From Prevotella sp. (GTDB taxonomy: Bacteria > Bacteroidota > Bacteroidia > Bacteroidales > Bacteroidaceae): 64,000 bases of DNA. A program made the position numbers and the translations under genes. Below are positions 1 through 64,000 of the stretch, in pieces. The first letter of the stretch is position 1. Each line of letters opens with the position of its first letter. The stretch covers positions 124,001 through 188,000 of the forward strand of contig JAFUAY010000012.1 of assembly GCA_017460515.1 (NCBI GenBank). Direction: 5' to 3'. The notes below the pieces were generated by a model, which did no database searches, was not told where the DNA came from, and was given only the letters and a program-made list of their open reading frames with translations.

Positions 1-741
1 CAGGAAGTGAAAGAGCGACTCCTTCTCTTCTACATCGTTCATCTCAGGCACAATCGTCACCTGCTGACAGCGTTCACGCGAGAGCTGATCTTCAATCTCG
101 AACGAACGGATGCTGTCGATATCGTCGCCAAAGAAATCAATGCGGTAAGGATACTCATGACTATAGGAGAAGACATCGAGGATGCTGCCACGAAGGGCGA
201 ACTGTCCCGGTTCGTAGACATAGTCGACCTCATGGAAACCGAAGCTGCGCAGCGTGGAGCAAATATCCGATACACTGACCGTCTGGTTCTCAGAAAGTTG
301 CAGTGTGCGGGCATCAAGACTTCTGCGCGATACCACCATTTCGGCAATCGCCTCCGGACAGGTCACGATATAAAGTGGTGAACCATTATCGGTAGCGGTA
401 GACAGACGAGCCAGAGCTTCCGTACGCAGAATCTCGTTGGCTGCATCTTTCTGTGCATACTTGATGGAACGACGGTAAGATGAAGGGAAGAACAATACAT
501 CCGTCTCGCCCATCACCTGTGTGAGGTCGTGATAGAAATAGCCTGCCATCTCACTATCGTCGAGAACGAACAGCATGGTTCGGGGAGTCTTTTCTGCCAA
601 AGCGCTGAACAGCAAGGGCGCACTCGAAGCCAGCAACCCGTCGAGATGAATCACCGAGTTGCCCTTCTTCTCAATAAGACGCTGAAGTGCGCCCACTTGT
701 GGAATGCGGGCGTAGAGCTTTTGCAGTTGCTGAATGTCCAT
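1..741 (-). CDS. mfd: Transcription-repair coupling factor Mfd, N-terminal part (gene runs off the window)
   Basis: Reading the minus strand from an ATG at 741 gives 247 codons open to the window edge. The protein starts MDIQQLQKLYARIP and reaches a segment containing GQFALRGSILDVFSY followed by YRIDFFGDDIDSIRSFE, the UvrB-homology module shared by Mfd and UvrB (known family feature). Mfd removes RNA polymerase stalled at DNA lesions and recruits UvrA. Only the UvrB-like domain 1/2 region is present; the RNA polymerase interaction domain and translocase motifs lie outside. It begins 53 bases after the riboflavin synthase stop on the same strand, so co-transcription is possible. UvrB itself is the alternative, but UvrB would show its Walker A motif near the N-terminus, which is absent here. 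Confidence 0.9.
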   Translation of the reverse strand, partial: MDIQQLQKLYARIPQVGALQRLIEKKGNSVIHLDGLLASSAPLLFSALAEKTPRTMLFVLDDSEMAGYFYHDLTQVMGETDVLFFPSSYRRSIKYAQKDAANEILRTEALARLSTATDNGSPLYIVTCPEAIAEMVVSRRSLDARTLQLSENQTVSVSDICSTLRSFGFHEVDYVYEPGQFALRGSILDVFSYSHEYPYRIDFFGDDIDSIRSFEIEDQLSRERCQQVTIVPEMNDVEEKESLFHFL

Positions 742-794
742 GAAGTGAGTCTTGGTCAGGATAATCGTTACGACAAGATATCCGTTCAGTTTGC

Positions 795-1412
795 CTACAA
801 CTGCTGCATGCGGGCAATATACTTACCGATGATGTCGAACTCAATATTTACAACGCTTCCCACATGAATATCACAGAAGTTTGTATGCTCAAACGTGTAG
901 GGAATGATGGCCACCTGGAAGGTATCACGCGTGGGGCGGCAAACAGTCAGACTTACACCATTCACTGTTACCGAGCCCTTATCGACGGTGAAATATCCGT
1001 GACGAGCCATCTCTGCATCAAAGTCGTATTGGAATGTGAAGTAAGTAGAGCCATCGGCATCCTTTGTCTCAATGCAGGTAGCCGTCTGGTCAACGTGTCC
1101 CTGAACGATATGTCCGTCGAGGCGTCCGTTCATCAGCATAGAGCGCTCAATATTCACCTTGTCGCCCACCTTCAGCAGCCCCAGGTTCGAACGGTCGAGC
1201 GTCTCCTTCATAGCCGTCACCGTATACGTGGCAGAACAATCGCCAGCGGCAGGTGTGATGCTTACAACCGTCAAGCAGACGCCGTTATGGGCAACGCTCT
1301 GGTCGATGGTAAGCTCATTGACAAACGAGCAGGTAAGCGTGAAATCGATATTCTCTCTGTCTTTTCTGATGGCTACGACGGTAGCAAATTCTTCAATAAT
1401 TCCAGAAAACAT
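795..1412 (-). CDS. ribE: Riboflavin synthase, alpha chain
   Basis: The 205-residue protein begins MFSGIIEEFATV, the near-invariant start of riboflavin synthase, which dismutates two 6,7-dimethyl-8-ribityllumazine molecules to riboflavin. It has the two tandem lumazine-binding domains of the family: the first carries NGVCLTV (about residue 43) and the second VTVNGVSLTV (about residue 146). The length matches the usual 200-215 residues. The start is fixed by the conserved MFSG N-terminus. A promoter-like box lies about 215 bases upstream (1622-1629), giving an unusually long leader. The next gene on the strand is mfd. Confidence 0.95.
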   Translation of the reverse strand: MFSGIIEEFATVVAIRKDRENIDFTLTCSFVNELTIDQSVAHNGVCLTVVSITPAAGDCSATYTVTAMKETLDRSNLGLLKVGDKVNIERSMLMNGRLDGHIVQGHVDQTATCIETKDADGSTYFTFQYDFDAEMARHGYFTVDKGSVTVNGVSLTVCRPTRDTFQVAIIPYTFEHTNFCDIHVGSVVNIEFDIIGKYIARMQQL

Positions 1413-1629
1413 AATAGCTTAAGAAATAAGAAATGGGGACGCACAGGTGATGTGATGAAAACTCCTTTATCACAGGTTGTGGGTGCTCTCCGCCTTTGTA
1501 ATCCATCGGCACGTAAATGCTTGGTTAATGGCCCGCCATTGGCAAAAGAAGACGACCCGGTTTTCACAAGTTAATTGATGAGTATCCCGATCGAACGTGC
1601 ACGCCCCCAATGATTTTACTGCAAAGGTA
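1393..1629 (-). promoter_or_regulatory. ribE promoter and ~215-nt leader
   Basis: The minus strand carries TACCTTTG at 1629-1622, a Bacteroidota -7 box. The stretch down to the ribE ATG at 1412 holds no convincing gene. I looked for the FMN riboswitch core and did not find it. The leader contains a short dyad (GTGAT...ATCAC, near 1452-1475) and a 37-codon reading frame (1506-1393) that overlaps the first 20 bases of ribE. Whether either regulates ribE is inference. Confidence 0.5.
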
Positions 1630-1673
1630 CGGATTTTAATCGAAGAAGAAGCACCGATGAGGCACAAAAGATG

Positions 1674-4600
1674 TTAATTGTCCGTCTTTTTGCCTATCTT
1701 CTTACAGAGGTCACGATACTTCGAAGGCATCATGTCGGTCTTCGACTTAAACTGTCGGTTGAAGGCGTTCGGGTCGGAATAGCCGCAACGATAAGCTATC
1801 TCGGCTATCGTTTCATCCGTATTCTCTAGCATCTCCATCGCTTTCTTGACACGATAATCCAATATGTACTCATTCGGATACATACCTGTATTCTTCAGTA
1901 CCTTATGGGTGAACTTATCGTCGCTAAGGTCGGATGCCGTCACAATATCCTCAACGGTGAGCATCGGGTCAGAGAAATGGATATAGAGGTACTCGTTGAG
2001 GAAGAGAACGAAGTCTTCATCGACCACCTTGATAATCTGCTGACGGGGTCCTTCACGCAGGAATCGCATCTTCTCTCTCTTCGCAAGAACGCGCTGGCGC
2101 CAGAAGAGCAACCATATTCCCAGTGCCATACCGACTATCATATACACCCAGATGGCGGCTGGAGAAAGCAGGAAATACGGAGGAACGATGATATCAATCT
2201 GACACATATCGAACTTCTCAGGCGACTCCAGGAGGAAGGCTTTCACCTTGAAGCGATAGTGACCGGTAGCCAGATTACTATAGGTGGCCGTGCGTGTCCT
2301 GTCGGCATTCTGCCAAGTGTAGTCATAACCTTCAAGCATGTACTGATAATGTACGCGATGCTGCAGCTGGTAGTTCAGCGAAGCAAAGCGGAAGGTGAAG
2401 AGCGAGCCATGACCAGGCAGACGAAGTTCCTGGCTCTCAGGAATATACGTATCGAAAACGTCGGTCAGTCGAGGACTCTGCAATTCGTCATTCAACCAGA
2501 AATCAGTGATACGCAGTTTCAGGATATTACCTGCCGATGTCACCAGTTTGCTGCGATCTACAACATAATATCCGTTGACCGTTCCGAAGATGACGTTTCC
2601 GTTAGGCAGACAGACAGCTGCACCTTCCGAGCAAACGGTTTCATCAACACCGTCGAGATTAGAGAATGTGGTGAAGATTCCCTTGTTGGTATCGTATGAG
2701 CATAGCACGTGATCCGTTGAGAACCATGCATTGCCCCGATCATCGAATGTGATACTGCGAATCTCCTCACTGGGAAGACCGTCTTTCGAGCCGAAATTCT
2801 CAAAGAGCCAATGTCCTTCAGCATCCTTGCCGATGGTGTGTGCAAGACCGCCACCGTTCGTTCCTAACCACATATTGCCCTGACGGTCCTGTGCAATACA
2901 TACTATATCGTTCGACATCAGCATGTGCTCCGGATCTGTCGTCGATGACTTCAGTTTCTCTATGCTGAGCGTCTTGCCTTTCAACGACATGATCAGTACT
3001 CCGTCGGTAGTACCCGCCCACACATCACCGGCACGGTCGATAGCCACACAGCGCACTTTCTTATGTGAGTTGAAGGGATACTTGTGCATCACGTTCTTGT
3101 TATGCATGAAGATGGGCTGTCCATGAACATTTGTCGTCAGCACATTGACGCCACCACCATAGGTAGCCACCCAGATATTGCCGCGGGCATCCTCCACACA
3201 GTTATAGGCGCGGTTATCGTTGATCGTCCATTCATTACCAGGACTATTGCGGTAATTCTTTATCTGGAAGCCGTTTCCCTGTGGAGTAACCATATAGAGG
3301 CCGTCATCCTTACAGCTCACCCAATAGTTGCCCTTGGAATCCATCGAGATGCCATAGACGCGTCCGAGCGGTTTGCCGTTGGCATCTTTCTCCAGTTTCT
3401 GTACCACCTCGCCGTTGCGAATGAAGAAGATGGTGCCTTTCTTGTTACCGATGAGCAACTGCTGGCGCTGGGTATCATAGTAGAGGGCGCGCACTTCATT
3501 GACGTTCGACGGTCCTTGTGAAGGATCAATCTGAATTCGGTCGATGGTTTTCTTCAGTATTTCAAGTTTCTCCAAGCCACGCCTGCTGGTTGACTCCCAC
3601 ACAACGCCCTCCGCCAGTTCCAGACGGGCATTGACAGTATTCGATAGGTTCCATGTGTTCGACGGGTCGTTGTGGAAATACTCCACTTCGTCGGCTTCAC
3701 GGTTATAGTAGCCGTAACCGCCACGATTCATGCGTACCCAAACGATGCCGCCTACCTCGTTGAACTCAGCGCCTGCGCCATCATAATCGGGAACAGTGAT
3801 GGTTTGGGAGAAATGCTTCTCGTCAGGACTGCCGGGATTGATACGAACCACGCCCTCGCGCTTGTCGGAGAACCAGACAATGCCGTAGCTGTCGACAAAC
3901 AGACCTGTGATGGCCAATCCGCCTTGCCGCACGACCTTCGGTTCCTGACCGTAAGAGAAAGAGAAAATCTTTCCCGATTGGGTTCCCACATAGATATTGT
4001 ATCCGTTCGAGTAGAGACTTGTGATATATTCGTCGAGGAACAATCCCTTGCGCTCGATGGTCAGGTTCGAGAGATCCATACGGTGAACGCCCTTGTCGGT
4101 GCCCAACCAGATATCATTCTGATAACCCTCAGCCATAGAGGTGACCTCAAGGCCATTGGTAGAAATGACTTCCGAGCGCACACCCTTCGTCTCCATGTGC
4201 AGCTTGTAGATGCCCTTGCCCTCAATATTGGCCAGCACATCGCCCGAACTGGTGACGGTCAGCGAATGACGGGTGAAATAATCCTCGCTGGGGTCAATCG
4301 TCTTGAAAGGTTCCTCCAGCCTGTCGACAGAGCGTCTCAACACAAAGATGCGCCCGTCATACATGCGGAGCCATACATTCTGCCGATTGTCAACGTCAAT
4401 GTCTGAGATTCGGTTGTGCAGATCAGGAACACCGCTGACGGGGCCTGTACGATAGGTATAGAAATTGTAGCCGTCAAAGCGCGACATTCCGTTCCAGGTA
4501 GAGAGCCATATATAGCCATAGTCATCTTGAACGATATGGGAGATAGCATTAGAAATCAAGCCGTCATCGGTAGAATAGTGTGACAACGTGGCTTGCAAGT

Positions 4601-4676
4601 GCTGTGCCCACAAACTGATGGGGCAACAAGCGATGGCTAATGCTAATAGATTTCTTTTAAGGGCTAACAATTTCAT
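1674..4676 (-). CDS. Membrane-spanning propeller sensor with Y_Y_Y domain and cytoplasmic AraC-type HTH (no kinase)
   Basis: The 1000-residue protein begins with a signal peptide (hydrophobic stretch ending SLWAQ). About 14 two-component-regulator propeller repeats follow, recognisable by repeated D..GN.W..T or D..G..W..T phrases (for example GNIWVATYGGG, GNMWLGTNGGG). Next come a Y_Y_Y-type beta-sandwich (RVHYQYMLEGYDYTWQ), one transmembrane helix near residue 850 (YFLLSPAAIWVYMIVGMALG), and an AraC-family HTH ending with IAEIAYRCGYSDPNAFNRQF. Bacteroidota hybrid two-component sensors share the sensor and HTH, but normally have histidine kinase, HATPase and receiver domains between them. Here the helix connects directly to the HTH after about 60 residues. 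Direct ligand-driven transcription control is the inferred role. The gene follows korC on the same strand by 49 bases. Confidence 0.85.
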   Translation of the reverse strand: MKLLALKRNLLALAIACCPISLWAQHLQATLSHYSTDDGLISNAISHIVQDDYGYIWLSTWNGMSRFDGYNFYTYRTGPVSGVPDLHNRISDIDVDNRQNVWLRMYDGRIFVLRRSVDRLEEPFKTIDPSEDYFTRHSLTVTSSGDVLANIEGKGIYKLHMETKGVRSEVISTNGLEVTSMAEGYQNDIWLGTDKGVHRMDLSNLTIERKGLFLDEYITSLYSNGYNIYVGTQSGKIFSFSYGQEPKVVRQGGLAITGLFVDSYGIVWFSDKREGVVRINPGSPDEKHFSQTITVPDYDGAGAEFNEVGGIVWVRMNRGGYGYYNREADEVEYFHNDPSNTWNLSNTVNARLELAEGVVWESTSRRGLEKLEILKKTIDRIQIDPSQGPSNVNEVRALYYDTQRQQLLIGNKKGTIFFIRNGEVVQKLEKDANGKPLGRVYGISMDSKGNYWVSCKDDGLYMVTPQGNGFQIKNYRNSPGNEWTINDNRAYNCVEDARGNIWVATYGGGVNVLTTNVHGQPIFMHNKNVMHKYPFNSHKKVRCVAIDRAGDVWAGTTDGVLIMSLKGKTLSIEKLKSSTTDPEHMLMSNDIVCIAQDRQGNMWLGTNGGGLAHTIGKDAEGHWLFENFGSKDGLPSEEIRSITFDDRGNAWFSTDHVLCSYDTNKGIFTTFSNLDGVDETVCSEGAAVCLPNGNVIFGTVNGYYVVDRSKLVTSAGNILKLRITDFWLNDELQSPRLTDVFDTYIPESQELRLPGHGSLFTFRFASLNYQLQHRVHYQYMLEGYDYTWQNADRTRTATYSNLATGHYRFKVKAFLLESPEKFDMCQIDIIVPPYFLLSPAAIWVYMIVGMALGIWLLFWRQRVLAKREKMRFLREGPRQQIIKVVDEDFVLFLNEYLYIHFSDPMLTVEDIVTASDLSDDKFTHKVLKNTGMYPNEYILDYRVKKAMEMLENTDETIAEIAYRCGYSDPNAFNRQFKSKTDMMPSKYRDLCKKIGKKTDN

Positions 4677-4725
4677 TCAAAAGGTTTTTAGGTAAAGGAT
4701 GGGCAGGTTGCCCAGGCTTTGAAGC
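4677..4725 (-). other. Short spacer with two small hairpins after korC
   Basis: On the minus strand the spacer contains AGGCTTcaaAGCCT and GGGCAacctGCCC back to back, without a T-run. It may be a weak terminator or processing site between the oxidoreductase operon and the regulator gene. No TAnnTTTG box is visible for the regulator. Confidence 0.35.
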
Positions 4726-5271
4726 CTAAGCAATCTGCTCAATGATTTTTCCGCCCTCTTCCAGGGCTTGCATGTTCAGGGGAATCATGCTATGATGGCG
4801 TTCGGGCAATGTCTTGTAGAGTGCTTTCTCAACACCTCCGAAGCCCACCACGGGAGCCACCTTCAGAAGTCCGCCGAGGATAATCATGTTGAACACTTTC
4901 GAGTTCTTCATCTCAGCAGCCTTGTCCATTGCGTTGATCTCGTAGATAGTGATATCCTTGCGCGTTGGCTTGTTGATGATACCGAAGCCGTCGTAGATGA
5001 GGATACCGCCGGGCTTGATCTTCGGCTCAAACTTCTCCAGCGAGGGCTGGTTGAGCACCACAGCAATGTCGTACTTTGAGAGGATGGGCGAAGAGATACG
5101 CTCATCACTGACAATCACGGTAACATTGGCCGTACCGCCACGCTGCTCAGGACCGTATGCAGGCATCCAGGTTACCTCTTTATCCTCCATCAATCCGCTA
5201 TAAGCCAGGATCTTACCCATTGAGAGCACACCCTGACCTCCGAAACCTGAAATAATTATCTCTTTCTTCAT
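4726..5271 (-). CDS. korC: 2-oxoacid:ferredoxin oxidoreductase, gamma subunit
   Basis: The 181-residue protein begins with SGFGGQGVLSMGKILA and continues MPAYGPEQRGGTANVTV, the signature of the pyruvate/ketoisovalerate ferredoxin oxidoreductase catalytic gamma domain (PF01558). It is the last gene of a four-subunit set (delta, alpha, beta, gamma read along the minus strand). The complex oxidatively decarboxylates a 2-oxoacid with CoA and reduces ferredoxin in the cytoplasm. Whether the substrate is 2-oxoglutarate or a branched-chain oxoacid cannot be told from sequence alone; Bacteroidota homologues are usually annotated Kor or Vor. It is separated from the beta subunit by a 31-base heptad-repeat spacer. 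Confidence 0.9.
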   Translation of the reverse strand: MKKEIIISGFGGQGVLSMGKILAYSGLMEDKEVTWMPAYGPEQRGGTANVTVIVSDERISSPILSKYDIAVVLNQPSLEKFEPKIKPGGILIYDGFGIINKPTRKDITIYEINAMDKAAEMKNSKVFNMIILGGLLKVAPVVGFGGVEKALYKTLPERHHSMIPLNMQALEEGGKIIEQIA

Positions 5272-5274
5272 CTT

Positions 5275-5302
5275 TTCTTAATTCTTAACTCTTAATTCTT
5301 AA
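5275..5302 (+). repeat. Heptad tandem repeat (TTCTTAA x4) between korB and korC
   Basis: Four contiguous 7-base units fill the spacer: TTCTTAA, TTCTTAA, CTCTTAA, TTCTTAA. The tract sits exactly between the korB stop and the korC start. It resembles other 7-base tracts in this window (13373-13412, 14542-14581, 28655-28689, 34624-34658, 41872-41913, 54181-54201). Confidence 0.8.
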
Positions 5303-6073
5303 TTAAAGACTCGTAGTGTCTTTCAGGTCGCCCTTAGGATAGAAGGGGAACATATTCTCCTTCATCCATTCATTTGCCTTAGCAGGAGTGAGCTTCCAAC
5401 CGCTGTTACAGGTTGAGACAAACTCCACGAGCGAACTACCCTTACCAGCCATTGAAGCCTCGAATGCCTTACGCAGCGCCTTCTTAGCCTTGAGGATAGA
5501 GCCTACCGACTCTACGCTCTGACGAGTCACGTAGCAGGTGCCCTCCAACTGAGCTGCAATATCAGCCATCTTCAGCGGATAGCCGTGCAACTGAGGATCG
5601 CGTCCATAAGGACAGGTAGAGGTCTTCTGTCCGATCAGTGTCGTAGGAGCCATCTGTCCGCCGGTCATGCCATAGATGGCATTATTGACGAAGATGATGA
5701 CGATGTTCTCACCGCGGTTCAGGGCATGAATAGTCTCACAAGTACCGATACAAGCCAGGTCGCCGTCGCCCTGATAGGTGAACACGAGGCGGTCGGGCCA
5801 GGTGCGCTTGATGCCTGTGGCCAGTGCGGGAGCGCGTCCGTGGGCGGCCTCCTGCCAGTCTATATCTATATAGTTGTACGCGAAGACGGCGCAACCAACG
5901 GGCGATACGCCTACGGCCTTGTCTTCCATACCCATTTCCTCAATGACTTCGGCAATGAGCTTATGTACTACGCCGTGACTGCATCCCGGACAGTAGTGCA
6001 TATTGTTGTCGTTCATCAGCGTCGGCTTCTTGCAGACGATGTTCTCTGGTTGAACTATTTGATTTCTATCCAT
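5303..6073 (-). CDS. korB: 2-oxoacid:ferredoxin oxidoreductase, beta (thiamine diphosphate) subunit
   Basis: The 256-residue protein carries the thiamine diphosphate/Mg binding signature GDGDLACIGTCETIHAL, with the paired asparagines in FVNNAIYGMTGGQMAPTT about 25 residues later. The start of the domain (HYCPGCSHGVVHKLIAE) is also typical of the beta chains of 2-oxoacid ferredoxin oxidoreductases. It binds thiamine diphosphate and performs the decarboxylation step. The alpha-subunit stop lies 3 bases upstream, indicating a tight operon. Substrate specificity (2-oxoglutarate, 2-ketoisovalerate or another acid) is not resolved. Confidence 0.92.
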   Translation of the reverse strand: MDRNQIVQPENIVCKKPTLMNDNNMHYCPGCSHGVVHKLIAEVIEEMGMEDKAVGVSPVGCAVFAYNYIDIDWQEAAHGRAPALATGIKRTWPDRLVFTYQGDGDLACIGTCETIHALNRGENIVIIFVNNAIYGMTGGQMAPTTLIGQKTSTCPYGRDPQLHGYPLKMADIAAQLEGTCYVTRQSVESVGSILKAKKALRKAFEASMAGKGSSLVEFVSTCNSGWKLTPAKANEWMKENMFPFYPKGDLKDTTSL

Positions 6074-6076
6074 AGC

Positions 6077-7153
6077 TTACATAACCTTTTTAAGTGCTTC
6101 TACGATTTCCTCTGGATCAGGAACGATGCCACCGAGACGGCCGAACTGCTCGACGGGAACAGCACCGTTCACAGCCAAGCGAACATCCTGTACCATCTGT
6201 CCGGCATTGATCTCAGCCACGAGGATTCCCTTTACCTTCTTCGCCAACTCAGCAATCTGCTTCTCAGGGAAGGGGAACAGCGTGATAGGACGGAACAAAC
6301 CGACCTTGACGCCCTGCTCGCGGGCAATCTCAACGCTCTTCTCTGCAATACGGGCAGCACTGCCGAAAGCGATGATAGCATACTCGGCATCGTCCATCAG
6401 CTGCTGCTCGAAGCGCACCTCGTTCTCCTGAATCTTTGCATATTTCTCCTGGAGAGCAATGTTACGCTTCTCCATAGCCTCTGGCTTCAGTTCGAGTGAT
6501 GTGATCACCACACGCTCTCTGTTTTTGGGCTTACCTGTAGAGGCCCAAGGGCATTCCTTGATGACCTCTTCATCCGTACGACGGGGCTTGAAAGGAGGCA
6601 GCACCACTTTCTCCATCATCTGACCGATCACACCGTCAGAGAGAATCATTGCGGGATTGCGATACTTGAAAGCCAACTCGAAGGCGAGGTCAACGAAATC
6701 GGCCATCTCCTGTACAGACGAGGGAGCCAGCACAATCACCTTGTAGTCGCCGTTACCACCGCCGCGGGTAGCCTGGAAATAGTCACCCTGCGAAGGCTGG
6801 ATGGTTCCCAGACCGGGACCTCCACGCTGTACGTTGACAAACACGCCCGGAACCTCGGCACCAGCCATATAGGTGATACCCTCCTGCATCAGGGCGATAC
6901 CAGGAGATGAACTTGAGGTCATCGCACGCTTACCGGCTCCGGCAGCGCCATAGACCATATAAATAGATGCCAGCTCACTCTCCGCCTGTACTACCTGCAT
7001 ACCGGTAGTTTCCCAGGGCTTCAGTTCAGCCAGCGTCTCAATCACTTCACTCTGCGGAGTAATAGGATAGCCAAAATAGCCGTCGCATCCGCAACGAATG
7101 GCAGCATGAGCTATCGCCTCGTTACCCTTCATCAATACAACTTCCTTTTCCAT
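6077..7153 (-). CDS. korA: 2-oxoacid:ferredoxin oxidoreductase, alpha subunit (VorB/KorA type)
   Basis: This 358-residue protein begins MEKEVVLMKGNEAIAHAAIR and has GYPITPQSEVIE and AESELASIYMVYGAA, hallmarks of the alpha chain of this oxidoreductase family. NVQRGGPGLGTIQPSQGDYFQ is the conserved loop near the active site. A C-terminal transketolase-like domain follows, from about residue 240 (AIIAFGSAARIAEK). It forms the catalytic core with the thiamine-binding beta subunit. The ferredoxin-like subunit ends 2 bases upstream, so translation is probably coupled. NCBI-style names for close relatives include 3-methyl-2-oxobutanoate dehydrogenase VorB. Confidence 0.92.
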   Translation of the reverse strand: MEKEVVLMKGNEAIAHAAIRCGCDGYFGYPITPQSEVIETLAELKPWETTGMQVVQAESELASIYMVYGAAGAGKRAMTSSSSPGIALMQEGITYMAGAEVPGVFVNVQRGGPGLGTIQPSQGDYFQATRGGGNGDYKVIVLAPSSVQEMADFVDLAFELAFKYRNPAMILSDGVIGQMMEKVVLPPFKPRRTDEEVIKECPWASTGKPKNRERVVITSLELKPEAMEKRNIALQEKYAKIQENEVRFEQQLMDDAEYAIIAFGSAARIAEKSVEIAREQGVKVGLFRPITLFPFPEKQIAELAKKVKGILVAEINAGQMVQDVRLAVNGAVPVEQFGRLGGIVPDPEEIVEALKKVM

Positions 7154-7155
7154 AC

Positions 7156-7386
7156 TTACTCCTCCACTTTTTTACGATACACGGTGATACAGCCGTCGGG
7201 ACACACGATGCCGCACGAAGCACAGCCAACACAGGCCTCTTCGTTGACAGCCTCCACATAGGGATAACCATGCAGATTCACTTTGTTGGCCAGCGCGATG
7301 ACTTTCTGCGGACAAGCGATGATGCAGAGGCTGCATCCCTTGCACCGTTCAGTATCCACCACGATGGCACCCTTCATTTTAGCCAT
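7156..7386 (-). CDS. korD: 2-oxoacid:ferredoxin oxidoreductase, delta (2[4Fe-4S] ferredoxin) subunit
   Basis: The 76-residue protein has two 4Fe-4S cluster motifs: CKGCSLCIIACP (about residues 15-26) and CVGCASCGIVCPDGC (about residues 52-66). It is the electron-accepting ferredoxin-like subunit of the oxidoreductase and the first gene of the operon. A TACCTTTG promoter box lies about 75 bases upstream. The last codons end at 7156, three bases from the alpha-subunit start. Confidence 0.93.
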   Translation of the reverse strand: MAKMKGAIVVDTERCKGCSLCIIACPQKVIALANKVNLHGYPYVEAVNEEACVGCASCGIVCPDGCITVYRKKVEE

Positions 7387-7458
7387 TTTTATTTAGTTTA
7401 ATGCATTAAAATACATATTGCAACGTCACACCTTTCACCAGTGCGACAATTCAAGGTG

Positions 7459-7466
7459 CAAAGGTA
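7459..7466 (-). promoter_or_regulatory. Promoter -7 box of the kor operon
   Basis: TACCTTTG on the minus strand, matching the Bacteroidota TAnnTTTG consensus, about 73 bases before the korD ATG. The leader between them is AT-rich with no recognised riboswitch. Confidence 0.6.
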
Positions 7467-7503
7467 GTAATTTATAGGGAAAAATCAAAAGAAAATTGAT
7501 TTT

Positions 7504-7540
7504 TTTCAAAAAAATCGCATACGGCGCTTTCCGTATGCGA
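7504..7540 (-). terminator. Rho-independent terminator of the folD operon
   Basis: On the minus strand a perfect 10-bp stem (TCGCATACGG / CCGTATGCGA) with a 6-base loop is followed by a run of T residues. It lies 8 bases after the stop of the small TPR gene. Confidence 0.88.
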
Positions 7541-7547
7541 CTTTGTT

Positions 7548-7727
7548 TTAGGGATTATACATATCTTTGCAGTAGAAGGCCATGATGTCATCCAGCATCC
7601 TCTTTGCCTCTACTGCAGGGCTGTCAGGGTCAAGTTCTATCGCCTGGATATAGCAGTTGATGGCTTCGTGCCATAAGCTCTGCTTGCGGTATTCGTTACC
7701 CTTCTGATACCACTCTTCAGCAGTCAT
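7548..7727 (-). CDS. Small TPR-repeat protein (59 aa)
   Basis: An open frame of 59 codons starts MTAEEWYQKGNEYRKQ and continues through HEAINCYIQAIELDPDSP, a single tetratricopeptide repeat with the A-x(7)-A-L-P pattern. It ends DMYNP followed by TAA. Its ATG lies 1 base after the folD stop, and a terminator follows immediately, so it is the last gene of the folD transcription unit. The function is unknown; single-TPR proteins usually act as protein-binding adaptors. No signal peptide or membrane segment is visible. Confidence 0.75.
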   Translation of the reverse strand: MTAEEWYQKGNEYRKQSLWHEAINCYIQAIELDPDSPAVEAKRMLDDIMAFYCKDMYNP

Positions 7728-7728
7728 A

Positions 7729-8664
7729 TCACTTATAGTATTCTTTCTTACCTGCAGCGAGGGTATTCTTCATCAGCGAACAGATGGTCATGGGCCCTAC
7801 TCCACCCGGTACGGGGGTGATGAACGAGCACTTCGGAGCCACCTCGTCGAACTTCACGTCGCCTGTGAGACGGAAGCCGCTCTTGCGCGAAGCGTCGGGA
7901 ACACGGGTCGTACCTACGTCGATGACGACGGCACCCTCCTTGACCATATCGGCAGTCACGAACTCAGGACTGCCAATAGCGGCGATGATGATATCGGCAG
8001 CGCGGCACTCTTCCTTCAGGGTCTTCGAACGGGAGTGACAAACGGTGACGGTCGAGTCGCCATACTGCTTCTGCATCATGAGCTGTGCCATAGGCTTGCC
8101 CACGATGTTCGAGCGACCCAGGATGACACATTTCTTACCGCTCGTCTCGATGCCATAGCGCTTCAGCAGGGTCAGTATGCCCAATGGTGTGGCAGAGATG
8201 AAGCAAGGCAGTCCGATGGCCATGCGTCCCACGTTGATGGGATGGAATCCGTCTACGTCCTTGCGGTAGTCGATAGCCTCGATGATTTTCTGTTCATCGA
8301 TATGCTTAGGCAGCGGCAGCTGAACGATGAAGCCGTCTACATCCTCGTCGCGATTCAACCGCGACACACAGGACAGGAGTTCTTCCTCGGTCACATCCTC
8401 CTCATAGCGGATGAGGGTCGACTTGAAGCCGCAAGCCTCGCACGCGAGTACCTTATTCTTAACGTAGGTCTCTGAGCCGCCATCGTGACCCACCAGCACA
8501 GCAGCCAGATGGGGCTGTTTGCCGCCACAAGCCATTATCTCCTTCACCTCTTCGGCAATCTCGGCCTTGATTTGTGCAGCGGTGGCCTTACCGTCAATTA
8601 AGCCCACCCCCTTCCCCTCCCCAAGGGAGGGGTGTTTGGTTACTTCTTCTCCTGGATTATTCAT
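7729..8664 (-). CDS. folD: Bifunctional methylene-THF dehydrogenase / methenyl-THF cyclohydrolase FolD, with repeat-encoded N-terminus
   Basis: From [12 protein letters not shown] onward the protein matches FolD. It has the substrate-binding [10 protein letters not shown] with the catalytic lysine, the QLPLPKHID loop, [13 protein letters not shown], the NADP-binding [15 protein letters not shown], and the C-terminal [11 protein letters not shown]. It interconverts 5,10-methylene-, methenyl- and 10-formyl-THF. The usual family start is 1-3 residues before LIDGK. Here residues 1-21, including [12 protein letters not shown], are encoded by a G-rich repeat (8601-8637) shared with the end of ffh. 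Either the ATG at 8664 or a GTG at 8607 (residue 20) could be the start. The small TPR gene follows by 1 base. Confidence 0.92.
8601..8637 (-). repeat. G-rich inverted repeat, left copy (inside folD start)
   Basis: Read on the minus strand it goes from CCCCTCCCTTGGGGAGGGG into AGGGGGTGGGCTT. It is the inverted counterpart of the copy at 8839-8871, with the GGGTGGGC ends pointing outward on both sides. The repeat encodes residues of the FolD N-terminal extension. Confidence 0.8.
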
Positions 8665-8806
8665 TATCTATTTCTTTGGAAATAACTGTTAATACATTAT
8701 CTATATCACAGAGGACCTCTTCGTTCGTAAACCTTAGCACCTTATCAGATGATTTGCAAGACTTACAAAATCTGGAATATAGTCCAACGGAAGTAGAGGT
8801 CGGTAT
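8657..8806 (-). pseudogene. C-terminal remnant of a DUF559 (Vsr-fold) endonuclease
   Basis: The minus strand reads KVLRFTNEEVLCDIDNV and then [11 protein letters not shown]-stop. This is the characteristic C-terminus of DUF559 endonuclease-like proteins, in which a (G)IKVLRFTNEEV strand is followed by a short helix. Upstream the similarity is lost and an in-frame TAA occurs at 8809-8807, so no N-terminal catalytic part remains. There is no start codon for an intact protein. The fragment overlaps the first bases of folD in another frame and lies between the two inverted G-rich repeats. The family assignment rests on the short but distinctive motif. Confidence 0.65.
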
Positions 8807-8838
8807 TTATGTCTCATTGGCTAGAACTATTCAAGTTC

Positions 8839-8871
8839 GCTTCCCTTCGGGAGGGGTTAGGGGTGGGCCTT
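8839..8871 (+). repeat. G-rich inverted repeat, right copy (at ffh 3' end)
   Basis: The plus strand reads CTTCCCTTCGGGAGGGGTT followed by AGGGGTGGGCCTT, similar to the reverse complement of 8601-8637. The minus-strand reading encodes the last codons (A-H-P-stop) of ffh. Confidence 0.8.
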
Positions 8872-10197
8872 TTTCATTGCTGCAGCCATCTGCATCATCT
8901 TCGAACGATCCATGCCCGTCACCATCTTCATCATCTTGCGCGTCTGGTCGAACTGCTTCATCAGTCGGTTGACATCCTCGATCTTCGTGCCTGAACCCTT
9001 GGCGATGCGCAGGCGGCGGCTCTGGTTGATGATGTCGGGATTCTGGCGCTCCTTCGGTGTCATCGACTGGATGATGGCCTCGATGCCCTTGAACGCATTG
9101 TCGTCGATGTCGATATCCTTGATTGCCTTGCCGACACCAGGAATCATGCCAGCCAGCTCCTTGATGTTACCCATCTTCTTGATCTGCTGAATCTGTCCCA
9201 TGAAGTCGTCGAAGTCGAACTTGTTCTTGCGGATTTTCTTCTCTAAGCGCTTGGCCTCCTCCTCGTCGAACTGCTGCTGAGCGCGCTCCACGAGCGATAC
9301 CACGTCGCCCATGCCCAGGATGCGGTCGGCCATACGTTCGGGGTGGAACACGTCGATGGCTTCCATCTTCTCGCCCGTACCTACAAACTTGATAGGCTTC
9401 GTCACCACCGTGCGGATAGAGAGAGCAGCACCGCCGCGGGTATCGCCGTCGAGCTTGGTCAGCACCACGCCGTCGAAATCCAGTCGGTCGTTGAACTCCT
9501 TCGCGGTGTTCACAGCATCCTGACCGGTCATCGAGTCAACGACAAACAGCGTCTCGTCGGGGTTCACGGCATCCTTCAGGTTCTTGATCTCCTGCATCAT
9601 CTGCTCGTCGATAGCCAGACGACCGGCGGTATCGATGATGACCACCGTGTAGGACTCCTGCTTAGCCTTGCGGATAGCGTTCTGGGCAATCTCCACAACG
9701 TTCTTGTTGCCCTCCTCGGTATAGACATCCACGCCAACGGTCTGACCCACCACCTTCAACTGCTCGATAGCAGCAGGACGATACACGTCGCAAGCTACCA
9801 ACAGCGGGTTCTTGTGCTGACGCTCCTTGAGCATCTTGGCCAGCTTACCTGTGAACGTGGTCTTACCTGAACCCTGCAAGCCCGACATCAGGATGATTGC
9901 GGGACGGCCTTCCAACTTCAGCTCCGTAGCCTTGCCACCCATGAGCTCGGTCAGCTCGTCGTGCACGATCTTCACCATCAACTGGCTCGGCTTGATGGCT
10001 GTGAGCACGTTCATGCCCATTGCCTTCTGCTTTACGCTATCGGTGAACTGCTTGGCTACCTTATAGTTTACGTCGGCGTCCAACAGTGCGCGACGCACAT
10101 CCTTCAAAGTCTCAGCTACGTTGATCTCGGTGATTTTTCCTTCACCCTTCAGTATCTTGAACGAGCGTTCAAGTCTCTCAGATAAATTTTCGAACAT
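8857..10197 (-). CDS. ffh: Signal recognition particle protein Ffh
   Basis: The 446-residue GTPase has an N domain (FENLSERLERSFKILKGEG), the G-1 loop GLQGSGKTTFTGKLA (about residue 107), the DTAGRL box, TKLDGDTRGGAAL, and a methionine-rich M domain containing SMTPKERQNPD and RRLRIAKGSG for 4.5S RNA and signal peptide binding. It targets nascent membrane proteins to FtsY. I chose the ATG at 10197 because the longer frame would start at 10251, upstream of the promoter box at 10221-10228. The last three residues (AHP) are supplied by a G-rich repeat, so the native C-terminus has apparently been replaced. Confidence 0.95.
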   Translation of the reverse strand: MFENLSERLERSFKILKGEGKITEINVAETLKDVRRALLDADVNYKVAKQFTDSVKQKAMGMNVLTAIKPSQLMVKIVHDELTELMGGKATELKLEGRPAIILMSGLQGSGKTTFTGKLAKMLKERQHKNPLLVACDVYRPAAIEQLKVVGQTVGVDVYTEEGNKNVVEIAQNAIRKAKQESYTVVIIDTAGRLAIDEQMMQEIKNLKDAVNPDETLFVVDSMTGQDAVNTAKEFNDRLDFDGVVLTKLDGDTRGGAALSIRTVVTKPIKFVGTGEKMEAIDVFHPERMADRILGMGDVVSLVERAQQQFDEEEAKRLEKKIRKNKFDFDDFMGQIQQIKKMGNIKELAGMIPGVGKAIKDIDIDDNAFKGIEAIIQSMTPKERQNPDIINQSRRLRIAKGSGTKIEDVNRLMKQFDQTRKMMKMVTGMDRSKMMQMAAAMKKAHP

Positions 10198-10220
10198 ATA
10201 CCTTATTTTAAAATTGGGTG

Positions 10221-10228
10221 CAAAGATA
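10221..10228 (-). promoter_or_regulatory. ffh promoter -7 box
   Basis: TATCTTTG on the minus strand, 23 bases upstream of the chosen ffh ATG. Its position excludes the upstream in-frame ATG at 10251. Confidence 0.65.
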
Positions 10229-10299
10229 ATCATTTCTTTTGAATCCCCCAAGATATGACCGCGAAATTAGTCTGTCTCGGCAAAAAAAGAATGGATTCT

Positions 10300-10330
10300 T
10301 TTGTTTTGCGCTCGACTTTTCGTAATTTTG
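10300..10330 (+). promoter_or_regulatory. Promoter of the DUF6078 gene
   Basis: TTTG (10300-10303), 19 bases, then TAATTTTG (10323-10330). The gene's ATG begins only 5 bases after the box, about where transcription should start, so the mRNA may be leaderless. Confidence 0.6.
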
Positions 10331-10335
10331 CAGTC

Positions 10336-10785
10336 ATGAAAGAGAAAAAGATAGAAAACATATTTCGCAAAGTGCCGGCAAGTTGGCAGATTTGCTTTTT
10401 GGAAGATTGTCCTGTAAAGGAAAAATGTCTGCGATATATGCTGGCTGACCAGCAAACAAAGAAATGTGATTTTGGCCCCGCCATCTTCCCTACTATCAAG
10501 CGGAACGAGAAAGGATGTAAGATGTATGTTACCAGCGAACCTGTATTGATGGCATGGGGATTTGAAACACTGTTCAGCGAAGTGAAGAACCGCGATATAA
10601 AAGTATTACGCAAGTTCGTGAAGGATTGTGTTGGCGGTCACAGTAATTACTATCGCTACAACAACGGACAACGACTGTTGACACCTGAGCTTCAAACGCT
10701 GATTATCGGCAAGTTCAAGGAGTACGGCTATCAGGACAACCTGATCTTCGACCACTATGCCTACGTGTACGGCTTCGACCACTAA
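10336..10785 (+). CDS. DUF6078 family protein
   Basis: The 149-residue protein has an N-terminal segment with cysteines (QICFLEDCPVKEKCLRYMLA, then a further CDFGP). It also has an aromatic-rich C-terminal half (VLMAWGFETLF, YYRYNNGQRLLTPELQ, FDHYAYVYGF). This layout fits the small Bacteroidota family DUF6078, whose function is unknown. The Cys residues may bind a metal (inference). The start at 10336 is preferred over 10255 because the promoter lies at 10300-10330. It is divergent from ffh. The left palindromic repeat of the neighbouring VirE unit begins at its stop codon. Confidence 0.7.
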   Translation: MKEKKIENIFRKVPASWQICFLEDCPVKEKCLRYMLADQQTKKCDFGPAIFPTIKRNEKGCKMYVTSEPVLMAWGFETLFSEVKNRDIKVLRKFVKDCVGGHSNYYRYNNGQRLLTPELQTLIIGKFKEYGYQDNLIFDHYAYVYGFDH

Positions 10786-10847
10786 AACCTTGCATTTCCT
10801 ACACCTGCACCTGATTATCAATAGGTTAGCATCAGAAAAGCTACACC
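10784..10847 (+). repeat. Left inverted repeat of the VirE unit
   Basis: It begins AAAACCTTGCATTTCCTACA and includes CTGATTATCAATAGGTTA. Read against the reverse complement of 13255-13318, 31 of 38 bases agree over the best stretch (10791-10828). It also shows weak internal dyad symmetry (CCTA...TAGG). Three ACCTGCACC units follow or overlap it (10803-10871). Confidence 0.65.
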
Positions 10848-11202
10848 AATACCTGCACCAGAACCTGCACCAGGGCTCCCATCCCCGTTTTAGGGAAAGA
10901 AATTGAAAGAAATTGACAGAAATTATTATAATTATTCTAATTTCTTTCTATGATAAATCAGTGGCGTAGCCTGTTTTCATTGTTATTTATTATTATTTAA
11001 CAAAAATACCAAGTTTTATCCGAATTATTGGGATAAATTTTCCGCCATACGCGGACAACTTGTCCCTCATAGAGGGACTGTTTGTTGCAACAATAGGGAC
11101 ACTTGCTAAACAGCCTACTTACTGATTACCAACCAATTACTCTCTTGCAAAAGGCCTCGAAATTTTGTATCTTTGCAGTGGATTTTAAAAAACAGAAAAA
11201 CT
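10786..11202 (+). other. 417-base non-coding region upstream of the VirE gene
   Basis: It holds the left inverted repeat, repeated ACCTGCACC units, AAGAAATTGA direct repeats (10897-10922), the hairpin CCGCCATACGCGG (11042-11054), and the dyad TGTCCCTcatAGAGGGACtg (11071-11090). It ends with the VirE promoter. I see no gene in it. Confidence 0.6.
11144..11175 (+). promoter_or_regulatory. Promoter of the VirE-like gene
   Basis: TTGC near 11145 is followed after about 20 bases by TATCTTTG at 11168-11175. This places transcription start near 11182 and favours the ATG at 11203 over the one at 11173. Confidence 0.65.
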
Positions 11203-13203
11203 ATGAAGATAACAAAAGTAACCATGAAAGACGGCGTGATGCAGCAGCCGGTGACAACCACCCTGCAAGCCGAGGCAGACAGAATGCATCGTGAGAACAT
11301 GCTCAGCGGTAGAGAACTGCCCAAGTTGATTTTCAGCGCCACCTTCGGACGAGGCGGCTTTGAAGAGGTAAAACAACTGACCGGACTCTTAGTACTGACA
11401 GCCTTTAGTGATTCGGAACAGCAGATTGGCGAGTGGCAGCGACTGGCCATGCAGGTGCCCTATACGGTGCTCGCTTATCGCAGCCTCAACCGTCATAAGC
11501 TGCACATCGTAGTACGCGTAGGCTTTGCCGATGGTCATGAGGCCTCATCTACAGCGGAATATCTGCAGATGCTTCGTCAGGCACAACAGCAGACAGCCGT
11601 CATCTATCAGTCGTTGGCAGGTTGCGAATGGATGCCGGAGGAACTGCAAATGAACAGTTGCTATGCCATGAGCTACGACCCGTTGGCGCAAGCAAACGAG
11701 GAGGCGCAGTTCTTTCCTGTAGTTCTCAAAGACAATGACCTACTGAGTACCTGTCGTCAGCCTTATGTGGACGACAATGGTAACGTCGAGGACGGGCTTA
11801 CCGACGAGGAACGCGAGCACATGAAAGAGGAATACTATACTTGTCTGAAGAAAGCACTCGAAGAACATCCTAACCAAAAGGATCAAGAACAGGCGCTCTG
11901 CACGTTGGCTGGCTATTGTCATCAGGCCCATCTGGAAGAGGAAGCTTCCGTGCGTCGCACCCTTTGGCAATGGCAGTTCCGCGAGCATGAAGACATTGTG
12001 CGCAAAATATTCCGTGCTGCCTATGCTCGCAACTATCAAGGAAAAGCCCTCTCACAGATGAACCAAAAGGAGCGTATCGCCCGTAGCATTCGCGATTTCT
12101 TTAACCGTCGCTATCAACTGCGCTACAACGAGGTGAAACAAATCGTGGAGTATCGTGCAAACGACCAGACCTTCTACCCTTGGAAGCCGTTGGACGACCG
12201 CGAACTGCGTCGCATAGCCTTCGAGGACATGTTGGAGGGAGGTCAGGCCTGGCTGGTAGATATCGAGATGTACGTGAGGTCATCGTTCGTCAAACGCTAT
12301 AACCCCATCCTGGAATTCCTGGGCGGTGTGGGCACATGGGATCAGAAACACAACTATATAGAGGCATACGCGCGAAGACTCAAGACCGACTACGCACGCT
12401 GGCCACATTTCTTCCATCGCTGGCTCTTGGCTGTGGTTGCCCAGGCAATGGGCAAGAATCGCGACTACGGCAACTCGATGGTGCCTCTGCTCATCGGCAC
12501 TCAGGCCATGAAGAAATCCACGTTCTGCAAGAACATCCTTCCCTACTCGCTTCGCGAATACTATATGGACGATATCAAGATGGATAACGCCGAACAGGTG
12601 GAGCGCGTTTTGGGGCGCATGTGGCTGGTGAACATCGACGAGTATAACGCTAAGACGGAACGCGAACAGGCCAAGATTAAGCGTCTGCTTACTGAGAAGG
12701 ATGTTCAGATGCGTAAGATGCGCTCCGACCAGTATGTCATGACGCCCCGTCTCTGCTCGTTTATTGCCACCACCAACGATCTCCGTCCGCTCACCGATCC
12801 CAGTGGTTCGCGTCGCTACCTGTGTGTCGAGATGACCGGTCAGGCCGACATGTCAGGCGACATCAACTATCGCCAGATGTATGCCCAGGCCGTATGGGAA
12901 ATCGAACATGGAGAACAATACTGGTTCGACAACGATGACGAACGCGAGATTATGGAGCATAACGCGAAGTACGAGCTATCCACCTCTCTTGATGAAACGC
13001 TCAACAACCTGTTCATCGCAGCCCCGCGCACTAAGGAGCATTTCATGACTGCTACCGATATTCAGCATCACCTAAGTAACGTGCTCATGAAAGGCGACAT
13101 CCCCACCCTGAGCAAGCTTGGTCGTGTGCTCCATCGCCAGCACATCCCCGACGGTTCACAGAACGGCATCCGCGGCTACTACCTCAGTCTCCGCAAAAAG
13201 TAG
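11203..13203 (+). CDS. VirE N-terminal (BT4734-like) / VapE-type primase-helicase protein
   Basis: The 666-residue protein has an N-terminal BT4734-like VirE_N region (about residues 40-170, FSATFGRGGFEEVKQLTGLL onward) and a C-terminal VapE-type NTPase (about residues 370-570). Visible motifs are a Walker A-like GTQAMKKST, the LVNIDEY Walker B segment, and FIATTNDLRPLTDPSGSRRY, the sensor/arginine region of VapE proteins. The second glycine of a canonical P-loop is replaced by lysine. Such proteins occur in Bacteroidota mobile elements and isolated genomic spots; a DNA primase/helicase role is inferred from the family. It stands alone between inverted repeats at 10784-10847 and 13255-13318. 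The start follows the promoter at 11168. Confidence 0.85.
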   Translation: MKITKVTMKDGVMQQPVTTTLQAEADRMHRENMLSGRELPKLIFSATFGRGGFEEVKQLTGLLVLTAFSDSEQQIGEWQRLAMQVPYTVLAYRSLNRHKLHIVVRVGFADGHEASSTAEYLQMLRQAQQQTAVIYQSLAGCEWMPEELQMNSCYAMSYDPLAQANEEAQFFPVVLKDNDLLSTCRQPYVDDNGNVEDGLTDEEREHMKEEYYTCLKKALEEHPNQKDQEQALCTLAGYCHQAHLEEEASVRRTLWQWQFREHEDIVRKIFRAAYARNYQGKALSQMNQKERIARSIRDFFNRRYQLRYNEVKQIVEYRANDQTFYPWKPLDDRELRRIAFEDMLEGGQAWLVDIEMYVRSSFVKRYNPILEFLGGVGTWDQKHNYIEAYARRLKTDYARWPHFFHRWLLAVVAQAMGKNRDYGNSMVPLLIGTQAMKKSTFCKNILPYSLREYYMDDIKMDNAEQVERVLGRMWLVNIDEYNAKTEREQAKIKRLLTEKDVQMRKMRSDQYVMTPRLCSFIATTNDLRPLTDPSGSRRYLCVEMTGQADMSGDINYRQMYAQAVWEIEHGEQYWFDNDDEREIMEHNAKYELSTSLDETLNNLFIAAPRTKEHFMTATDIQHHLSNVLMKGDIPTLSKLGRVLHRQHIPDGSQNGIRGYYLSLRKK

Positions 13204-13254
13204 CTTCTGGTGCATCTCCCAGTGTAACTTTTGTAAAAGTCTGGTGTAACTTTT

Positions 13255-13318
13255 AGTGTAAGAAAAGCCTGCATAACCTACTGATAATCAGTTATCAGTG
13301 TAGGTAATGCAGGCTTTT
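13255..13318 (-). repeat. Right inverted repeat of the VirE unit; also a long hairpin
   Basis: The segment is nearly self-palindromic: AAAAGCCTGCATAACCTAC pairs with GTAGGTAATGCAGGCTTTT around a centre near 13290. It would terminate transcription of the VirE gene from either side. Its reverse complement matches the left repeat at 10784-10847. Confidence 0.7.
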
Positions 13319-13372
13319 CATTCCTCCGCTGCCATAGGCATCTGCAAGTCCTCTTCCTCCAGTTCCGGATAA

Positions 13373-13412
13373 TCCATCTTACCTCTTCCATCTAACATCT
13401 TACATCTTATTA
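13373..13412 (+). repeat. Heptad-type repeat downstream of rhuM (copy A)
   Basis: It starts TCCATCTTACCTCTTCCAT and contains CATCTTACATCTTA, built from 7-base units. It is nearly the same as, and in the same orientation as, 14542-14581 on the other side of the rhuM gene. Confidence 0.7.
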
Positions 13413-13434
13413 TAGTATGGAAAACACGAAAATG

Positions 13435-14472
13435 TTACATACCACCCTTGCTGCCTTTCTTCTTGGTTTTCTTCTCAATGAGTTTGATAGACTCTAGATA
13501 ATCCTGTTCTACTGGCGACAATGTCTTCACTTGGAATTTCCTGTACTCAATTAAAGCCTTATTCATTGCTTCCTCATGAGATACAGAGCCTGCCCCTTCC
13601 AGCAGTTCATCGCCATTGGCAGACAAGATGTTGTCTAACTGACGAACATAGTCTTCCATATACATAGGTCGATGACGAAGGGCCTGAGTCTCTGCAAAGT
13701 CAAAATATCCAGAAACGATGTTATTCAATATCTTTAGTTCCTCAGCCGTGAGATAATTCTTTGCTATCTTAATATCGTTAATGCAAGGCAGTTCACCTTT
13801 GAACGATGTCAATCCCATAAAAGGTTTGTCAGCATCCGCACGATCATAAATCACCTCTGCAGCCGTATGTCCGTGAGCTGCATAGTGCAGTTTGTTCTGC
13901 ACCATCTTAAAGAACAGTTTCGAAGCATCCGTGCGAGGGTCATAATCAACACTGGTAGCATAGAGGTCAAGCACCTGTCTGTACATCACCTTCTCAGATG
14001 AACGGATGTCACGGATACGATCCAACAACTCTTTCCAGTAGCCCCCACCACCAAGATTCTTCAGTCGCTCATCGTCCATCGTGAAGCCCTTGATGATGTA
14101 TTCCGCCAGCCGCTCTGTAGCCCACTGACGGAAGCGAGTACCCACAATAGACTTTACGCGATAACCAACGGAAATGATGACATCGAGGTTATAGAGTGTC
14201 ACTTCTTGACTCTGTGTCTTCCCTTCTACAGCACCATGTTGAGTGGTATGTCGGAATTTCCGACATACCTTCTCTCTTTCCAATTCTCCTTCCTTGAAGA
14301 TGTTAGAGATGTGTTCTGTTATCGTTGATCTGCCCTTACCATACAGCTGAGCAATTTGTTCCTGTGTCAGCCATACGGTTTTCTCCTCCAACCTGACATC
14401 GAGCCTTATTTTCCCATCCTCTGATTGATAGATGATAATCTCTCCTTTATTATTTCCTATTTCTTCTGTCAT
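13435..14472 (-). CDS. RhuM-family protein
   Basis: The 345-residue protein opens with a segment ending TVWLTQEQIAQLYGKGRSTI. It continues with ITEHISNIFKEGEL, a VTLYNLDVIISVGYRVKS stretch, and FRQWATERLAEYIIKGFTMD, the conserved core of the RhuM virulence-protein family (PF13310). The first part resembles a helix-turn-helix. The C-terminal half (LHYAAHGHTAAEVIYDRADA) is also typical. The biochemical function is unknown; family members are often found near restriction-modification and other defence genes. It lies 173 bases downstream of the GHKL/helicase gene on the same strand and is flanked by near-identical direct repeats. Confidence 0.88.
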   Translation of the reverse strand: MTEEIGNNKGEIIIYQSEDGKIRLDVRLEEKTVWLTQEQIAQLYGKGRSTITEHISNIFKEGELEREKVCRKFRHTTQHGAVEGKTQSQEVTLYNLDVIISVGYRVKSIVGTRFRQWATERLAEYIIKGFTMDDERLKNLGGGGYWKELLDRIRDIRSSEKVMYRQVLDLYATSVDYDPRTDASKLFFKMVQNKLHYAAHGHTAAEVIYDRADADKPFMGLTSFKGELPCINDIKIAKNYLTAEELKILNNIVSGYFDFAETQALRHRPMYMEDYVRQLDNILSANGDELLEGAGSVSHEEAMNKALIEYRKFQVKTLSPVEQDYLESIKLIEKKTKKKGSKGGM

Positions 14473-14541
14473 ATCTCGTCTTACTTTATTTCTATAACGT
14501 TTTTCTTTCGTCCTTATTTTGTGACTCCGTAGATCCGTGAC

Positions 14542-14581
14542 TCCATCTCACCTCTTCCATCATCCATCTTACATCTTATAT
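14542..14581 (+). repeat. Heptad-type repeat upstream of rhuM (copy B)
   Basis: It starts TCCATCTCACCTCTTCCAT and contains CCATCTTACATCTTATAT, nearly the same as copy A at 13373-13412 in the same orientation. The pair brackets the rhuM gene. Confidence 0.7.
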
Positions 14582-14645
14582 CGGTGCGAGACAAGTACCA
14601 GTCCCTGGGTGTCCTCCAATCTTATTTCTGTCAATTCTCGATTGA

Positions 14646-17600
14646 TTACCAATCACTTAGGCCATATTCAAACTTGTCATACAATTTTTCAGTATTTTTC
14701 TTATTTGAATAAGCTTGTATACGCTTTAATGCTTCAGCTGCTTGAGTTTTACGCCTCTTAGTTTCAACAGCTTTTTCTTTTTTTCGGATAATATGAGAAT
14801 TTAATGCTTCCTCGAAGGTTTTTAAATCTAGGTTTCTGACATTAAGATCACTAATACTTTTTATTGGAACCTTGTGACTTATTAATATTTGTACTAAGAG
14901 TGGATAAAGAGCATCTGTTAGCTCATTTTTTTTCACCTTGTCTTTCAATGACTTTATATCCTCTCTTTCAACTTTATACCAACCACAACTATTTGCAATA
15001 TCTGAGTCACCGATAATTTTTACAAGCGCAAATAATGAACAATAGGTACAATCAGAAATCATTATTTCGAATGCGTCTTGTATGTCCAAATTTGCTTTGG
15101 AGAAGTAATCGTAATAATATTGCGGATCTGCATCATTAATAGGCTCATCAGGAACTAATCTAACCTTCAAAATTTTCGATTCGTTTGATTGGATTTCATT
15201 ATTAGTAACCATGATAGGCTTCTCTCCTTCACTAGCATCCTGCGATTCTACTATAGTCTCTTTGGTGTCGAACCTTTTGCTATCTATAGATGCAGGCTCC
15301 ACATGAGTCTGATAATTTTTCCCTGTTGTCTGAATGTCGACCGCATTTTCATCTATGCGAACTTCGTACAGACTTGATGGATTCGTATATACATTGGCGA
15401 CCTGATGAGTAGTCACAAATGTATTAGACTCAATAAAGCCTTTATTGCCGAAGATGCTCTTTTCAATGATTTCCGCATTATATACACCAACAGAGGAACA
15501 TTTACGATTAGCTATACCACAAAGCCTGTTTAGCTCAATAAGGTTGTCATAGCCGTAACTATCAGGATGTGGTAAAAGAACAAAGAGATAGTCGCGAGCA
15601 CGGCTAATAGCCACATTGATTATTTTTTGATTATTCAGCATTATTCTATCAGCAGCGACTTTGATACCTGTAGGCGGATTAAAAACTGTTATGATAATAT
15701 CACATTGGTCCCCTTGGAATCCATGAATGGTACCAACCAATACTTCCACATTTGATGGTATATCGGTTCTTTGCTCAATCATTTTGTTTATTAACTGAGC
15801 TTGCGGAGCATATGGACAGATAATACCAATTTTTACACTCTCGATAGTTTGAGATTTAGATAGATAGGCACAGGTTTCGACAGCAAAAATAGCAGAATAA
15901 ACGTGTACGTTACTGCCTTGCAGTTTTTTTGCCCCATAAATACTATCAAACTTTTCAACCCTAAATGGGATAAAAGTGACTTGATCTGCTTTTATATTTC
16001 CTGTAGAGATGTTTCTTGCATCACTGTTTTTACGGTTGTGCTTTAACTTACCATCATAGCAATATTCACTATACAGGCTACCAATCGAAGGAAGTGAGCG
16101 GTATTGAGTGTCTAGTTTCTCAACATCAAATTGTATTGGCTTGGTGACAGGATTCTCAAAATTATCCAATTCAACCATAGTGTAAATATTCTCTCCAACC
16201 CATGCCTCTTCTCTAACTATTGGAGCAATTTGCAAGGGGTCACCAGCAATGATGAATTTGGTCCCAAGTTTAAAGATTGAATAGATGATCTGTACTAAAG
16301 GTATCATTGAAGCCTCGTCAATAATAACAAAGTCCCATTCTATATCTCTCAGTAATAAGTGCATAGGCGACTGAGTAAAGCCGTCATATGGAAGTCTGGC
16401 CATAGTAGAGACAATACAACATTTATTCTTTGTATACAATTCACTACTTCTGTCAATCAGTTTACCTTCGCTTTCAATCACTTCGTCACCAGTAGCAACA
16501 AAACGGCCAAGCCAAGAAGTGTCTTCAGCATTATCAATCAGGCTTCTTGTTAATACGTCACAGGCTTTGTTTGTCGGTGTTAAAACCAAAATCCTGCAGT
16601 TTGGCCTTTCCATTTTTTGCTTGATTATGTTGGTAAGACGTGTCGTCTTGCCTGTTCCTGGAGGACCAAAAACAAAACTAAGATTATTACTCAACCCCAA
16701 TTTGAAGTTGTAATCATCGTCGTAAGGTAAATTTTCAAATTCATTCTTTAAGCGATGCATAATCTCCACAGGGCTGTTTACATCAATGACAGCTTTTGAG
16801 CATCTAGACCAGTCTATTTGGTCAATGAGATTAACATCACTAGCCTTAGCCTTGACTCGAAGCGTGAAGTCCTTCACATTAGCAACTTCAAAATCAAAAA
16901 CAATATCATCTCTATTGAAGAAAGTAAATTTCACTGAGAAACCACCCAGGTCTTCAATCCAAATGGGGATGTTTCTAGAAGGATTGCTTAACTGGTAGAT
17001 TCTCTCAGAGCCAGGTTCTTTTCTGAATTTTCCAAAAGAAATTTTTACGCCAGATCTGTTACCAGAAGGCTCTGAGGAACTACTATATTCAAGCTCCAAT
17101 AAGGTTGTAAACCATATTTTGGAATACTTTTCCAAGTCTTCAACCTGAGCCCTTTTATTTTCTTCTTCTATTCTTTTATTTGCTTCATCTGCCAATTTCT
17201 GTGTGATTTCGTTCACACGCTCATCCGTGCTCTTCTCTACTTTAGGTGAACTTTTCTTAGGTGCTTCTGTTGAAGAAGACATCTCGTCTAAGTTAGTCTT
17301 GCGTTGAGAAGAAGTAGACGAATTGTCATTATTTTGATGTTCTTCTTCATCTTGAGTATAATCTGCATGATGGAGTTTAGATGATGACTCTCGTCTGTTT
17401 TTCTCTTCAAGAGCTTCTAATGCCAGTCTAAGTTTCTCTGGTGTGTCAAGGCCCAAACTTGCAGCAGCCTTACCTAGCTCATTCTGGTATATCTGAGATC
17501 GAGAAGCTCCTAAGTCCTTTAAAGATTTTGTCTTCTTTTCAATCCCCAAAAATTTGATTAGATTGTAGTCAATTTTATACTCTGCCTTTTCGAGATCTTC

Positions 17601-20036
17601 TAGACCAATTTCACTCGGATTATATGCTCGATCGTCATCAGATATAACAATCCATGCTTTATTCAATAACTGGTTGAATAAAGATGTAGCCATTTGACCA
17701 GAATAATATGAGTAATACTGATACTTTACAGTTGTTTGTTTATACTTCTCTAGGTTGTAATATTCTGAGAGCCAATTCCAAAAAGTTTTAGAATCTTGTA
17801 TGTAATTAAATCTTTTATCCTCGAATCCGTCAATATGATAATCCTCAAAACTGCACCAAGTATATTTTTTTATACCCAAAGACTGCTGTTCCTTAGAACT
17901 TAAATAATATCTAGACTCTTTGATTATCTTGGGAAATGATGCCACACCCAATTCGGAAATAAATGAATGGAATTCTTGTACAGAGTATTTGTCAATAAAT
18001 TTCTGGTACTTTTTTATGTTTACATATTTTTTTTGCTGACCTCGAAAGTAACTTAACAACGATTCTGTATTATCATATAAATCACGAGCAAGACTCTTAC
18101 CCCCTAATGTGTTAATCAAAAGGAACTCTTCCGAGAGATCTTTAATTCTTTCCTTTCGATTCGTGGGATTGTCTATTTTGCTTATGTATTCATAGACAAT
18201 TTCCAAATCGTTGTTTAATTCGTTGTCATTAAGATGATTGCCCTCAGCATGTTTTTTGAGAACAATACTATGTATGTAATCCCAAGCATCTGGCTTTTTC
18301 AAACCGAGGTCATCAAGGAACAAGCTTGTCTCTTTCTCCTTGAGATATTCATCTGCAACAAAATTATAATCGTCAACATCGTTGGCTAAAGGGAGATAAA
18401 CATTTAATGCACCAGACTTCAGGTATGGTGGTTCCCATGTACCTTTGCTGGTAAGCAGAATTGGACTTAAACAGAACGGCGTCTCAGATAATTCCTTTTT
18501 ACTATTAGAGACACGTTTCCATAAGTTTACCTGTTCGTTCCTAAGGTGAGTATATAATCTTTTGGCCCATTTATAGCCATACTCCTCCATAAATTCAGAT
18601 GTAATACTGTTGGCTAGGTTTTTGCCATCGAACACCTGAACATCAAGTTCGTCCAGAATTTCTTCTACATAATTCTGACTATACATTCTTTGAGTATCTT
18701 CTCTAAGGAAGTTATATTCTACCTCTTCTTCGGCCTCATCATAATAGTCTTCATCTTCCTCGTCATACTCTTCATGAAGAAGTTCTCTAAGCTGCTTGTC
18801 GCTTATAATATGCATCATAGAAATTGGACGGCATATCATTGCACCTGCAGGGAATATGTATCTATTGCCTCGTCCCAATAGCAGTTCTTCATCCTGGATT
18901 ATACTTATATAAGCATCTCTAAAAGTGTCGTCTGTATAAGGATAATGTGAATGATCCTTTGGGGGGATGAAATTGAATATATTTTCATTTATCAGCAACT
19001 CTCCGTGCTTTTTTCCATAATCACGCAGGTAGACCAAAGCCTTTGCAGCAAGGTTTGCCAGATTCTTCTTTAAAAATGTATTATGCTTATCATCTTTGAG
19101 TTGTTGGCGACTGTCAACCAGCAAGAATGGAGCATGAACAACACAATGCAATTTGAAACGCTCTGCAGTCGGGAAAAAACAAAACACTTTTCCTGTAATA
19201 CCATCATCTAGTTCACCATTTTGTTTGAGGAAGTAACCGACCGATATAAATTGCTTGATACTTTTATTCTCTTCATTCGTCACTTCAATTTCTCTGGTAA
19301 ACATATGAATCTTCTGTTTCTGTCCATTATTAAGGACAGATAAAAGCTCATGTTTTACTTTATCATATTGTAATTCGTCAAGAACTTTCTTCTCATACAA
19401 TATGGTCTCTTCGCTAGGTATTTCAATGATGACTTTCTTTAAATGGCGAAGAAATAGAATAGGATTGTCCAAATGCTTTAGCCTTTCTGTTATTTCTTTA
19501 TAAGCAGAGGCTGGTGAAACAAATGGAAATTCAAATACTGTTTCCCCTTTGTTACGTCCATGAAAATCATTTTCGAGTGCTGTTGGAACGATATAGTTTT
19601 CTATTTTGAACCAAAAAATGTCATCATAGATATGTGGCTCAGTAGTATATTGAAATACGGCCTTAAATCCAACACCGAATTTACCAATCGTATTACCGTC
19701 CTTTTCATTTTTAGTGGAATTACCTACTCCCGTAATAGCGTTAATATGTCCTTTTTTAGTAATATCATTTACTGGAGTAATCGTAAAATGGATTTTGCCA
19801 TTGTGACGAAATACTACTTTATCCCTTTGAAGTTGGAAAATAGCTTCTGAAGCTTGTGCATCGTCAGCATTTTGAAGAAGTTCATATACAAAATGAGCCT
19901 TTTCCTTGTATTTATCTACAACTCCTGACCATATTCCTTTATAGTCCGGCTTGTTAAATGTCCTAGCATCTAATTCGCGCTCATTATGTAATGCTTCGAA
20001 CAGCGCTATGTCAGTTTTAGATAAGTTTGAATTCAT
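14646..20036 (-). CDS. Giant defence-type protein: sacsin/HSP90-like GHKL ATPase fused to UPF1-like SF1 helicase
   Basis: The 1796-residue protein starts with a GHKL ATPase of the sacsin type: N-box HFVYELLQNADDAQ (about 49-62), GVGNST (103-108) and GKFGVGFKAVFQYT (118-131). A long middle region contains an acidic patch near residue 425 and a Ser/Glu-rich linker near 890-950. A superfamily 1 helicase follows: Walker A FGPPGTGKTTRL (G1124-K1130 within it), Walker B IIDEAS (1240-1243), GTIHGFQGDQCDII (near 1434) and NVAISRARDYLFVLLP (near 1473). About 300 C-terminal residues are unrecognised; no nuclease motif is obvious. The gene is visibly AT-richer than its neighbours, suggesting transfer. 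It lies 132 bases downstream of the RecQ/UvrD gene on the same strand. A role in phage or plasmid defence is inferred from domain type and company. Confidence 0.85.
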   Translation of the reverse strand: MNSNLSKTDIALFEALHNERELDARTFNKPDYKGIWSGVVDKYKEKAHFVYELLQNADDAQASEAIFQLQRDKVVFRHNGKIHFTITPVNDITKKGHINAITGVGNSTKNEKDGNTIGKFGVGFKAVFQYTTEPHIYDDIFWFKIENYIVPTALENDFHGRNKGETVFEFPFVSPASAYKEITERLKHLDNPILFLRHLKKVIIEIPSEETILYEKKVLDELQYDKVKHELLSVLNNGQKQKIHMFTREIEVTNEENKSIKQFISVGYFLKQNGELDDGITGKVFCFFPTAERFKLHCVVHAPFLLVDSRQQLKDDKHNTFLKKNLANLAAKALVYLRDYGKKHGELLINENIFNFIPPKDHSHYPYTDDTFRDAYISIIQDEELLLGRGNRYIFPAGAMICRPISMMHIISDKQLRELLHEEYDEEDEDYYDEAEEEVEYNFLREDTQRMYSQNYVEEILDELDVQVFDGKNLANSITSEFMEEYGYKWAKRLYTHLRNEQVNLWKRVSNSKKELSETPFCLSPILLTSKGTWEPPYLKSGALNVYLPLANDVDDYNFVADEYLKEKETSLFLDDLGLKKPDAWDYIHSIVLKKHAEGNHLNDNELNNDLEIVYEYISKIDNPTNRKERIKDLSEEFLLINTLGGKSLARDLYDNTESLLSYFRGQQKKYVNIKKYQKFIDKYSVQEFHSFISELGVASFPKIIKESRYYLSSKEQQSLGIKKYTWCSFEDYHIDGFEDKRFNYIQDSKTFWNWLSEYYNLEKYKQTTVKYQYYSYYSGQMATSLFNQLLNKAWIVISDDDRAYNPSEIGLEDLEKAEYKIDYNLIKFLGIEKKTKSLKDLGASRSQIYQNELGKAAASLGLDTPEKLRLALEALEEKNRRESSSKLHHADYTQDEEEHQNNDNSSTSSQRKTNLDEMSSSTEAPKKSSPKVEKSTDERVNEITQKLADEANKRIEEENKRAQVEDLEKYSKIWFTTLLELEYSSSSEPSGNRSGVKISFGKFRKEPGSERIYQLSNPSRNIPIWIEDLGGFSVKFTFFNRDDIVFDFEVANVKDFTLRVKAKASDVNLIDQIDWSRCSKAVIDVNSPVEIMHRLKNEFENLPYDDDYNFKLGLSNNLSFVFGPPGTGKTTRLTNIIKQKMERPNCRILVLTPTNKACDVLTRSLIDNAEDTSWLGRFVATGDEVIESEGKLIDRSSELYTKNKCCIVSTMARLPYDGFTQSPMHLLLRDIEWDFVIIDEASMIPLVQIIYSIFKLGTKFIIAGDPLQIAPIVREEAWVGENIYTMVELDNFENPVTKPIQFDVEKLDTQYRSLPSIGSLYSEYCYDGKLKHNRKNSDARNISTGNIKADQVTFIPFRVEKFDSIYGAKKLQGSNVHVYSAIFAVETCAYLSKSQTIESVKIGIICPYAPQAQLINKMIEQRTDIPSNVEVLVGTIHGFQGDQCDIIITVFNPPTGIKVAADRIMLNNQKIINVAISRARDYLFVLLPHPDSYGYDNLIELNRLCGIANRKCSSVGVYNAEIIEKSIFGNKGFIESNTFVTTHQVANVYTNPSSLYEVRIDENAVDIQTTGKNYQTHVEPASIDSKRFDTKETIVESQDASEGEKPIMVTNNEIQSNESKILKVRLVPDEPINDADPQYYYDYFSKANLDIQDAFEIMISDCTYCSLFALVKIIGDSDIANSCGWYKVEREDIKSLKDKVKKNELTDALYPLLVQILISHKVPIKSISDLNVRNLDLKTFEEALNSHIIRKKEKAVETKRRKTQAAEALKRIQAYSNKKNTEKLYDKFEYGLSDW

Positions 20037-20050
20037 ATTCCTATTGGTAT

Positions 20051-20096
20051 ATTTCTATAATATGAAAGCGAGAATAAATTTCTTAGATTATGAAAG
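20051..20096 (-). promoter_or_regulatory. Paired direct repeats upstream of the GHKL/helicase gene
   Basis: Two near-identical 18-19 base sequences, ATTTCTATAATATGAAAG (20051-20068) and ATTTCTTAGATTATGAAAG (20078-20096), lie 15-60 bases before the ATG at 20036. Their 27-base periodicity and position suit an operator for a regulator. This is inference. Confidence 0.45.
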
Positions 20097-20168
20097 TGGG
20101 TTATAATACCTTTTGTTAACTACTCTTTCTCTCATTACTTTGATATCTCTTTACAATTCAATTAGTAT

Positions 20169-23100
20169 TTAAGTTGTCATAGAACATGATAATTCTTGGT
20201 CAATTCTTTTTAGTGCGATATTCACCAGACAAACGGCGTATTCTGTTTCAGAGTCCTGAGGTCTCCAAGCCAGAGTGTAACTAACCTTGGCACTTGTCAC
20301 TTCATAGCCCTTATCAGTCCACGCTTTCAGTTTGTCTTTTCCCAATGCAGATAGTGCAATTATGTTGATTCCTTGGTTATTAAGCAAGTAACCATCTTGG
20401 TATTGTAGGCAATCCCCACTTCTAAGACGAAGCACTAATTCTTTGCGCCCCTTGAAGAAATTAAGAATAACGTCATGCATGTTTAGCGCAATGGATATTG
20501 ACGAATACTCAACAGGAGGATTAGTAACGAGAAATAAATTTTGCTTTGCACGAGTTAGACCTACGTAATAGGCTCGCATGTCATTGACATCTCTCCCGTC
20601 TGGAATAGTCGACATGAGATATACAGTATCGAACTCACGTCCCTTTGCTTTATGTATAGTACTTACAAATACAGATTTGTCATCTGTTGCGATGAAATCT
20701 TCAATGTTCGACTCAAAGATGTATTCTCGTAAATCACTTTGATAATAAACTTGTCGTGTAGCTTCAAAATCCGCAAAGAAATGTTTCATGACATTCCGAC
20801 AAGTACTTGATGCATATGTTTCAAGTGTGCGTTGTTTCGCTTCCTGCCACCTTTCTTTTGATATTGATATTTCGTTCCTACCAAGTTGCTTGAGGAAATA
20901 ACGGACTTCTGCAAGGTTCCCAAAGCGGAATCCTCCCATAGATTGAGCAATAGTAGCATGCAAGCCTCTTTGTTCCAGTTCATATGCTACTTGCATGGTC
21001 TCTTCATTGGTGCGAGTTAGAATAGCTGTTTTTCCATTAACCTTTATTTCTGCATCAAGAAGTGATTTTAACGTCATCACCTTACCATTTTCTCCTGTAA
21101 CAGATTGAATGGGATTGTGTTTCATGCGACCTGGTATGCGCTGCACAAAGCGATTAGCACAGTCAACCACAGATTTAGAAGAACGATAGTTGTCTGTCAT
21201 CTCATACAACTTGGCCCCCTCTTCACTAACAATCGATTGCATATATTTGGAATCGGAGCCACGGAAAGCATAGATGTTTTGGTCATCATCGCCAACAGCA
21301 ATGACTCGCATCTCTTCATTTTGATGCATTAGAGCCTGAACCAGGCGGAAGTCGTCAGCACCCATATCCTGTGCCTCATCAATAACTAGTACGCTTTTAG
21401 CTATCTTCGACTGTTCTACCTCACCATTTTCAATCATCTCTGCGGCTCGACTTACCACATCTTTCGCCTCATCCAAGTTGCCCTGTTTGCCTATCAGGTC
21501 AAAACTGTAGGAATGGAAGGTTTTGATTTCCACATAGTGTGCAGCATTGCCAACCAAATCAATGAGTCGCTTCTTGAATTCTGTAGCAGCTGCCCTTGAA
21601 AAAGTAAGCATCAGCAACTGTTCATGCTTCACGTCTTCTAACAGCAATAGGGAGGCGAGCTTGTGGACCAATACTCGTGTCTTACCGCTGCCAGGCCCTG
21701 CTGCCACCACGATATATTTCGACTCTTTATCGTCAATAATCTCACATTGACGATTAGATAGTTCACCAAAGAGTTTGTTGTATTTGGCTGGTGTGATGTT
21801 TTGGTCAATCTGCGCACGTCGTTCTTCCTTGAAATACTGATTGATGAACTTACGGAAGTCGAGTGTGAAGTAGTCGTTCACAAAACGAAGTGCAGCATCA
21901 TAGTCGCGAACCATCAGGTTGGCATATTCGCCTACAATATGAATTTGGCGTATGCGTTGCTTGTAGAATTCATCCAACAGACGATACTGTTCCTTGCCAT
22001 ATCTTGTACGACGGTCAGCTATACGACCTATCTGCATGGTGTTATAGATGACGATGAACCCGCCTTCAATCTTCATCAGTTCTGTCTTAGTGAGATAAAG
22101 CAGCGCTTCCTCAATGTCAGCAATTGTAGGCTTTTCCTGATTGGCAAACATTGTCTCCTGCTGACTGGCAATGAACTGTTGGAGTATTTCGACAATTGAA
22201 AAGTTCACAAGCGTCATGTCTTTACTTGGATCTCGACTGATATTGAGCGTATCCACAATAAAACGGCAAATATCCACACGTCGTTCAAATCGAGCCTTTG
22301 TAACTTCATGAGAAGCTTGCAGTCGAACACTCACACTCTCGCTGAAACTATGTTCCTGTTTGTGAATATAGCCTTTCAACGAAAGGAAATGAAGTAACGT
22401 TCTTAGACGCTTGATGTTTGAGTATGAAAGACCTGCTTTTTGAGCCTCCTCGTTCAGTTCTTTATAGTTGATTCTTTGTGACTCCTCGCCCAACCTCTGC
22501 AAAAGGAAATGTTCTAACTTTAAGATGACATCAAGATTGCGTTGAGATGTGCTCTTGGATATCCAGGCTTGCATATCTCGACTATCTGCCAACAAACCAT
22601 CTTGTCTCATCAGGTTAATGTTCCTGATAACAGTTGCCTTGTTCATTCCAAGGATGTCTGCTAGATAATCAACACGGCTCTCAGCCTCAGCCCCTCGACC
22701 TTCTGCTGTAGCTCGTGCACTAATGAGTGACTTGATGATACGAGCTGCTTCCTCGCGAGATTGTTCATCAAAGAGTGGTGATGCTGTCAGTTTCCGACGA
22801 GCCTCATCCATGTTCTTCACGGCAATGCCAGTAGCAAAAACATGGGGAGAGTTGCTGCCTCGTTGTATGAATCCTGCATCTTCCAATGCGGCAATGGCGG
22901 CCTTTACACGAGTTTCTATATCTTCTACATCTTCACCCCATCCTGCCTGACGCGCAATGTCCAATGGCGAACAACTCACTTTCTCTCGTTTTGCCGTTAG
23001 GTCCTTGATAGCTTTCCAGACTTGCTGAATCTCGCTAATACTAAGCTTCGTTTGATTTAGGAGTATGAAATGCTTATCGAGGTCACTATCGGCATACAAC

Positions 23101-24887
23101 ACATAACATTCTGCCTGCATCTCTGGGTCACGTCCAGCACGACCAGCTTCCTGTACATAGTTCTCCAATGAGTCGCTGATGTTATAGTGTACGACAAGCC
23201 CTACGTCTTTCTTGTCAACTCCCATGCCAAACGCGGAAGTCGCCACAATCACCTGTGCCTCGCCACTCATAAATGCATTTTGGTTCTTCACCTTCTCGGC
23301 TGCCTCCATCTTACCATTAAACGGCAAGGCTCGTATGCCATCGCTAACCAAATGCTGTGCTAACTCACGTGTACGTCGAGTGCGTGAAACATAGACAATT
23401 GAAGGACAGTTATGTCCAAGTATCAGCGAACGCAGCAGGTTGTATTTCTCATCAGGAGTATCTGCATGGAGAACAGAATAACGTAGATTCTTTCTTTCAG
23501 CATTGGCAGCAAAAACCTTTAATTCTAAACCAAGCTTCGCCCTGAAGTAGTCACAGATATCGCTGATAACCTTTTGCTTGGCTGTTGCTGTAAAACACGA
23601 TACAGCAATGGGCTTCTCCAGATGCTTTTTTTCTTGTAACTCACGAATGAAGTCTCCAATATATAGATAATCCACACGGAAATCGTGTCCCCAAGCGGAG
23701 AAGCAATGTGCCTCGTCAATCACAAAACGCACCACATGTCTGCCTAGCAACAGTCGCTCAATAGTCTTACTCCGCAACATCTCTGGTGCAATGTAAAGTA
23801 TATTTGCCGTACCCTCTGCTACCTGTTGGATGGCCGTAGAGCGTTCGATGGGATCAAGCAGACCATTGATGGTTACTGCTTCACTGATACCTCGTGCTGC
23901 TAAGTTGTCTACTTGGTCTTTCATGAGCGACTGCAAAGGCGAAATAACCACTGTCAAACCATGAGTATTCCGTCCCGCCATTAATGCCGGCAGTTGAAAG
24001 GTGAGGCTCTTACCGCCACCTGTTGGGAATATGGTCAGCAAGGATTCACCACGTATAGCAGATTCCACTGCCTGTTGCTGCATAGGAACACCATCAAAGG
24101 TACGGAACTCATCATAACCGAAGAATTCCTTCAGGCCACTATGTGCATCTAATCGACTATGACAATAATCACAATCGCCGCATGAAGTGTTACACAGCAG
24201 GTTCATCACATTGACTACCTGAGGATAGTTTCGTATTACCCAAGCTGGTGTGATTGAGAAAATATCGTCAGCCCCAATCACAGCCAAGCAATATGCCAAC
24301 TCTATTGGGTATTGTCTGACCAATGTGTCGAAGTCCGAATGGCAGCATACTTTTCCTTCAAACTCCTTTAGAATCAATTGTGTCCAATTGGGTTGAGTTC
24401 CTAAAAGTCTGCCCAATATAGACTGTTGAAAAGTTGAGGAACACCCAACATATCTAAAAAATCCTTTGAATTGGTCTGTTTCATGCAATAGCTGATAGTA
24501 GATTTCCTGTCTGTCATTAGACAATTGATTCCAAGCTGCAATCTCGTCATTTAGCAAGTCACGTGCCTTCATGGAGTCATTCACAGGATTATTCAGTTCA
24601 TCCACCTGCAACTTATCATCCTTTACCAAATGGTGGTAAGGTCGTTTGGGAAATAATAACGGCGAAAGGAGCAACGTGTCAATAATCGTATAATTACCTC
24701 TCAAAGCTGTATATTTCAGGTCGTGATTGATGATATTATGACCACAAACCGTATCGCATTTTGACACAAAGGCATCAAAGTCGGCTTTAGAATGAGAGTG
24801 CAAAACTGCACCATCTTCCCTGACCGCTCCATAATCCGCCACCTTCTTCGTTTGCGGATTTACCTCCGTATCAATAAATGCTATCAT
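20169..24887 (-). CDS. DEDD exonuclease-RecQ helicase-UvrD helicase fusion
   Basis: The 1572-residue protein joins three DNA-processing modules. Residues 1-130 resemble a DnaQ-like 3'-5' exonuclease (FIDTEV, then GHNIINHD, then KARDLL). A Cys cluster CNTSCGDCDYC (near 230) precedes a RecQ helicase with FPTGGGKSLTFQL (near 286), IDEAHCFSAWGHDFR (near 389), and ATSAFGMGVDKKDV with VQEAGRAGRD. Its winged-helix-like region leads to a UvrD/PcrA helicase with AGPGSGKTRVLVHK (near 1063), IDEAQDMGADD (near 1168), GDDDQNIYAFRGS, and TIHKAKGREFD with YVGLTRAKQNL. It follows the TA locus and precedes the GHKL/helicase gene on the same strand. RecQ-UvrD giants are known in Bacteroidota; a defence or recombination role is inferred. 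Confidence 0.88.
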   Translation of the reverse strand: MIAFIDTEVNPQTKKVADYGAVREDGAVLHSHSKADFDAFVSKCDTVCGHNIINHDLKYTALRGNYTIIDTLLLSPLLFPKRPYHHLVKDDKLQVDELNNPVNDSMKARDLLNDEIAAWNQLSNDRQEIYYQLLHETDQFKGFFRYVGCSSTFQQSILGRLLGTQPNWTQLILKEFEGKVCCHSDFDTLVRQYPIELAYCLAVIGADDIFSITPAWVIRNYPQVVNVMNLLCNTSCGDCDYCHSRLDAHSGLKEFFGYDEFRTFDGVPMQQQAVESAIRGESLLTIFPTGGGKSLTFQLPALMAGRNTHGLTVVISPLQSLMKDQVDNLAARGISEAVTINGLLDPIERSTAIQQVAEGTANILYIAPEMLRSKTIERLLLGRHVVRFVIDEAHCFSAWGHDFRVDYLYIGDFIRELQEKKHLEKPIAVSCFTATAKQKVISDICDYFRAKLGLELKVFAANAERKNLRYSVLHADTPDEKYNLLRSLILGHNCPSIVYVSRTRRTRELAQHLVSDGIRALPFNGKMEAAEKVKNQNAFMSGEAQVIVATSAFGMGVDKKDVGLVVHYNISDSLENYVQEAGRAGRDPEMQAECYVLYADSDLDKHFILLNQTKLSISEIQQVWKAIKDLTAKREKVSCSPLDIARQAGWGEDVEDIETRVKAAIAALEDAGFIQRGSNSPHVFATGIAVKNMDEARRKLTASPLFDEQSREEAARIIKSLISARATAEGRGAEAESRVDYLADILGMNKATVIRNINLMRQDGLLADSRDMQAWISKSTSQRNLDVILKLEHFLLQRLGEESQRINYKELNEEAQKAGLSYSNIKRLRTLLHFLSLKGYIHKQEHSFSESVSVRLQASHEVTKARFERRVDICRFIVDTLNISRDPSKDMTLVNFSIVEILQQFIASQQETMFANQEKPTIADIEEALLYLTKTELMKIEGGFIVIYNTMQIGRIADRRTRYGKEQYRLLDEFYKQRIRQIHIVGEYANLMVRDYDAALRFVNDYFTLDFRKFINQYFKEERRAQIDQNITPAKYNKLFGELSNRQCEIIDDKESKYIVVAAGPGSGKTRVLVHKLASLLLLEDVKHEQLLMLTFSRAAATEFKKRLIDLVGNAAHYVEIKTFHSYSFDLIGKQGNLDEAKDVVSRAAEMIENGEVEQSKIAKSVLVIDEAQDMGADDFRLVQALMHQNEEMRVIAVGDDDQNIYAFRGSDSKYMQSIVSEEGAKLYEMTDNYRSSKSVVDCANRFVQRIPGRMKHNPIQSVTGENGKVMTLKSLLDAEIKVNGKTAILTRTNEETMQVAYELEQRGLHATIAQSMGGFRFGNLAEVRYFLKQLGRNEISISKERWQEAKQRTLETYASSTCRNVMKHFFADFEATRQVYYQSDLREYIFESNIEDFIATDDKSVFVSTIHKAKGREFDTVYLMSTIPDGRDVNDMRAYYVGLTRAKQNLFLVTNPPVEYSSISIALNMHDVILNFFKGRKELVLRLRSGDCLQYQDGYLLNNQGINIIALSALGKDKLKAWTDKGYEVTSAKVSYTLAWRPQDSETEYAVCLVNIALKRIDQELSCSMTT

Positions 24888-25302
24888 GACTTTATTTCTT
24901 TATTGTTCTACATTCCTCTAAACACCTTTTTTCTATGATACACCAGGAAAACGCGATTAGGCAGGTGTTCGATGGGTTAAGTTAGCTTCTTACTTCTTTA
25001 TAGTTCTTATGTTATTATACGCTCCCTTCTTCTACCTTTGCGCTCAGTTCGTCGCTTGGACTGTCCTTGGACCGAGGGTATAAGCTTGCCTATATTCATC
25101 TTATGCCTATCTGCGTAATATGCCACAAAATTAAAAAATCTTTTCCAAACTAAAACACTTTTGCGCAAATATCTTTCATTTTTCAATAAAAGTAGATTAT
25201 AGATGGAGCAAATAACGCAAAAACCAGCACCCCGAAACAGGGCACTGGTTTATATTATTTTGGTGAATCTTCCGTTATGCAAACGGCTAGCCAAATGACA
25301 TG
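24888..25302. other. 415-base intergenic region between the RecQ/UvrD gene and the TA locus
   Basis: On the minus strand TAATTTTG (25133-25126) could drive the RecQ/UvrD gene with a 240-base leader. On the plus strand TACCTTTG (25033-25040) is followed by a short dyad (TTGGACtGTCC / TTGGACC), which might start a small antisense transcript. Otherwise only the HEPN/MNT terminator is recognisable. Confidence 0.4.
25217..25250 (-). terminator. Terminator after the HEPN/MNT locus
   Basis: On the minus strand a 13-bp stem with G-U pairs (AACCAGTGCCCTG / CGGGGTGCTGGTT, 3-base loop) is followed by TTTTT. It lies about 50 bases past the HEPN stop. Confidence 0.8.
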
Positions 25303-25536
25303 TCAGGAGACTAAAAATGGGATAGTCAAATGCCCTCTAACGCGTCCTTTGACTGTGGGATGACCATTGGCTATTAATAATGCTGATACCGCATAGTATG
25401 CAGCATAATAAACTCTGTTAGCAATTACCTCCCATGTCTGTAAAGGCAAATTTACTTTTGCCTGCATGAGTGCTCTATCGGCTTTTTCAAGACGATAGGT
25501 TACAACTGCGGTTCTTTCTTCTTGACTCAAACTCAT
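25303..25536 (-). pseudogene. HEPN-domain protein, C-terminally truncated (toxin half of HEPN/MNT)
   Basis: The 77-residue frame starts SLSQEERTAVVTYRLEKADR and has VIANRVYYAAYYAVSALLI, the helical HEPN signature. Intact HEPN partners are about 120-140 residues and continue after this helix with a conserved H-x-G motif and a second helix bundle. Here similarity ends after ANGHPTVKG, and the frame closes with an unrelated tail (RVRGHLTIPFLVS). No continuation is visible in the other two frames before the terminator. The Rx4-6H RNase motif is therefore missing. Its ATG overlaps the stop of the MNT gene by 4 bases. It is probably an inactivated toxin. Confidence 0.65.
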
Positions 25537-25856
25537 AATGCGATGGCTTCTGCTTCTACATTTTTATAAAAAGGAGTAAAGGAATTCTTTTTCCAATCAT
25601 CGACAGTATAGAGTACGGTGTTGATGTCTTCACCAAGTTCCCAACCTAATTCACGAAGTGGGTAAGAAACATTGTCAATATCTTCCAACCTTATTCTATC
25701 CTTGTCTAACAATACCAAGACATCCCAATCGGAATCTTCCCTTGCATCACCACGGGCCCGAGATCCGAAAAGAAGAATACGACTTAGCGTAGGAGCGACA
25801 CTTCTTGCCGTCCTTGCAATCTCATCCATAACTCGTTTCTTTCTTGCTGCTGTCAT
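25533..25856 (-). CDS. MNT-type minimal nucleotidyltransferase (antitoxin of HEPN/MNT)
   Basis: The 107-residue protein has LFGSRARGDAREDSDWDVLVL, the GSxxxG-x(n)-DxD active-site motif of minimal nucleotidyltransferases. MNT antitoxins of HEPN/MNT modules add AMP groups to the HEPN toxin (established for MntA/HepT). I chose the ATG at 25856 rather than 25880 because the latter lies inside the promoter box TACATTTG (25885-25878). Translation is coupled to the HEPN gene through ATGA at 25533-25536. Confidence 0.85.
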   Translation of the reverse strand: MTAARKKRVMDEIARTARSVAPTLSRILLFGSRARGDAREDSDWDVLVLLDKDRIRLEDIDNVSYPLRELGWELGEDINTVLYTVDDWKKNSFTPFYKNVEAEAIAL

Positions 25857-25877
25857 AATATTGGTATTCAGACGCTG

Positions 25878-25885
25878 CAAATGTA
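25878..25885 (-). promoter_or_regulatory. HEPN/MNT promoter -7 box
   Basis: TACATTTG on the minus strand, 21 bases upstream of the MNT ATG at 25856. Confidence 0.55.
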
Positions 25886-25961
25886 GGCAATAATCTGGAT
25901 ATAAACAAGAAATCGGGCGAGAATTTACTGGAAATCCTCGCCTGATGTTTTTTTTATAATT

Positions 25962-27455
25962 TCACTTCGCTCTTTCTGGTGCTCCGAAAGTGGAGGCCTC
26001 GGCATCCTTGTCGTTCAGCTTGAACACCATGAACTTGGGATTCTTCTCACTACATGGCTTCCATGCCCCACCCTTCGGACCGTTAGGGTCGCTATACTTG
26101 GCGAAGTTGGTCCATGCGGTGAGCATCTTCTCGGAGAGGTCCCAGTCGCCTTTCGTCCAAGGACGCCAGCAGTGCTTCAGTGACTTGAAGACGAACCAGA
26201 GGTCGCTGGAATGGAAAGCGCCTTTCAGACGTTGGGTGACCTCAGGATGGCTGCCATCATCAGGCAACGGACGGGCAAACTCGTAAGCCCATGCCTTGCC
26301 GCCCTTCTCGGCGCGAACCTTACAGAACTCCACGATATTGGGAGCCATATTGCCCATGTCGTTGAGCGTGAAGCCAATCATATAGGGAACATCGGCCAGC
26401 GTGCCTTGACGAGTGGCATCGTCGAAGCTCTTCTCGCTGACATAGCCATCGACCATCGGCATGAAGGGTACACCACGGAACATTGCAGCCATCGGACTGG
26501 CTGGCTGTTTGCCTCCGTCCTTGATCTGCCAATAGAGGTGGTTGAGAGCGAAGACGGTCTCGGTCGAAGCGGCTCGCATCTTCTGCAGATCGGTGAGACC
26601 TGCCCAGTCGAACATCTCCTTAGCCTTGGCACCTGCTTCCTCGACGGTACCACCGCTATAGCGACCGCCCACCATATTGCCATTGGCATCGGGGATGCTC
26701 AGACCTTGGGCGCTCATGATGATGGCCTTATGGAACAGTCCGCGAGCCAAGGGCGACTCACAGAGCGTGCGCACACTACCGCCACCGGCACTCTGTCCGA
26801 AGATGGTCACATTGTCGGGGTCGCCACCAAACTGGGCGATATTCTTCTTAATCCATTTTAGGGCTTCTATCTGGTCAAGGATACCGTAGTTGCCTGAAAC
26901 ATGATGGGGGTTCTCCTCGGCCAACAGCGGATGGGTGAGGAATCCGAACACACCAAGACGATAGTTGATGGTCACGAGCACCACGTCCTTGGCGCCCCAC
27001 TCCTGTCCGTCGAACTCAGGTTCGGAACCGAAGCCTTCGCGATAGCCGCCACCATGAATCCACAAGGCAACGGGCAGGTTCTTATCGGCCTTGCCTGGAG
27101 CCTTCGTCCACACATTCAGATACAGACAGTCCTCACTGAAAGCGGCCTCCTTGCCATAGCCCCACTCGGTGTAGTAGCCACCAGTGTACTGGATGGCCTG
27201 ATAACTGGGACGACCGAAGGTGTCGCAAATCTTCACGCCCTTCCAAGGCTGAACGGGCTGCGGAGCCTTCCAACGGTTCTCGCGGATAGGAGGTGCTGCG
27301 TAAGGGATTCCGCGATAGACGAACACCTCGGGATGGTCGTCGGCCAAGACGCCTTGCACGCGACCACCTTCGATGGTCAACACGGGATTCTCTGCTGCAT
27401 GTGCTGACAGGGCGGCAAACAGCAGAAGCGGCAAAATGAGTTTTTTCATAAGCAT
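25962..27455 (-). CDS. Secreted type-B carboxylesterase / lipase
   Basis: The 497-residue protein has a signal peptide (MKKLILPLLLFAALSAHA, from the third codon), so either of two closely spaced ATGs (27455 or 27449) may be used. The alpha/beta-hydrolase core shows the family landmarks VFVYRGIPYAAPP and EDCLYLNVW, the oxyanion HGGGYREG, and the nucleophile elbow GQSAGGGS. FHSSDLWFVF supplies the likely catalytic His. It hydrolyses esters outside the cytoplasm; the natural substrate is unknown, though gut relatives act on acylated carbohydrates or small esters. It sits after the QueH fusion gene on the same strand, with a 71-base spacer. Confidence 0.9.
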   Translation of the reverse strand: MLMKKLILPLLLFAALSAHAAENPVLTIEGGRVQGVLADDHPEVFVYRGIPYAAPPIRENRWKAPQPVQPWKGVKICDTFGRPSYQAIQYTGGYYTEWGYGKEAAFSEDCLYLNVWTKAPGKADKNLPVALWIHGGGYREGFGSEPEFDGQEWGAKDVVLVTINYRLGVFGFLTHPLLAEENPHHVSGNYGILDQIEALKWIKKNIAQFGGDPDNVTIFGQSAGGGSVRTLCESPLARGLFHKAIIMSAQGLSIPDANGNMVGGRYSGGTVEEAGAKAKEMFDWAGLTDLQKMRAASTETVFALNHLYWQIKDGGKQPASPMAAMFRGVPFMPMVDGYVSEKSFDDATRQGTLADVPYMIGFTLNDMGNMAPNIVEFCKVRAEKGGKAWAYEFARPLPDDGSHPEVTQRLKGAFHSSDLWFVFKSLKHCWRPWTKGDWDLSEKMLTAWTNFAKYSDPNGPKGGAWKPCSEKNPKFMVFKLNDKDAEASTFGAPERAK

Positions 27456-27526
27456 TGTTAAAGTGTAATTGTTGATTAGGTAATAATATTAGGTTTATTG
27501 TTTTGTTCAGATAAAGGGCATGTTCT

Positions 27527-28657
27527 CTACATCACCTCGTCCATGCAGACATCATGATCCTCCACCGGCACTTCGGCTACGCGCTGGAAGGGAAAGCATA
27601 CGCCTATCTTACGAAGATGAGGACAGGCCGCAAGCAGGCGGTCGTAATAGCCTTTACCGCGCCCTAAGCGATGACCGGCAGCATCGAAGGCCATACCGGG
27701 GATGAGGGCGAGACTGATCTGGTCGTGGTCGGTGAAAGGTTCGCCAACGGGTTCCATGATATGGAAAGCTCCTTCCTGAAGGTCGGCAGGCGAGGTGTAG
27801 CGACGCAGTTCCATCCGCTCATCATCAACGACCTTCGGCAGAAGAATGGTGTTGCCCGCTTGCAGAAGATGGTCGAGAAGCGGTCGGATATCGACCTCGT
27901 CGGACAAGGGATAATAAGCAAGGATGACAGCAGGCTCTCCCACTAAAGGAAGGGATGCTTTCAGGCGTTCTACGATATCGGCTGACATCTTCGCCAGTTG
28001 TGCCTGATGCTGTCGTTTCGCTTCGCGCATCTGGGCTCTGAGCAGGGGTTTCGTGTTCGCTCCATTGCGGGCTGAAAACTCGCAGCCGCAGTATTGCTGG
28101 TTGTAGAAGTTATATTCCTTCAGCAGTTGGTTGCGTCGTTCCTGCAGACCGCCCTTGCGCCAGTTCTGAGCCCAGAACTCGACAGGCGATGATGAGCTAT
28201 TCTGTTGGCTATTGGCAATCTCTTGAGCCTTGCGACCGGCACGTTCTATCTGCTCCAAGCTCTTCCAACGGCTGGAGGCCAGTGTAGTAGCAAAATAGCG
28301 GAAGCCCAGTTCGCGGGCTTTGCGGGCAGTGGCGGTCAGTCGGAGCGTAAAACATTGTTCGCAGCGACAGCCTCGTTCGGGCTCGCCCTCAAGTCCTTTC
28401 ACGCCTTGACACCACGATCCGTGGTCGTAGTCGCCGTCAATCCACTGTATGCCCAAGCTCTCAGCATGCCGTTTGCTCTCGTTCTTGCGAATCTCGTATT
28501 CCTCGCGAGGCCATATATTCGGATTGAAATAGAAGATGGTAGGCCGCACACCGTTGGCCATCAGCCACTCGACAATGGCGGATGAACAGGGAGCGCAACA
28601 AGCGTGAAGCAACACCTCATTGCATCCCTCAGGAACAGTTATAGCAGGCTGTTTCAT
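27527..28657 (-). CDS. queH: Fusion of epoxyqueuosine reductase QueH and 5-formyl-THF cyclo-ligase
   Basis: The 376-residue protein has two complete domains. Residues about 10-200 are QueH: HACCAPCS (18-25), YFNPNIWPREEYEIRK, CRCEQCFTLRL, and QYCGCEFS, the cysteines that bind the Fe-S cluster for epoxyqueuosine reduction in tRNA. Residues about 205-376 are 5-formyltetrahydrofolate cyclo-ligase: LLPKVV, FHIMEPVGEPF, and the nucleotide/substrate signature IPGMAFDAAGHRLGRGKGYY. No frameshift or stop separates them. The joint is near the ARNGANTKPLLRAQMREAKR segment. It lies 31 bases after the TerB/DnaJ gene and is probably co-transcribed with it. The symbol covers only the first domain. Confidence 0.9.
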   Translation of the reverse strand: MKQPAITVPEGCNEVLLHACCAPCSSAIVEWLMANGVRPTIFYFNPNIWPREEYEIRKNESKRHAESLGIQWIDGDYDHGSWCQGVKGLEGEPERGCRCEQCFTLRLTATARKARELGFRYFATTLASSRWKSLEQIERAGRKAQEIANSQQNSSSSPVEFWAQNWRKGGLQERRNQLLKEYNFYNQQYCGCEFSARNGANTKPLLRAQMREAKRQHQAQLAKMSADIVERLKASLPLVGEPAVILAYYPLSDEVDIRPLLDHLLQAGNTILLPKVVDDERMELRRYTSPADLQEGAFHIMEPVGEPFTDHDQISLALIPGMAFDAAGHRLGRGKGYYDRLLAACPHLRKIGVCFPFQRVAEVPVEDHDVCMDEVM

Positions 28658-28689
28658 TCTTCACTCACGATTCCTTACTCTTCACTTCC
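28655..28689 (+). repeat. Heptad-type repeat between the TerB/DnaJ and QueH fusion genes
   Basis: Degenerate 7-base units (CATTCTT, CACTCAC, GATTCCT, TACTCTT, CACTTCC) fill the 31-base spacer and overlap the ends of both genes. Confidence 0.55.
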
Positions 28690-29456
28690 TACAGGCCTCG
28701 TGCCTTCCAGATACGTTCCTTAGCAGCATTGATTTCCTGGAATTTCTTCTCGGCAGCACGGCGCACGTCATCGCCAAGGGCTGCCACACGGTCGGGATGA
28801 TGCTCCAGCGCCAGTCGGCGATAGGCACGGCGAAGTTCATCGTCGGTAGCCTCCGGTGTAACGCCCAGCACCTTATAGGCTGACTCCAGATCGTCTTTCT
28901 GCAAGTTCAGCATCGAGTCGATCTCGCTCTCAGGCATCTGCATCCACGCAGCAATCTCCTTCAACGCATTCACCTCGGTGGCGTCGAGCAACCCATCGGC
29001 TTGGGCAATCATCACCAGGAAACTGAGCAGTTGCAGACGCTCGCTATACTCCATGTTCATCGACATCTGCAGACAGGCGTCCTGGATATTCTTGCGATAC
29101 AGATGCTCACCCTGCTGCTTCGAGGCTTCAAAGAGACGGCGCAGAATCTGGTCGCCCTGCTGAGCTGCCACCTCACCGAAGTTCTGACGCAGCCACTGGC
29201 GGACGAGTTCCATCTCGGAATGCATGATGCGCCCGTCGGCCTTGATGATATAGGAAGCCAACAGCAGCATCGACATCAGGAAACTGTTTCGATTGCCTTC
29301 GGCCGTATGTCCGCTGTCACTTGAAAACAGGCGGCTGCTACTGCCCTCACCATCATCAGAGCCCAATTGGGAGCCAACAACAGCACCAATGATACCACCT
29401 ATGGGACCCAGGATAATCCATCCGAGGAATCCGCCTATCCATGTAGAAGTCTTCAT
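28689..29456 (-). CDS. DjlA-like co-chaperone: membrane anchor, TerB domain and C-terminal J domain
   Basis: The 255-residue protein has an N-terminal glycine-rich hydrophobic segment (GFLGWIILGPIGGIIGAVVG), a TerB-like helical domain (about residues 60-180, LLASYIIKADGRIMHSEMEL), and a C-terminal J domain with AYKVLGVTPEATDDELRRAY and the invariant HPD in LALEHHPDRV. This order matches DjlA-type membrane DnaJ proteins, which stimulate DnaK ATPase. A TATCTTTG promoter box lies at 29496-29489, 33 bases before the ATG. The QueH fusion gene follows. Confidence 0.88.
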   Translation of the reverse strand: MKTSTWIGGFLGWIILGPIGGIIGAVVGSQLGSDDGEGSSSRLFSSDSGHTAEGNRNSFLMSMLLLASYIIKADGRIMHSEMELVRQWLRQNFGEVAAQQGDQILRRLFEASKQQGEHLYRKNIQDACLQMSMNMEYSERLQLLSFLVMIAQADGLLDATEVNALKEIAAWMQMPESEIDSMLNLQKDDLESAYKVLGVTPEATDDELRRAYRRLALEHHPDRVAALGDDVRRAAEKKFQEINAAKERIWKARGL

Positions 29457-29488
29457 AATAATTCAGTTCAAAAAATGGGTTCAGCATG

Positions 29489-29496
29489 CAAAGATA
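29489..29496 (-). promoter_or_regulatory. Promoter -7 box of the TerB/DnaJ gene
   Basis: TATCTTTG on the minus strand, 32 bases before the ATG. Confidence 0.6.
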
Positions 29497-29528
29497 AGCT
29501 ATTTTCCTGAAACCAACAAGAAATTTAC

Positions 29529-30473
29529 TTATTTTCGGTCGGCCAGATACATGCCGCCAACAATCAGTAGCGCACCCAGGAGGAAATAGACGGTGATCTG
29601 CTCGTTGAGCACAAGGCTGGCAACAACAATCGTACTGAGCGGATTCACGTAGACATAGTTGGTGGCAATCATTGCACCGAGCTTGTCCATCACCCACGTC
29701 CATACCAGGAAGCAGATACACGAGGCCACCACGCCCAGAAAGAGCAGATGGGTCAAGACCTGGGGATCCAAGAGGATGGCGAGGTCGAGCGTACCGCCCA
29801 ACTGGACAGGCAGTTCGGCAGGCACTAATATATAGTAAGGTATCATGGTGAGCAATCCGTAGAGAAACACCTTGCGGGTGATAAACAGAGCACCGTAGTG
29901 CTTGTTGGCAGGAATCATCAGCAACGAGTAGATTGCCCAGCAGAGATTGGCACCGAGGGCGAGCGCATCGCCCACAGGCGACAAATGGAGCACAAAATGG
30001 CCGTTGAGCACCACTGCCGACACGCCCAGCACTGCCATCAGCGTGCCTACTATCTGAACGGGGCGGAGGCGTTCGGATTTATAGAACAAGCCTATCAGCA
30101 CAGCCGCCACCAACGGACACGAACAGACAATGAGTGACACGTTGGTGGTGGTGGTATAGTTCAGCGCCTCGTTCTCAGTGAGGAAATAGACAGAGCCGCC
30201 CGTCACACCGAGCGACAGCATCAGCAGCTCACGCTTCAGCAGCGACTTCCACGAGCCGCCCGAACGCTGACGACTGAGCACCAGCGAACGGCGCTCGTCT
30301 CCTTTCAGTAGCGAAAACGCCAACAGCAATACGTAGGCTATCAAGAAACGAAGGGTGAATATCTGAGCAGGCGACAACCCATTGAGCAACAGCAGTTTGG
30401 TAAACACAAACGTACTGCCCCAGATGGCTACGGTCACGAATGCCACGAGGTGATACCCTACCCTTGCATTCAT
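29529..30473 (-). CDS. EamA/DMT-family transporter
   Basis: The 314-residue protein has about ten hydrophobic segments arranged as two EamA repeats. The first begins HLVAFVTVAIWGSTFVFTKLLL and the second VGDALALGANLCWAIYSLLM. EamA proteins export amino acids or other metabolites across the inner membrane. It overlaps the tyrA stop by 4 bases (ATGA-type), making it the last gene of the aromatic amino acid operon. This context suggests, but does not prove, export of an aromatic compound. Confidence 0.88.
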   Translation of the reverse strand: MNARVGYHLVAFVTVAIWGSTFVFTKLLLLNGLSPAQIFTLRFLIAYVLLLAFSLLKGDERRSLVLSRQRSGGSWKSLLKRELLMLSLGVTGGSVYFLTENEALNYTTTTNVSLIVCSCPLVAAVLIGLFYKSERLRPVQIVGTLMAVLGVSAVVLNGHFVLHLSPVGDALALGANLCWAIYSLLMIPANKHYGALFITRKVFLYGLLTMIPYYILVPAELPVQLGGTLDLAILLDPQVLTHLLFLGVVASCICFLVWTWVMDKLGAMIATNYVYVNPLSTIVVASLVLNEQITVYFLLGALLIVGGMYLADRK

Positions 30474-31264
30474 CGTTTGATTTCAATATCACGGCGCACG
30501 TTGTCGCGAATCTTCTTCAAGTATCCTATCATGCCCTCAGCATTCTTGTGGTCGATAATCTCAAGAAGCTCTTTCAGCTCAGTACGTATCTGACTGACCT
30601 GATCATGGGTATAGGGGTTGAAGAGAATTTCCTGCAACAAATAGTCGTCCTCGTTCAGCACGCCTTTGGCAATATTCATGTGGCGCTTGAAGGTGGTACC
30701 TGGTGCATCCTGATGCTTCATCACGGCAGCGAAAACGAAGGTGGAGACGAAAGGAATACTGAGCGAATAAGCTACTGTCTTATCGTGCTCCTCGAACGTG
30801 TACTCGTAGATATTAAGTCCCAACCGCTGATAGAGGTCCTTGAAGAAGATGCGACCCATATAGTCGCCCTCGCTAATGATGATGGCGTTCTCCTCAGAGA
30901 GTTGGTTCAGGTTGGCAAACGTAGGACCGAACATCGGGTGAGTGCTGACATAGCGCATACCCGTTTGTTCGTAGAACTCCTTCATACCAGTCTTCACAGA
31001 GGCAATATCGCTGATGATGCACTCCTTCGGAAGGAAGGGTATCACCTCCTGGAACACAGGAATGGTATATTTGAGCGTCACCGCATTGATGACCAGTTCG
31101 GGCTTGAAGAGCACAATCTCCTCGTGTGTGGTGAAGCGCTGGCAGTTATAGGTGAAGCGCATGCGTTTAGGGTCGCGCTCAAAGACAGCCACCTCATGGT
31201 CGAAACTCAGCAGGTCGATGAAGAACGAGCCCATCTTTCCCGCGCCTAAGACTAATATTTTCAT
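30470..31264 (-). CDS. tyrA: Prephenate dehydrogenase
   Basis: The 264-residue protein has an N-terminal NAD(P)-binding fold (MKILVLGAGKMGSFFIDLL) and YVSTHPMFGPTFANL with the catalytic-site histidine of prephenate dehydrogenases. It converts prephenate to 4-hydroxyphenylpyruvate for tyrosine synthesis. It lies between the DAHP synthase/chorismate mutase gene (55-base spacer with a CTCAACTTC/GAAGTTGAG hairpin) and the EamA transporter gene, which it overlaps. There is no C-terminal ACT domain. Confidence 0.88.
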   Translation of the reverse strand: MKILVLGAGKMGSFFIDLLSFDHEVAVFERDPKRMRFTYNCQRFTTHEEIVLFKPELVINAVTLKYTIPVFQEVIPFLPKECIISDIASVKTGMKEFYEQTGMRYVSTHPMFGPTFANLNQLSEENAIIISEGDYMGRIFFKDLYQRLGLNIYEYTFEEHDKTVAYSLSIPFVSTFVFAAVMKHQDAPGTTFKRHMNIAKGVLNEDDYLLQEILFNPYTHDQVSQIRTELKELLEIIDHKNAEGMIGYLKKIRDNVRRDIEIKR

Positions 31265-31290
31265 AATTTACTTACTTAAGTTTGCTTTCG

Positions 31291-31319
31291 CTCAACTTCT
31301 TCAACTTGCAGAAGTTGAG
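31291..31319 (-). other. Hairpin between DAHP synthase and tyrA
   Basis: The 9-bp stem CTCAACTTC / GAAGTTGAG has an 11-base loop and no T-run. The same CTCAACTT/AAGTTGAG core recurs at 35304-35322. It may act in mRNA processing or partial termination. Confidence 0.4.
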
Positions 31320-32384
31320 TTACTTATTGATAATCTCTATCTGCTGACGTACTGACTCCTCGTGAATACTCTCGAACACCTGAGCCACGAATTCTGCTCC
31401 CAAGCCACAGAGCGAACCCTGCACACCGCGCTTGGCCAGAATCTCATTGTAGCGGTTGGCCTGTAGCACCGTCATGTTGTGCGCCTTTTTGTATTCACCA
31501 ATCTCGCGACAAATGCGCATACGCTTGGCCAACACATCCATAATCTGATTGTCAAGCTCGTCAATCTGCTTACGCAACTGCTGGATATCCTCAGTAGAGG
31601 TGTGCTCATCACGGATAATCAGCAGTGAGATGATATAGTCGAGGACATCAGGAGTAACCTGCTGGGAAGCATCGCTCCACGCCTTCTCAGGATCGCAATG
31701 GCTCTCAACGATAAGTCCGTCGAAGCCAAGGTCCATTGCCTGCTGACAAAGTGGTGCAACCAGTTCACGTCGGCCACCGATATGGCTGGGATCACAGATG
31801 ATGGGCAATTCGGGTATGCGACGATGCAACTCGATGGGAATCTGCCACATAGGCATGTTGCGGTAGATCTTCTTCTCGTAGGAAGAGAAACCGCGATGAA
31901 TAGCTCCAAGACGCTTGATGCCTGCCTGGTTGATACGCTCCAATGCTCCTATCCACAGTTCCAGGTCGGGGTTCACGGGGTTCTTCACCAAGACGGGAAC
32001 GTCGACACCCTTCAATGAATCGGCCAGTGCCTGCATCGCAAAGGGATTGGCAGTGGTACGTGCACCCACCCACAGGATATCAACACCGTATTTCAGTGCC
32101 AGCTCCACATGTTCGGGCGTTGCTACCTCGGTAGCCAACTGCATACCCGTCTCCTTCTTCGCCTCAGCCAGCCAAACAAGAGCCGGCTCACCGTGACCCT
32201 CAAAACCGCCTGGCTTCGTGCGGGGCTTCCACACACCGGCACGGAAGTTATGACAGCCCTTCATAGCCAACTGGCGGGCAGTAGTCATCACCTGTTCTTC
32301 GCTCTCAGCAGAACAGGGGCCTGCGATTACGATAGGACGTTCGTTGTCACTCAGTAAATTCAATGGTGATAATTCTAATTCCAT
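31320..32384 (-). CDS. aroF: DAHP synthase fused to chorismate mutase
   Basis: The 354-residue protein has an N-terminal class I-beta (KDO8P-synthase-like) DAHP synthase: GPCSAESEEQV, RAGVWKPRTKPGGFEGHG, LVKNPVNPDLELW and HRGFSSYEKK. A C-terminal AroQ chorismate mutase follows from about residue 265 (LRKQIDELDNQIMDVLAKRM, then EIGEYKKAHN). It performs the first committed step of the shikimate pathway and the chorismate-to-prephenate step. The fusion allows prephenate-type feedback control in related enzymes. It starts 2 bases after the aminotransferase stop. Confidence 0.9.
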   Translation of the reverse strand: MELELSPLNLLSDNERPIVIAGPCSAESEEQVMTTARQLAMKGCHNFRAGVWKPRTKPGGFEGHGEPALVWLAEAKKETGMQLATEVATPEHVELALKYGVDILWVGARTTANPFAMQALADSLKGVDVPVLVKNPVNPDLELWIGALERINQAGIKRLGAIHRGFSSYEKKIYRNMPMWQIPIELHRRIPELPIICDPSHIGGRRELVAPLCQQAMDLGFDGLIVESHCDPEKAWSDASQQVTPDVLDYIISLLIIRDEHTSTEDIQQLRKQIDELDNQIMDVLAKRMRICREIGEYKKAHNMTVLQANRYNEILAKRGVQGSLCGLGAEFVAQVFESIHEESVRQQIEIINK

Positions 32385-32386
32385 AA

Positions 32387-33547
32387 TTATATAGTCTTTT
32401 TAATTCTTTCTAATGCTTCTTTGATTTTCTCCTCCTTCGCACACAGCGAGATGCGAATATACCTTTCGCCATTGCTTCCAAAGATGAAGCCTGGGGTGAT
32501 GAAGACGCGGGCCTCATGGAGCACACGCTCCGTAAGGTCTTCTACGTTCTGTATATCGGCAGGAATCTTTCCCCACAGGAACATGCCCACCTGATTCTTG
32601 TCGTAAGTGCATCCCAGCACGTCCATAATCTTCTCTGCCCACTCGCGGCGACGGGCATAGGTCGCAATATTGAACTCCCGATGCCAAGCCTCATCATTCT
32701 TGAACGCTTCGGCAGCAGCAAGCTGGATACCGCGGAACGTACCGCTCTCAATATTCGACTGCACCTTCAGAATCCACTGAATGAACTGGGTGTTTGAAGC
32801 ACAAAGGCCTACACGCCAACCGGGCATATTGTGACTCTTCGACATCGAGTTGAACTCAATGCAGCAGCCTTTAGCGCCAGGTACTTGAAGAATGGAAAGA
32901 TGCTCCTCACTCAGGATAAAGCTGTAGGGATTGTCGTTGACAACCACGATATTGTGCTTCTGGGCAAACTGCACCAGACGTTCGTAGGTCTCGCGCCGAG
33001 CACGGCCTCCAGTAGGCATATTGGGATAGTTCGTCCACATCAGCTTCACACGACTCAGATCCATCTGCTCCAGTTCGTCGAAGTCGGGTTGCCAACCGTT
33101 GTCCTCACGCAGGTTGTAATTCACGATCTTCGCACCAAGGATCTTGCTCAACGATGTGTAGGTGGGATAGCCGGGATTGGGCACCAACACTTCATCGCCG
33201 GGATTGACAAAGGCAAGCGTCACATGAAGGATGCCCTCCTTCGAACCTATCAACGGCAACAGCTCACTCTTAGCATCGAGGTCAACATCAAACCAGCGCT
33301 TATAGAATGCGGCCATCGCCTCGCGCAGCTCAGGTGTACCCTGAGTGGGTTGATAACCGTGAGCATTCGGCTGGTGAGCCACCTCGCAAAGCTTCTCAAT
33401 CGTCTGCTCAGATGGTGGCATATCAGGACTTCCGATAGCAAGGCTGATGATATCCTTACCCTCGGCATTGAGTTGAGCAACTTCCTTCAACTTGCGGCTG
33501 AAGTAGTATTCTTGTACCAAACTTAATCTGTCTGCAGGTTGTATCAT
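32387..33547 (-). CDS. PLP-dependent class I/II aminotransferase (aromatic or related)
   Basis: The 386-residue fold-type I aminotransferase has EFNSMSKSHNMPGWRVGLCA, containing the Schiff-base lysine and the downstream arginine. It also has VPNPGYPTY, TNYPNMPTGG and VNDNPYSF, typical of the AspC/DapL-like subfamily. Lying between pheA and the DAHP synthase gene in the aromatic operon, it most likely converts phenylpyruvate and 4-hydroxyphenylpyruvate to phenylalanine and tyrosine. This specificity is inferred from context. Confidence 0.88.
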   Translation of the reverse strand: MIQPADRLSLVQEYYFSRKLKEVAQLNAEGKDIISLAIGSPDMPPSEQTIEKLCEVAHQPNAHGYQPTQGTPELREAMAAFYKRWFDVDLDAKSELLPLIGSKEGILHVTLAFVNPGDEVLVPNPGYPTYTSLSKILGAKIVNYNLREDNGWQPDFDELEQMDLSRVKLMWTNYPNMPTGGRARRETYERLVQFAQKHNIVVVNDNPYSFILSEEHLSILQVPGAKGCCIEFNSMSKSHNMPGWRVGLCASNTQFIQWILKVQSNIESGTFRGIQLAAAEAFKNDEAWHREFNIATYARRREWAEKIMDVLGCTYDKNQVGMFLWGKIPADIQNVEDLTERVLHEARVFITPGFIFGSNGERYIRISLCAKEEKIKEALERIKKTI

Positions 33548-33613
33548 AATTATCTGTTATTTTATCTAAAGTCTCTCCGCTCGGCGCCTGAGACGCTTCG
33601 CTCGCAAAGACTC

Positions 33614-34444
33614 TCAACACTCCTTGTATTCTCCCAGAATCTTCAAATCACGTGTCAGCGGAATGATGGCATCCACCGCCTGACGATAGCGCGTAAAGTC
33701 AGTAAAGGTCACATCGACATAGAACAGATATTCCCATTCGCGCCCAATGATAGGTAGCGACTGAATCTTCGTCAGGCTTATCTTATAGAACGACAGAATG
33801 GCGAGTACGGCTGAGAGCGAACCTTCCTCGTGAGGGAGCGAGAAGACGATGCTCGACTTGTTCGACTCCAACAGCGGACGCAGCATATCGGCTTTCTGAG
33901 GCGAAGAGCAAACAAGGAAACGGGTGAAGTTGTGCTTGTTGTCCTCAATGCCGTCTTCCAGCACCTTTAACCCATAGAGGCGTGCTGCCTCAGCATGACA
34001 GATGGCCGCCCATCCCTTATGCTGTCCCTCAGCAATCATCTTGGCAGAGCCGGCTGTATCATCACCTTCAACGATGCGCAGGTTGGGATGCTGCTCCAGA
34101 TAATGGCGCGTCTGCATGAAAGCCACCGGGTGAGAGTGAACCTCGGTAATCGTATCCCAGTTATCTTCGGGCAAGCAACATATACAATGGGTGATATGCA
34201 GTTTGTGCTCACCCACCACCATAGTACCGCTATCGCGCAACAGTTCGTAGTTATGAAGCAGCGAACCCGCAATGGTGTTTTCAATAGCGGCCATTCCGAT
34301 AACGGTAGGATCTTTGCTGATACTGTTATAAACCTGTTCAAAGGTCTGACAGCATATCAGTTGCAACTGCTCCCCACGGAAGAACTGGTGGGCAGCAATA
34401 TCGTGAAAGGAGCCTATCTGACCTTGTATCGCTATTCTTTTCAT
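33614..34444 (-). CDS. pheA: Prephenate dehydratase
   Basis: The 276-residue protein begins KRIAIQGQIGSFHDIAAHQF, the prephenate dehydratase start, and has AAIENTIAGSLLHNYELL and NFTRFLVCS (the catalytic TRF motif). A regulatory ACT domain follows (FSLPHEEGSLSAVLAIL, with the ESRP-like region KIQSLPIIGREWEYLF). It makes phenylpyruvate and is normally inhibited by phenylalanine through the ACT domain. It heads the operon and is preceded by a promoter, a 15-codon leader frame and a hairpin. Confidence 0.9.
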   Translation of the reverse strand: MKRIAIQGQIGSFHDIAAHQFFRGEQLQLICCQTFEQVYNSISKDPTVIGMAAIENTIAGSLLHNYELLRDSGTMVVGEHKLHITHCICCLPEDNWDTITEVHSHPVAFMQTRHYLEQHPNLRIVEGDDTAGSAKMIAEGQHKGWAAICHAEAARLYGLKVLEDGIEDNKHNFTRFLVCSSPQKADMLRPLLESNKSSIVFSLPHEEGSLSAVLAILSFYKISLTKIQSLPIIGREWEYLFYVDVTFTDFTRYRQAVDAIIPLTRDLKILGEYKEC

Positions 34445-34472
34445 CGGCTTTAAAGTCTGCTTTTATAAGACA

Positions 34473-34506
34473 AACTCCGCTTACACGTGGTCGATGAAGC
34501 GGAGTT
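34473..34506 (-). promoter_or_regulatory. Leader hairpin upstream of pheA
   Basis: A perfect 10-bp stem, AACTCCGCTT / AAGCGGAGTT, with a 14-base loop overlaps the end of a short leader frame. TGTCTTATAAAAG follows; it is not a strong T-run, so attenuation is possible but not shown. Confidence 0.5.
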
Positions 34507-34528
34507 GTATGATTATCTTATTTGTCAT
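34481..34528 (-). CDS. Possible 15-aa leader peptide of the pheA operon
   Basis: ATG at 34528 to TAA at 34481 encodes MTNKIIIQLRFIDHV. The ATG lies about 13 bases past the expected transcription start. The final codons form one arm of the hairpin at 34473-34506. Only one Phe codon is present, so the usual run of regulatory codons is missing and this is a weak candidate. Confidence 0.35.
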   Translation of the reverse strand: MTNKIIIQLRFIDHV

Positions 34529-34547
34529 TGTCTTATTGATTTTGATG

Positions 34548-34579
34548 CAAAAGTAGCATTTTTCTGAGAACTAAACAAA
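34548..34579 (-). promoter_or_regulatory. Promoter of the aromatic amino acid operon
   Basis: TTTG (34579-34576), a 20-base spacer, then TACTTTTG (34555-34548). It lies about 100 bases before the pheA ATG and is one of the best-matching Bacteroidota promoters in the window. Confidence 0.75.
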
Positions 34580-34623
34580 TAAATTGACAGTTTTTTCAGT
34601 GATTTACTTTCATTTTTCTTTTT

Positions 34624-34658
34624 CTCTGATCTCATCTCGTAACTCGTACCTCATACAT
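34624..34658 (+). repeat. Heptad-type repeat at the end of the TPR gene
   Basis: Degenerate 7-base units (CTCTGAT, CTCATCT, CGTAACT, CGTACCT, CATACAT) contain the stop codon of the TPR gene at 34651. Confidence 0.55.
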
Positions 34659-35109
34659 TTTTGAGATAGGAGCGCTTGGGGCGATGTTCAATACCCTCTG
34701 CCTGATAATCGCCGCTCATCTTCAAAATCTGCTGCGGGTTCAGTTCGAGCGCCTTCCGCAGGTTTTCCTCTGCCTGTCGGCTATAGCCTTTCTGGTAAAA
34801 AATCTTGCCGCGCTCCTGATAAGCTGCCACTTCCTGCGGATTAAGCGCTATCACCTTATTATAATAGTCAAGGGCTTCATCGGTTTTTCCCTTCGCACTG
34901 GCCAGACGAGCTGCGAAAAGCAGCAGCTCTGCACACGGCTCAACATGCTCAAGCAGCCACTGACAGTCGTCGGCAGCACCTTTCGTATCACCCATTTCCA
35001 ACAAAAGTCGCCCACGCTCTAATCGCTGATCGGTCAACGATTCATCGGCAGCAATAAGAGCAGTCAACTGAGCGATTGTCTTTACCATTTCAATGCCTAT
35101 CATTGTCAT
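34651..35109 (-). CDS. TPR-repeat protein
   Basis: The protein of up to 152 residues has three to four tetratricopeptide units (for example EALDYYNKVIALNPQEVAAY and QAEENLRKALELNPQQ). It has no signal peptide or catalytic motif. Start codons at 35109 and 35088 (MVKTIAQL) are both possible. A promoter box (TATCTTTG, 35180-35173) lies upstream. Binding-adaptor roles are usual for such proteins; the specific function is unknown. It is divergent from the CHU_C gene. Confidence 0.75.
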   Translation of the reverse strand: MTMIGIEMVKTIAQLTALIAADESLTDQRLERGRLLLEMGDTKGAADDCQWLLEHVEPCAELLLFAARLASAKGKTDEALDYYNKVIALNPQEVAAYQERGKIFYQKGYSRQAEENLRKALELNPQQILKMSGDYQAEGIEHRPKRSYLKNV

Positions 35110-35172
35110 TCAAGTTTTGCGTTTGTTCGACTCCCCATCTTGAGGAAGTAGAGTCACTCATTTTTTCGAGCG

Positions 35173-35180
35173 CAAAGATA
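35173..35180 (-). promoter_or_regulatory. Promoter -7 box of the TPR gene
   Basis: TATCTTTG on the minus strand, 64-85 bases before the candidate starts. Confidence 0.55.
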
Positions 35181-35284
35181 AGGAAAATAATTGACAATAA
35201 CGAGAAATCTCAAAAAAAGATAAAAATAACGTTAATGCGAGAGTGTTTGCCAAGCAATCATTTCGAAAGTTGAAAGATTTAGGT

Positions 35285-35322
35285 TAAATTTGCAAGTTCA
35301 ATGCTCAACTTTATAAGTTGAG
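35285..35322 (+). promoter_or_regulatory. Promoter and 5' hairpin of the CHU_C-domain gene
   Basis: TAAATTTG at 35285-35292 is followed near the expected transcript 5' end by the dyad CTCAACTTtatAAGTTGAG (35304-35322). A 5' hairpin of this kind may stabilise the mRNA (inference). Confidence 0.55.
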
Positions 35323-35344
35323 GACTTAAAGGAGTTAAAGAAAT

Positions 35345-36067
35345 ATGATGACCATCCAACATCGTTTTACATCATTTTGCCGTCGACTCACAGCGGTAGG
35401 AGCATTCGTACTCTTACCCGCAGCGATGATGGCACAAACAATGAACCCACAGGCTTATTATGACGAAAAGGGCACACAGACGGAGACACGAACTATCTCA
35501 GACGCTCAGGCGCCACTGACGGTTGAATTCAGGTCAAATCCCATCGGCATAGACGGTTATACCGCCAGTTACGAATGGCACTTCCGCCATAAGCCAGCAG
35601 GAGGTACCCAGAGGGAGATCTTCGTTCGCTACGAAGAGAACACCTCCTATACGTTCATGGAGTCAGGTTCCTACACGATTGTTCAGAAATACAAGCTGGT
35701 GAAGCCTGACGATGAGATTGCCGACTCAGCCGAGATAACCGTTGAAATCTGCGAGAGCAAGCTGGAGTTTCCCAACGCTTTCTCGCCCAATGACGACGGC
35801 ATCAATGACATCTACAGAGCCAAGCGCGACTACAAGAGCATTGTCTCATTCCGCGCCATCATCCTGAACCGATGGGGACAGAAGCTCTACGAGTGGAACA
35901 ATCCTGAAGACGGATGGAACGGCAAGTATCATGGAAACGATGTAAAGGAGGGCGTCTACTATGTATTGATAGAAGCAAAGGGAGCCGATGGAAAGGAGTA
36001 TAAAATCAAGAAGGACATCAACCTGCTGCGCGGCCACACGGAGAAGAGCGGCACTACGACGCCTTAA
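35345..36067 (+). CDS. Exported protein with gliding-motility-associated C-terminal (CHU_C) domain
   Basis: The 240-residue protein has an N-terminal signal peptide ending near AMMAQ and a PKD-like beta-sandwich (about residues 50-140, YEWHFRHKPAG). Its CHU_C domain begins LEFPNAFSPNDDGINDIYR and contains ILNRWGQKLYEW, DGWNGKYHGNDVKEGVYYV, and DINLLR. In Bacteroidota this domain directs type IX secretion or cell-surface attachment. Here 13 extra residues (GHTEKSGTTTP tail) follow the domain. It is 23 bases upstream of uvrA. Confidence 0.85.
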   Translation: MMTIQHRFTSFCRRLTAVGAFVLLPAAMMAQTMNPQAYYDEKGTQTETRTISDAQAPLTVEFRSNPIGIDGYTASYEWHFRHKPAGGTQREIFVRYEENTSYTFMESGSYTIVQKYKLVKPDDEIADSAEITVEICESKLEFPNAFSPNDDGINDIYRAKRDYKSIVSFRAIILNRWGQKLYEWNNPEDGWNGKYHGNDVKEGVYYVLIEAKGADGKEYKIKKDINLLRGHTEKSGTTTP

Positions 36068-36090
36068 GGAACACAAGAGCAAGCATTCTT

Positions 36091-38952
36091 ATGGATTCAG
36101 ATAACAAGATAGAAGTCTTTGGCGCGCGCGTACATAATTTAAAAAATATAGATGTCACCATCCCACGCGGTTCGCTGACCGTCATCACAGGATTGAGCGG
36201 CAGCGGTAAGTCATCACTGGCTTTCGACACCATCTATGCCGAAGGACAGCGCCGGTATATTGAGACCTTCTCGGCATACGCCCGAAATTTCCTCGGTGGG
36301 TTGGAACGACCGGACGTGGATAAGATTACAGGCCTTTCGCCCGTCATCAGTATTGAGCAGAAGACAACGAACCGAAATCCTCGTTCTACCGTAGGCACTA
36401 CAACAGAAATCTATGACTATCTGCGACTGCTCTTTGCCCGTGCAGGAAAGGCTTACAGCTACATGACGGGCGAACCGATGGTAAAGTATACTGAGGAGAA
36501 GGTCATCGAGATGATCTCGCAGTCGTATGCGGGTCATAAGATTTACATCCTGGCTCCGCTGGTTCGTTCACGCAAAGGTCATTATCGCGAGTTGTTCGAG
36601 GCGATGCGCCGCAAGGGTTATCTGACGATGCGTGTTGATGGCGAACTGATGGAGATTACCCGCGGCATGAAAGTTGACCGCTACAAGAACCACGATATAG
36701 AGGTGGTTATCGACAAACTGGTGCCCAGCAAAGATGGTGATCAGGAACGACTGAAGCGTTCCGTACAGACGGCGATGAAACAGGGAGAAGGACTGATCAT
36801 GATTATGGACGTCACTACCCTGCCCTCGCAAGCTGACGATCAAAGCAACGTGAAGTTCTTCTCCAAACGACTGATGTGTCCCACAACGGGCATCAGCTAC
36901 AGCGATCCGGCACCGAACAATTTCTCATTTAATTCGCCGCAAGGTGCCTGTCAGCGTTGTAAAGGCTTAGGACGCGTGCTCGAAATAGACCTCGACAAAG
37001 TGATACCTAACCGAAAACTGAGCATTCACGAAGGTGCCATCGTTCCGTTGGGGAAATACAAGAATGTATTGATATTCTGGCAGTTGGATGCTATTCTGAA
37101 GAAGTACGAGTGTACGCTGAAGTCGCCCGTAGAGGATATTCCCGACGATGCAATGACAGAGATTCTTTACGGTTCGCTGCAGGACTTGCGTATCGACAAG
37201 GAGGTTGTTCACACCTCAAGCGACTACTTCGTGGCTTTCGACGGATTGGTAAAATACCTGCGTGACCTGATGGATAGTGACGATAATGCTGCCTCGCAGA
37301 AGCTAAGCGAGCAGTTCATGGCTGAATGTGAGTGTCCTGAATGTCACGGACAGCGACTGAACAAAGAAGCGCTCTCCTATAAGGTGTGGGACAAGAATAT
37401 CAGTGAACTGGCATCAATGGACATCGCAGAACTGCGCCAATGGATTACTGAGGCTGAACCCCATCTGGACAACCAGCAACGGCAGATAGCCGAAGAGATT
37501 TTGAAGGAGATACGCACCCGTCTGGATTTCCTCTTGGATGTGGGGCTCGACTATCTGTCACTCAACCGTCAGTCGGCTTCGCTATCGGGCGGTGAGAGTC
37601 AGCGCATCCGTCTCGCCACACAGATAGGCTCTCAACTGGTCAACGTGCTGTATATCCTGGACGAACCCAGTATAGGTCTCCATCAGCGCGATAACGAACG
37701 ACTCATCAAATCACTCAAGGAACTGAGAGATCTGGGCAATACAGTCATCGTCGTGGAGCACGACAAAGATATGATGCTGGCTGCCGACTATATCGTCGAC
37801 ATAGGTCCAAAAGCTGGTCGCAAGGGAGGCGAAGTGGTCTTCCAGGGAACACCCCAGGAGATGATGAAAGCCAACACCATCACCGCCCGCTATCTGAGTG
37901 GTGAACTGAAGGTTGAAAGTGGCGAGATGATTCGTCGACCGGGTAATGGCAAAGAGATCGTTATCCACGGTGCAGCAGGTAATAATCTGAAACATATCGA
38001 CGCTACATTTCCTCTCGGCAAACTGATTGTGGTGACAGGTGTCAGCGGATCAGGCAAGTCAACGCTCATCAACGAGACGCTGCAACCCATCCTATCGCAA
38101 CATTTCTACCGCTCACTCAAACACCCGATGGCTTATGACTCCATTGAAGGGTTGGAGCATATCGACAAAGTGGTCAACGTTGATCAGTCACCCTTGGGAC
38201 GCACGCCGCGTTCTAATCCTGCCACCTATACGGGCGTCTTCTCCGATATCCGTTCGTTGTTCGTCAACTTGCCTGAAGCAAAGATTCGCGGCTATAAGCC
38301 CGGTCGATTCTCGTTCAACGTGAAAGGCGGACGCTGTGAGGCGTGTGGCGGAAATGGCTACAAGACTATCGAGATGAACTTCCTGCCCGACATCCAGGTG
38401 CCTTGCGAGGAATGTCACGGCAAGCGATACAACCGCGAAACGCTTGAGGTAAGGTACAAAGGAAAGTCGATTGCCGACGTGCTCGATATGACCATCAACC
38501 AAGCCGTTGAGTTCTTCGAGAATGTGCCCGACATACTCCGAAAGATCAAGACCATTCAGGATGTCGGCTTGGGATACATCAAGTTGGGACAGTCATCGAC
38601 AACACTTTCCGGCGGTGAGAGTCAACGTGTGAAACTGGCCAGCGAACTGTCGAAGCGTGATACGGGCAGCACCCTCTATATCCTGGACGAACCAACTACC
38701 GGACTTCACTTTGAGGATATCAAGATACTCATGCAGGTATTGCATCGACTCGTTGACCGAGGCAATACCGTCATCGTCATTGAGCATAACCTGGACGTTA
38801 TCAAACAAGCCGACCACATCATCGATATGGGACCTGAAGGGGGACGCAACGGAGGAACCATCCTTTCTGAGGGAACACCCGAAGAGGTAGCCAAGAGCAA
38901 ACAGGGCTTTACCCCTCGATTCTTGAAGACGGAGCTATCGTTACAGGAGTAA
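36091..38952 (+). CDS. uvrA: Excinuclease ABC subunit A (UvrA)
   Basis: The 953-residue protein has two ABC ATPase modules. The first has GLSGSGKSSLAFDTIYAEGQ near residue 32, and the second TGVSGSGKSTLINETLQP near residue 650. Each is paired with an LSGGESQR signature (SASLSGGESQRIRL and TTLSGGESQRVKL). Damage recognition and UvrB loading in nucleotide excision repair are the established roles. The C-terminal zinc finger is complete (CEACGGNGYK ... CEECHGKRYN). The N-terminal one reads CPTTG ... CQRC, lacking one cysteine, as in many Bacteroidota. It converges with the ctp gene, with 13 bases between stops. Confidence 0.96.
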   Translation: MDSDNKIEVFGARVHNLKNIDVTIPRGSLTVITGLSGSGKSSLAFDTIYAEGQRRYIETFSAYARNFLGGLERPDVDKITGLSPVISIEQKTTNRNPRSTVGTTTEIYDYLRLLFARAGKAYSYMTGEPMVKYTEEKVIEMISQSYAGHKIYILAPLVRSRKGHYRELFEAMRRKGYLTMRVDGELMEITRGMKVDRYKNHDIEVVIDKLVPSKDGDQERLKRSVQTAMKQGEGLIMIMDVTTLPSQADDQSNVKFFSKRLMCPTTGISYSDPAPNNFSFNSPQGACQRCKGLGRVLEIDLDKVIPNRKLSIHEGAIVPLGKYKNVLIFWQLDAILKKYECTLKSPVEDIPDDAMTEILYGSLQDLRIDKEVVHTSSDYFVAFDGLVKYLRDLMDSDDNAASQKLSEQFMAECECPECHGQRLNKEALSYKVWDKNISELASMDIAELRQWITEAEPHLDNQQRQIAEEILKEIRTRLDFLLDVGLDYLSLNRQSASLSGGESQRIRLATQIGSQLVNVLYILDEPSIGLHQRDNERLIKSLKELRDLGNTVIVVEHDKDMMLAADYIVDIGPKAGRKGGEVVFQGTPQEMMKANTITARYLSGELKVESGEMIRRPGNGKEIVIHGAAGNNLKHIDATFPLGKLIVVTGVSGSGKSTLINETLQPILSQHFYRSLKHPMAYDSIEGLEHIDKVVNVDQSPLGRTPRSNPATYTGVFSDIRSLFVNLPEAKIRGYKPGRFSFNVKGGRCEACGGNGYKTIEMNFLPDIQVPCEECHGKRYNRETLEVRYKGKSIADVLDMTINQAVEFFENVPDILRKIKTIQDVGLGYIKLGQSSTTLSGGESQRVKLASELSKRDTGSTLYILDEPTTGLHFEDIKILMQVLHRLVDRGNTVIVIEHNLDVIKQADHIIDMGPEGGRNGGTILSEGTPEEVAKSKQGFTPRFLKTELSLQE

Positions 38953-38965
38953 AGGAGTATAGGCA

Positions 38966-40579
38966 CTAATTTCGGGGGAATGCCTTTCCTTCATTGAACA
39001 CTTTCAATGTCTCGCTAATCGTCGGATCAGATGAATTCAGATACTGTATCCATGACTGTTCATCCTGGATATTGTAGATGATGCGACTGATGAGGAAACG
39101 TTCCAACAACGCAAACGACTTTTGAATCATAAGGTTGCGTCGCTTCAATCCCTGCTTGTCGGCATAGGTAGCGAAACGATCCACGATATTCTGCTTCTTC
39201 AGGTATTTCTCCATCGCATTGATAGATTCGTTGGCAGAGAGCTTATCGCGGTTCTCATCAGTATAGTCATAGCAGAACTGAAGGATTATTCCCGTCATCA
39301 AGGCTTCTTTATAATAAGATGTATAAGCCAACGTATCTTCTCCTACGAAGATGTCGGGAGTGATACCGCCTCCACCATAAACCACACGACCGTTGCTGGT
39401 GGTATATTCAGGTCCTGTATGCTTGATGCTGTCCTGCGAGAAGAACTCACCGTGCTGGTAACGTGTCAGCATGTCCTCCTCATAATCCTTATCCTGTCCG
39501 CTGGTGTAAGGCTTCTGGATACAGCGTCCTGACGGCGTATAGTATCGGGCAATAGTCAGTCGCATCATGGAACCGTCATTGAACTCAATAGGCTGCTGAA
39601 CAAGGCCTTTTCCGAATGAGCGGCGACCCACAATAGTTCCGCGATCGTTATCCTGAATGGCACCTGCCAGGATCTCGCTCGCCGAAGCAGAGCCTTCGTC
39701 GATGAGGACAACGAGAGGCATATCCTGATAGCTACCGCGCCCATCGGCACGATACTCCTGACGAGGTGAACGGCGACCTTCAGTATAGACAATGAGCGAA
39801 CCCTTCGACAGGAACTCTTTCGCAATCTGAACGGCGGAGCCCAAGTATCCGCCTGTATTTCCTCGAAGGTCTATGACCAGGTTCTCGAAATTCTCCTGCG
39901 ACAGCTTTGCCAACGCAATGAGCATTTCCGGATAGGTGTTCTCGCCAAAATTCTTAATACGAATATAACCGGTCTTATCATCAAGCATATAGACGGCATT
40001 GACACTCTTCATCGGTATCTCGCCGCGAGTGACAGTGATATGACGCAATTCGGCTTCACCACGACGCTTGATGCCCAACTTCACTTTCGTATCCTTCGGA
40101 CCCTTTAACCGATGCATGGCCGCCTCGCTGGTGATAAGGGAACCCACAAAGGCAGAATCATCTATCTCAACAATCTTATCGCCTGCCAGCACACCAGCAC
40201 GCTCAGAAGGTCCGTTCTTGATAACATTCTGTACGCGAAGGGTATCTTTCCGAATGACAAACTCGATACCTACACCTGAAAACGAACCGCGCAGGTCGTC
40301 TTCAGCCATCTGCTTGTCTTTGGCAGAGATATAGACAGAGTGTGGATCGAGTTCGGAAAGCAACTGCGGCATAGCTTTCTCTACCAGGTCAGACACGTTG
40401 ACGGTATCGACATACTGATCATCAACGATATGAAGCAGATTGTTCAGTTTGTTGGTGCCTGAGTTGATAATACTCAGACGGTTGCCACCGAAATGGTTGG
40501 CGTAGAAGGTTCCAATAAAGATACCGAAAACAGCACTCAAGGCGAGCCAAAGAGGTGAGAACCGATTATACTTGCTCAT
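38966..40579 (-). CDS. S41-family C-terminal processing peptidase
   Basis: The 537-residue protein has an N-terminal transmembrane anchor (LWLALSAVFGIFIGTFYANH), a PDZ domain (about residues 85-170, GVGIEFVIRKDTLRVQNVI), and the S41 catalytic core with DEGSASASEILAGAIQDNDR (nucleophile Ser) and VGRRSFGKGLVQQ (catalytic Lys). It cleaves C-terminal regions of periplasmic proteins. It lies 34 bases downstream of the dCMP deaminase gene and is probably co-transcribed with it. Confidence 0.93.
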   Translation of the reverse strand: MSKYNRFSPLWLALSAVFGIFIGTFYANHFGGNRLSIINSGTNKLNNLLHIVDDQYVDTVNVSDLVEKAMPQLLSELDPHSVYISAKDKQMAEDDLRGSFSGVGIEFVIRKDTLRVQNVIKNGPSERAGVLAGDKIVEIDDSAFVGSLITSEAAMHRLKGPKDTKVKLGIKRRGEAELRHITVTRGEIPMKSVNAVYMLDDKTGYIRIKNFGENTYPEMLIALAKLSQENFENLVIDLRGNTGGYLGSAVQIAKEFLSKGSLIVYTEGRRSPRQEYRADGRGSYQDMPLVVLIDEGSASASEILAGAIQDNDRGTIVGRRSFGKGLVQQPIEFNDGSMMRLTIARYYTPSGRCIQKPYTSGQDKDYEEDMLTRYQHGEFFSQDSIKHTGPEYTTSNGRVVYGGGGITPDIFVGEDTLAYTSYYKEALMTGIILQFCYDYTDENRDKLSANESINAMEKYLKKQNIVDRFATYADKQGLKRRNLMIQKSFALLERFLISRIIYNIQDEQSWIQYLNSSDPTISETLKVFNEGKAFPRN

Positions 40580-40613
40580 TGTGTAAAAGCTTAATTATTT
40601 AGACGAAACAATC

Positions 40614-41048
40614 TCATTTTTCCACTTCCATAAAAATCACTTCGATACCTGCGCGTTCCAACAGCTTGATACCATCGTCGAGACGGTATTTCTCGCCGTA
40701 TACCACACGCTTGATACCCGACTGGATGATTAGCTTGGCACACTCGATACAGGGTGAGGCCGTGATGTAGATAGTAGCCCCGTCGCTGTTGTTGTTAGAG
40801 CGTGCCAGCTTCGTGATGGCATTCGCCTCAGCATGAAGGACATAGGGCTTAGACACGTTATTCTCGTCTTCACACACATTCTCAAAACCTGTAGGAGTTC
40901 CGTTATAGCCGTCACTGATAATCATCTTGTCTTTCACAACAAGAGCGCCTACCTGCCTGCGCTGGCAATAGCTGTTTTCTGCCCAGATACGTGCCATTCG
41001 CAAATATCGGCAATCCAGTTTGTATTGTTTCTCTTCTTTCGGTGTCAT
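40614..41048 (-). CDS. Deoxycytidylate (dCMP) deaminase
   Basis: The 144-residue cytidine/deoxycytidylate deaminase has HAEANAI (zinc ligand and catalytic glutamate) and SPCIECAKLI (two zinc cysteines). ISDGYNGTPTGFENVCED is the dCMP-specific loop seen in ComEB/Dcd proteins. It deaminates dCMP to dUMP for dTTP synthesis. The start at 41048 (MTPKEEKQYK) is supported by the TAACTTTG promoter box at 41080-41073; the longer frame would start upstream of it. Confidence 0.92.
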   Translation of the reverse strand: MTPKEEKQYKLDCRYLRMARIWAENSYCQRRQVGALVVKDKMIISDGYNGTPTGFENVCEDENNVSKPYVLHAEANAITKLARSNNNSDGATIYITASPCIECAKLIIQSGIKRVVYGEKYRLDDGIKLLERAGIEVIFMEVEK

Positions 41049-41072
41049 ACCTTCTAGTTCAGATTTTGCGTG

Positions 41073-41080
41073 CAAAGTTA
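41073..41080 (-). promoter_or_regulatory. Promoter -7 box of the dCMP deaminase gene
   Basis: TAACTTTG on the minus strand, 24 bases before the ATG at 41048. Confidence 0.65.
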
Positions 41081-41120
41081 CAAAATAATCCAAACAAATA
41101 ATCTCCTCAGCACAATTTAT

Positions 41121-43217
41121 TTAATGTTTCGCAGTGGATTGCTTCTTGATACCGTTCCGTTTCAACAGGGCATCAATGGTAGGTTCGCCTCCACGGAAGC
41201 GCTTATAAAGCGTCATCGGATGCTCGGTACCGCCCTTTGAAAGAATGTTCTGACGGAAACTGTCGGCAACCTGCTGGTTAAAAATGCCTTTCTTCTTGAA
41301 CACTGAGAAAGCGTCAGCATCGAGCACCTCAGCCCATTTGTAACTATAGTAGCCGGCAGCATAACCACCCGCCATAATGTGAGAGAACTGAACAGTCATA
41401 CACGTATCGGGCAGTTGTTTGCCGAGGATGGCCTTCTTCCAAGCCTGTTTCTCGTATTGACGTATATCTGATTCGAATGGCTGCTTCTGAGTATAGTAAG
41501 CCATATCGAGAAGTCCAAGGCTAACCTGACGCATACAGCCAGTAGCCACCATAAAGTTTCGGCTCTTCACAATGCGGTTGATGAGTTCGTCGGGCAAGGG
41601 CTCACCTGTCTGGTAATGGAAGGCGAAGGTGCGCAAGAACTCTTTCTCAACGGAATAGTTCTCCATGAACTGTGAAGGCAGCTCAACAAAGTCCCACCAC
41701 ACATTGGTGCCACTCAGACTTTCGAAACGAGTGTTGGCAAACATGCCGTGAAGCGAGTGACCGAACTCATGCAGGAAAGTTTCTACTTCGCCCAGGGTGA
41801 GCAGCGCCGGCTTCTCCTCGGTAGGCTTGGTGAGATTCATTACCACTGAGACGTGCGGACGGATATTCTCCTCTGATCTCTCACCACTTATCTCTGATTT
41901 CTCACCTCTTTTAATATATTGTCCCTGGTATTGCGTCATCCACGCCCCACCCTGTTTGCCTTTACGGGGATGGAAGTCGGCATAGAAGACGGCCAGATAA
42001 GAGCCGTCGCGATCGAACACCTCATAAGCCTTCACATCAGGATGATAGACAGGTATCTGCTTGTTCTCGCGGAAGGTGATGCCGTAGAGTCGGTTGGCAA
42101 GTCCGAACACACCGTCGATCACCTTTGACAGTTCGAAATAAGGTCGCAGCATCTCTGCATCGATATTATATTTCTTCAGTTGCAGTTTATGCGAATAGAA
42201 CGGAATGTCCCAGGGCTTCATCACGAAATCCTTGCCTTCCATCTTTGCTGCCATTTTCTTCAGTTCCTCACGCTCCTTCACTGCTGTGGGCTTATAGGCA
42301 TCAATCAGGTCGTTTAGCAATCGATAGACACCACGTGTATTCGAAGCCATTCGGCGCACCAGCACATAGTCAGCATAAGTTTTATATCCCAACAGTTGCG
42401 CAATCTCTCGGCGTAAATTGACGAGTCGCTTGCAGATGTCCAGGTTATTCTCATTGTTCTCATGCGTACACATCGTATTTCGTGCCATAAACAGTTCCTT
42501 ACGCAATTCACGCTGAGTGCTATAGGTCATAAAGGGAGAGTACGACGGATAGTCGAGGGTGAACGTCCAACCGTTACCGCCAGCTTCTTCAGCAGCAGCA
42601 TCGATGGCCGACTGTGGAAGTCCGTCAAGTTGCTTCTCATCGGTGATATGCAATGTGAAGGCCTTCGTCTCCTTCAACAGGTTCTGTGAGAACTGAAGCG
42701 AGAGCATCGATGCCTCTTCCGTCAGTTGACGAAGCTTCTCCTTGCCCTGCTCATCAAGCAAAGCACCGCTACGCACGAAGCCCTGGTAGGTATTCTCCAA
42801 CAGCATTTTCTCCTCAGGTGTCAGCTTTCGGTGATGACGATGCACGTACTTGATGCGCTCAAAGAGGCGTTTGTTCAGACGGACATCATTGGCGTGCTGC
42901 GTCAAGATGGGTTGAATCTTCTGAGCCAAGGCATCCATCTCATCATTGGTCTCAGCCGACAGCAGGTTGAAAAAAGCAGTCGACACGCGATCCAACAGGT
43001 CATAATAGTTCTCCTTGTCCTCATCCTTATCGATAATCGTATTGTCGAAAGTAGGCTTCTCAGGGTTATTGATAGTTTTCTCTATCTGCTCATTATCGCG
43101 ACGAATGCCCTCCATGAAAGCTTCCTCATAATCTTCCAGCCTGATGCGGTCGAAAGGAATTGTATGATGGGGGGTATCGTAAGTGACAAAAAATGGGTTC
43201 GTTCTGTTTTCGCTCAT
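41121..43217 (-). CDS. M3-family metallopeptidase (oligopeptidase/Dcp type)
   Basis: The 698-residue protein begins NPFFVTYDTPHHTIPFDRI, as in Bacteroidota peptidyl-dipeptidase Dcp-like enzymes. It has the zinc motif FLHEFGHSLHGMF (HExxH) with downstream SGTNVWWDFVELPSQF. There is no signal peptide, so it probably degrades short peptides in the cytoplasm. A 14-residue hydrophilic insertion (RGEKSEISGERSEE) near residue 437 is encoded by a tract of six 7-base repeats (41872-41913). The promoter box TACTTTTG lies at 43250-43243. Confidence 0.93.
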   Translation of the reverse strand: MSENRTNPFFVTYDTPHHTIPFDRIRLEDYEEAFMEGIRRDNEQIEKTINNPEKPTFDNTIIDKDEDKENYYDLLDRVSTAFFNLLSAETNDEMDALAQKIQPILTQHANDVRLNKRLFERIKYVHRHHRKLTPEEKMLLENTYQGFVRSGALLDEQGKEKLRQLTEEASMLSLQFSQNLLKETKAFTLHITDEKQLDGLPQSAIDAAAEEAGGNGWTFTLDYPSYSPFMTYSTQRELRKELFMARNTMCTHENNENNLDICKRLVNLRREIAQLLGYKTYADYVLVRRMASNTRGVYRLLNDLIDAYKPTAVKEREELKKMAAKMEGKDFVMKPWDIPFYSHKLQLKKYNIDAEMLRPYFELSKVIDGVFGLANRLYGITFRENKQIPVYHPDVKAYEVFDRDGSYLAVFYADFHPRKGKQGGAWMTQYQGQYIKRGEKSEISGERSEENIRPHVSVVMNLTKPTEEKPALLTLGEVETFLHEFGHSLHGMFANTRFESLSGTNVWWDFVELPSQFMENYSVEKEFLRTFAFHYQTGEPLPDELINRIVKSRNFMVATGCMRQVSLGLLDMAYYTQKQPFESDIRQYEKQAWKKAILGKQLPDTCMTVQFSHIMAGGYAAGYYSYKWAEVLDADAFSVFKKKGIFNQQVADSFRQNILSKGGTEHPMTLYKRFRGGEPTIDALLKRNGIKKQSTAKH
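41872..41913 (+). repeat. Six-unit heptad repeat inside the M3 peptidase gene
   Basis: Units TCTGATC, TCTCACC, ACTTATC, TCTGATT, TCTCACC, TCTTTTA give 42 bases, an exact multiple of three. The reading frame is kept and 14 extra residues are added. Confidence 0.7.
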
Positions 43218-43242
43218 ACCTATTTTATATTAAAATTGGGTG

Positions 43243-43250
43243 CAAAAGTA
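43243..43250 (-). promoter_or_regulatory. Promoter -7 box of the M3 peptidase gene
   Basis: TACTTTTG on the minus strand, 25 bases before the ATG. Confidence 0.6.
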
Positions 43251-43312
43251 CAAAAAAAGCATGAGAACTCGTAAACCATTACGTAAAAAAAGATAAAACT
43301 ATAGCTAATATA

Positions 43313-43344
43313 TTTGTACGTTTCAGGAAAAAACACTATCTTTG
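43313..43344 (+). promoter_or_regulatory. uxaB promoter
   Basis: TTTG (43313-43316), a 20-base spacer, then TATCTTTG (43337-43344), with a 40-base leader before the ATG. Confidence 0.75.
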
Positions 43345-43384
43345 CAAGAAATTGTAAAAGAACAAGTCTAAAACAAACAAAATC

Positions 43385-44827
43385 ATGTTGAAACCATTAA
43401 ACAAACACTTTGCGCCTAAGAGCGTAATGCCTGAGAAAGTAATTCAGTTCGGTGAAGGTAACTTCCTTCGCGCTTTTGTTGATTGGATTATCTGGAATAT
43501 GGACCAGAAGACCAACTTCAACGGTTCAGTAGTTGTCGTTCAGCCCCTTGCACAGGGTATGATTGAATGGCTCAACGGTCAGGATTGCCTTTACCACGTG
43601 AACCTGCAGGGCCGTGAGAACGGAAAGCCCGTCAACTCGCTGGAGCGTATCGACGTGATTAGCCGCTGTCTGAATCCCTACTCTCAGAACGATGCTTTCA
43701 TGGCATTGGCCGATCAGCCTGAGATTCGCTTCGTTATCTCAAACACTACTGAGGCTGGTATCGCATTCGATCCCGCTTGCAAATTGGAGGACAAGCCTGC
43801 TTCAAGCTATCCCGGCAAACTGGTTCAGCTGCTCTATCGTCGCTGGCAGACCTTCAATGGTGATCCTACCAAAGGCCTGATTATCTTCCCCTGTGAGCTC
43901 ATCTTCCTGAACGGTCACGTGCTGAAGGATTGCATCAACAAGTATATTGAACTTTGGCAGTTGCCCGCTGATTTCAAGAAGTGGTTTGATGAGAGCTGTG
44001 GCGTATATGCTACCCTCGTTGACCGTATCGTACCCGGCTTCCCCCGCAAGGAAATTGCACAGATTCAGGAGAAGGTGGGCTATCGCGACAACCTCGTTGT
44101 ACAGGCCGAGAACTTCCACCTCTGGGTAATCGAGGCTCCGAAGGAAGTAGCTCAGGAATTCCCTGCTGACAAGGCTGGTTTGCATGTACTGTTCGTTCCC
44201 TCAGAGGAGCCTTACCACAAGCGTAAGGTAACCCTGTTGAACGGTCCTCACACGGTGCTCTCACCAGTAGCTTACCTGAGCGGTGTAAATATTGTACGCG
44301 ACGCCTGCAACCATGAGGTTATCAGCAAGTATATCCATAAGGTACAATTCGAGGAGTTGATGCAAACACTCGACCTGCCTATCGAGGAACTGGAGAAGTT
44401 TGCCAGCGACGTGCTGGAGCGCTTCGACAATCCGTTCGTCGACCATCAGGTTACCTCAATTATGCTGAACTCATTCCCCAAGTTCCAAGCTCGCGACCTG
44501 CCCGGCGTGAAGACCTATCTGGAGCGCAAGGGCGAGCTGCCTAAGGGTCTCGTATTCGGCCTTGCAGCCATCATCACTTACTATAAGGGTGGTGTTCGTG
44601 AGGACGGTGCAGAGATTACACCTAACGACGATCAGAAGATTATGGATCTGCTGAAAGAGTTGTGGGCAACAGGCGACACTCAGAAGGTTACCGACGGTGT
44701 ACTTGCTGCCGAATTCATCTGGCAGGAAGACCTCAACAAGGTGGAAGGACTGAACGCAATGGTGAAGATGTTCCTTGACATAATTCAGCAAAAGGGTATG
44801 TTGGAGGCTGTAAAGACTATCCTCTAA
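43385..44827 (+). CDS. uxaB: Tagaturonate reductase (altronate oxidoreductase)
   Basis: The 480-residue protein has the mannitol-dehydrogenase-family NAD-binding start VIQFGEGNFLRAFVDWIIW and the family core ERIDVISRCLNPY and VKVTLLNGPHT-like segment (RKVTLLNGPHTVLSPVAYL) containing the substrate-binding Lys/Asn/His. It reduces tagaturonate to altronate in galacturonate (pectin) breakdown. It is a single-gene unit with its own promoter and terminator. Fructuronate reductase is the main alternative, but overall length and start favour UxaB. Confidence 0.88.
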   Translation: MLKPLNKHFAPKSVMPEKVIQFGEGNFLRAFVDWIIWNMDQKTNFNGSVVVVQPLAQGMIEWLNGQDCLYHVNLQGRENGKPVNSLERIDVISRCLNPYSQNDAFMALADQPEIRFVISNTTEAGIAFDPACKLEDKPASSYPGKLVQLLYRRWQTFNGDPTKGLIIFPCELIFLNGHVLKDCINKYIELWQLPADFKKWFDESCGVYATLVDRIVPGFPRKEIAQIQEKVGYRDNLVVQAENFHLWVIEAPKEVAQEFPADKAGLHVLFVPSEEPYHKRKVTLLNGPHTVLSPVAYLSGVNIVRDACNHEVISKYIHKVQFEELMQTLDLPIEELEKFASDVLERFDNPFVDHQVTSIMLNSFPKFQARDLPGVKTYLERKGELPKGLVFGLAAIITYYKGGVREDGAEITPNDDQKIMDLLKELWATGDTQKVTDGVLAAEFIWQEDLNKVEGLNAMVKMFLDIIQQKGMLEAVKTIL

Positions 44828-44852
44828 TCAGAAATCCTATACAAAAAGAACG

Positions 44853-44882
44853 CCCGAACTCCTCACAGAGTTCGGGTATTTT
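44853..44882 (+). terminator. Terminator after uxaB
   Basis: The perfect 9-bp stem CCCGAACTC / GAGTTCGGG with a 6-base loop is followed by TATTTTC. Confidence 0.85.
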
Positions 44883-44892
44883 CATACATACA

Positions 44893-45002
44893 CATAGTGA
44901 AAGCCAAGAACGCTCATAGTGAAAGCCAAGAACGCACATAGTGAAAGCCAAGAACGCTCATAGCGAAAGCCAAGAACGCACATAGCGAAAGCCAAGAACG
45001 CT
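44893..45002 (+). repeat. Five-copy 22-bp tandem repeat
   Basis: Five contiguous 22-base units begin CATAGTGAAAGCC or CATAGCGAAAGCC and end AAGAACGCT or AAGAACGCA. The last base alternates T, A, T, A, T. There are no spacers. The array fills the gap between the uxaB terminator and the stop codon of the convergent TPR gene, which overlaps the last unit. Confidence 0.92.
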
Positions 45003-47229
45003 AAGAGTCCTTACTAAGCACGTCGAGCATCAGCATGATATCAGTATCGCTGATATTCTGATCAGCAAGAATCCTCCTATCCGTATTCAAGAAGAGTTCC
45101 TCAAGGACATTGACATCATTCGCATGAAGAAGCAAGAACTGACTAAACAGGCTAACCGCACCCTGAATATCGTTTTGAAACCATAGGCAATAGCCATAGT
45201 TCAGTACATCCTCATCATGTCGATGTTCCAAAGAGAGAAGCTGACCATAGAGTTTCATGGCCTGAGGGTATTTATGTGTCAGCGTCAATGCCCACGCCAA
45301 CACCCTGGTGATACTCGTCTGGTCGGGATAGTTGTAGTTGAGGCGGAAGAGAATCTTCAGGGCATCATCATAATTTTTCAGCTTCACCATACATACAGCC
45401 ACATTGAGCTCGACATTCATATTCTCAGGCAAGAGAGCAAGCAGACGATTATAGACATCCAATGCCTCCTGATATTCCTTTTCTATGAAGAGAAAACGAG
45501 CATGTTCCTGCAATGCTTTGGTATTGTCAGGATCAATGTTAAGGGCCTGCTGAAAATAGTAGTCAGCAGAGTTTGTCACGTACTTGGCTACCACAGAGGG
45601 ATAACGGCTGACCAAATGACCTGACATAAGATAATAACTGAGTTGCTGATGCGAAAGACCGATATTTTGAAGCACTTGATAGGCTTCAAGTATTTTTTTC
45701 CGTTTAATGAGGAACGAAGCAATTTCAATAAAATGAGCCTCGAAATCAGAGCCCCGGAACATTGGACATGCTGAAAACAACACTTTAGGCAACTGAGTTT
45801 CATCAGCGGCAAAGGGATTACAGAACTCACCGCGATAAGGGAACAGGCGGAAAAAGCGATACAGATTTTGGAGATACTGACGACGGATAAAAGCCGGCTG
45901 ATTCTGTTCTTCAAGGGGAACCTCGCCACCAATAGCCGTAGGATAGGCCTCACCCTTATTAATCAAATCGACCATTTCAGCAGGCAACTGTCTATAAACC
46001 TGCTCGAAAGCCAACACAAACGAATACTTGTCGCTGTCACAGAAGGCACCCAAACGAGTGATATCCTGCAGGAATCGCTTTCCTTTTGACTGTTGCCATA
46101 TGGCGCTGACAGAAGGATGCTGCGGATAGAAAGGAAGGAACCAGTTGACTACCTGACTGAAGAAGGGGAAACGCTTCATCTGAGAGAATCCGGCGAAATA
46201 GATATCGGAGCCACTCTTTTGCATATCGGCCATCTTCTTCATCGAAGCTTCCATACGTTCCATATTACGCTCAGCGGTTTCCGGATGAAGAATATTCTCC
46301 AACTGGTCATCTTCAGCCTCAATGATTCCCTGACGGGTTATTCTCATCTGCTGGCCCTCCATGATATCGGGAATGATTTCCTCCTTAATCTTGCGCGAAT
46401 CTTCATCGGCGAGCATACAATAGATAATCTGAATCTGAAGTTCAGTCAGTTGCTGCCGACAGGATTCCTGCTGACACAAAGCTGTAACAATGGGCTGCTG
46501 TTCATGAAAAATATCAGCACTATCCGCATCGACACAAAGCGCCCATCCTACCAAAGCTCGCTGACGAACTGACTCATCAAGAGACTCTTGAAACACTTCA
46601 GTCAATAAGCGAAACTTATTGATACAGAATGAGTTCATACAAGAAAGCGTCACCGCACTAACCATCAGTTGCTGATCAACAGGATCGATAGTAGGCGACA
46701 GAATCATCTCCTTATAATTTTGTGCTCGGTTCTCCTTCCATGAAGTAGAAAGCCAAAGATAGTTGAACAGCTTTTCACGAAATTGCTGATGAGCCAGATA
46801 GAGGGCATCCTGCTGTTGCTGACGCGTATGAGGAGGTTCCAATTCTAACATCGCTATATTGGAAACAAAACTCTCAAGCGTCATCCTGACTTGCGATGAT
46901 GACCAATCGAACACATGCTGTCGAACCAGACTGTCAGCAGAAGAATGGCAGACAGAGTTGGCAATACGATTCTGCCACTTAAAATCCTCAATGAACGTAT
47001 ACATGCGCCTAATCAACTGCTGATAGAGTGCATCGCGTTGAGGGTCATAGGCGCCATTACGCCAGTAGGTCTTCAGCAGGTCATAGTCATCTCTCAGCAA
47101 TTGAAACGCGCCCGTCTCATACTGATTTGGGTGTGAGAAGAAATAATTCTCCATCATGGAGATGGCCTTACCCAACCTCTGAGCTTTCAAATGGCTTTGA
47201 GCATCGTTACAATCCCTGTTCGTCCACAT
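45001..47229 (-). CDS. Large TPR-repeat protein of unknown function
   Basis: The 742-residue protein is mostly helical. Its C-terminal 250 residues contain clear tetratricopeptide repeats (for example YFQQALNIDPDNTKALQEHA, then EALDVYNRLLALLPENMN). The N-terminal part (from MWTNRDCNDAQSHLKAQRLG) is Gln-rich and shows no family I recognise. No signal peptide or membrane segment is visible. The start overlaps the end of the substrate-binding lipoprotein gene by 23 bases, so the two are one operon. Its stop lies in the 22-bp tandem repeat. Confidence 0.75.
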   Translation of the reverse strand: MWTNRDCNDAQSHLKAQRLGKAISMMENYFFSHPNQYETGAFQLLRDDYDLLKTYWRNGAYDPQRDALYQQLIRRMYTFIEDFKWQNRIANSVCHSSADSLVRQHVFDWSSSQVRMTLESFVSNIAMLELEPPHTRQQQQDALYLAHQQFREKLFNYLWLSTSWKENRAQNYKEMILSPTIDPVDQQLMVSAVTLSCMNSFCINKFRLLTEVFQESLDESVRQRALVGWALCVDADSADIFHEQQPIVTALCQQESCRQQLTELQIQIIYCMLADEDSRKIKEEIIPDIMEGQQMRITRQGIIEAEDDQLENILHPETAERNMERMEASMKKMADMQKSGSDIYFAGFSQMKRFPFFSQVVNWFLPFYPQHPSVSAIWQQSKGKRFLQDITRLGAFCDSDKYSFVLAFEQVYRQLPAEMVDLINKGEAYPTAIGGEVPLEEQNQPAFIRRQYLQNLYRFFRLFPYRGEFCNPFAADETQLPKVLFSACPMFRGSDFEAHFIEIASFLIKRKKILEAYQVLQNIGLSHQQLSYYLMSGHLVSRYPSVVAKYVTNSADYYFQQALNIDPDNTKALQEHARFLFIEKEYQEALDVYNRLLALLPENMNVELNVAVCMVKLKNYDDALKILFRLNYNYPDQTSITRVLAWALTLTHKYPQAMKLYGQLLSLEHRHDEDVLNYGYCLWFQNDIQGAVSLFSQFLLLHANDVNVLEELFLNTDRRILADQNISDTDIMLMLDVLSKDS

Positions 47230-48127
47230 CTTTCTTTCCTTTTTGTAGTTTCAGCCATGCAGCCGCACGCTCAATATCAACCTTTCTGGGTTCCTGAGAA
47301 TGATTGAACTGGATATCTGGCAATGAATCAACCGTTGCCCTGTCGACGCCACAACGCTTGATAATCAGGTTGGAATAGTATTTCACTCCCTGGTCATTGA
47401 TAGAGTCGCATGCCAGGTCGTATGATTTCTTAAAAGCACTAAGCTGTCGTTCAGTGGCTGCCCGTCGACTGAAAGCAACAACACCCAAGCGATAATCAAT
47501 CTGTCGAGTATCCATCAATACAAGTGCTTTCTCATTACGTGCAGCGGTGGCCTGTGGCTCAGGCAGCAGCAAGGCATCCATGATACCTGTCTGCAACATG
47601 CCCAGACGAACGCCGACATCATTGACCTGAATACGGAACACGCGCGCTGTCTTCAAGTGTGCCGAATCGACCGCCTTGTCACTCAGGTAATGGGTGGCAG
47701 AAAAACGGGTCATAGCCAGCATCTTATCATCCAACTGCTTCAGTTGTTTGATACGTGAAGTATAATTCGTCAGCAGCTGCCACGAGGCGTCAGTAGCTGT
47801 TACATATCGCAGGTCAAGACCTTTGTCCTTCATCATCTCGGTACGAACCAGGTCGGAAACAACAGCATTAGCCCTTCCACGCTCAAAAGCAGTATCACAA
47901 TCCATCTGAGCAGTATAAGGCAACAAACTGACATCTAAACCGTTTTCCTCAAAGATACCACATGCGTCAGCAACGTATAGCGGCAGACAGTCGAGCGTAG
48001 GCATCACCGCTATTCTCAATTGCGCCGAATCATCCGGCTGAACATCATCTGAGAACTGACGCTCAGCATTCCCTCCACAGGAAACAAGGAGTGAAAAGAC
48101 AGAGAAAAATATAATAAACTGTTTCAT
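47207..48127 (-). CDS. ABC transporter substrate-binding lipoprotein (NMT1/THI5-like)
   Basis: The 306-residue protein starts MKQFIIFFSVFSLLVSCGG, a lipoprotein signal with Cys at the lipobox. It continues with a periplasmic-binding fold: LRIAVMPTLDCLPLYVADAC, GIFEENGLDVSLLPY, and QTGIMDALLLPEPQATAA. These features resemble NMT1/THI5-like proteins that bind thiamine precursors, sulfonates or similar ligands; the actual ligand is unknown. No permease or ATPase gene is adjacent. The start at 48127 is chosen because the promoter box lies at 48142-48135, and the upstream in-frame ATG would be in front of it. Confidence 0.78.
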   Translation of the reverse strand: MKQFIIFFSVFSLLVSCGGNAERQFSDDVQPDDSAQLRIAVMPTLDCLPLYVADACGIFEENGLDVSLLPYTAQMDCDTAFERGRANAVVSDLVRTEMMKDKGLDLRYVTATDASWQLLTNYTSRIKQLKQLDDKMLAMTRFSATHYLSDKAVDSAHLKTARVFRIQVNDVGVRLGMLQTGIMDALLLPEPQATAARNEKALVLMDTRQIDYRLGVVAFSRRAATERQLSAFKKSYDLACDSINDQGVKYYSNLIIKRCGVDRATVDSLPDIQFNHSQEPRKVDIERAAAWLKLQKGKKDVDEQGL

Positions 48128-48134
48128 CAAGGTG

Positions 48135-48142
48135 CAAAAGTA
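48135..48142 (-). promoter_or_regulatory. Promoter -7 box of the binding-lipoprotein gene
   Basis: TACTTTTG on the minus strand, only 7 bases before the ATG at 48127, so the transcript has little or no leader. Confidence 0.6.
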
Positions 48143-48151
48143 ACAAAAAGT

Positions 48152-48182
48152 TTTGTAACCAAGAAAATTATTTGTAATTTTG
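48152..48182 (+). promoter_or_regulatory. radA promoter
   Basis: TTTG (48152-48155), 19 bases, then TAATTTTG (48175-48182). It is divergent from, and overlaps, the binding-lipoprotein promoter region. Confidence 0.65.
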
Positions 48183-48224
48183 TGGCTTGTTAGCAATTAA
48201 TTGAAAAAGACAACAGAAATATCA

Positions 48225-49610
48225 ATGGCTAAGGACAAAACAGCATACGTATGTTCCAACTGCGGACAGGAATCGCCAAAATGGATAGGCAAATGCCCAG
48301 CATGTGGACGGTGGAACACCTTCAAGGAGATCAAGATTGCCGCTGAAACACCCCGGCAAACAGCTACTGCTGCAGCAGCACAGGCAGGTCACGCTCTGCG
48401 AACAGCTCGGACACTACAACTCTCAGAGATTCCTAACCATGATGATCCCCGCATCAGCATGAATGACGATGAGTTGAATCGTGTACTGGGTGGAGGTCTG
48501 GTACCCGGAAGTATCGTACTATTGGGCGGTGAACCTGGTATCGGAAAATCGACATTATCCTTACAAACCATGCTGAGATTGACCGGGAAGCGCATACTCT
48601 ACGTAAGTGGTGAGGAGAGTGCCCACCAGTTGAAAATGCGTGCAGAACGTATCGCCCATCAGGATTCACCCAACTTCATGGTGCTCTGCGAGAACTCGTT
48701 AGAAAACATCTTCGATCATATCAAGGAAGAGAAACCAGACATCGTGGTGATAGACTCCATACAGACGATTGCAACTGAAGATGTGGAATCATCGGCAGGC
48801 TCGGTGGCACAGGTTCGCGAGTGTGCCTCCGCCCTACTCCGCTTCGCCAAGACCAGTGGCATACCCGTTATCCTAATAGGCCACATCACCAAAGAAGGAA
48901 CTATTGCCGGTCCGAAAATATTAGAACACATCGTCGATACGGTTATCATATTCGAGGGCGACCAGCATTATAACTACCGTCTGCTTCGCAGCACAAAGAA
49001 CCGTTTCGGCAGTACATCAGAACTCGGCATCTACGAGATGCAGCAGAACGGTCTCCGCCAAGTATCGAATCCATCTGAGCTATTACTGACCGAGCGCGAC
49101 GAAGCCCTATCAGGAATAGCCATATCAAGTGCCATAGAGGGTGTCAGACCATTCCTCGTAGAGACGCAGGCACTCGTTTCGACAGCAGCCTATGGTACTC
49201 CACAGCGCATTGCAACCGGCTTTGACCAGCGCCGACTGAACATGTTGTTGGCTGTACTGGAAAAACGTGTAGGATTCAAACTGATGCAGAAAGATGTATT
49301 CCTCAATATCGCTGGAGGACTGCGGGTAACAGATTTGGCTATGGACCTTTCCGTCATAGCAGCCGTACTGTCAAGTAATGTAGACACACCAATAGAGACA
49401 GGATGGTGTATGGCTGGTGAAGTAGGACTGAGCGGTGAGGTAAGATCAGTCAACAGAATAGAGCAACGAATTGCTGAAGCGCAGAAACTGGGTTTCAAAC
49501 ATATCATCCTGCCAAGATTCAACCTACAAGGCGGACAACGGGATAAGTACTCTATAGAGCTGCATCCTGTCAGGAAAGTAGAAGAGGCTTTGCGCCTGCT
49601 TTTCGGCTAA
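48225..49610 (+). CDS. radA: DNA repair protein RadA
   Basis: The 461-residue protein begins with a zinc finger CSNCGQESPKWIGKCPACG. It has a RecA-like core with Walker A GGEPGIGKSTLSLQ, the RadA-specific KNRFGS motif, and a C-terminal Lon-like domain (CMAGEVGLSGEVRSVNRIEQ). It promotes branch migration of recombination intermediates. The ATG at 48225 (MAKDKTAYVC) is the family start; an upstream in-frame ATG at 48201 is less likely. Confidence 0.95.
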   Translation: MAKDKTAYVCSNCGQESPKWIGKCPACGRWNTFKEIKIAAETPRQTATAAAAQAGHALRTARTLQLSEIPNHDDPRISMNDDELNRVLGGGLVPGSIVLLGGEPGIGKSTLSLQTMLRLTGKRILYVSGEESAHQLKMRAERIAHQDSPNFMVLCENSLENIFDHIKEEKPDIVVIDSIQTIATEDVESSAGSVAQVRECASALLRFAKTSGIPVILIGHITKEGTIAGPKILEHIVDTVIIFEGDQHYNYRLLRSTKNRFGSTSELGIYEMQQNGLRQVSNPSELLLTERDEALSGIAISSAIEGVRPFLVETQALVSTAAYGTPQRIATGFDQRRLNMLLAVLEKRVGFKLMQKDVFLNIAGGLRVTDLAMDLSVIAAVLSSNVDTPIETGWCMAGEVGLSGEVRSVNRIEQRIAEAQKLGFKHIILPRFNLQGGQRDKYSIELHPVRKVEEALRLLFG

Positions 49611-49622
49611 TTATTGCATTTT

Positions 49623-49630
49623 TAATTTTG
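49623..49630 (+). promoter_or_regulatory. Promoter -7 box of the TonB receptor gene
   Basis: TAATTTTG, 40 bases before the ATG at 49671. Confidence 0.55.
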
Positions 49631-49670
49631 TAGTAATAATAAATCTGGCAAATTAGCGTTTATTGAAGTA

Positions 49671-52064
49671 ATGAGACGCACTTCAATAACCCTGCTGATG
49701 GTGCTCACCATGCTAATGGCGAGCACAATATTGTATGCACAGACGTTTACACTCAAGGGCAAGGTAAACGACCAAGACGGCAACGCATTGGAACTTGCCT
49801 CAGTGAGTTGTCTGTCGCAAGGCAAGGTGACAATGACTAACCTCAAGGGCGAATTTTCCATGAAACTGCACTCAGCCGACTCGGTAGTAATACGTTTCTC
49901 GATGGTTGGATACAAGCCCCGCACACGTGTACTTCGGAAACCACGTTCTACACAGACAGTAATGATCAGCCTACAGCCTATCGATGACCTCAGCGAGGTG
50001 GTAGTGACGGAAAAGCGCCGACAAACGTCACAGATGGAGGAACTAGACATAAAAGATGCTAAATCATCACCATCAGCCAGTGGAAACGCCGTAGAGGAAA
50101 TGATACAGCAACAAGCAGGAGTATCGACCCATAATGAGCTGTCAAGTCAATACAATGTACGCGGCGGATCATTTGATGAGAACTCGGTATATATTAATAA
50201 TGTGGAAGTCTTCCGACCGCTACTCATTCGTAGTGGACAGCAGGAGGGACTGTCGGTCATCAATCCTGATATGGTAGAACGCGTTGCTTTCTCCAGCGGT
50301 GGTTTCCCCGCCAAATATGGCGATAAAATGTCGTCAACTCTTGATATCACCTACAAACGTCCCAAGAAGTTCGAAGCAAGTGCGATGGCCTCTCTGTTAG
50401 GAGCCAGCGCTTATTTAGGAATGAGTACAAAGAAATTCTCCATGACTCACGGCATCCGATACAAGACCAACCGCTACCTGCTGGGCTCTCTTGATGAGAA
50501 AGGCGAATACCGCCCGAACTTCCTTGATTATCAGGCCAACATCATCTATCAGCCCAACAGCCAATGGACTTTTAACTTCCTGGGCAATATCTCGGAGAAT
50601 CATTATAACTTCAAGCCAGAAGACAGAAGTACCTCATTCGGCACAATGAGTGACGTAAAGTCGTTCAAGGTATATTTCGACGGACAGGAGAAAGACGTCT
50701 TCCGTACTCTCTTTGGAACAGCAAGTATCACTCGACATTTTGGTGATTCTACACAAGTAAAGCTGCTGTGGTCGGCATTCCAAACAAAGGAGCAGGAGTA
50801 TTTCGACATCCAGGGACAATACTGGCTCGACGAGTCACAATCGTCAGACAACCTGGGCGTCGGAACATATATGGAGCATGCCCGGAATGATCTGAAAGCA
50901 AATGTGCAAAGTCTGAAACTGATATTCAACAAAAGATTGAAGCAACACGACATAGAAGGTGGCTTCACCGTTAAGTGGGAGAACATCAAAGAGCGAAGCA
51001 AGGAATGGGAAATGAGAGACTCCAGTGGCTATTCAGTTCCTCATAGCGAAAACAGGCTGGATCTTATTTACTCGCATGCCTCAAAGAAAGACCTCTCGTC
51101 AAGACGTTATGAGGGCTACCTGCAAGATGTGTTCAAATGGTCAACGGGCAAGGAAGATAGCGACCAACAGACCTTCTATACGCTCACCTATGGCGTGCGC
51201 TTCTCACATTGGTCATTCAATGGTGAGACAACCGTTTCGCCACGTGCATCGCTTGCCATCGTTCCTTCATGGAACCAGAACTTCACCTTCCGTTTTGCTA
51301 CAGGACTCTATTACCAGGCCCCATTCTACAAGGAGATGCGTGACACCACAAAGCAGGCAAACAACGTTACTGTAGCAACGCTGAATTCGAAGATCAAAAG
51401 TCCTCGTTCCCTGCAGTTCATAGTTGGATCCGACTATCGCTTCCGCATGATGGGACGTCCGTTCAAGTTTACAGTTGAAGCCTACTATAAAGCATTAGCT
51501 AACCTCATTCCGTATAACGTACAGAATATGAAAGTGACCTACTACGGAGAGAACCTTACAAAGGGCTACGCCTTAGGACTGGACATGAAACTCTTTGGTG
51601 AATTCGTACCGGGTACTGACTCGTGGCTAACCTTCTCGCTGATGCGTACACAACAGCAATACGAAGGGCAATGGGTCCCCTTACCTACTGACCAACGCTA
51701 TGCACTCAATCTACATTTTACCGACTACTTCCCAGGTACCACACGCTGGAAGATGACACTTAAACTGGCTTATGCTGACGGACTCCCCTTCGGTGCACCG
51801 CATCGCGGCATAGAGAACCAGAATTTCCGAGCGCCAGCCTATAAGCGCGCAGATATCGGTATGAGCTTTCTTGCCTACAAGAACCAGTCACCATCAACCT
51901 ATGAACTGAAGAATGTATGGGTAGGACTGGATTGCCTGAACCTCTTCGACTTCTCAAATGTCAATTCATATTATTGGGTCACAGATGTCACCAACCGCCA
52001 ATGGGCAGTCCCAAATTATCTGACTGGACGACAGATAAACGGCAAGGTGATTGTGGAATTTTAG
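49671..52064 (+). CDS. TonB-dependent receptor with carboxypeptidase-like N-terminal domain
   Basis: The 797-residue protein has a signal peptide (ending LYAQ) and a CarboxypepD_reg-like/DUF4480 domain (about 26-110, FTLKGKVNDQDGNALELASV). The plug domain (NVRGGSFDENSVYINNVEVF) is followed by a beta-barrel ending with aromatic GKVIVEF. Such receptors import ligands across the outer membrane using TonB energy. There is no SusD partner, so it is not a SusCD-type glycan importer. The substrate is unknown. Confidence 0.9.
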   Translation: MRRTSITLLMVLTMLMASTILYAQTFTLKGKVNDQDGNALELASVSCLSQGKVTMTNLKGEFSMKLHSADSVVIRFSMVGYKPRTRVLRKPRSTQTVMISLQPIDDLSEVVVTEKRRQTSQMEELDIKDAKSSPSASGNAVEEMIQQQAGVSTHNELSSQYNVRGGSFDENSVYINNVEVFRPLLIRSGQQEGLSVINPDMVERVAFSSGGFPAKYGDKMSSTLDITYKRPKKFEASAMASLLGASAYLGMSTKKFSMTHGIRYKTNRYLLGSLDEKGEYRPNFLDYQANIIYQPNSQWTFNFLGNISENHYNFKPEDRSTSFGTMSDVKSFKVYFDGQEKDVFRTLFGTASITRHFGDSTQVKLLWSAFQTKEQEYFDIQGQYWLDESQSSDNLGVGTYMEHARNDLKANVQSLKLIFNKRLKQHDIEGGFTVKWENIKERSKEWEMRDSSGYSVPHSENRLDLIYSHASKKDLSSRRYEGYLQDVFKWSTGKEDSDQQTFYTLTYGVRFSHWSFNGETTVSPRASLAIVPSWNQNFTFRFATGLYYQAPFYKEMRDTTKQANNVTVATLNSKIKSPRSLQFIVGSDYRFRMMGRPFKFTVEAYYKALANLIPYNVQNMKVTYYGENLTKGYALGLDMKLFGEFVPGTDSWLTFSLMRTQQQYEGQWVPLPTDQRYALNLHFTDYFPGTTRWKMTLKLAYADGLPFGAPHRGIENQNFRAPAYKRADIGMSFLAYKNQSPSTYELKNVWVGLDCLNLFDFSNVNSYYWVTDVTNRQWAVPNYLTGRQINGKVIVEF

Positions 52065-52093
52065 CTTTGTTTCACAAAGTTAATCAAGAAACA

Positions 52094-52125
52094 TTTGGCA
52101 GGCACAGAAATAATTCGTAACTTTG
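52094..52125 (+). promoter_or_regulatory. Promoter of the methylmalonyl-CoA cluster
   Basis: TTTG (52094-52097), a 20-base spacer, then TAACTTTG (52118-52125), 64 bases before the mce ATG. Confidence 0.75.
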
Positions 52126-52189
52126 CGCCCGTTCGACCAAATGTCGATTATTTATTAGGAAAATTTTGAATTCAAAACTTTAAGACATT

Positions 52190-52594
52190 ATGAAGATTTC
52201 ACACATTGAGCATCTGGGCATTGCCGTCCAGAGCATTGAGGAAAGCCTGCCGTTCTTTACAGATGTGCTCGGCTTGGAGTGTTATGCTACTGAAGTTGTT
52301 GAAGACCAAAAGGTTAAGACTGCTTTCTTGAAGTGCGGAGAGGTGAAACTTGAACTCCTTGAGCCCACATCTCCTGAGAGCACCATCCAGAAATGGCTTG
52401 ACAAAGGCAACAAGGGTGTGCACCATGTAGCATTCTGCATTGAAGACGGTGTTGCCAATGCCTTGGCAGAAGTAAGCGAAAAGGGCGTACGCCTCATTGA
52501 CCAGGCTCCACGTAAGGGTGCTGAGGGCCTTAATATTGCATTCCTTCATCCAAAAAGTACAGCAGGCGTACTCACAGAACTTTGCGAACATTAA
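52190..52594 (+). CDS. mce: Methylmalonyl-CoA epimerase
   Basis: The 134-residue VOC-fold protein starts [20 protein letters not shown], with the metal-binding His of the epimerase. It has [20 protein letters not shown] and [12 protein letters not shown], containing the other metal ligands. It interconverts (R)- and (S)-methylmalonyl-CoA in the succinate-propionate pathway. It lies 19 bases upstream of the carboxylase/decarboxylase gene in the same operon. Confidence 0.93.
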
Positions 52595-52613
52595 AAAAAA
52601 CAATCATATAAAA

Positions 52614-54179
52614 ATGAGCAAGCAATTAGAAAAGATTAAACAACTCATCGAGAAGCGTGAACAAGCTCGTCTCGGTGGTGGTGAAAAAGCTATTCAAAAA
52701 CAACACGAGCGTGGGAAGTATACTGCTCGCGAACGTATTGACATGCTCCTCGACGAAGGTTCGTTTGAGGAATACGACATGTTTAAAGAGCACCGTTGTC
52801 ATAACTTCGGCATGGAGAAGAAGCAGTTCCCTGGCGATGGCGTAGTGGCAGGTAGCGGTACAATCGACGGCCGCCTGGTATTTGTCTTCGCACAAGACTT
52901 TACTGTTCATGCCGGTTCTCTTTCTGAGACCATGAGCCAGAAGATCTGTAAGGTGATGGACATGGCCATGAAGATGGGTGCTCCCGTTATCGGCATCAAC
53001 GACTCGGGTGGCGCACGTATTCAGGAAGGTATCAACGCATTGGCAGGCTACGCAGAGATTTTCGAGCGTAACATCCTTGCTTCTGGCGTTATTCCTCAGA
53101 TTTCAGGAATCTTCGGTCCTTGCGCAGGTGGTGCCGTATACTCTCCTGCCCTCACCGACTTCACGCTGATGATGGAGAACACCTCTTACATGTTCCTTAC
53201 AGGACCAAAGGTGGTGAAGACTGTTACTGGCGAGGATATCGACCAAGAGCATCTGGGTGGTGCTAGCGTTCATGCCACAAAGTCGGGTGTGACTCATTTC
53301 ACGGCTAAGACTGAAGAGGAAGGCATTCACATGCTGAAGACCCTGCTCTCATATATTCCTTCGAACAACATGGAGGTGGCTCCCCGCAAGAAGTGCGAAG
53401 ATCCCATCAATCGCATGGAGGACATGCTGAACGAGATTATCCCCGAAAATCCCAACGAGGCTTATGATATGTATAAAGTCATCGGTGCCGTCGTTGATAA
53501 CGGAGAATTCTTCGAGGTACAGCCAAAGTTCGCCAAGAACATTATCGTAGGCTTCGCCCGCTTCAATGGCCAGAGCGTAGGTATCGTTGCCAACCAGCCC
53601 AGCTGCTATGCAGGTGTGCTCGACGTAAACGCCAGCCGTAAGGGTGCCCGTTTCGTACGTTTCTGCGATGCCTTCAATATTCCTATCGTATCATTCGTTG
53701 ACGTTCCCGGCTTCCTGCCTGGCACAGGTCAGGAGTATAACGCAGTTATTCTGCACGGTGCTCAGCTGTTGTATGCTTACGGTGAGGCTACTGTTCCTAA
53801 GATTACCGTCACACTACGTAAGTCATACGGAGGCTCTCACATCGTGATGGGCTCTAAGCAGCTGCATACCGACCTGAACTATGCTTGGCCTTCTGCTGAG
53901 ATTGCCGTTATGGGTGCTTCAGGTGCTGCTGCCGTGCTCTATGCAAAGGAAGCAAAGGCAAAGAAAGAAGCTGGTGAAGATGTCAAGGCCTTTATTGCTG
54001 AGAAGGAGGATGAGTACAACGAGCTCTTCGCTAATCCTTATCAGGCAGCAAAGTATGGCTACATCGATGATGTTATTGAGCCACGCAACACTCGTTTCCG
54101 CGTATGTCGCGCTCTGGCACAACTCGCTACCAAGCGTGATGCTCTGCCTGCCAAGAAGCATGGTAACATACCTATGTAA
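52614..54179 (+). CDS. mmdA: Methylmalonyl-CoA decarboxylase / propionyl-CoA carboxylase, carboxyltransferase subunit
   Basis: The 521-residue protein begins [20 protein letters not shown]. It has the two crotonase-like halves of acyl-CoA carboxyltransferases: [20 protein letters not shown] in the N half, and [15 protein letters not shown] with [19 protein letters not shown] in the C half. It transfers CO2 between methylmalonyl-CoA and biotin on the carrier encoded two genes downstream. The ATG at 52614 is the family start; the long open frame beginning at 52497 overlaps mce and is not used. Confidence 0.93.
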
Positions 54180-54180
54180 T

Positions 54181-54201
54181 TGACAATTGACAATTGAAAA
54201 T
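54181..54201 (+). repeat. Heptad repeat after mmdA
   Basis: Three 7-base units, TGACAAT, TGACAAT and TGAAAAT, lie in the 33-base spacer before the small downstream gene. Confidence 0.6.
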
Positions 54202-54212
54202 TAATTTTAAGT

Positions 54213-54362
54213 ATGAACAAAGAAGTATATGCTGCCATTGCTTTAGCACTCCACGAGCACTTCGGCAATAATGTCCACGACGTAGAGCCGGGCATTATCA
54301 CCATTGCCGAACATCCTACTCAGTGGAACGGCTATGCTCAAACTATGACAGCTCATCCCTAA
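54213..54362 (+). CDS. Small MmdE/OadG-C-terminus-like subunit (49 aa)
   Basis: The frame runs from ATG 54213 to TAA 54360-54362. It starts MNKEVYAAIALALHEHFG and continues VHDVEPGIITIAEHP and SQWNGY-type residues (TQWNGYAQTM). This resembles the C-terminal tail of OadG/MmdD and the tiny epsilon subunit known from Veillonella methylmalonyl-CoA decarboxylase, which stabilises the complex. There is no transmembrane helix, unlike full OadG. It sits between the carboxyltransferase and biotin-carrier genes, 10 bases before the latter. The subunit role is inferred. Confidence 0.7.
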   Translation: MNKEVYAAIALALHEHFGNNVHDVEPGIITIAEHPTQWNGYAQTMTAHP

Positions 54363-54373
54363 TCAAACGAACT

Positions 54374-54808
54374 ATGAAAGAATACAAATACACTATCAAC
54401 GGCAATAAATACGAAGTGGCCGTTGGCGACATTGAGGACAACAAGGTAATTGTAACCGTCAATGGCGAAGAGTATAAGGTGGAAATGGAGAAAGAGGCTG
54501 AACCTGAGAAGAAGAAGCCTGTACTTGGAAAGCCTGCTGCTGCAGCCTCTTCTGATAGTGATGCTCCTGCTGCCGACAAGGGTGCGATCAACAAGAACAA
54601 TGCCATTAAGGCTCCGCTGCCTGGTGTTATTACAGACATCAAGGTTAACGTGGGTGATGAGGTTCAAGTTGGTGACACTGTTGTTGTTCTTGAAGCTATG
54701 AAGATGGCCAATAACCTTCAGGCTGAGAAAGCCGGTAAGGTTACAGCCGTTTGTGTGAAGATTGGCGAGAGCGTTATGGAAGATGATGCTCTTGTTGTAA
54801 TCGAGTAA
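54374..54808 (+). CDS. mmdC: Biotin carrier protein of the decarboxylase
   Basis: The 144-residue protein has an N-terminal segment MKEYKYTINGNKYEVAVGD and a Pro/Ala-rich linker (near residues 50-75). A C-terminal biotinyl domain carries the EAMKMANN biotinylation motif with Lys as the biotin site. It shuttles CO2 for the carboxyltransferase. The start at 54374 is the conserved MKEYKY. It is the last gene of the cluster, and a terminator follows. Confidence 0.92.
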   Translation: MKEYKYTINGNKYEVAVGDIEDNKVIVTVNGEEYKVEMEKEAEPEKKKPVLGKPAAAASSDSDAPAADKGAINKNNAIKAPLPGVITDIKVNVGDEVQVGDTVVVLEAMKMANNLQAEKAGKVTAVCVKIGESVMEDDALVVIE

Positions 54809-54836
54809 ATTAATAGCCCAAAAGAAATAATTAGCG

Positions 54837-54866
54837 AGAGGATGTGTCAGCGCATCCTCTTTTTTG
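54837..54866 (+). terminator. Terminator of the methylmalonyl-CoA cluster
   Basis: The 8-bp stem AGAGGATG / CATCCTCT with an 8-base loop is followed by a T-run. It ends only 5 bases before the next gene's ATG at 54871. Confidence 0.85.
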
Positions 54867-54870
54867 TTAT

Positions 54871-56046
54871 ATGACGAGACGTACGGCAATCATTGGCGGT
54901 GGAGCTGCAGGATTCTTTGCTGCCATCAATCTGAAGGAGATGAACCCGGAGATGGAAGTAACCATCTTTGAGCAGAGTAATCGTGTGCTTCAGAAAGTAG
55001 AGATATCAGGAGGCGGCAGATGTAACTGTACTAACACATTTGCCGAGGTCAGCGATTTGTCGCAGGTCTATCCACGAGGACACAGGCTCTTAAAAAGACT
55101 GTTCAAGACCTTCGACCAGCAGTCGGCCTACGAATGGTTCGAGCGCCATGGGGTGATGCTTGTCGTTCAGGATGACCAATGCGTGTTTCCGCTGTCACAA
55201 GATTCGCACACCATCATTAATATGTTTCTTTCTGAAGCCAAGCACCATCATATTGAGATCTGTACAGGGAGAAAAATTTTAAGTCTCGATGAACTCAGCG
55301 ATTATGATTTTATCGTTGTAACAACTGGAGGTTCTCCTAGAACAGAAAGACTCCAATGGCTTGAACATGAGACTATTAAATGCGTACCGTCTTTGTTTTC
55401 CTTTAACGTCAAAGACGAACAGTTACGCCAATTAATGGGCACGGTTGTCGACGATGCTTCCGTCTATATTCCCGGCACCAAGATACGCGCGACAGGCCCT
55501 CTGCTCATTACCCATTGGGGGATGAGCGGGCCTGCCGTCCTCCGTCTCTCCAGTTATGCAGCCCGTATTCTGTCAGAGCAGAACTACAAGTCGCCACTGA
55601 ATATCAATTGGACAGGAAGGAACGAGGGCGAAGTGATGGACGAACTGAACGAAGTTGCCATTCTTAATCCCCATAAACAGATTAAGAGTATAAGGCCTTT
55701 TACCTTGTCCTCACGTTTATGGACCTATTTAACAGAGAAATGTCTTGGGGAAAGAGCAGCCTATAAATGGAAGGATTTGAATCGCAAAGAGCTGAACAGG
55801 CTGACCAATCAACTCGTCAACGACTCGTATGAGATTGACGGACGTTCTGCTTATAAAGATGAGTTCGTCACTTGTGGGGGCATCTCTCTTTCAGCAATCC
55901 ATTCCAACACCCTTGAAAGCAAGATACGTCCTCATCTGTTTTTTGCTGGCGAAGTGCTCGATATTGACGGTGTAACAGGAGGTTTTAACTTTCAAGCAGC
56001 CTGGACTACAGCCTATACCGTTGCTTCAGCCATTGCAAATTATTAA
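54871..56046 (+). CDS. BaiN/HI0933-like NAD(P)/FAD-dependent oxidoreductase
   Basis: The 391-residue flavoprotein begins TRRTAIIGGGAAGFFAAINL, the FAD-binding dinucleotide fold. It has EISGGGRCNCTN, a family-specific motif, and FFAGEVLDIDGVTGGFNFQA at the C-terminus. The family includes BaiN (bile acid-related) and uncharacterised HI0933 proteins; its substrate here is unknown. The ATG at 54871 directly follows the terminator hairpin, so it either has a very short leader or is reached by read-through. Confidence 0.88.
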   Translation: MTRRTAIIGGGAAGFFAAINLKEMNPEMEVTIFEQSNRVLQKVEISGGGRCNCTNTFAEVSDLSQVYPRGHRLLKRLFKTFDQQSAYEWFERHGVMLVVQDDQCVFPLSQDSHTIINMFLSEAKHHHIEICTGRKILSLDELSDYDFIVVTTGGSPRTERLQWLEHETIKCVPSLFSFNVKDEQLRQLMGTVVDDASVYIPGTKIRATGPLLITHWGMSGPAVLRLSSYAARILSEQNYKSPLNINWTGRNEGEVMDELNEVAILNPHKQIKSIRPFTLSSRLWTYLTEKCLGERAAYKWKDLNRKELNRLTNQLVNDSYEIDGRSAYKDEFVTCGGISLSAIHSNTLESKIRPHLFFAGEVLDIDGVTGGFNFQAAWTTAYTVASAIANY

Positions 56047-56096
56047 AAAAAATAAAAGTTTTGACTAAATAACGTGTACTTAAGGCATTTTTTTGT

Positions 56097-56104
56097 TATC
56101 TTTG
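56097..56104 (+). promoter_or_regulatory. atp operon promoter -7 box
   Basis: TATCTTTG, 49 bases before the atpD ATG. No good -33 box is visible at the usual distance. Confidence 0.65.
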
Positions 56105-56150
56105 CGCAAGTTTAAGCCTAAACAACAAATATTATAAAATACATTTTTAG

Positions 56151-57680
<1,530 letters not shown>

Positions 57681-57724
57681 TCGTCATTGCAATAATCACG
57701 TCATAACGAAAAGTAATCCCTAAG

Positions 57725-57958
57725 ATGTTGAAACTGAAGATTGTTTCTCCTGAACGAGTGGAGTTTACAGGTGAGGTAGAGAGCGTGAAAGTACCTGGTA
57801 CAATGGGTAATTTCGAGATTCTGCAGAACCACGCGCCCATTATCTCTACGCTGCAGAAAGGCATCGTAGAGTATGACGGGCAGCAACTGGCCATCCTCGG
57901 CGGGTTTGTTGAGGTTCAGAAGAACGAAGTATCGCTCTGTGTTGAGATCAGCGAATGA
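57725..57958 (+). CDS. atpC: F1 ATP synthase subunit epsilon (short form)
   Basis: The 77-residue protein starts MLKLKIVSPERVEFTGEVES and has GNFEILQNHAPIISTLQKG, the beta-sandwich of epsilon. The C-terminal helical hairpin that inhibits ATP hydrolysis in other bacteria (subunits of about 130-140 residues) is absent. Bacteroidota epsilon subunits are commonly this short. It overlaps the next gene by 4 bases. Confidence 0.92.
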   Translation: MLKLKIVSPERVEFTGEVESVKVPGTMGNFEILQNHAPIISTLQKGIVEYDGQQLAILGGFVEVQKNEVSLCVEISE

Positions 57959-58227
57959 CACTCTGGATAATTGTAGCCATCGTCTATTACACCCTATTTA
58001 TCTATAGTTGGGTAAAAGGACTTGGCACAGTCAAAGAGTATCAGCCTGAAGGAGTGGTGAAGTTTTACTTCGTAATGGCCTCCATACGCTTCATCATGGC
58101 GCTGACGATAGTAGCGCTCTTCATGATTTTCGGCCACCACACCCACCAGGAAGCAGTAGTATTCTGCACCACGTTCTCGCTGATGTATGTACTGGCGATC
58201 ATCGTGTCTGTAGTACTGAAGCACTGA
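57955..58227 (+). CDS. Small membrane protein in the atp operon (AtpI/AtpR-like position)
   Basis: The 90-residue protein has three hydrophobic segments (starting LWIIVAIVYYTLFIYSWV, FYFVMASIRFIMALTIVALF, and VFCTTFSLMYVLAIIVSVV). It overlaps atpC by 4 bases and sits 33 bases before atpB. Proteins of unrelated sequence at this place (AtpI, AtpR) assist c-ring assembly; whether this one does is unknown. Confidence 0.7.
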   Translation: MTLWIIVAIVYYTLFIYSWVKGLGTVKEYQPEGVVKFYFVMASIRFIMALTIVALFMIFGHHTHQEAVVFCTTFSLMYVLAIIVSVVLKH

Positions 58228-58260
58228 TACGCTTAATAATGAAAAAATGATTCATTTGTT

Positions 58261-59319
58261 ATGAATAAGTTTAAACACATATTATGTCTGGCCCTGATGC
58301 TATTCTGCTTCATGCCGCTGATGGCTTCTGAGGAGGAGAATGGCAAGGTAGACGTCAACGGTACTGTGCTGGGACATATCAAGGACTCCTACGAATGGCA
58401 CGTTTACGGCAGCCACGAGAATGCAGTAGTCTTTCATCTGCCCGTCATCGTGTACAGTTCGACGGGTTGGCATCTGTTCCTGAGCGACAAGATTCTTGAA
58501 GGCAAGGTCTACGAAGGACTGACCATTGCCGAAGAGGGCCCCAATGCCGGCAAGATTGTCGAGTTGGCCGATGGCGAGGAGAAGAGTGTGTTCGATATCA
58601 GCATCACCAAGACGGTGTGTGTGCTCTTCATTGACTCCCTGATTCTGCTGCTCATCATCCTGCTGCCTGCCCGTTGGTACAGGAAGCATAAGCCAAGTGA
58701 CGAGGCGCCGAAGGGCTTTACCGGCTTTATTGAGATGCTGGTCATGTATGTCATGGAGAACATGATAGAGCCCAGTATTGGCAAGGGATACGAGAAGTAT
58801 GCGCCCTACCTGCTGACATGCTTCTTCTTTATCTTCACCTGCAATGTGCTGGGTATCATTCCGTTCCCGCCATTCGGTGGAAATCTTACCGGCAACATTG
58901 CCTGCACGTTCTTCTTGGCACTCTGCACCTTTGTAGTGACACAGTTCTCAGGCACGAAGCACTACTGGAAAGACATCTTCTGGCCCGAGGTGCCCCTGGC
59001 ACTGAAAGCCATTCCGCTGATGCCGTTGATAGAGTTCGTGGGTATCTTCACCAAGCCCTTTGCATTGATGATCCGTCTTTTTGCCAACATGATGGCTGGT
59101 CATGCTATTGCATTGTCTATCACCTGTGTCATCTTTGTCGCAGCCACGATGGGCTATGCCATGCTGGCAGGATTGGGATTCGTTAGTGTGCTAATGAGTA
59201 TCTTCATGCTCACGCTGGAGTGTCTGGTATGTTTCATCCAGGCAATGGTGTTCACCCAGCTTTCGGCTACCTTCATCGGCCTGGCAAGGATTCATCCAGA
59301 AGGAGAAGTTCATGAATAA
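58261..59319 (+). CDS. atpB: F0 ATP synthase subunit a (with N-terminal extension)
   Basis: The 352-residue protein has an N-terminal signal-like segment (ILCLALMLFCFMPLMA) and about 100 extra residues before the first canonical helices, as is usual for Bacteroidota. The conserved proton-channel helix reads FALMIRLFANMMAGHAIALS, with the essential Arg. C-terminal helices follow (LECLVCFIQAMVFTQLSATF). Confidence 0.94.
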   Translation: MNKFKHILCLALMLFCFMPLMASEEENGKVDVNGTVLGHIKDSYEWHVYGSHENAVVFHLPVIVYSSTGWHLFLSDKILEGKVYEGLTIAEEGPNAGKIVELADGEEKSVFDISITKTVCVLFIDSLILLLIILLPARWYRKHKPSDEAPKGFTGFIEMLVMYVMENMIEPSIGKGYEKYAPYLLTCFFFIFTCNVLGIIPFPPFGGNLTGNIACTFFLALCTFVVTQFSGTKHYWKDIFWPEVPLALKAIPLMPLIEFVGIFTKPFALMIRLFANMMAGHAIALSITCVIFVAATMGYAMLAGLGFVSVLMSIFMLTLECLVCFIQAMVFTQLSATFIGLARIHPEGEVHE

Positions 59320-59343
59320 AACAAAAACAATAATTATAATTAA

Positions 59344-59613
<270 letters not shown>

Positions 59614-59667
59614 GAGTATCGTGAGCAAACGTGATTACACATTTGTAATAATAATCTTTTCAGCATT

Positions 59668-60165
59668 ATGGATTTATTGATTCCTAGTACTGGCCTACTG
59701 TTCTGGATGTCGCTGACATTCTTCGTAGTGCTGTTCATACTGTGGAAGTTCGGATTCCCTGTCATCACCAACATGGTGGCAGAGCGAAAGGCTTTCATCG
59801 ATGACTCGCTACGTAAGGCTCATGAGGCAAACGAGCGACTGGCCAATATACAGAAAGAAGGTGAATCCATCTTACAGCAAGCACGCGAGAAACAGGCTCA
59901 GATACTGAAAGAGGCTGCCGACACCCGCGATGCTATTGTAGAGAAAGCCCAGGAAAAGGCCCGTATGGAAGGCGCTCGCCTACTTGATGATGCCAAGGCA
60001 GAGATTGAGCAGGAGAAGAAGGCCGCCATTGCCGACATCCGCAAGCAAGTAGCTATGCTGAGCGTTGAGATAGCTGAGAAGGTTCTCAAGCAGAACCTGC
60101 AGGGCGACAAGGCGCAGATGGATCTCATCGACCGTATGCTGGATGATGCTTCTCTTAACAAATAA
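59668..60165 (+). CDS. atpF: F0 ATP synthase subunit b
   Basis: The 165-residue protein has one N-terminal membrane helix (LLFWMSLTFFVVLFILWKFG) and a long charged coiled coil (AREKQAQILKEAADTRDAIV). It is the peripheral stalk linking F0 to F1. It is followed after 12 bases by atpH. Confidence 0.94.
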   Translation: MDLLIPSTGLLFWMSLTFFVVLFILWKFGFPVITNMVAERKAFIDDSLRKAHEANERLANIQKEGESILQQAREKQAQILKEAADTRDAIVEKAQEKARMEGARLLDDAKAEIEQEKKAAIADIRKQVAMLSVEIAEKVLKQNLQGDKAQMDLIDRMLDDASLNK

Positions 60166-60177
60166 TAAGGTACGCGT

Positions 60178-60717
60178 ATGGATATAGGAGTCATTTCGGT
60201 TCGATATGCACGAGCATTGCTGAAGAGCGCTTCCGAAGCCGGTCAGGAGGATAAAGTCTATGAACAGATGAAACTCTTGGCAAACAGCTTCATAGAGGTG
60301 CCGCAGCTTAGACAGACGATTGACAATCCGATGCTCGCCAAGGAGAAGAAGGAGATGCTGCTCAACACTGCCGTTGACAACAAGGACACTTCTCCCATCA
60401 CTAAAGCCTTCATTGCCCTGGTGCTGAAGGAAGACCGTGAGAACTTGATCCAGTTCATGGCCAATTCGTACGTCACTCTTTATCGTAAGCAAAAGAACGT
60501 CATTCGTGGAAAGCTCACCACCGCTGTTGCTGTTGCTCCTGACACGGAGCAGCGCATGCGCCAGCTGGTGAATGGGCGTACTCAGGGAAAAGTGGAGTTT
60601 GAGACAGAGGTGAACCCCGACATCATCGGCGGCTTCATCCTGGAATACGACACGTATCGCATGGATGCGAGTGTCAAGAGCAAACTCAACACTATTCTAA
60701 ACACTTTGAAGAAATAG
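60178..60717 (+). CDS. atpH: F1 ATP synthase subunit delta
   Basis: The 179-residue protein has the OSCP/delta pattern: N-terminal ISVRYARALLKSASEAG, PQLRQTIDNPMLAKEKKEML, and C-terminal FETEVNPDIIGGFILEYDTY. It fixes the peripheral stalk to the alpha3beta3 head. A 66-base spacer with octamer-like repeats separates it from atpA. Confidence 0.93.
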   Translation: MDIGVISVRYARALLKSASEAGQEDKVYEQMKLLANSFIEVPQLRQTIDNPMLAKEKKEMLLNTAVDNKDTSPITKAFIALVLKEDRENLIQFMANSYVTLYRKQKNVIRGKLTTAVAVAPDTEQRMRQLVNGRTQGKVEFETEVNPDIIGGFILEYDTYRMDASVKSKLNTILNTLKK

Positions 60718-60718
60718 A

Positions 60719-60777
60719 CGCTATAACGTCAGAACGTGATAACGTAAAGCGAAATAACGTCATAACGAAAAAAAAGA
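60719..60777 (+). repeat. Short degenerate repeat between atpH and atpA
   Basis: Repeated ATAACGT/GAACGT-like units fill the spacer. The end shares ACGTCATAACGAAAA with the atpD-atpC spacer (57698-57712). Confidence 0.5.
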
Positions 60778-60783
60778 AAACAA

Positions 60784-62367
60784 ATGTCAGATAAAATCAA
60801 ACCAAGCGAAGTCAGTCAAGTTCTTATCGACCAGCTGAAAGGCATCTCCAACAATGCCCAATTCGATGAAATAGGCACTGTGCTTCAGGTCTCTGACGGC
60901 GTAGCCCGTATCTATGGCTTGCGCAATGCTGAGGCCAACGAGTTGCTGGAGTTCGAGAACGGTACGATGGCTATCGTGATGAACTTAGAGGAAGACAATG
61001 TAGGCTGCGTGCTGTTGGGTCAGACATCGGGTATCAAGGAAGGAATGGTCGTGAAACGTACACGTCGCATCGCTTCTATCCGCGTCAACGACAATATGCT
61101 GGGCCGCGTTATCAATCCCCTCGGACAGGCTATTGACGGCAAGGGTGACATCAACCTCATCGGTGCTTTCGAAATGCCGCTCGACCGCAAGGCTCCAGGC
61201 GTTATCTATCGTCAGCCGGTAAAGGAACCGCTGCAGACAGGTCTGAAGGCAGTCGACTCGATGATTCCCATCGGCCGTGGTCAGCGTGAGTTGATTATTG
61301 GCGACCGCCAGACAGGTAAGACCGCCATTGCCGTCGATACCATTATTAACCAGAAGAGTTTCTATGAGGCTGGCAAGCCCGTCTACTGTATCTATGTGGC
61401 TATCGGCCAGAAAGCATCTACCGTAGCAGCCTTGGTACAGACACTGAAAGAACGCGGCGCCCTGCCCTACACCATCATCGTCGCCGCCACGGCTGCCGAT
61501 CCTGCCGCCATGCAGTATTATGCTCCGTTTGCCGGTGCTGCTATCGGTGAGTATTTCCGCGATCGCGGCTATCCTGCACTGGTTGTCTACGACGACCTTT
61601 CAAAGCAGGCCGTTGCCTATCGTGAGGTATCGCTGATTCTGCGTCGTCCTTCTGGACGTGAGGCATATCCTGGTGACGTATTCTATCTGCACTCCCGTCT
61701 GTTGGAGCGTGCAGCAAAGATCAACGAACAGCAGGAGGTTGCAGAGCAGATGAACGACCTTCCCGAATGTATGAAAGGACATGTACGTGGAGGCGGCTCA
61801 CTCACAGCACTGCCTATCATTGAGACTCAGGCAGGCGACGTATCAGCCTATATCCCCACCAATGTAATCTCCATCACCGAGGGTCAGATTTTCCTGGAAA
61901 GTGACCTCTTCAATCAGGGTTTCCGTCCCGCCATCAACGTGGGTATCTCTGTTAGCCGTGTAGGTGGCTCTGCACAGATTAAGTCAATGAAGAAAGTGGC
62001 AGGCACATTGAAGATTGACCAAGCACAGTATCGCGAATTGGAAGCCTTCTCAAAGTTCTCCAGTGATATGGATGCTGTGACAGCGATGACACTTGACCGC
62101 GGACGTAAGAATAACCAGCTGCTTATTCAGCCACAGTATAGTCCTATGCCCGTTGGCGAACAGATTGCCATCCTTTATTGCGGTGTACATGGTCTGATGC
62201 GAGAGGTTCCCATTGACAAGGTCCGTCAGTGTCAGGATCAGTTCCTCGACAAACTTCGCACCCAGGCACCTGAAGTAATTGAGACCCTAACAAGCGGTAA
62301 AATTGATGATGAAACAACCCAGAAGATTGAGGCTGTGATGGCCGACATCGCTGGAACGTATAAGTAA
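60784..62367 (+). CDS. atpA: F1 ATP synthase subunit alpha
   Basis: The 527-residue protein has P-loop [40 protein letters not shown], and the C-terminal domain ending MADIAGTYK. It is the non-catalytic nucleotide-binding subunit. It is followed after 11 bases by atpG. Confidence 0.97.
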
Positions 62368-62378
62368 TCCTACCTCCC

Positions 62379-63347
62379 ATGCCAAGTCTAAAAGAAATTA
62401 AAGGCCGTATTGCTTCTGTCAACTCGACACGCAAGATCACAAGTGCCATGAAGATGGTGGCCAGTTCAAAGTTGCATCATGCACAAGTGGCCATTCAGAA
62501 CATGCTACCTTATGAGACGATGCTGGAACATATTCTCAAATCGTTCTTGGCAGCCGAGGCTCAAGCACAGACCATCTATGACCAGCCACGTCCCGTAAAG
62601 CGTGTCGCATTAGTCATTTTCTCTTCCAATTCTTCACTCTGCGGTGGCTTCAATTCCAATGTCATCAAGATGATGCAGCAGAAAGTAAATACTTGGTCTG
62701 AGAAGATTGGCATCCAGAATATTGACATCTACCCTATCGGGCGCAAAGTGGGCGAGAAGGCACAGAAGCTGGGTTATCATGTGATGGGCGACTGGAGCGC
62801 TACTGTCGACAAGCCCAATGTCAGCGACTGCATACAATTGGCAATGCAGCTTGGCAAGAAGTTCGCCGATGGTGAAGTAGACAGAGTGGAACTCATCTAT
62901 CATCACTTCAAGAGTGCAGGTTCGCAGGTACTGACCAACACCACCTTCCTTCCCATTGACATAGAAAGTGAGTTGGAGCGTGATCATGAGCGTGACCTTA
63001 CCTCAAACGTAGCCACTCAGAAGGCAGTAGACTATCTAAAGCAGAAAGGTCAACAGCGCAAGTCTGAAGCAGAAGAGGTAAAGCCTTTAAACGACAACTT
63101 CATTGTAGAACCCGACATGAATACGGTACTCTCACAACTGTTGCCAAAGATGGCCCACCTGATGCTTTACACTGCCCTACTCGACTCCGTTGCTTCTGAA
63201 CATGCTGCCAGGATGGTAGCCATGCAGACAGCTACTGACAATGCCGATGAGTTGCTCCGCCAGCTAAACTTGCAGTACAACAAGAGCCGACAGCAAGCTA
63301 TTACCAGTGAGCTGCTTGATATTGTGGGAGGTTCAGTGAACAACTAG
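62379..63347 (+). CDS. atpG: F1 ATP synthase subunit gamma
   Basis: The 322-residue rotor shaft has the N-terminal signature LKEIKGRIASVNSTRKITSA followed by MKMVASSKL. The C-terminal region reads ALLDSVASEHAARMVAMQTA, then QLNLQYNKSRQQAITSELLD. It is the last gene of the operon, directly before a strong terminator. Confidence 0.96.
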   Translation: MPSLKEIKGRIASVNSTRKITSAMKMVASSKLHHAQVAIQNMLPYETMLEHILKSFLAAEAQAQTIYDQPRPVKRVALVIFSSNSSLCGGFNSNVIKMMQQKVNTWSEKIGIQNIDIYPIGRKVGEKAQKLGYHVMGDWSATVDKPNVSDCIQLAMQLGKKFADGEVDRVELIYHHFKSAGSQVLTNTTFLPIDIESELERDHERDLTSNVATQKAVDYLKQKGQQRKSEAEEVKPLNDNFIVEPDMNTVLSQLLPKMAHLMLYTALLDSVASEHAARMVAMQTATDNADELLRQLNLQYNKSRQQAITSELLDIVGGSVNN

Positions 63348-63378
63348 TCATACCATTGACTATCTGTTGAAATCCAAT

Positions 63379-63417
63379 CCGAGAGACTTCACATCAGCGA
63401 AGTCCCTCGGTTTTTTT
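63379..63417 (+). terminator. Terminator of the atp operon
   Basis: The 12-bp stem CCGAGAGACTTC / GAAGTCCCTCGG with an 8-base loop is followed by seven T residues. Confidence 0.9.
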
Positions 63418-63472
63418 CATCACTACTGGCAGTGTTTAAGATTACTATGGGCAAAGCCTAAATGTACTTTCA

Positions 63473-64000
63473 TCAATCCAAGTCAATGCCCAATCCCACC
63501 ATCATATTTAACCCGTCAGTAGTGGGAGCATTGAAGTAATAATAGTCAGGTTTATAATTGAAAAGATTGTCAATGGTCAGTGATAGCTTGGCCTTGTTCC
63601 ATAACCGTTGTACAGCCATCAGTTTCCAAAGGCTATAAGCTGGATAATGTATCGATACAGTACCCAGGCTCACGTCATAATAATCACGATATTCCTTATT
63701 CTCGACAGCCGAAAGCATTCTTCCGCTTAGGGTTACACTCAGCGAGTAATCATTCGAGAATGATTTATCAAGCCCCACTTCCCAGTTCAAGGAGTGTGGA
63801 CGTGCTGGAATATATTGGTTATTGACCGAACTGACATCACCACTTTTCGGCAGCTGTTCCTTTACATAAGCATAGCCCAACTTGGCAGTAATGATATCCC
63901 AACGTCCACAAACCGAAACATCTACACCATAGACAGCGTAAGAATCCATATTTCCGTATGGCAGATAGAGCTGTTTGTTCTCTTTGCTACGGTAATATGG
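63473..64000 (-). CDS. TonB-dependent receptor, C-terminal end (gene runs off the window)
   Basis: About 175 residues read from the window edge contain typical barrel strands of a TonB-dependent receptor (for example WDIITAKLGYAYVKEQ, SVTLSGRMLS, and LSLTIDNLFNYKPDYYYFN), ending with a short strand MMVGLGIDLD. The frame continues without a start codon to 64000. The substrate is unknown. It converges with the atp operon. Confidence 0.8.
   Translation of the reverse strand, partial: PYYRSKENKQLYLPYGNMDSYAVYGVDVSVCGRWDIITAKLGYAYVKEQLPKSGDVSSVNNQYIPARPHSLNWEVGLDKSFSNDYSLSVTLSGRMLSAVENKEYRDYYDVSLGTVSIHYPAYSLWKLMAVQRLWNKAKLSLTIDNLFNYKPDYYYFNAPTTDGLNMMVGLGIDLD

What the first reader, a model, noticed from the sequence alone, without database searches (positions are those of the whole stretch)
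14646..20036. Sacsin/HSP90-like ATPase fused to a UPF1-like helicase with an uncharacterised C-terminal domain
Both nucleotide-binding centres look intact (NADDA/GVGFKAVF and GPPGTGKT/DEAS). No nuclease motif is visible, and the last ~300 residues match nothing I know. The gene is AT-rich compared with its surroundings. The combination suggests a large sensor-effector of phage or plasmid defence.
Basis: partly seen in the sequence, partly recalled or inferred. Interest (0 to 1): 0.7.

Follow-up and report, generated by a model that had tools for sequence, protein, structure and literature searches.

The report
Tiamat-like ATPase fused to UPF1 helicase
A very large gene in a bacterium that is probably related to Prevotella joins an HSP90/sacsin-type ATPase to a UPF1-type helicase; it belongs to a rare, mobile, modular family whose members often sit beside DNA restriction systems, so it is probably a virus- or plasmid-defence machine, although this has not been tested in the laboratory.

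Summary
The gene is on the MINUS strand (14646-20036): one intact 1796-residue frame, 36% G+C against 48.5% for the rest of the window. It has a sacsin-type HATPase and a UPF1-type SF1 helicase; the active-site residues are invariant in 17 of 17 aligned members. The 'uncharacterised last 300 residues' are two things: 1491-1570, conserved in the family, and an orphan tail found in three proteins (27% identical where the helicase is 80%). Profiles put residues 43-956 in the Tiamat (TmtA) family and only the helicase near Mokosh MkoA, so it is filed under neither. It is not a core gene: two relatives have ffh beside queH, and a third within 2.5 kb, where this genome carries about 17 kb. Relatives are rare, on plasmids, chromosomes and viral contigs; 7 of 15 informative loci hold modification-type restriction, McrBC or BREX genes, but the window's island has none among the genes scanned. 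Helicase modules carry exchanged N-terminal halves, and an Ensifer plasmid encodes both parts as adjacent genes with nuclease domains. Best reading: accessory ATP-clamp/helicase of foreign nucleic-acid defence, a new variant of a known kind. Substrate and nuclease partner are unproven; structure prediction could not be run.

The parts
14646..20036 (-). The gene: 1796-aa sacsin/HSP90-like ATPase + UPF1-like helicase
17220..20036 (-). N-terminal module, residues 1-939 (Tiamat/TmtA-like; HATPase plus middle region)
   Evidence: TmtA PDLC03972 43-956, 5.4e-45; module boundary near 940 inferred from swapped relatives
19437..19928 (-). HATPase domain, about residues 37-200
   Evidence: Pfam SACS, NCBIfam NF047352, PDB sacsin; end of domain approximate
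19860..19883 (-). HATPase N-box E52-D59
   Evidence: E52, Q55, N56, D59 invariant in 17 of 17 members; motif name recalled
15567..16736 (-). UPF1-like SF1 helicase core, about residues 1101-1490
   Evidence: Pfam AAA_11/AAA_12, PDB NAM7/SEN1
16644..16667 (-). Walker A GPPGTGKT 1124-1131
   Evidence: invariant in 17 of 17 members
15327..15566 (-). Family-wide C-terminal segment, residues 1491-1570 (E1525, H1544, N1548, Y1557, D1567)
14802..15131 (-). Orphan fast-evolving tail core, residues 1636-1745
   Evidence: 27% identical to L031 and L038 where the helicase is 80%; no usable Pfam or PDB match; in 399 family genomes found only in the own genome, G090 and a chance-level match of E 0.007
10252..27526 (.). 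Accessory segment between ffh and queH; ends approximate
   Evidence: DNA of ffh and queH lies 138 bp (L125), 250 bp (L124) and 2.45 kb (L126) apart in relatives; in L124 the esterase lies elsewhere, next to the folD region
20169..24887 (-). Upstream neighbour: RecQ + UvrD fusion (1572 aa) with a DEDD-like N-terminus suggested; not an obligate partner
13435..14472 (-). Downstream neighbour: RhuM family
   Evidence: Pfam PF13310; PADLOC PDC-S05 candidate

Best explanation
It is an accessory, horizontally moving defence protein built from two exchangeable modules. Module 1 (residues 1-939) is a Tiamat-like sacsin/GHKL ATPase that probably dimerises and closes as an ATP-driven clamp when it meets a trigger. 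Module 2 (about 940-1570) is a UPF1-family helicase that translocates along single-stranded nucleic acid. On triggering, the clamp is thought to load or license the helicase on invading phage or plasmid nucleic acid, which is then stripped or unwound and exposed to nucleases supplied by neighbouring restriction systems (in several relatives) or by the host or an unlinked partner (in this genome). The variable tail, and in L031 a LOTUS-like domain, may choose the substrate. SHOWN: domains, intact active-site residues, family, modular exchange, accessory status, restriction or BREX context in 7 of 15 loci. INFERRED: dimer clamp, trigger, translocation, substrate, hand-over to nucleases and protection itself.
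For: TmtA profile PDLC03968 matches 17 of 17 members. The catalytic residues listed in the observation check are invariant in 17 of 17. Island and near-empty site in three relatives. Rare, patchy distribution: 5 of 399 family, 9 of 393 order and 10 of 395 phylum genomes, own genome and partial matches counted each time. Restriction context in 7 of 15 informative loci: type III Mod+ResIII (L036), MTase+SF2 helicase (L037), MTase+ResIII (L063/L066), MTase (by BLAST to the L036 Mod only) + Res with RE_endonuc (L064), McrB-like AAA_5+McrC (L069), BREX (L073, L074). McrC gives only 2 matches in 61 phylum genomes. Module exchange: L073 and L071 share 56% over the helicase module but otherwise match only in the HATPase at about 30%. 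Ensifer plasmid: SNF2 helicase, SACS ATPase, and PDDEXK_1+RNase_H_2+UPF1-type helicase as three consecutive genes, that is, the two halves of this protein next door to nuclease domains. Precedents in print: GHKL ATPases in restriction operons (PMC2292703, passages); a GHKL-Shedu protein whose E27A ATPase variant loses phage defence (PMC12137116, passages).
Against: No restriction-modification gene was found among the island genes scanned; the nearest N6_N4 methyltransferase match on the same contig is about 65 kb away. 8 of 15 informative loci lack modification-type restriction, McrBC or BREX genes among what was scanned (L071 has only a ResIII helicase, a family found 9-20 times per genome). 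All four MTase neighbours lie on plasmids or viral contigs, while the MTase control (187 matches in 61 whole genomes) is mostly chromosomal, so P(>=4 of 12) = 5e-5 overstates the case. No nuclease was found in the protein. The upstream RecQ-UvrD gene occurs without it in 4 of 4 fetched contigs. No structure could be computed.
Confidence: 0.5

Rival explanations
1. RNA-directed defence: the helicase, like eukaryotic UPF1 and the CnuH helicases of CoCoNuT type IV restriction systems (predicted to target RNA), acts on phage transcripts or RNA-DNA hybrids, and the LOTUS-like domain and tail bind RNA.
For: Helicase closest in PDB to NAM7/UPF1 and SEN1; MkoA (Mokosh) profile PDLC03920 matches 17 of 17; LOTUS/OST-HTH-like N-terminus in L031 (Pfam PF12872 E 0.0024, below cut-off; a similar stretch in 2kpm, an uncharacterized protein, E 1.9); McrC beside the G1051 member; CoCoNuTs pair McrBC with UPF1-like helicases (PMC11090510, title, abstract start and passages).
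Against: Most recognisable partners act on DNA (methyltransferases, Res subunits, BREX). UPF1-like helicases also act on ssDNA (PMC11090510 passage). The LOTUS-like domain is absent from the window protein.
Confidence: 0.25
2. Abortive or dormancy effector: once triggered, the ATPase-helicase attacks host nucleic acid metabolism and stops growth.
For: Large sensor-like N-terminus plus ATPase is a common plan of suicide systems (recalled); HEPN-MNT pair in the same island.
Against: No toxin-like or nuclease domain detected; several relatives lie beside restriction systems that destroy invader DNA.
Confidence: 0.12
3. Not defence but a maintenance or replication helicase of mobile elements, carried for the element's own DNA.
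For: Relatives on plasmids and viral contigs; PrimPol and a Helicase_C_2 (DinG-like, name recalled) gene next to the Hymenobacter member; VapE/BT4734-like primase in the window island.
Against: Members on chromosome-sized contigs beside BREX and McrBC genes; no replication initiator or origin shown; Tiamat homology.
Confidence: 0.1
4. Host stress or protein/RNA quality-control factor resembling sacsin and UPF1.
For: Both domain types serve such roles in eukaryotes (sacsin: passages of PMC3710099; UPF1: passage of PMC11090510).
Against: No full-length match reported in any of 35 other same-genus genomes and present on plasmids; AT-rich island gene.
Confidence: 0.03

Closest known systems
Tiamat (TmtA), PADLOC profiles PDLC03972/03966/03968/03970
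   Same: Sacsin-type HATPase plus long middle region; residues 43-956 align to 38-887 of 1302 (5e-45); giant relative L073 aligns to 1-1451 of 1552 (4e-170).
   Different: The TmtA match stops before the helicase; this protein has a UPF1 helicase, the 1491-1570 segment and a tail outside any TmtA match. No protection data.
Mokosh MkoA/MkoC
   Same: UPF1-type helicase core 1228-1486 (4e-33).
   Different: Only positions 785-1072 of the 1112-position MkoA profile match; no phospholipase-D family among the 13 window proteins scanned with Pfam.
MORC/paraMORC GHKL ATPases of restriction systems (PMC2292703)
   Same: GHKL ATPase beside SF2 helicases, methylases and nucleases; proposed ATP-driven looping role (passages).
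   Different: Here the ATPase is of the sacsin type and is fused to an SF1 helicase; that paper has no occurrence of 'sacsin' or 'UPF1'.
CoCoNuT type IV restriction, CnuH helicase (PMC11090510)
   Same: UPF1-like helicase with McrBC partner; mirrored by the G1051 locus.
   Different: No occurrence of 'HATPase' or 'sacsin' there and 'Hsp90' only in a reference title; the window's genome (65% complete) has no McrC match.
Animal sacsin N-terminal repeat
   Same: HATPase region, PDB 5v44-5v47 (best 3.5e-8).
   Different: No HEPN, DnaJ or ubiquitin-like Pfam match; fused to a helicase.

Membership tests
Tiamat | TmtA N-terminal HATPase region | tested here: met
   17 of 17 members match TmtA profiles at E<=1e-5
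Tiamat | Match over the whole TmtA profile | tested here: not met
   best match covers 38-887 of 1302; helicase lies outside
Tiamat | Phage protection | not testable with these tools
   needs experiment
Mokosh | MkoA N-terminal part as well as helicase | tested here: not met
   profile 785-1072 of 1112 is the best stretch
Mokosh | Phospholipase-D partner or domain (feature recalled) | tested here: inconclusive
   no PLD family among 13 window proteins scanned; the other window genes were not scanned
UPF1-like SF1 helicase | SF1 motifs incl. GPPGTGKT, DEAS, GDPxQ, QxR, GFQGD, VAISRA (motif names recalled) | tested here: met
   Pfam AAA_11/12 and conserved residues
UPF1-like SF1 helicase | 5'-3' translocation on RNA or ssDNA | not testable with these tools
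   needs biochemistry
Sacsin-type HATPase | N-box ExxQNAxD and glycine box GxFGxGFK (names recalled) | tested here: met
Restriction-system accessory | Modification or restriction gene beside it | tested here: inconclusive
   7 of 15 informative loci yes; window island none among genes scanned
CoCoNuT (type IV restriction) | McrB/McrC partner | tested here: not met
   no McrC match in the window's genome, 65% complete
Two-gene system with the upstream RecQ-UvrD protein | Conserved co-occurrence | tested here: not met
   homologues in L123 (87%), L127, L128, L129, 4 of the 7 genomes with long matches, lack a P0001 homologue in the fetched stretch (L123 ends 2.7 kb beyond the gene); none of the 7 genomes has a full-length P0001 match; no strong P0002 match is listed beside other members (top hits only)

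The most novel reading that the evidence does not exclude
A stand-alone bacterial RNA-surveillance defence: an HSP90/sacsin-type clamp that licenses a UPF1-type helicase on phage RNA or RNA-DNA hybrids, with swappable recognition parts (LOTUS-like N-terminus, fast-evolving tail) and interchangeable N-terminal sensor halves, working without a dedicated nuclease.
Probability: 0.15. Interest if true: 0.8.

Novelty: new variant of a known kind. Interest (0 to 1): 0.5.

Why it matters
HSP90-like (GHKL) ATPases recur in restriction and defence operons, yet how they cooperate with helicases is unclear. Here the two are covalently joined, encoded as adjacent genes in another species, and exchanged as modules, including inside BREX clusters. 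One protein with both ATPase centres intact gives a tractable object for asking what the GHKL part does to a defence helicase. The rapidly diverging tail gives a concrete candidate for the part under arms-race pressure.

Tried and rejected
Two-gene system with the RecQ-UvrD neighbour: rejected, because homologues of the neighbour occur without it. Tail as a known domain: no usable match in Pfam (best E 0.58) or PDB sequences (best E 0.081, unrelated enzymes), no plasmid match, no second home in 399 family genomes beyond G090 and one E 0.007 match. DEDD exonuclease at the N-terminus of the neighbour: D6, E8, D56, D70 identical in five sequences but no PDB match (best E 0.37, unrelated), so left as a suggestion; the motif name is recalled. 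Flanking repeats: the only direct repeat of 16 bp or more found in 10000-26200 lies around the RhuM gene, not around the island. Rfam: no match at gathering threshold in 8000-29500. Phage records: 1 of 50,697, HATPase part only. Late checks of loci counted as without restriction genes: L067 neighbours match glycosidases and alpha-helical repeat proteins, the L031 neighbour is Lon protease. Papers: in 10 searches no listed title or abstract start described a sacsin/HSP90-like ATPase fused to a UPF1 helicase; I saw listings and, for eight papers, passages only; most subscription papers are not in that library, and the original Tiamat and Mokosh paper was not seen.

Structure prediction of the C-terminal half (A2, 22 tries) and N-terminal half (A3, 2 tries) found the machine busy each time, so no fold claim is made. 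Rows left out before counts: L046 (contig too short for context) and L066 (98% identical to L063, counted once) were left out of the 15 informative loci; L043, L075 and other partial matches were not put in the 17-member set. Only part of each locus's genes was scanned with Pfam, PADLOC or PDB sequences (L065 two, L067 three, L031 one, besides the family protein), so 'no restriction gene' means none among the genes scanned or annotated. The Prevotella relationship of the window is inferred from the 62% relative L031; no call names the window's genus.

Full report
OBSERVATION. Pfam finds SACS at 37-137, AAA_11/AAA_19 from about 1115 and AAA_12 at 1304-1487, above their cut-offs; NCBIfam finds the sacsin ATP-binding-like domain above cut-off. 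By sequence the helicase is nearest in PDB to NAM7/UPF1, SEN1, SMUBP-2 and DNA2. A profile of the N-terminal half finds sacsin structures 5v44-5v47 (best 3.5e-8). The gene has 36.0% G+C, the rest of the window 48.5%.

GENOMIC SETTING. Upstream on the same strand, 132 bp away, is a 1572-aa RecQ + UvrD fusion (20169-24887); downstream lie a RhuM-family gene (13435-14472) and a VapE/BT4734-like primase on the plus strand (11173-13203). A HEPN-MNT pair (25303-25880), a carboxylesterase and a DUF6078 gene complete the segment. DNA matching ffh and queH, which flank this segment in the window, lies 138 bp (L125), 250 bp (L124) and 2.45 kb (L126) apart in three fetched relatives. The stretch 10252-27526 is therefore largely accessory; its exact ends are not fixed, and in L124 the esterase lies elsewhere. 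Among 35 other same-genus genomes no full-length match was reported; the matches cover the helicase or a short HATPase stretch (in which some first-look candidates were not scored). The window's relation to Prevotella is inferred from its 62% relative.

FAMILY. Full-length relatives: a red-deer Prevotella MAG (L031, 62%), G090 (L038, 63%), G212 (L040, 34-35%), plasmids of Chryseobacterium (32%, 87% of the query covered) and Hymenobacter (34%, 55% covered by the matched pieces), G712, G815, G895 and G1051, and four IMG/VR contigs (33-34%; L063 and L066 are 98% identical). Three giants share only the HATPase and the helicase module with these: L042 (2669 aa), L073 (2307 aa), L074 (1783 aa). Tallies at the stated thresholds, own genome and partial matches included: 5 of 399 family, 9 of 393 order, 10 of 395 phylum genomes; 13 of 72,556 plasmids at E<=1e-10, one covering at least 80%; 1 of 50,697 phages, HATPase part only.

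ANATOMY. In an alignment of 17 members (window included) the listed residues of both nucleotide sites are invariant. The family core ends near residue 1570: a segment with E1525, H1544, N1548, Y1557 and D1567 follows the helicase. Of the eight members other than P0001, L031 and L038 that were measured, six end within 15 residues of it and two (L063, L066) carry 89 more; for L067, L069 and L071, where the script stopped, the printed ends show about 3, 10 and 21 residues. The tail beyond 1570 in P0001, L031 and L038 is an orphan. Its core 1636-1745 is 27% identical between the window and either relative, while 961-1100 is 85-89% and the helicase 80% identical; L031 and L038 share 56% in the tail and 90% in the helicase. 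It is thus the fastest-changing alignable part, as expected, but not proven, for a part in an arms race. L031 carries an extra N-terminal stretch resembling OST-HTH/LOTUS (Pfam E 0.0024, below cut-off; a similar stretch in 2kpm at E 1.9); the window protein has no room for it, since its frame is open for only six codons before the ATG.

MODULES. L073 and L071 are 56% identical over the helicase module (L071 residues 939-1568) but otherwise match only in the HATPase at about 30%; L042 and L040 behave alike (40% against 30%). A tree of the helicase module joins giant L073 with normal-sized L046/L071, and giant L042 with L040, each at 100/100 (several deeper forks are open, L074 and L069 are long branches and the program warns of long branches meeting). 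I read this as exchange of N-terminal halves in front of a conserved helicase module. On an Ensifer plasmid a separate SACS ATPase gene (28% over 11-416) lies between an SNF2-type helicase gene and a gene for PDDEXK_1 + RNase_H_2 + UPF1-type helicase (22% over 1235-1513). A Methanomethylovorans plasmid has SNF2 + SACS ATPase, and a Sulfuricurvum plasmid NERD + SACS-NOV_C + Qat.

CONTEXT. Of 15 informative, non-redundant loci, 7 contain modification-type restriction, McrBC or BREX genes: L036 (type III Mod, a 145-aa gene, ResIII helicase, then this gene, then UvrD+RNase_T), L037, L063/L066, L064 (its MTase known only by BLAST), L069 (McrB-like AAA_5 and McrC PF10117), L073 (BrxL, PglZ, QatABCD) and L074 (PglX, BrxC). 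L071 has a ResIII gene only. Seven have none among the genes scanned: window, L031 (Lon), L038 (which has DUF3584, DUF7281 and AAA_11/12-DUF2726 genes), L040, L065, L067 (a RhuM-like gene; glycosidase and repeat proteins), L042 (a Schlafen-Fic-like gene). Not every neighbour was scanned. Controls: McrC 2 matches in 61 phylum genomes; N6_N4 MTase 187 matches in 61, giving P about 0.018 per locus within 10 kb each side and 5e-5 for at least 4 of 12 full-length loci. The four MTase loci are plasmids or viral contigs and the control is mostly chromosomal, so that P is too small; ResIII is found 9-20 times per genome and was not counted. The window's genome has seven N6_N4 MTase matches, the nearest about 65 kb away on the same contig.

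NAMED SYSTEMS. TmtA (Tiamat) profiles match 17 of 17 members and MkoA (Mokosh) 17 of 17; for the window protein each covers only one half: TmtA 38-887 of 1302, MkoA 785-1072 of 1112. It is filed under neither. In print, GHKL ATPases in restriction operons with SF2 helicases and nucleases were described in 2008 (PMC2292703, passages), a GHKL-Shedu protein loses phage defence when its ATPase residue is changed (PMC12137116, passages), and CoCoNuT type IV systems pair McrBC with UPF1-like helicases (PMC11090510, passages). A 2026 BREX survey (PMC12839542) has no occurrence of HSP90, sacsin, UPF1, GHKL or Tiamat in its main text (word search only). In my ten paper searches no listed title or abstract start described this fusion.

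MECHANISM. Most likely the ATPase half acts as a sensing clamp that licenses the helicase half on invading nucleic acid, which is then stripped or unwound for nucleases supplied by others. Domains, conserved active-site residues, modularity, accessory status and context are shown. The trigger, substrate, dimerisation, nuclease partner and protection are inferred. DNA is favoured by the neighbours, RNA by the helicase kinship and the LOTUS-like domain. Defence in the broad sense I hold at about 0.8, the stated mechanism at 0.5.

Noticed in passing
window 13373-13410 and 14542-14579: A 38-bp imperfect direct repeat (89%) lies closely on either side of the RhuM gene (24 and 69 bp away), as if it were a small cassette; its core CATCTTACATCTTA has no further exact copy in the window.
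   Followed up: partly
window 20169-24887: RecQ and UvrD helicases fused in one 1572-aa protein whose N-terminus keeps D6, E8, D56 and D70 in five aligned sequences, resembling a DEDD exonuclease (WRN-like order, recalled); an 87% identical copy exists in G018.
   Followed up: partly
window 25303-25880: Adjacent HEPN (77 aa, shorter than the Pfam model) and MNT nucleotidyltransferase genes, a likely toxin-antitoxin pair.
   Followed up: no
L043:10297-11115: A truncated 272-aa copy, 97% identical to the L031 N-terminus including the end of its LOTUS-like part, with a type I restriction HsdR gene one gene away: probably recent decay of a close relative.
   Followed up: no
L038:14643-19901: DUF3584 SMC-like gene with DUF7281 and an unassigned 286-aa gene directly upstream of the G090 member; may be a Wadjet-like system (the name is a guess).
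   Followed up: no
L130:6234-9940: NERD nuclease gene followed by a sacsin ATPase with NO VEIN C-terminal domain, directly before annotated qatABCD genes.
   Followed up: no
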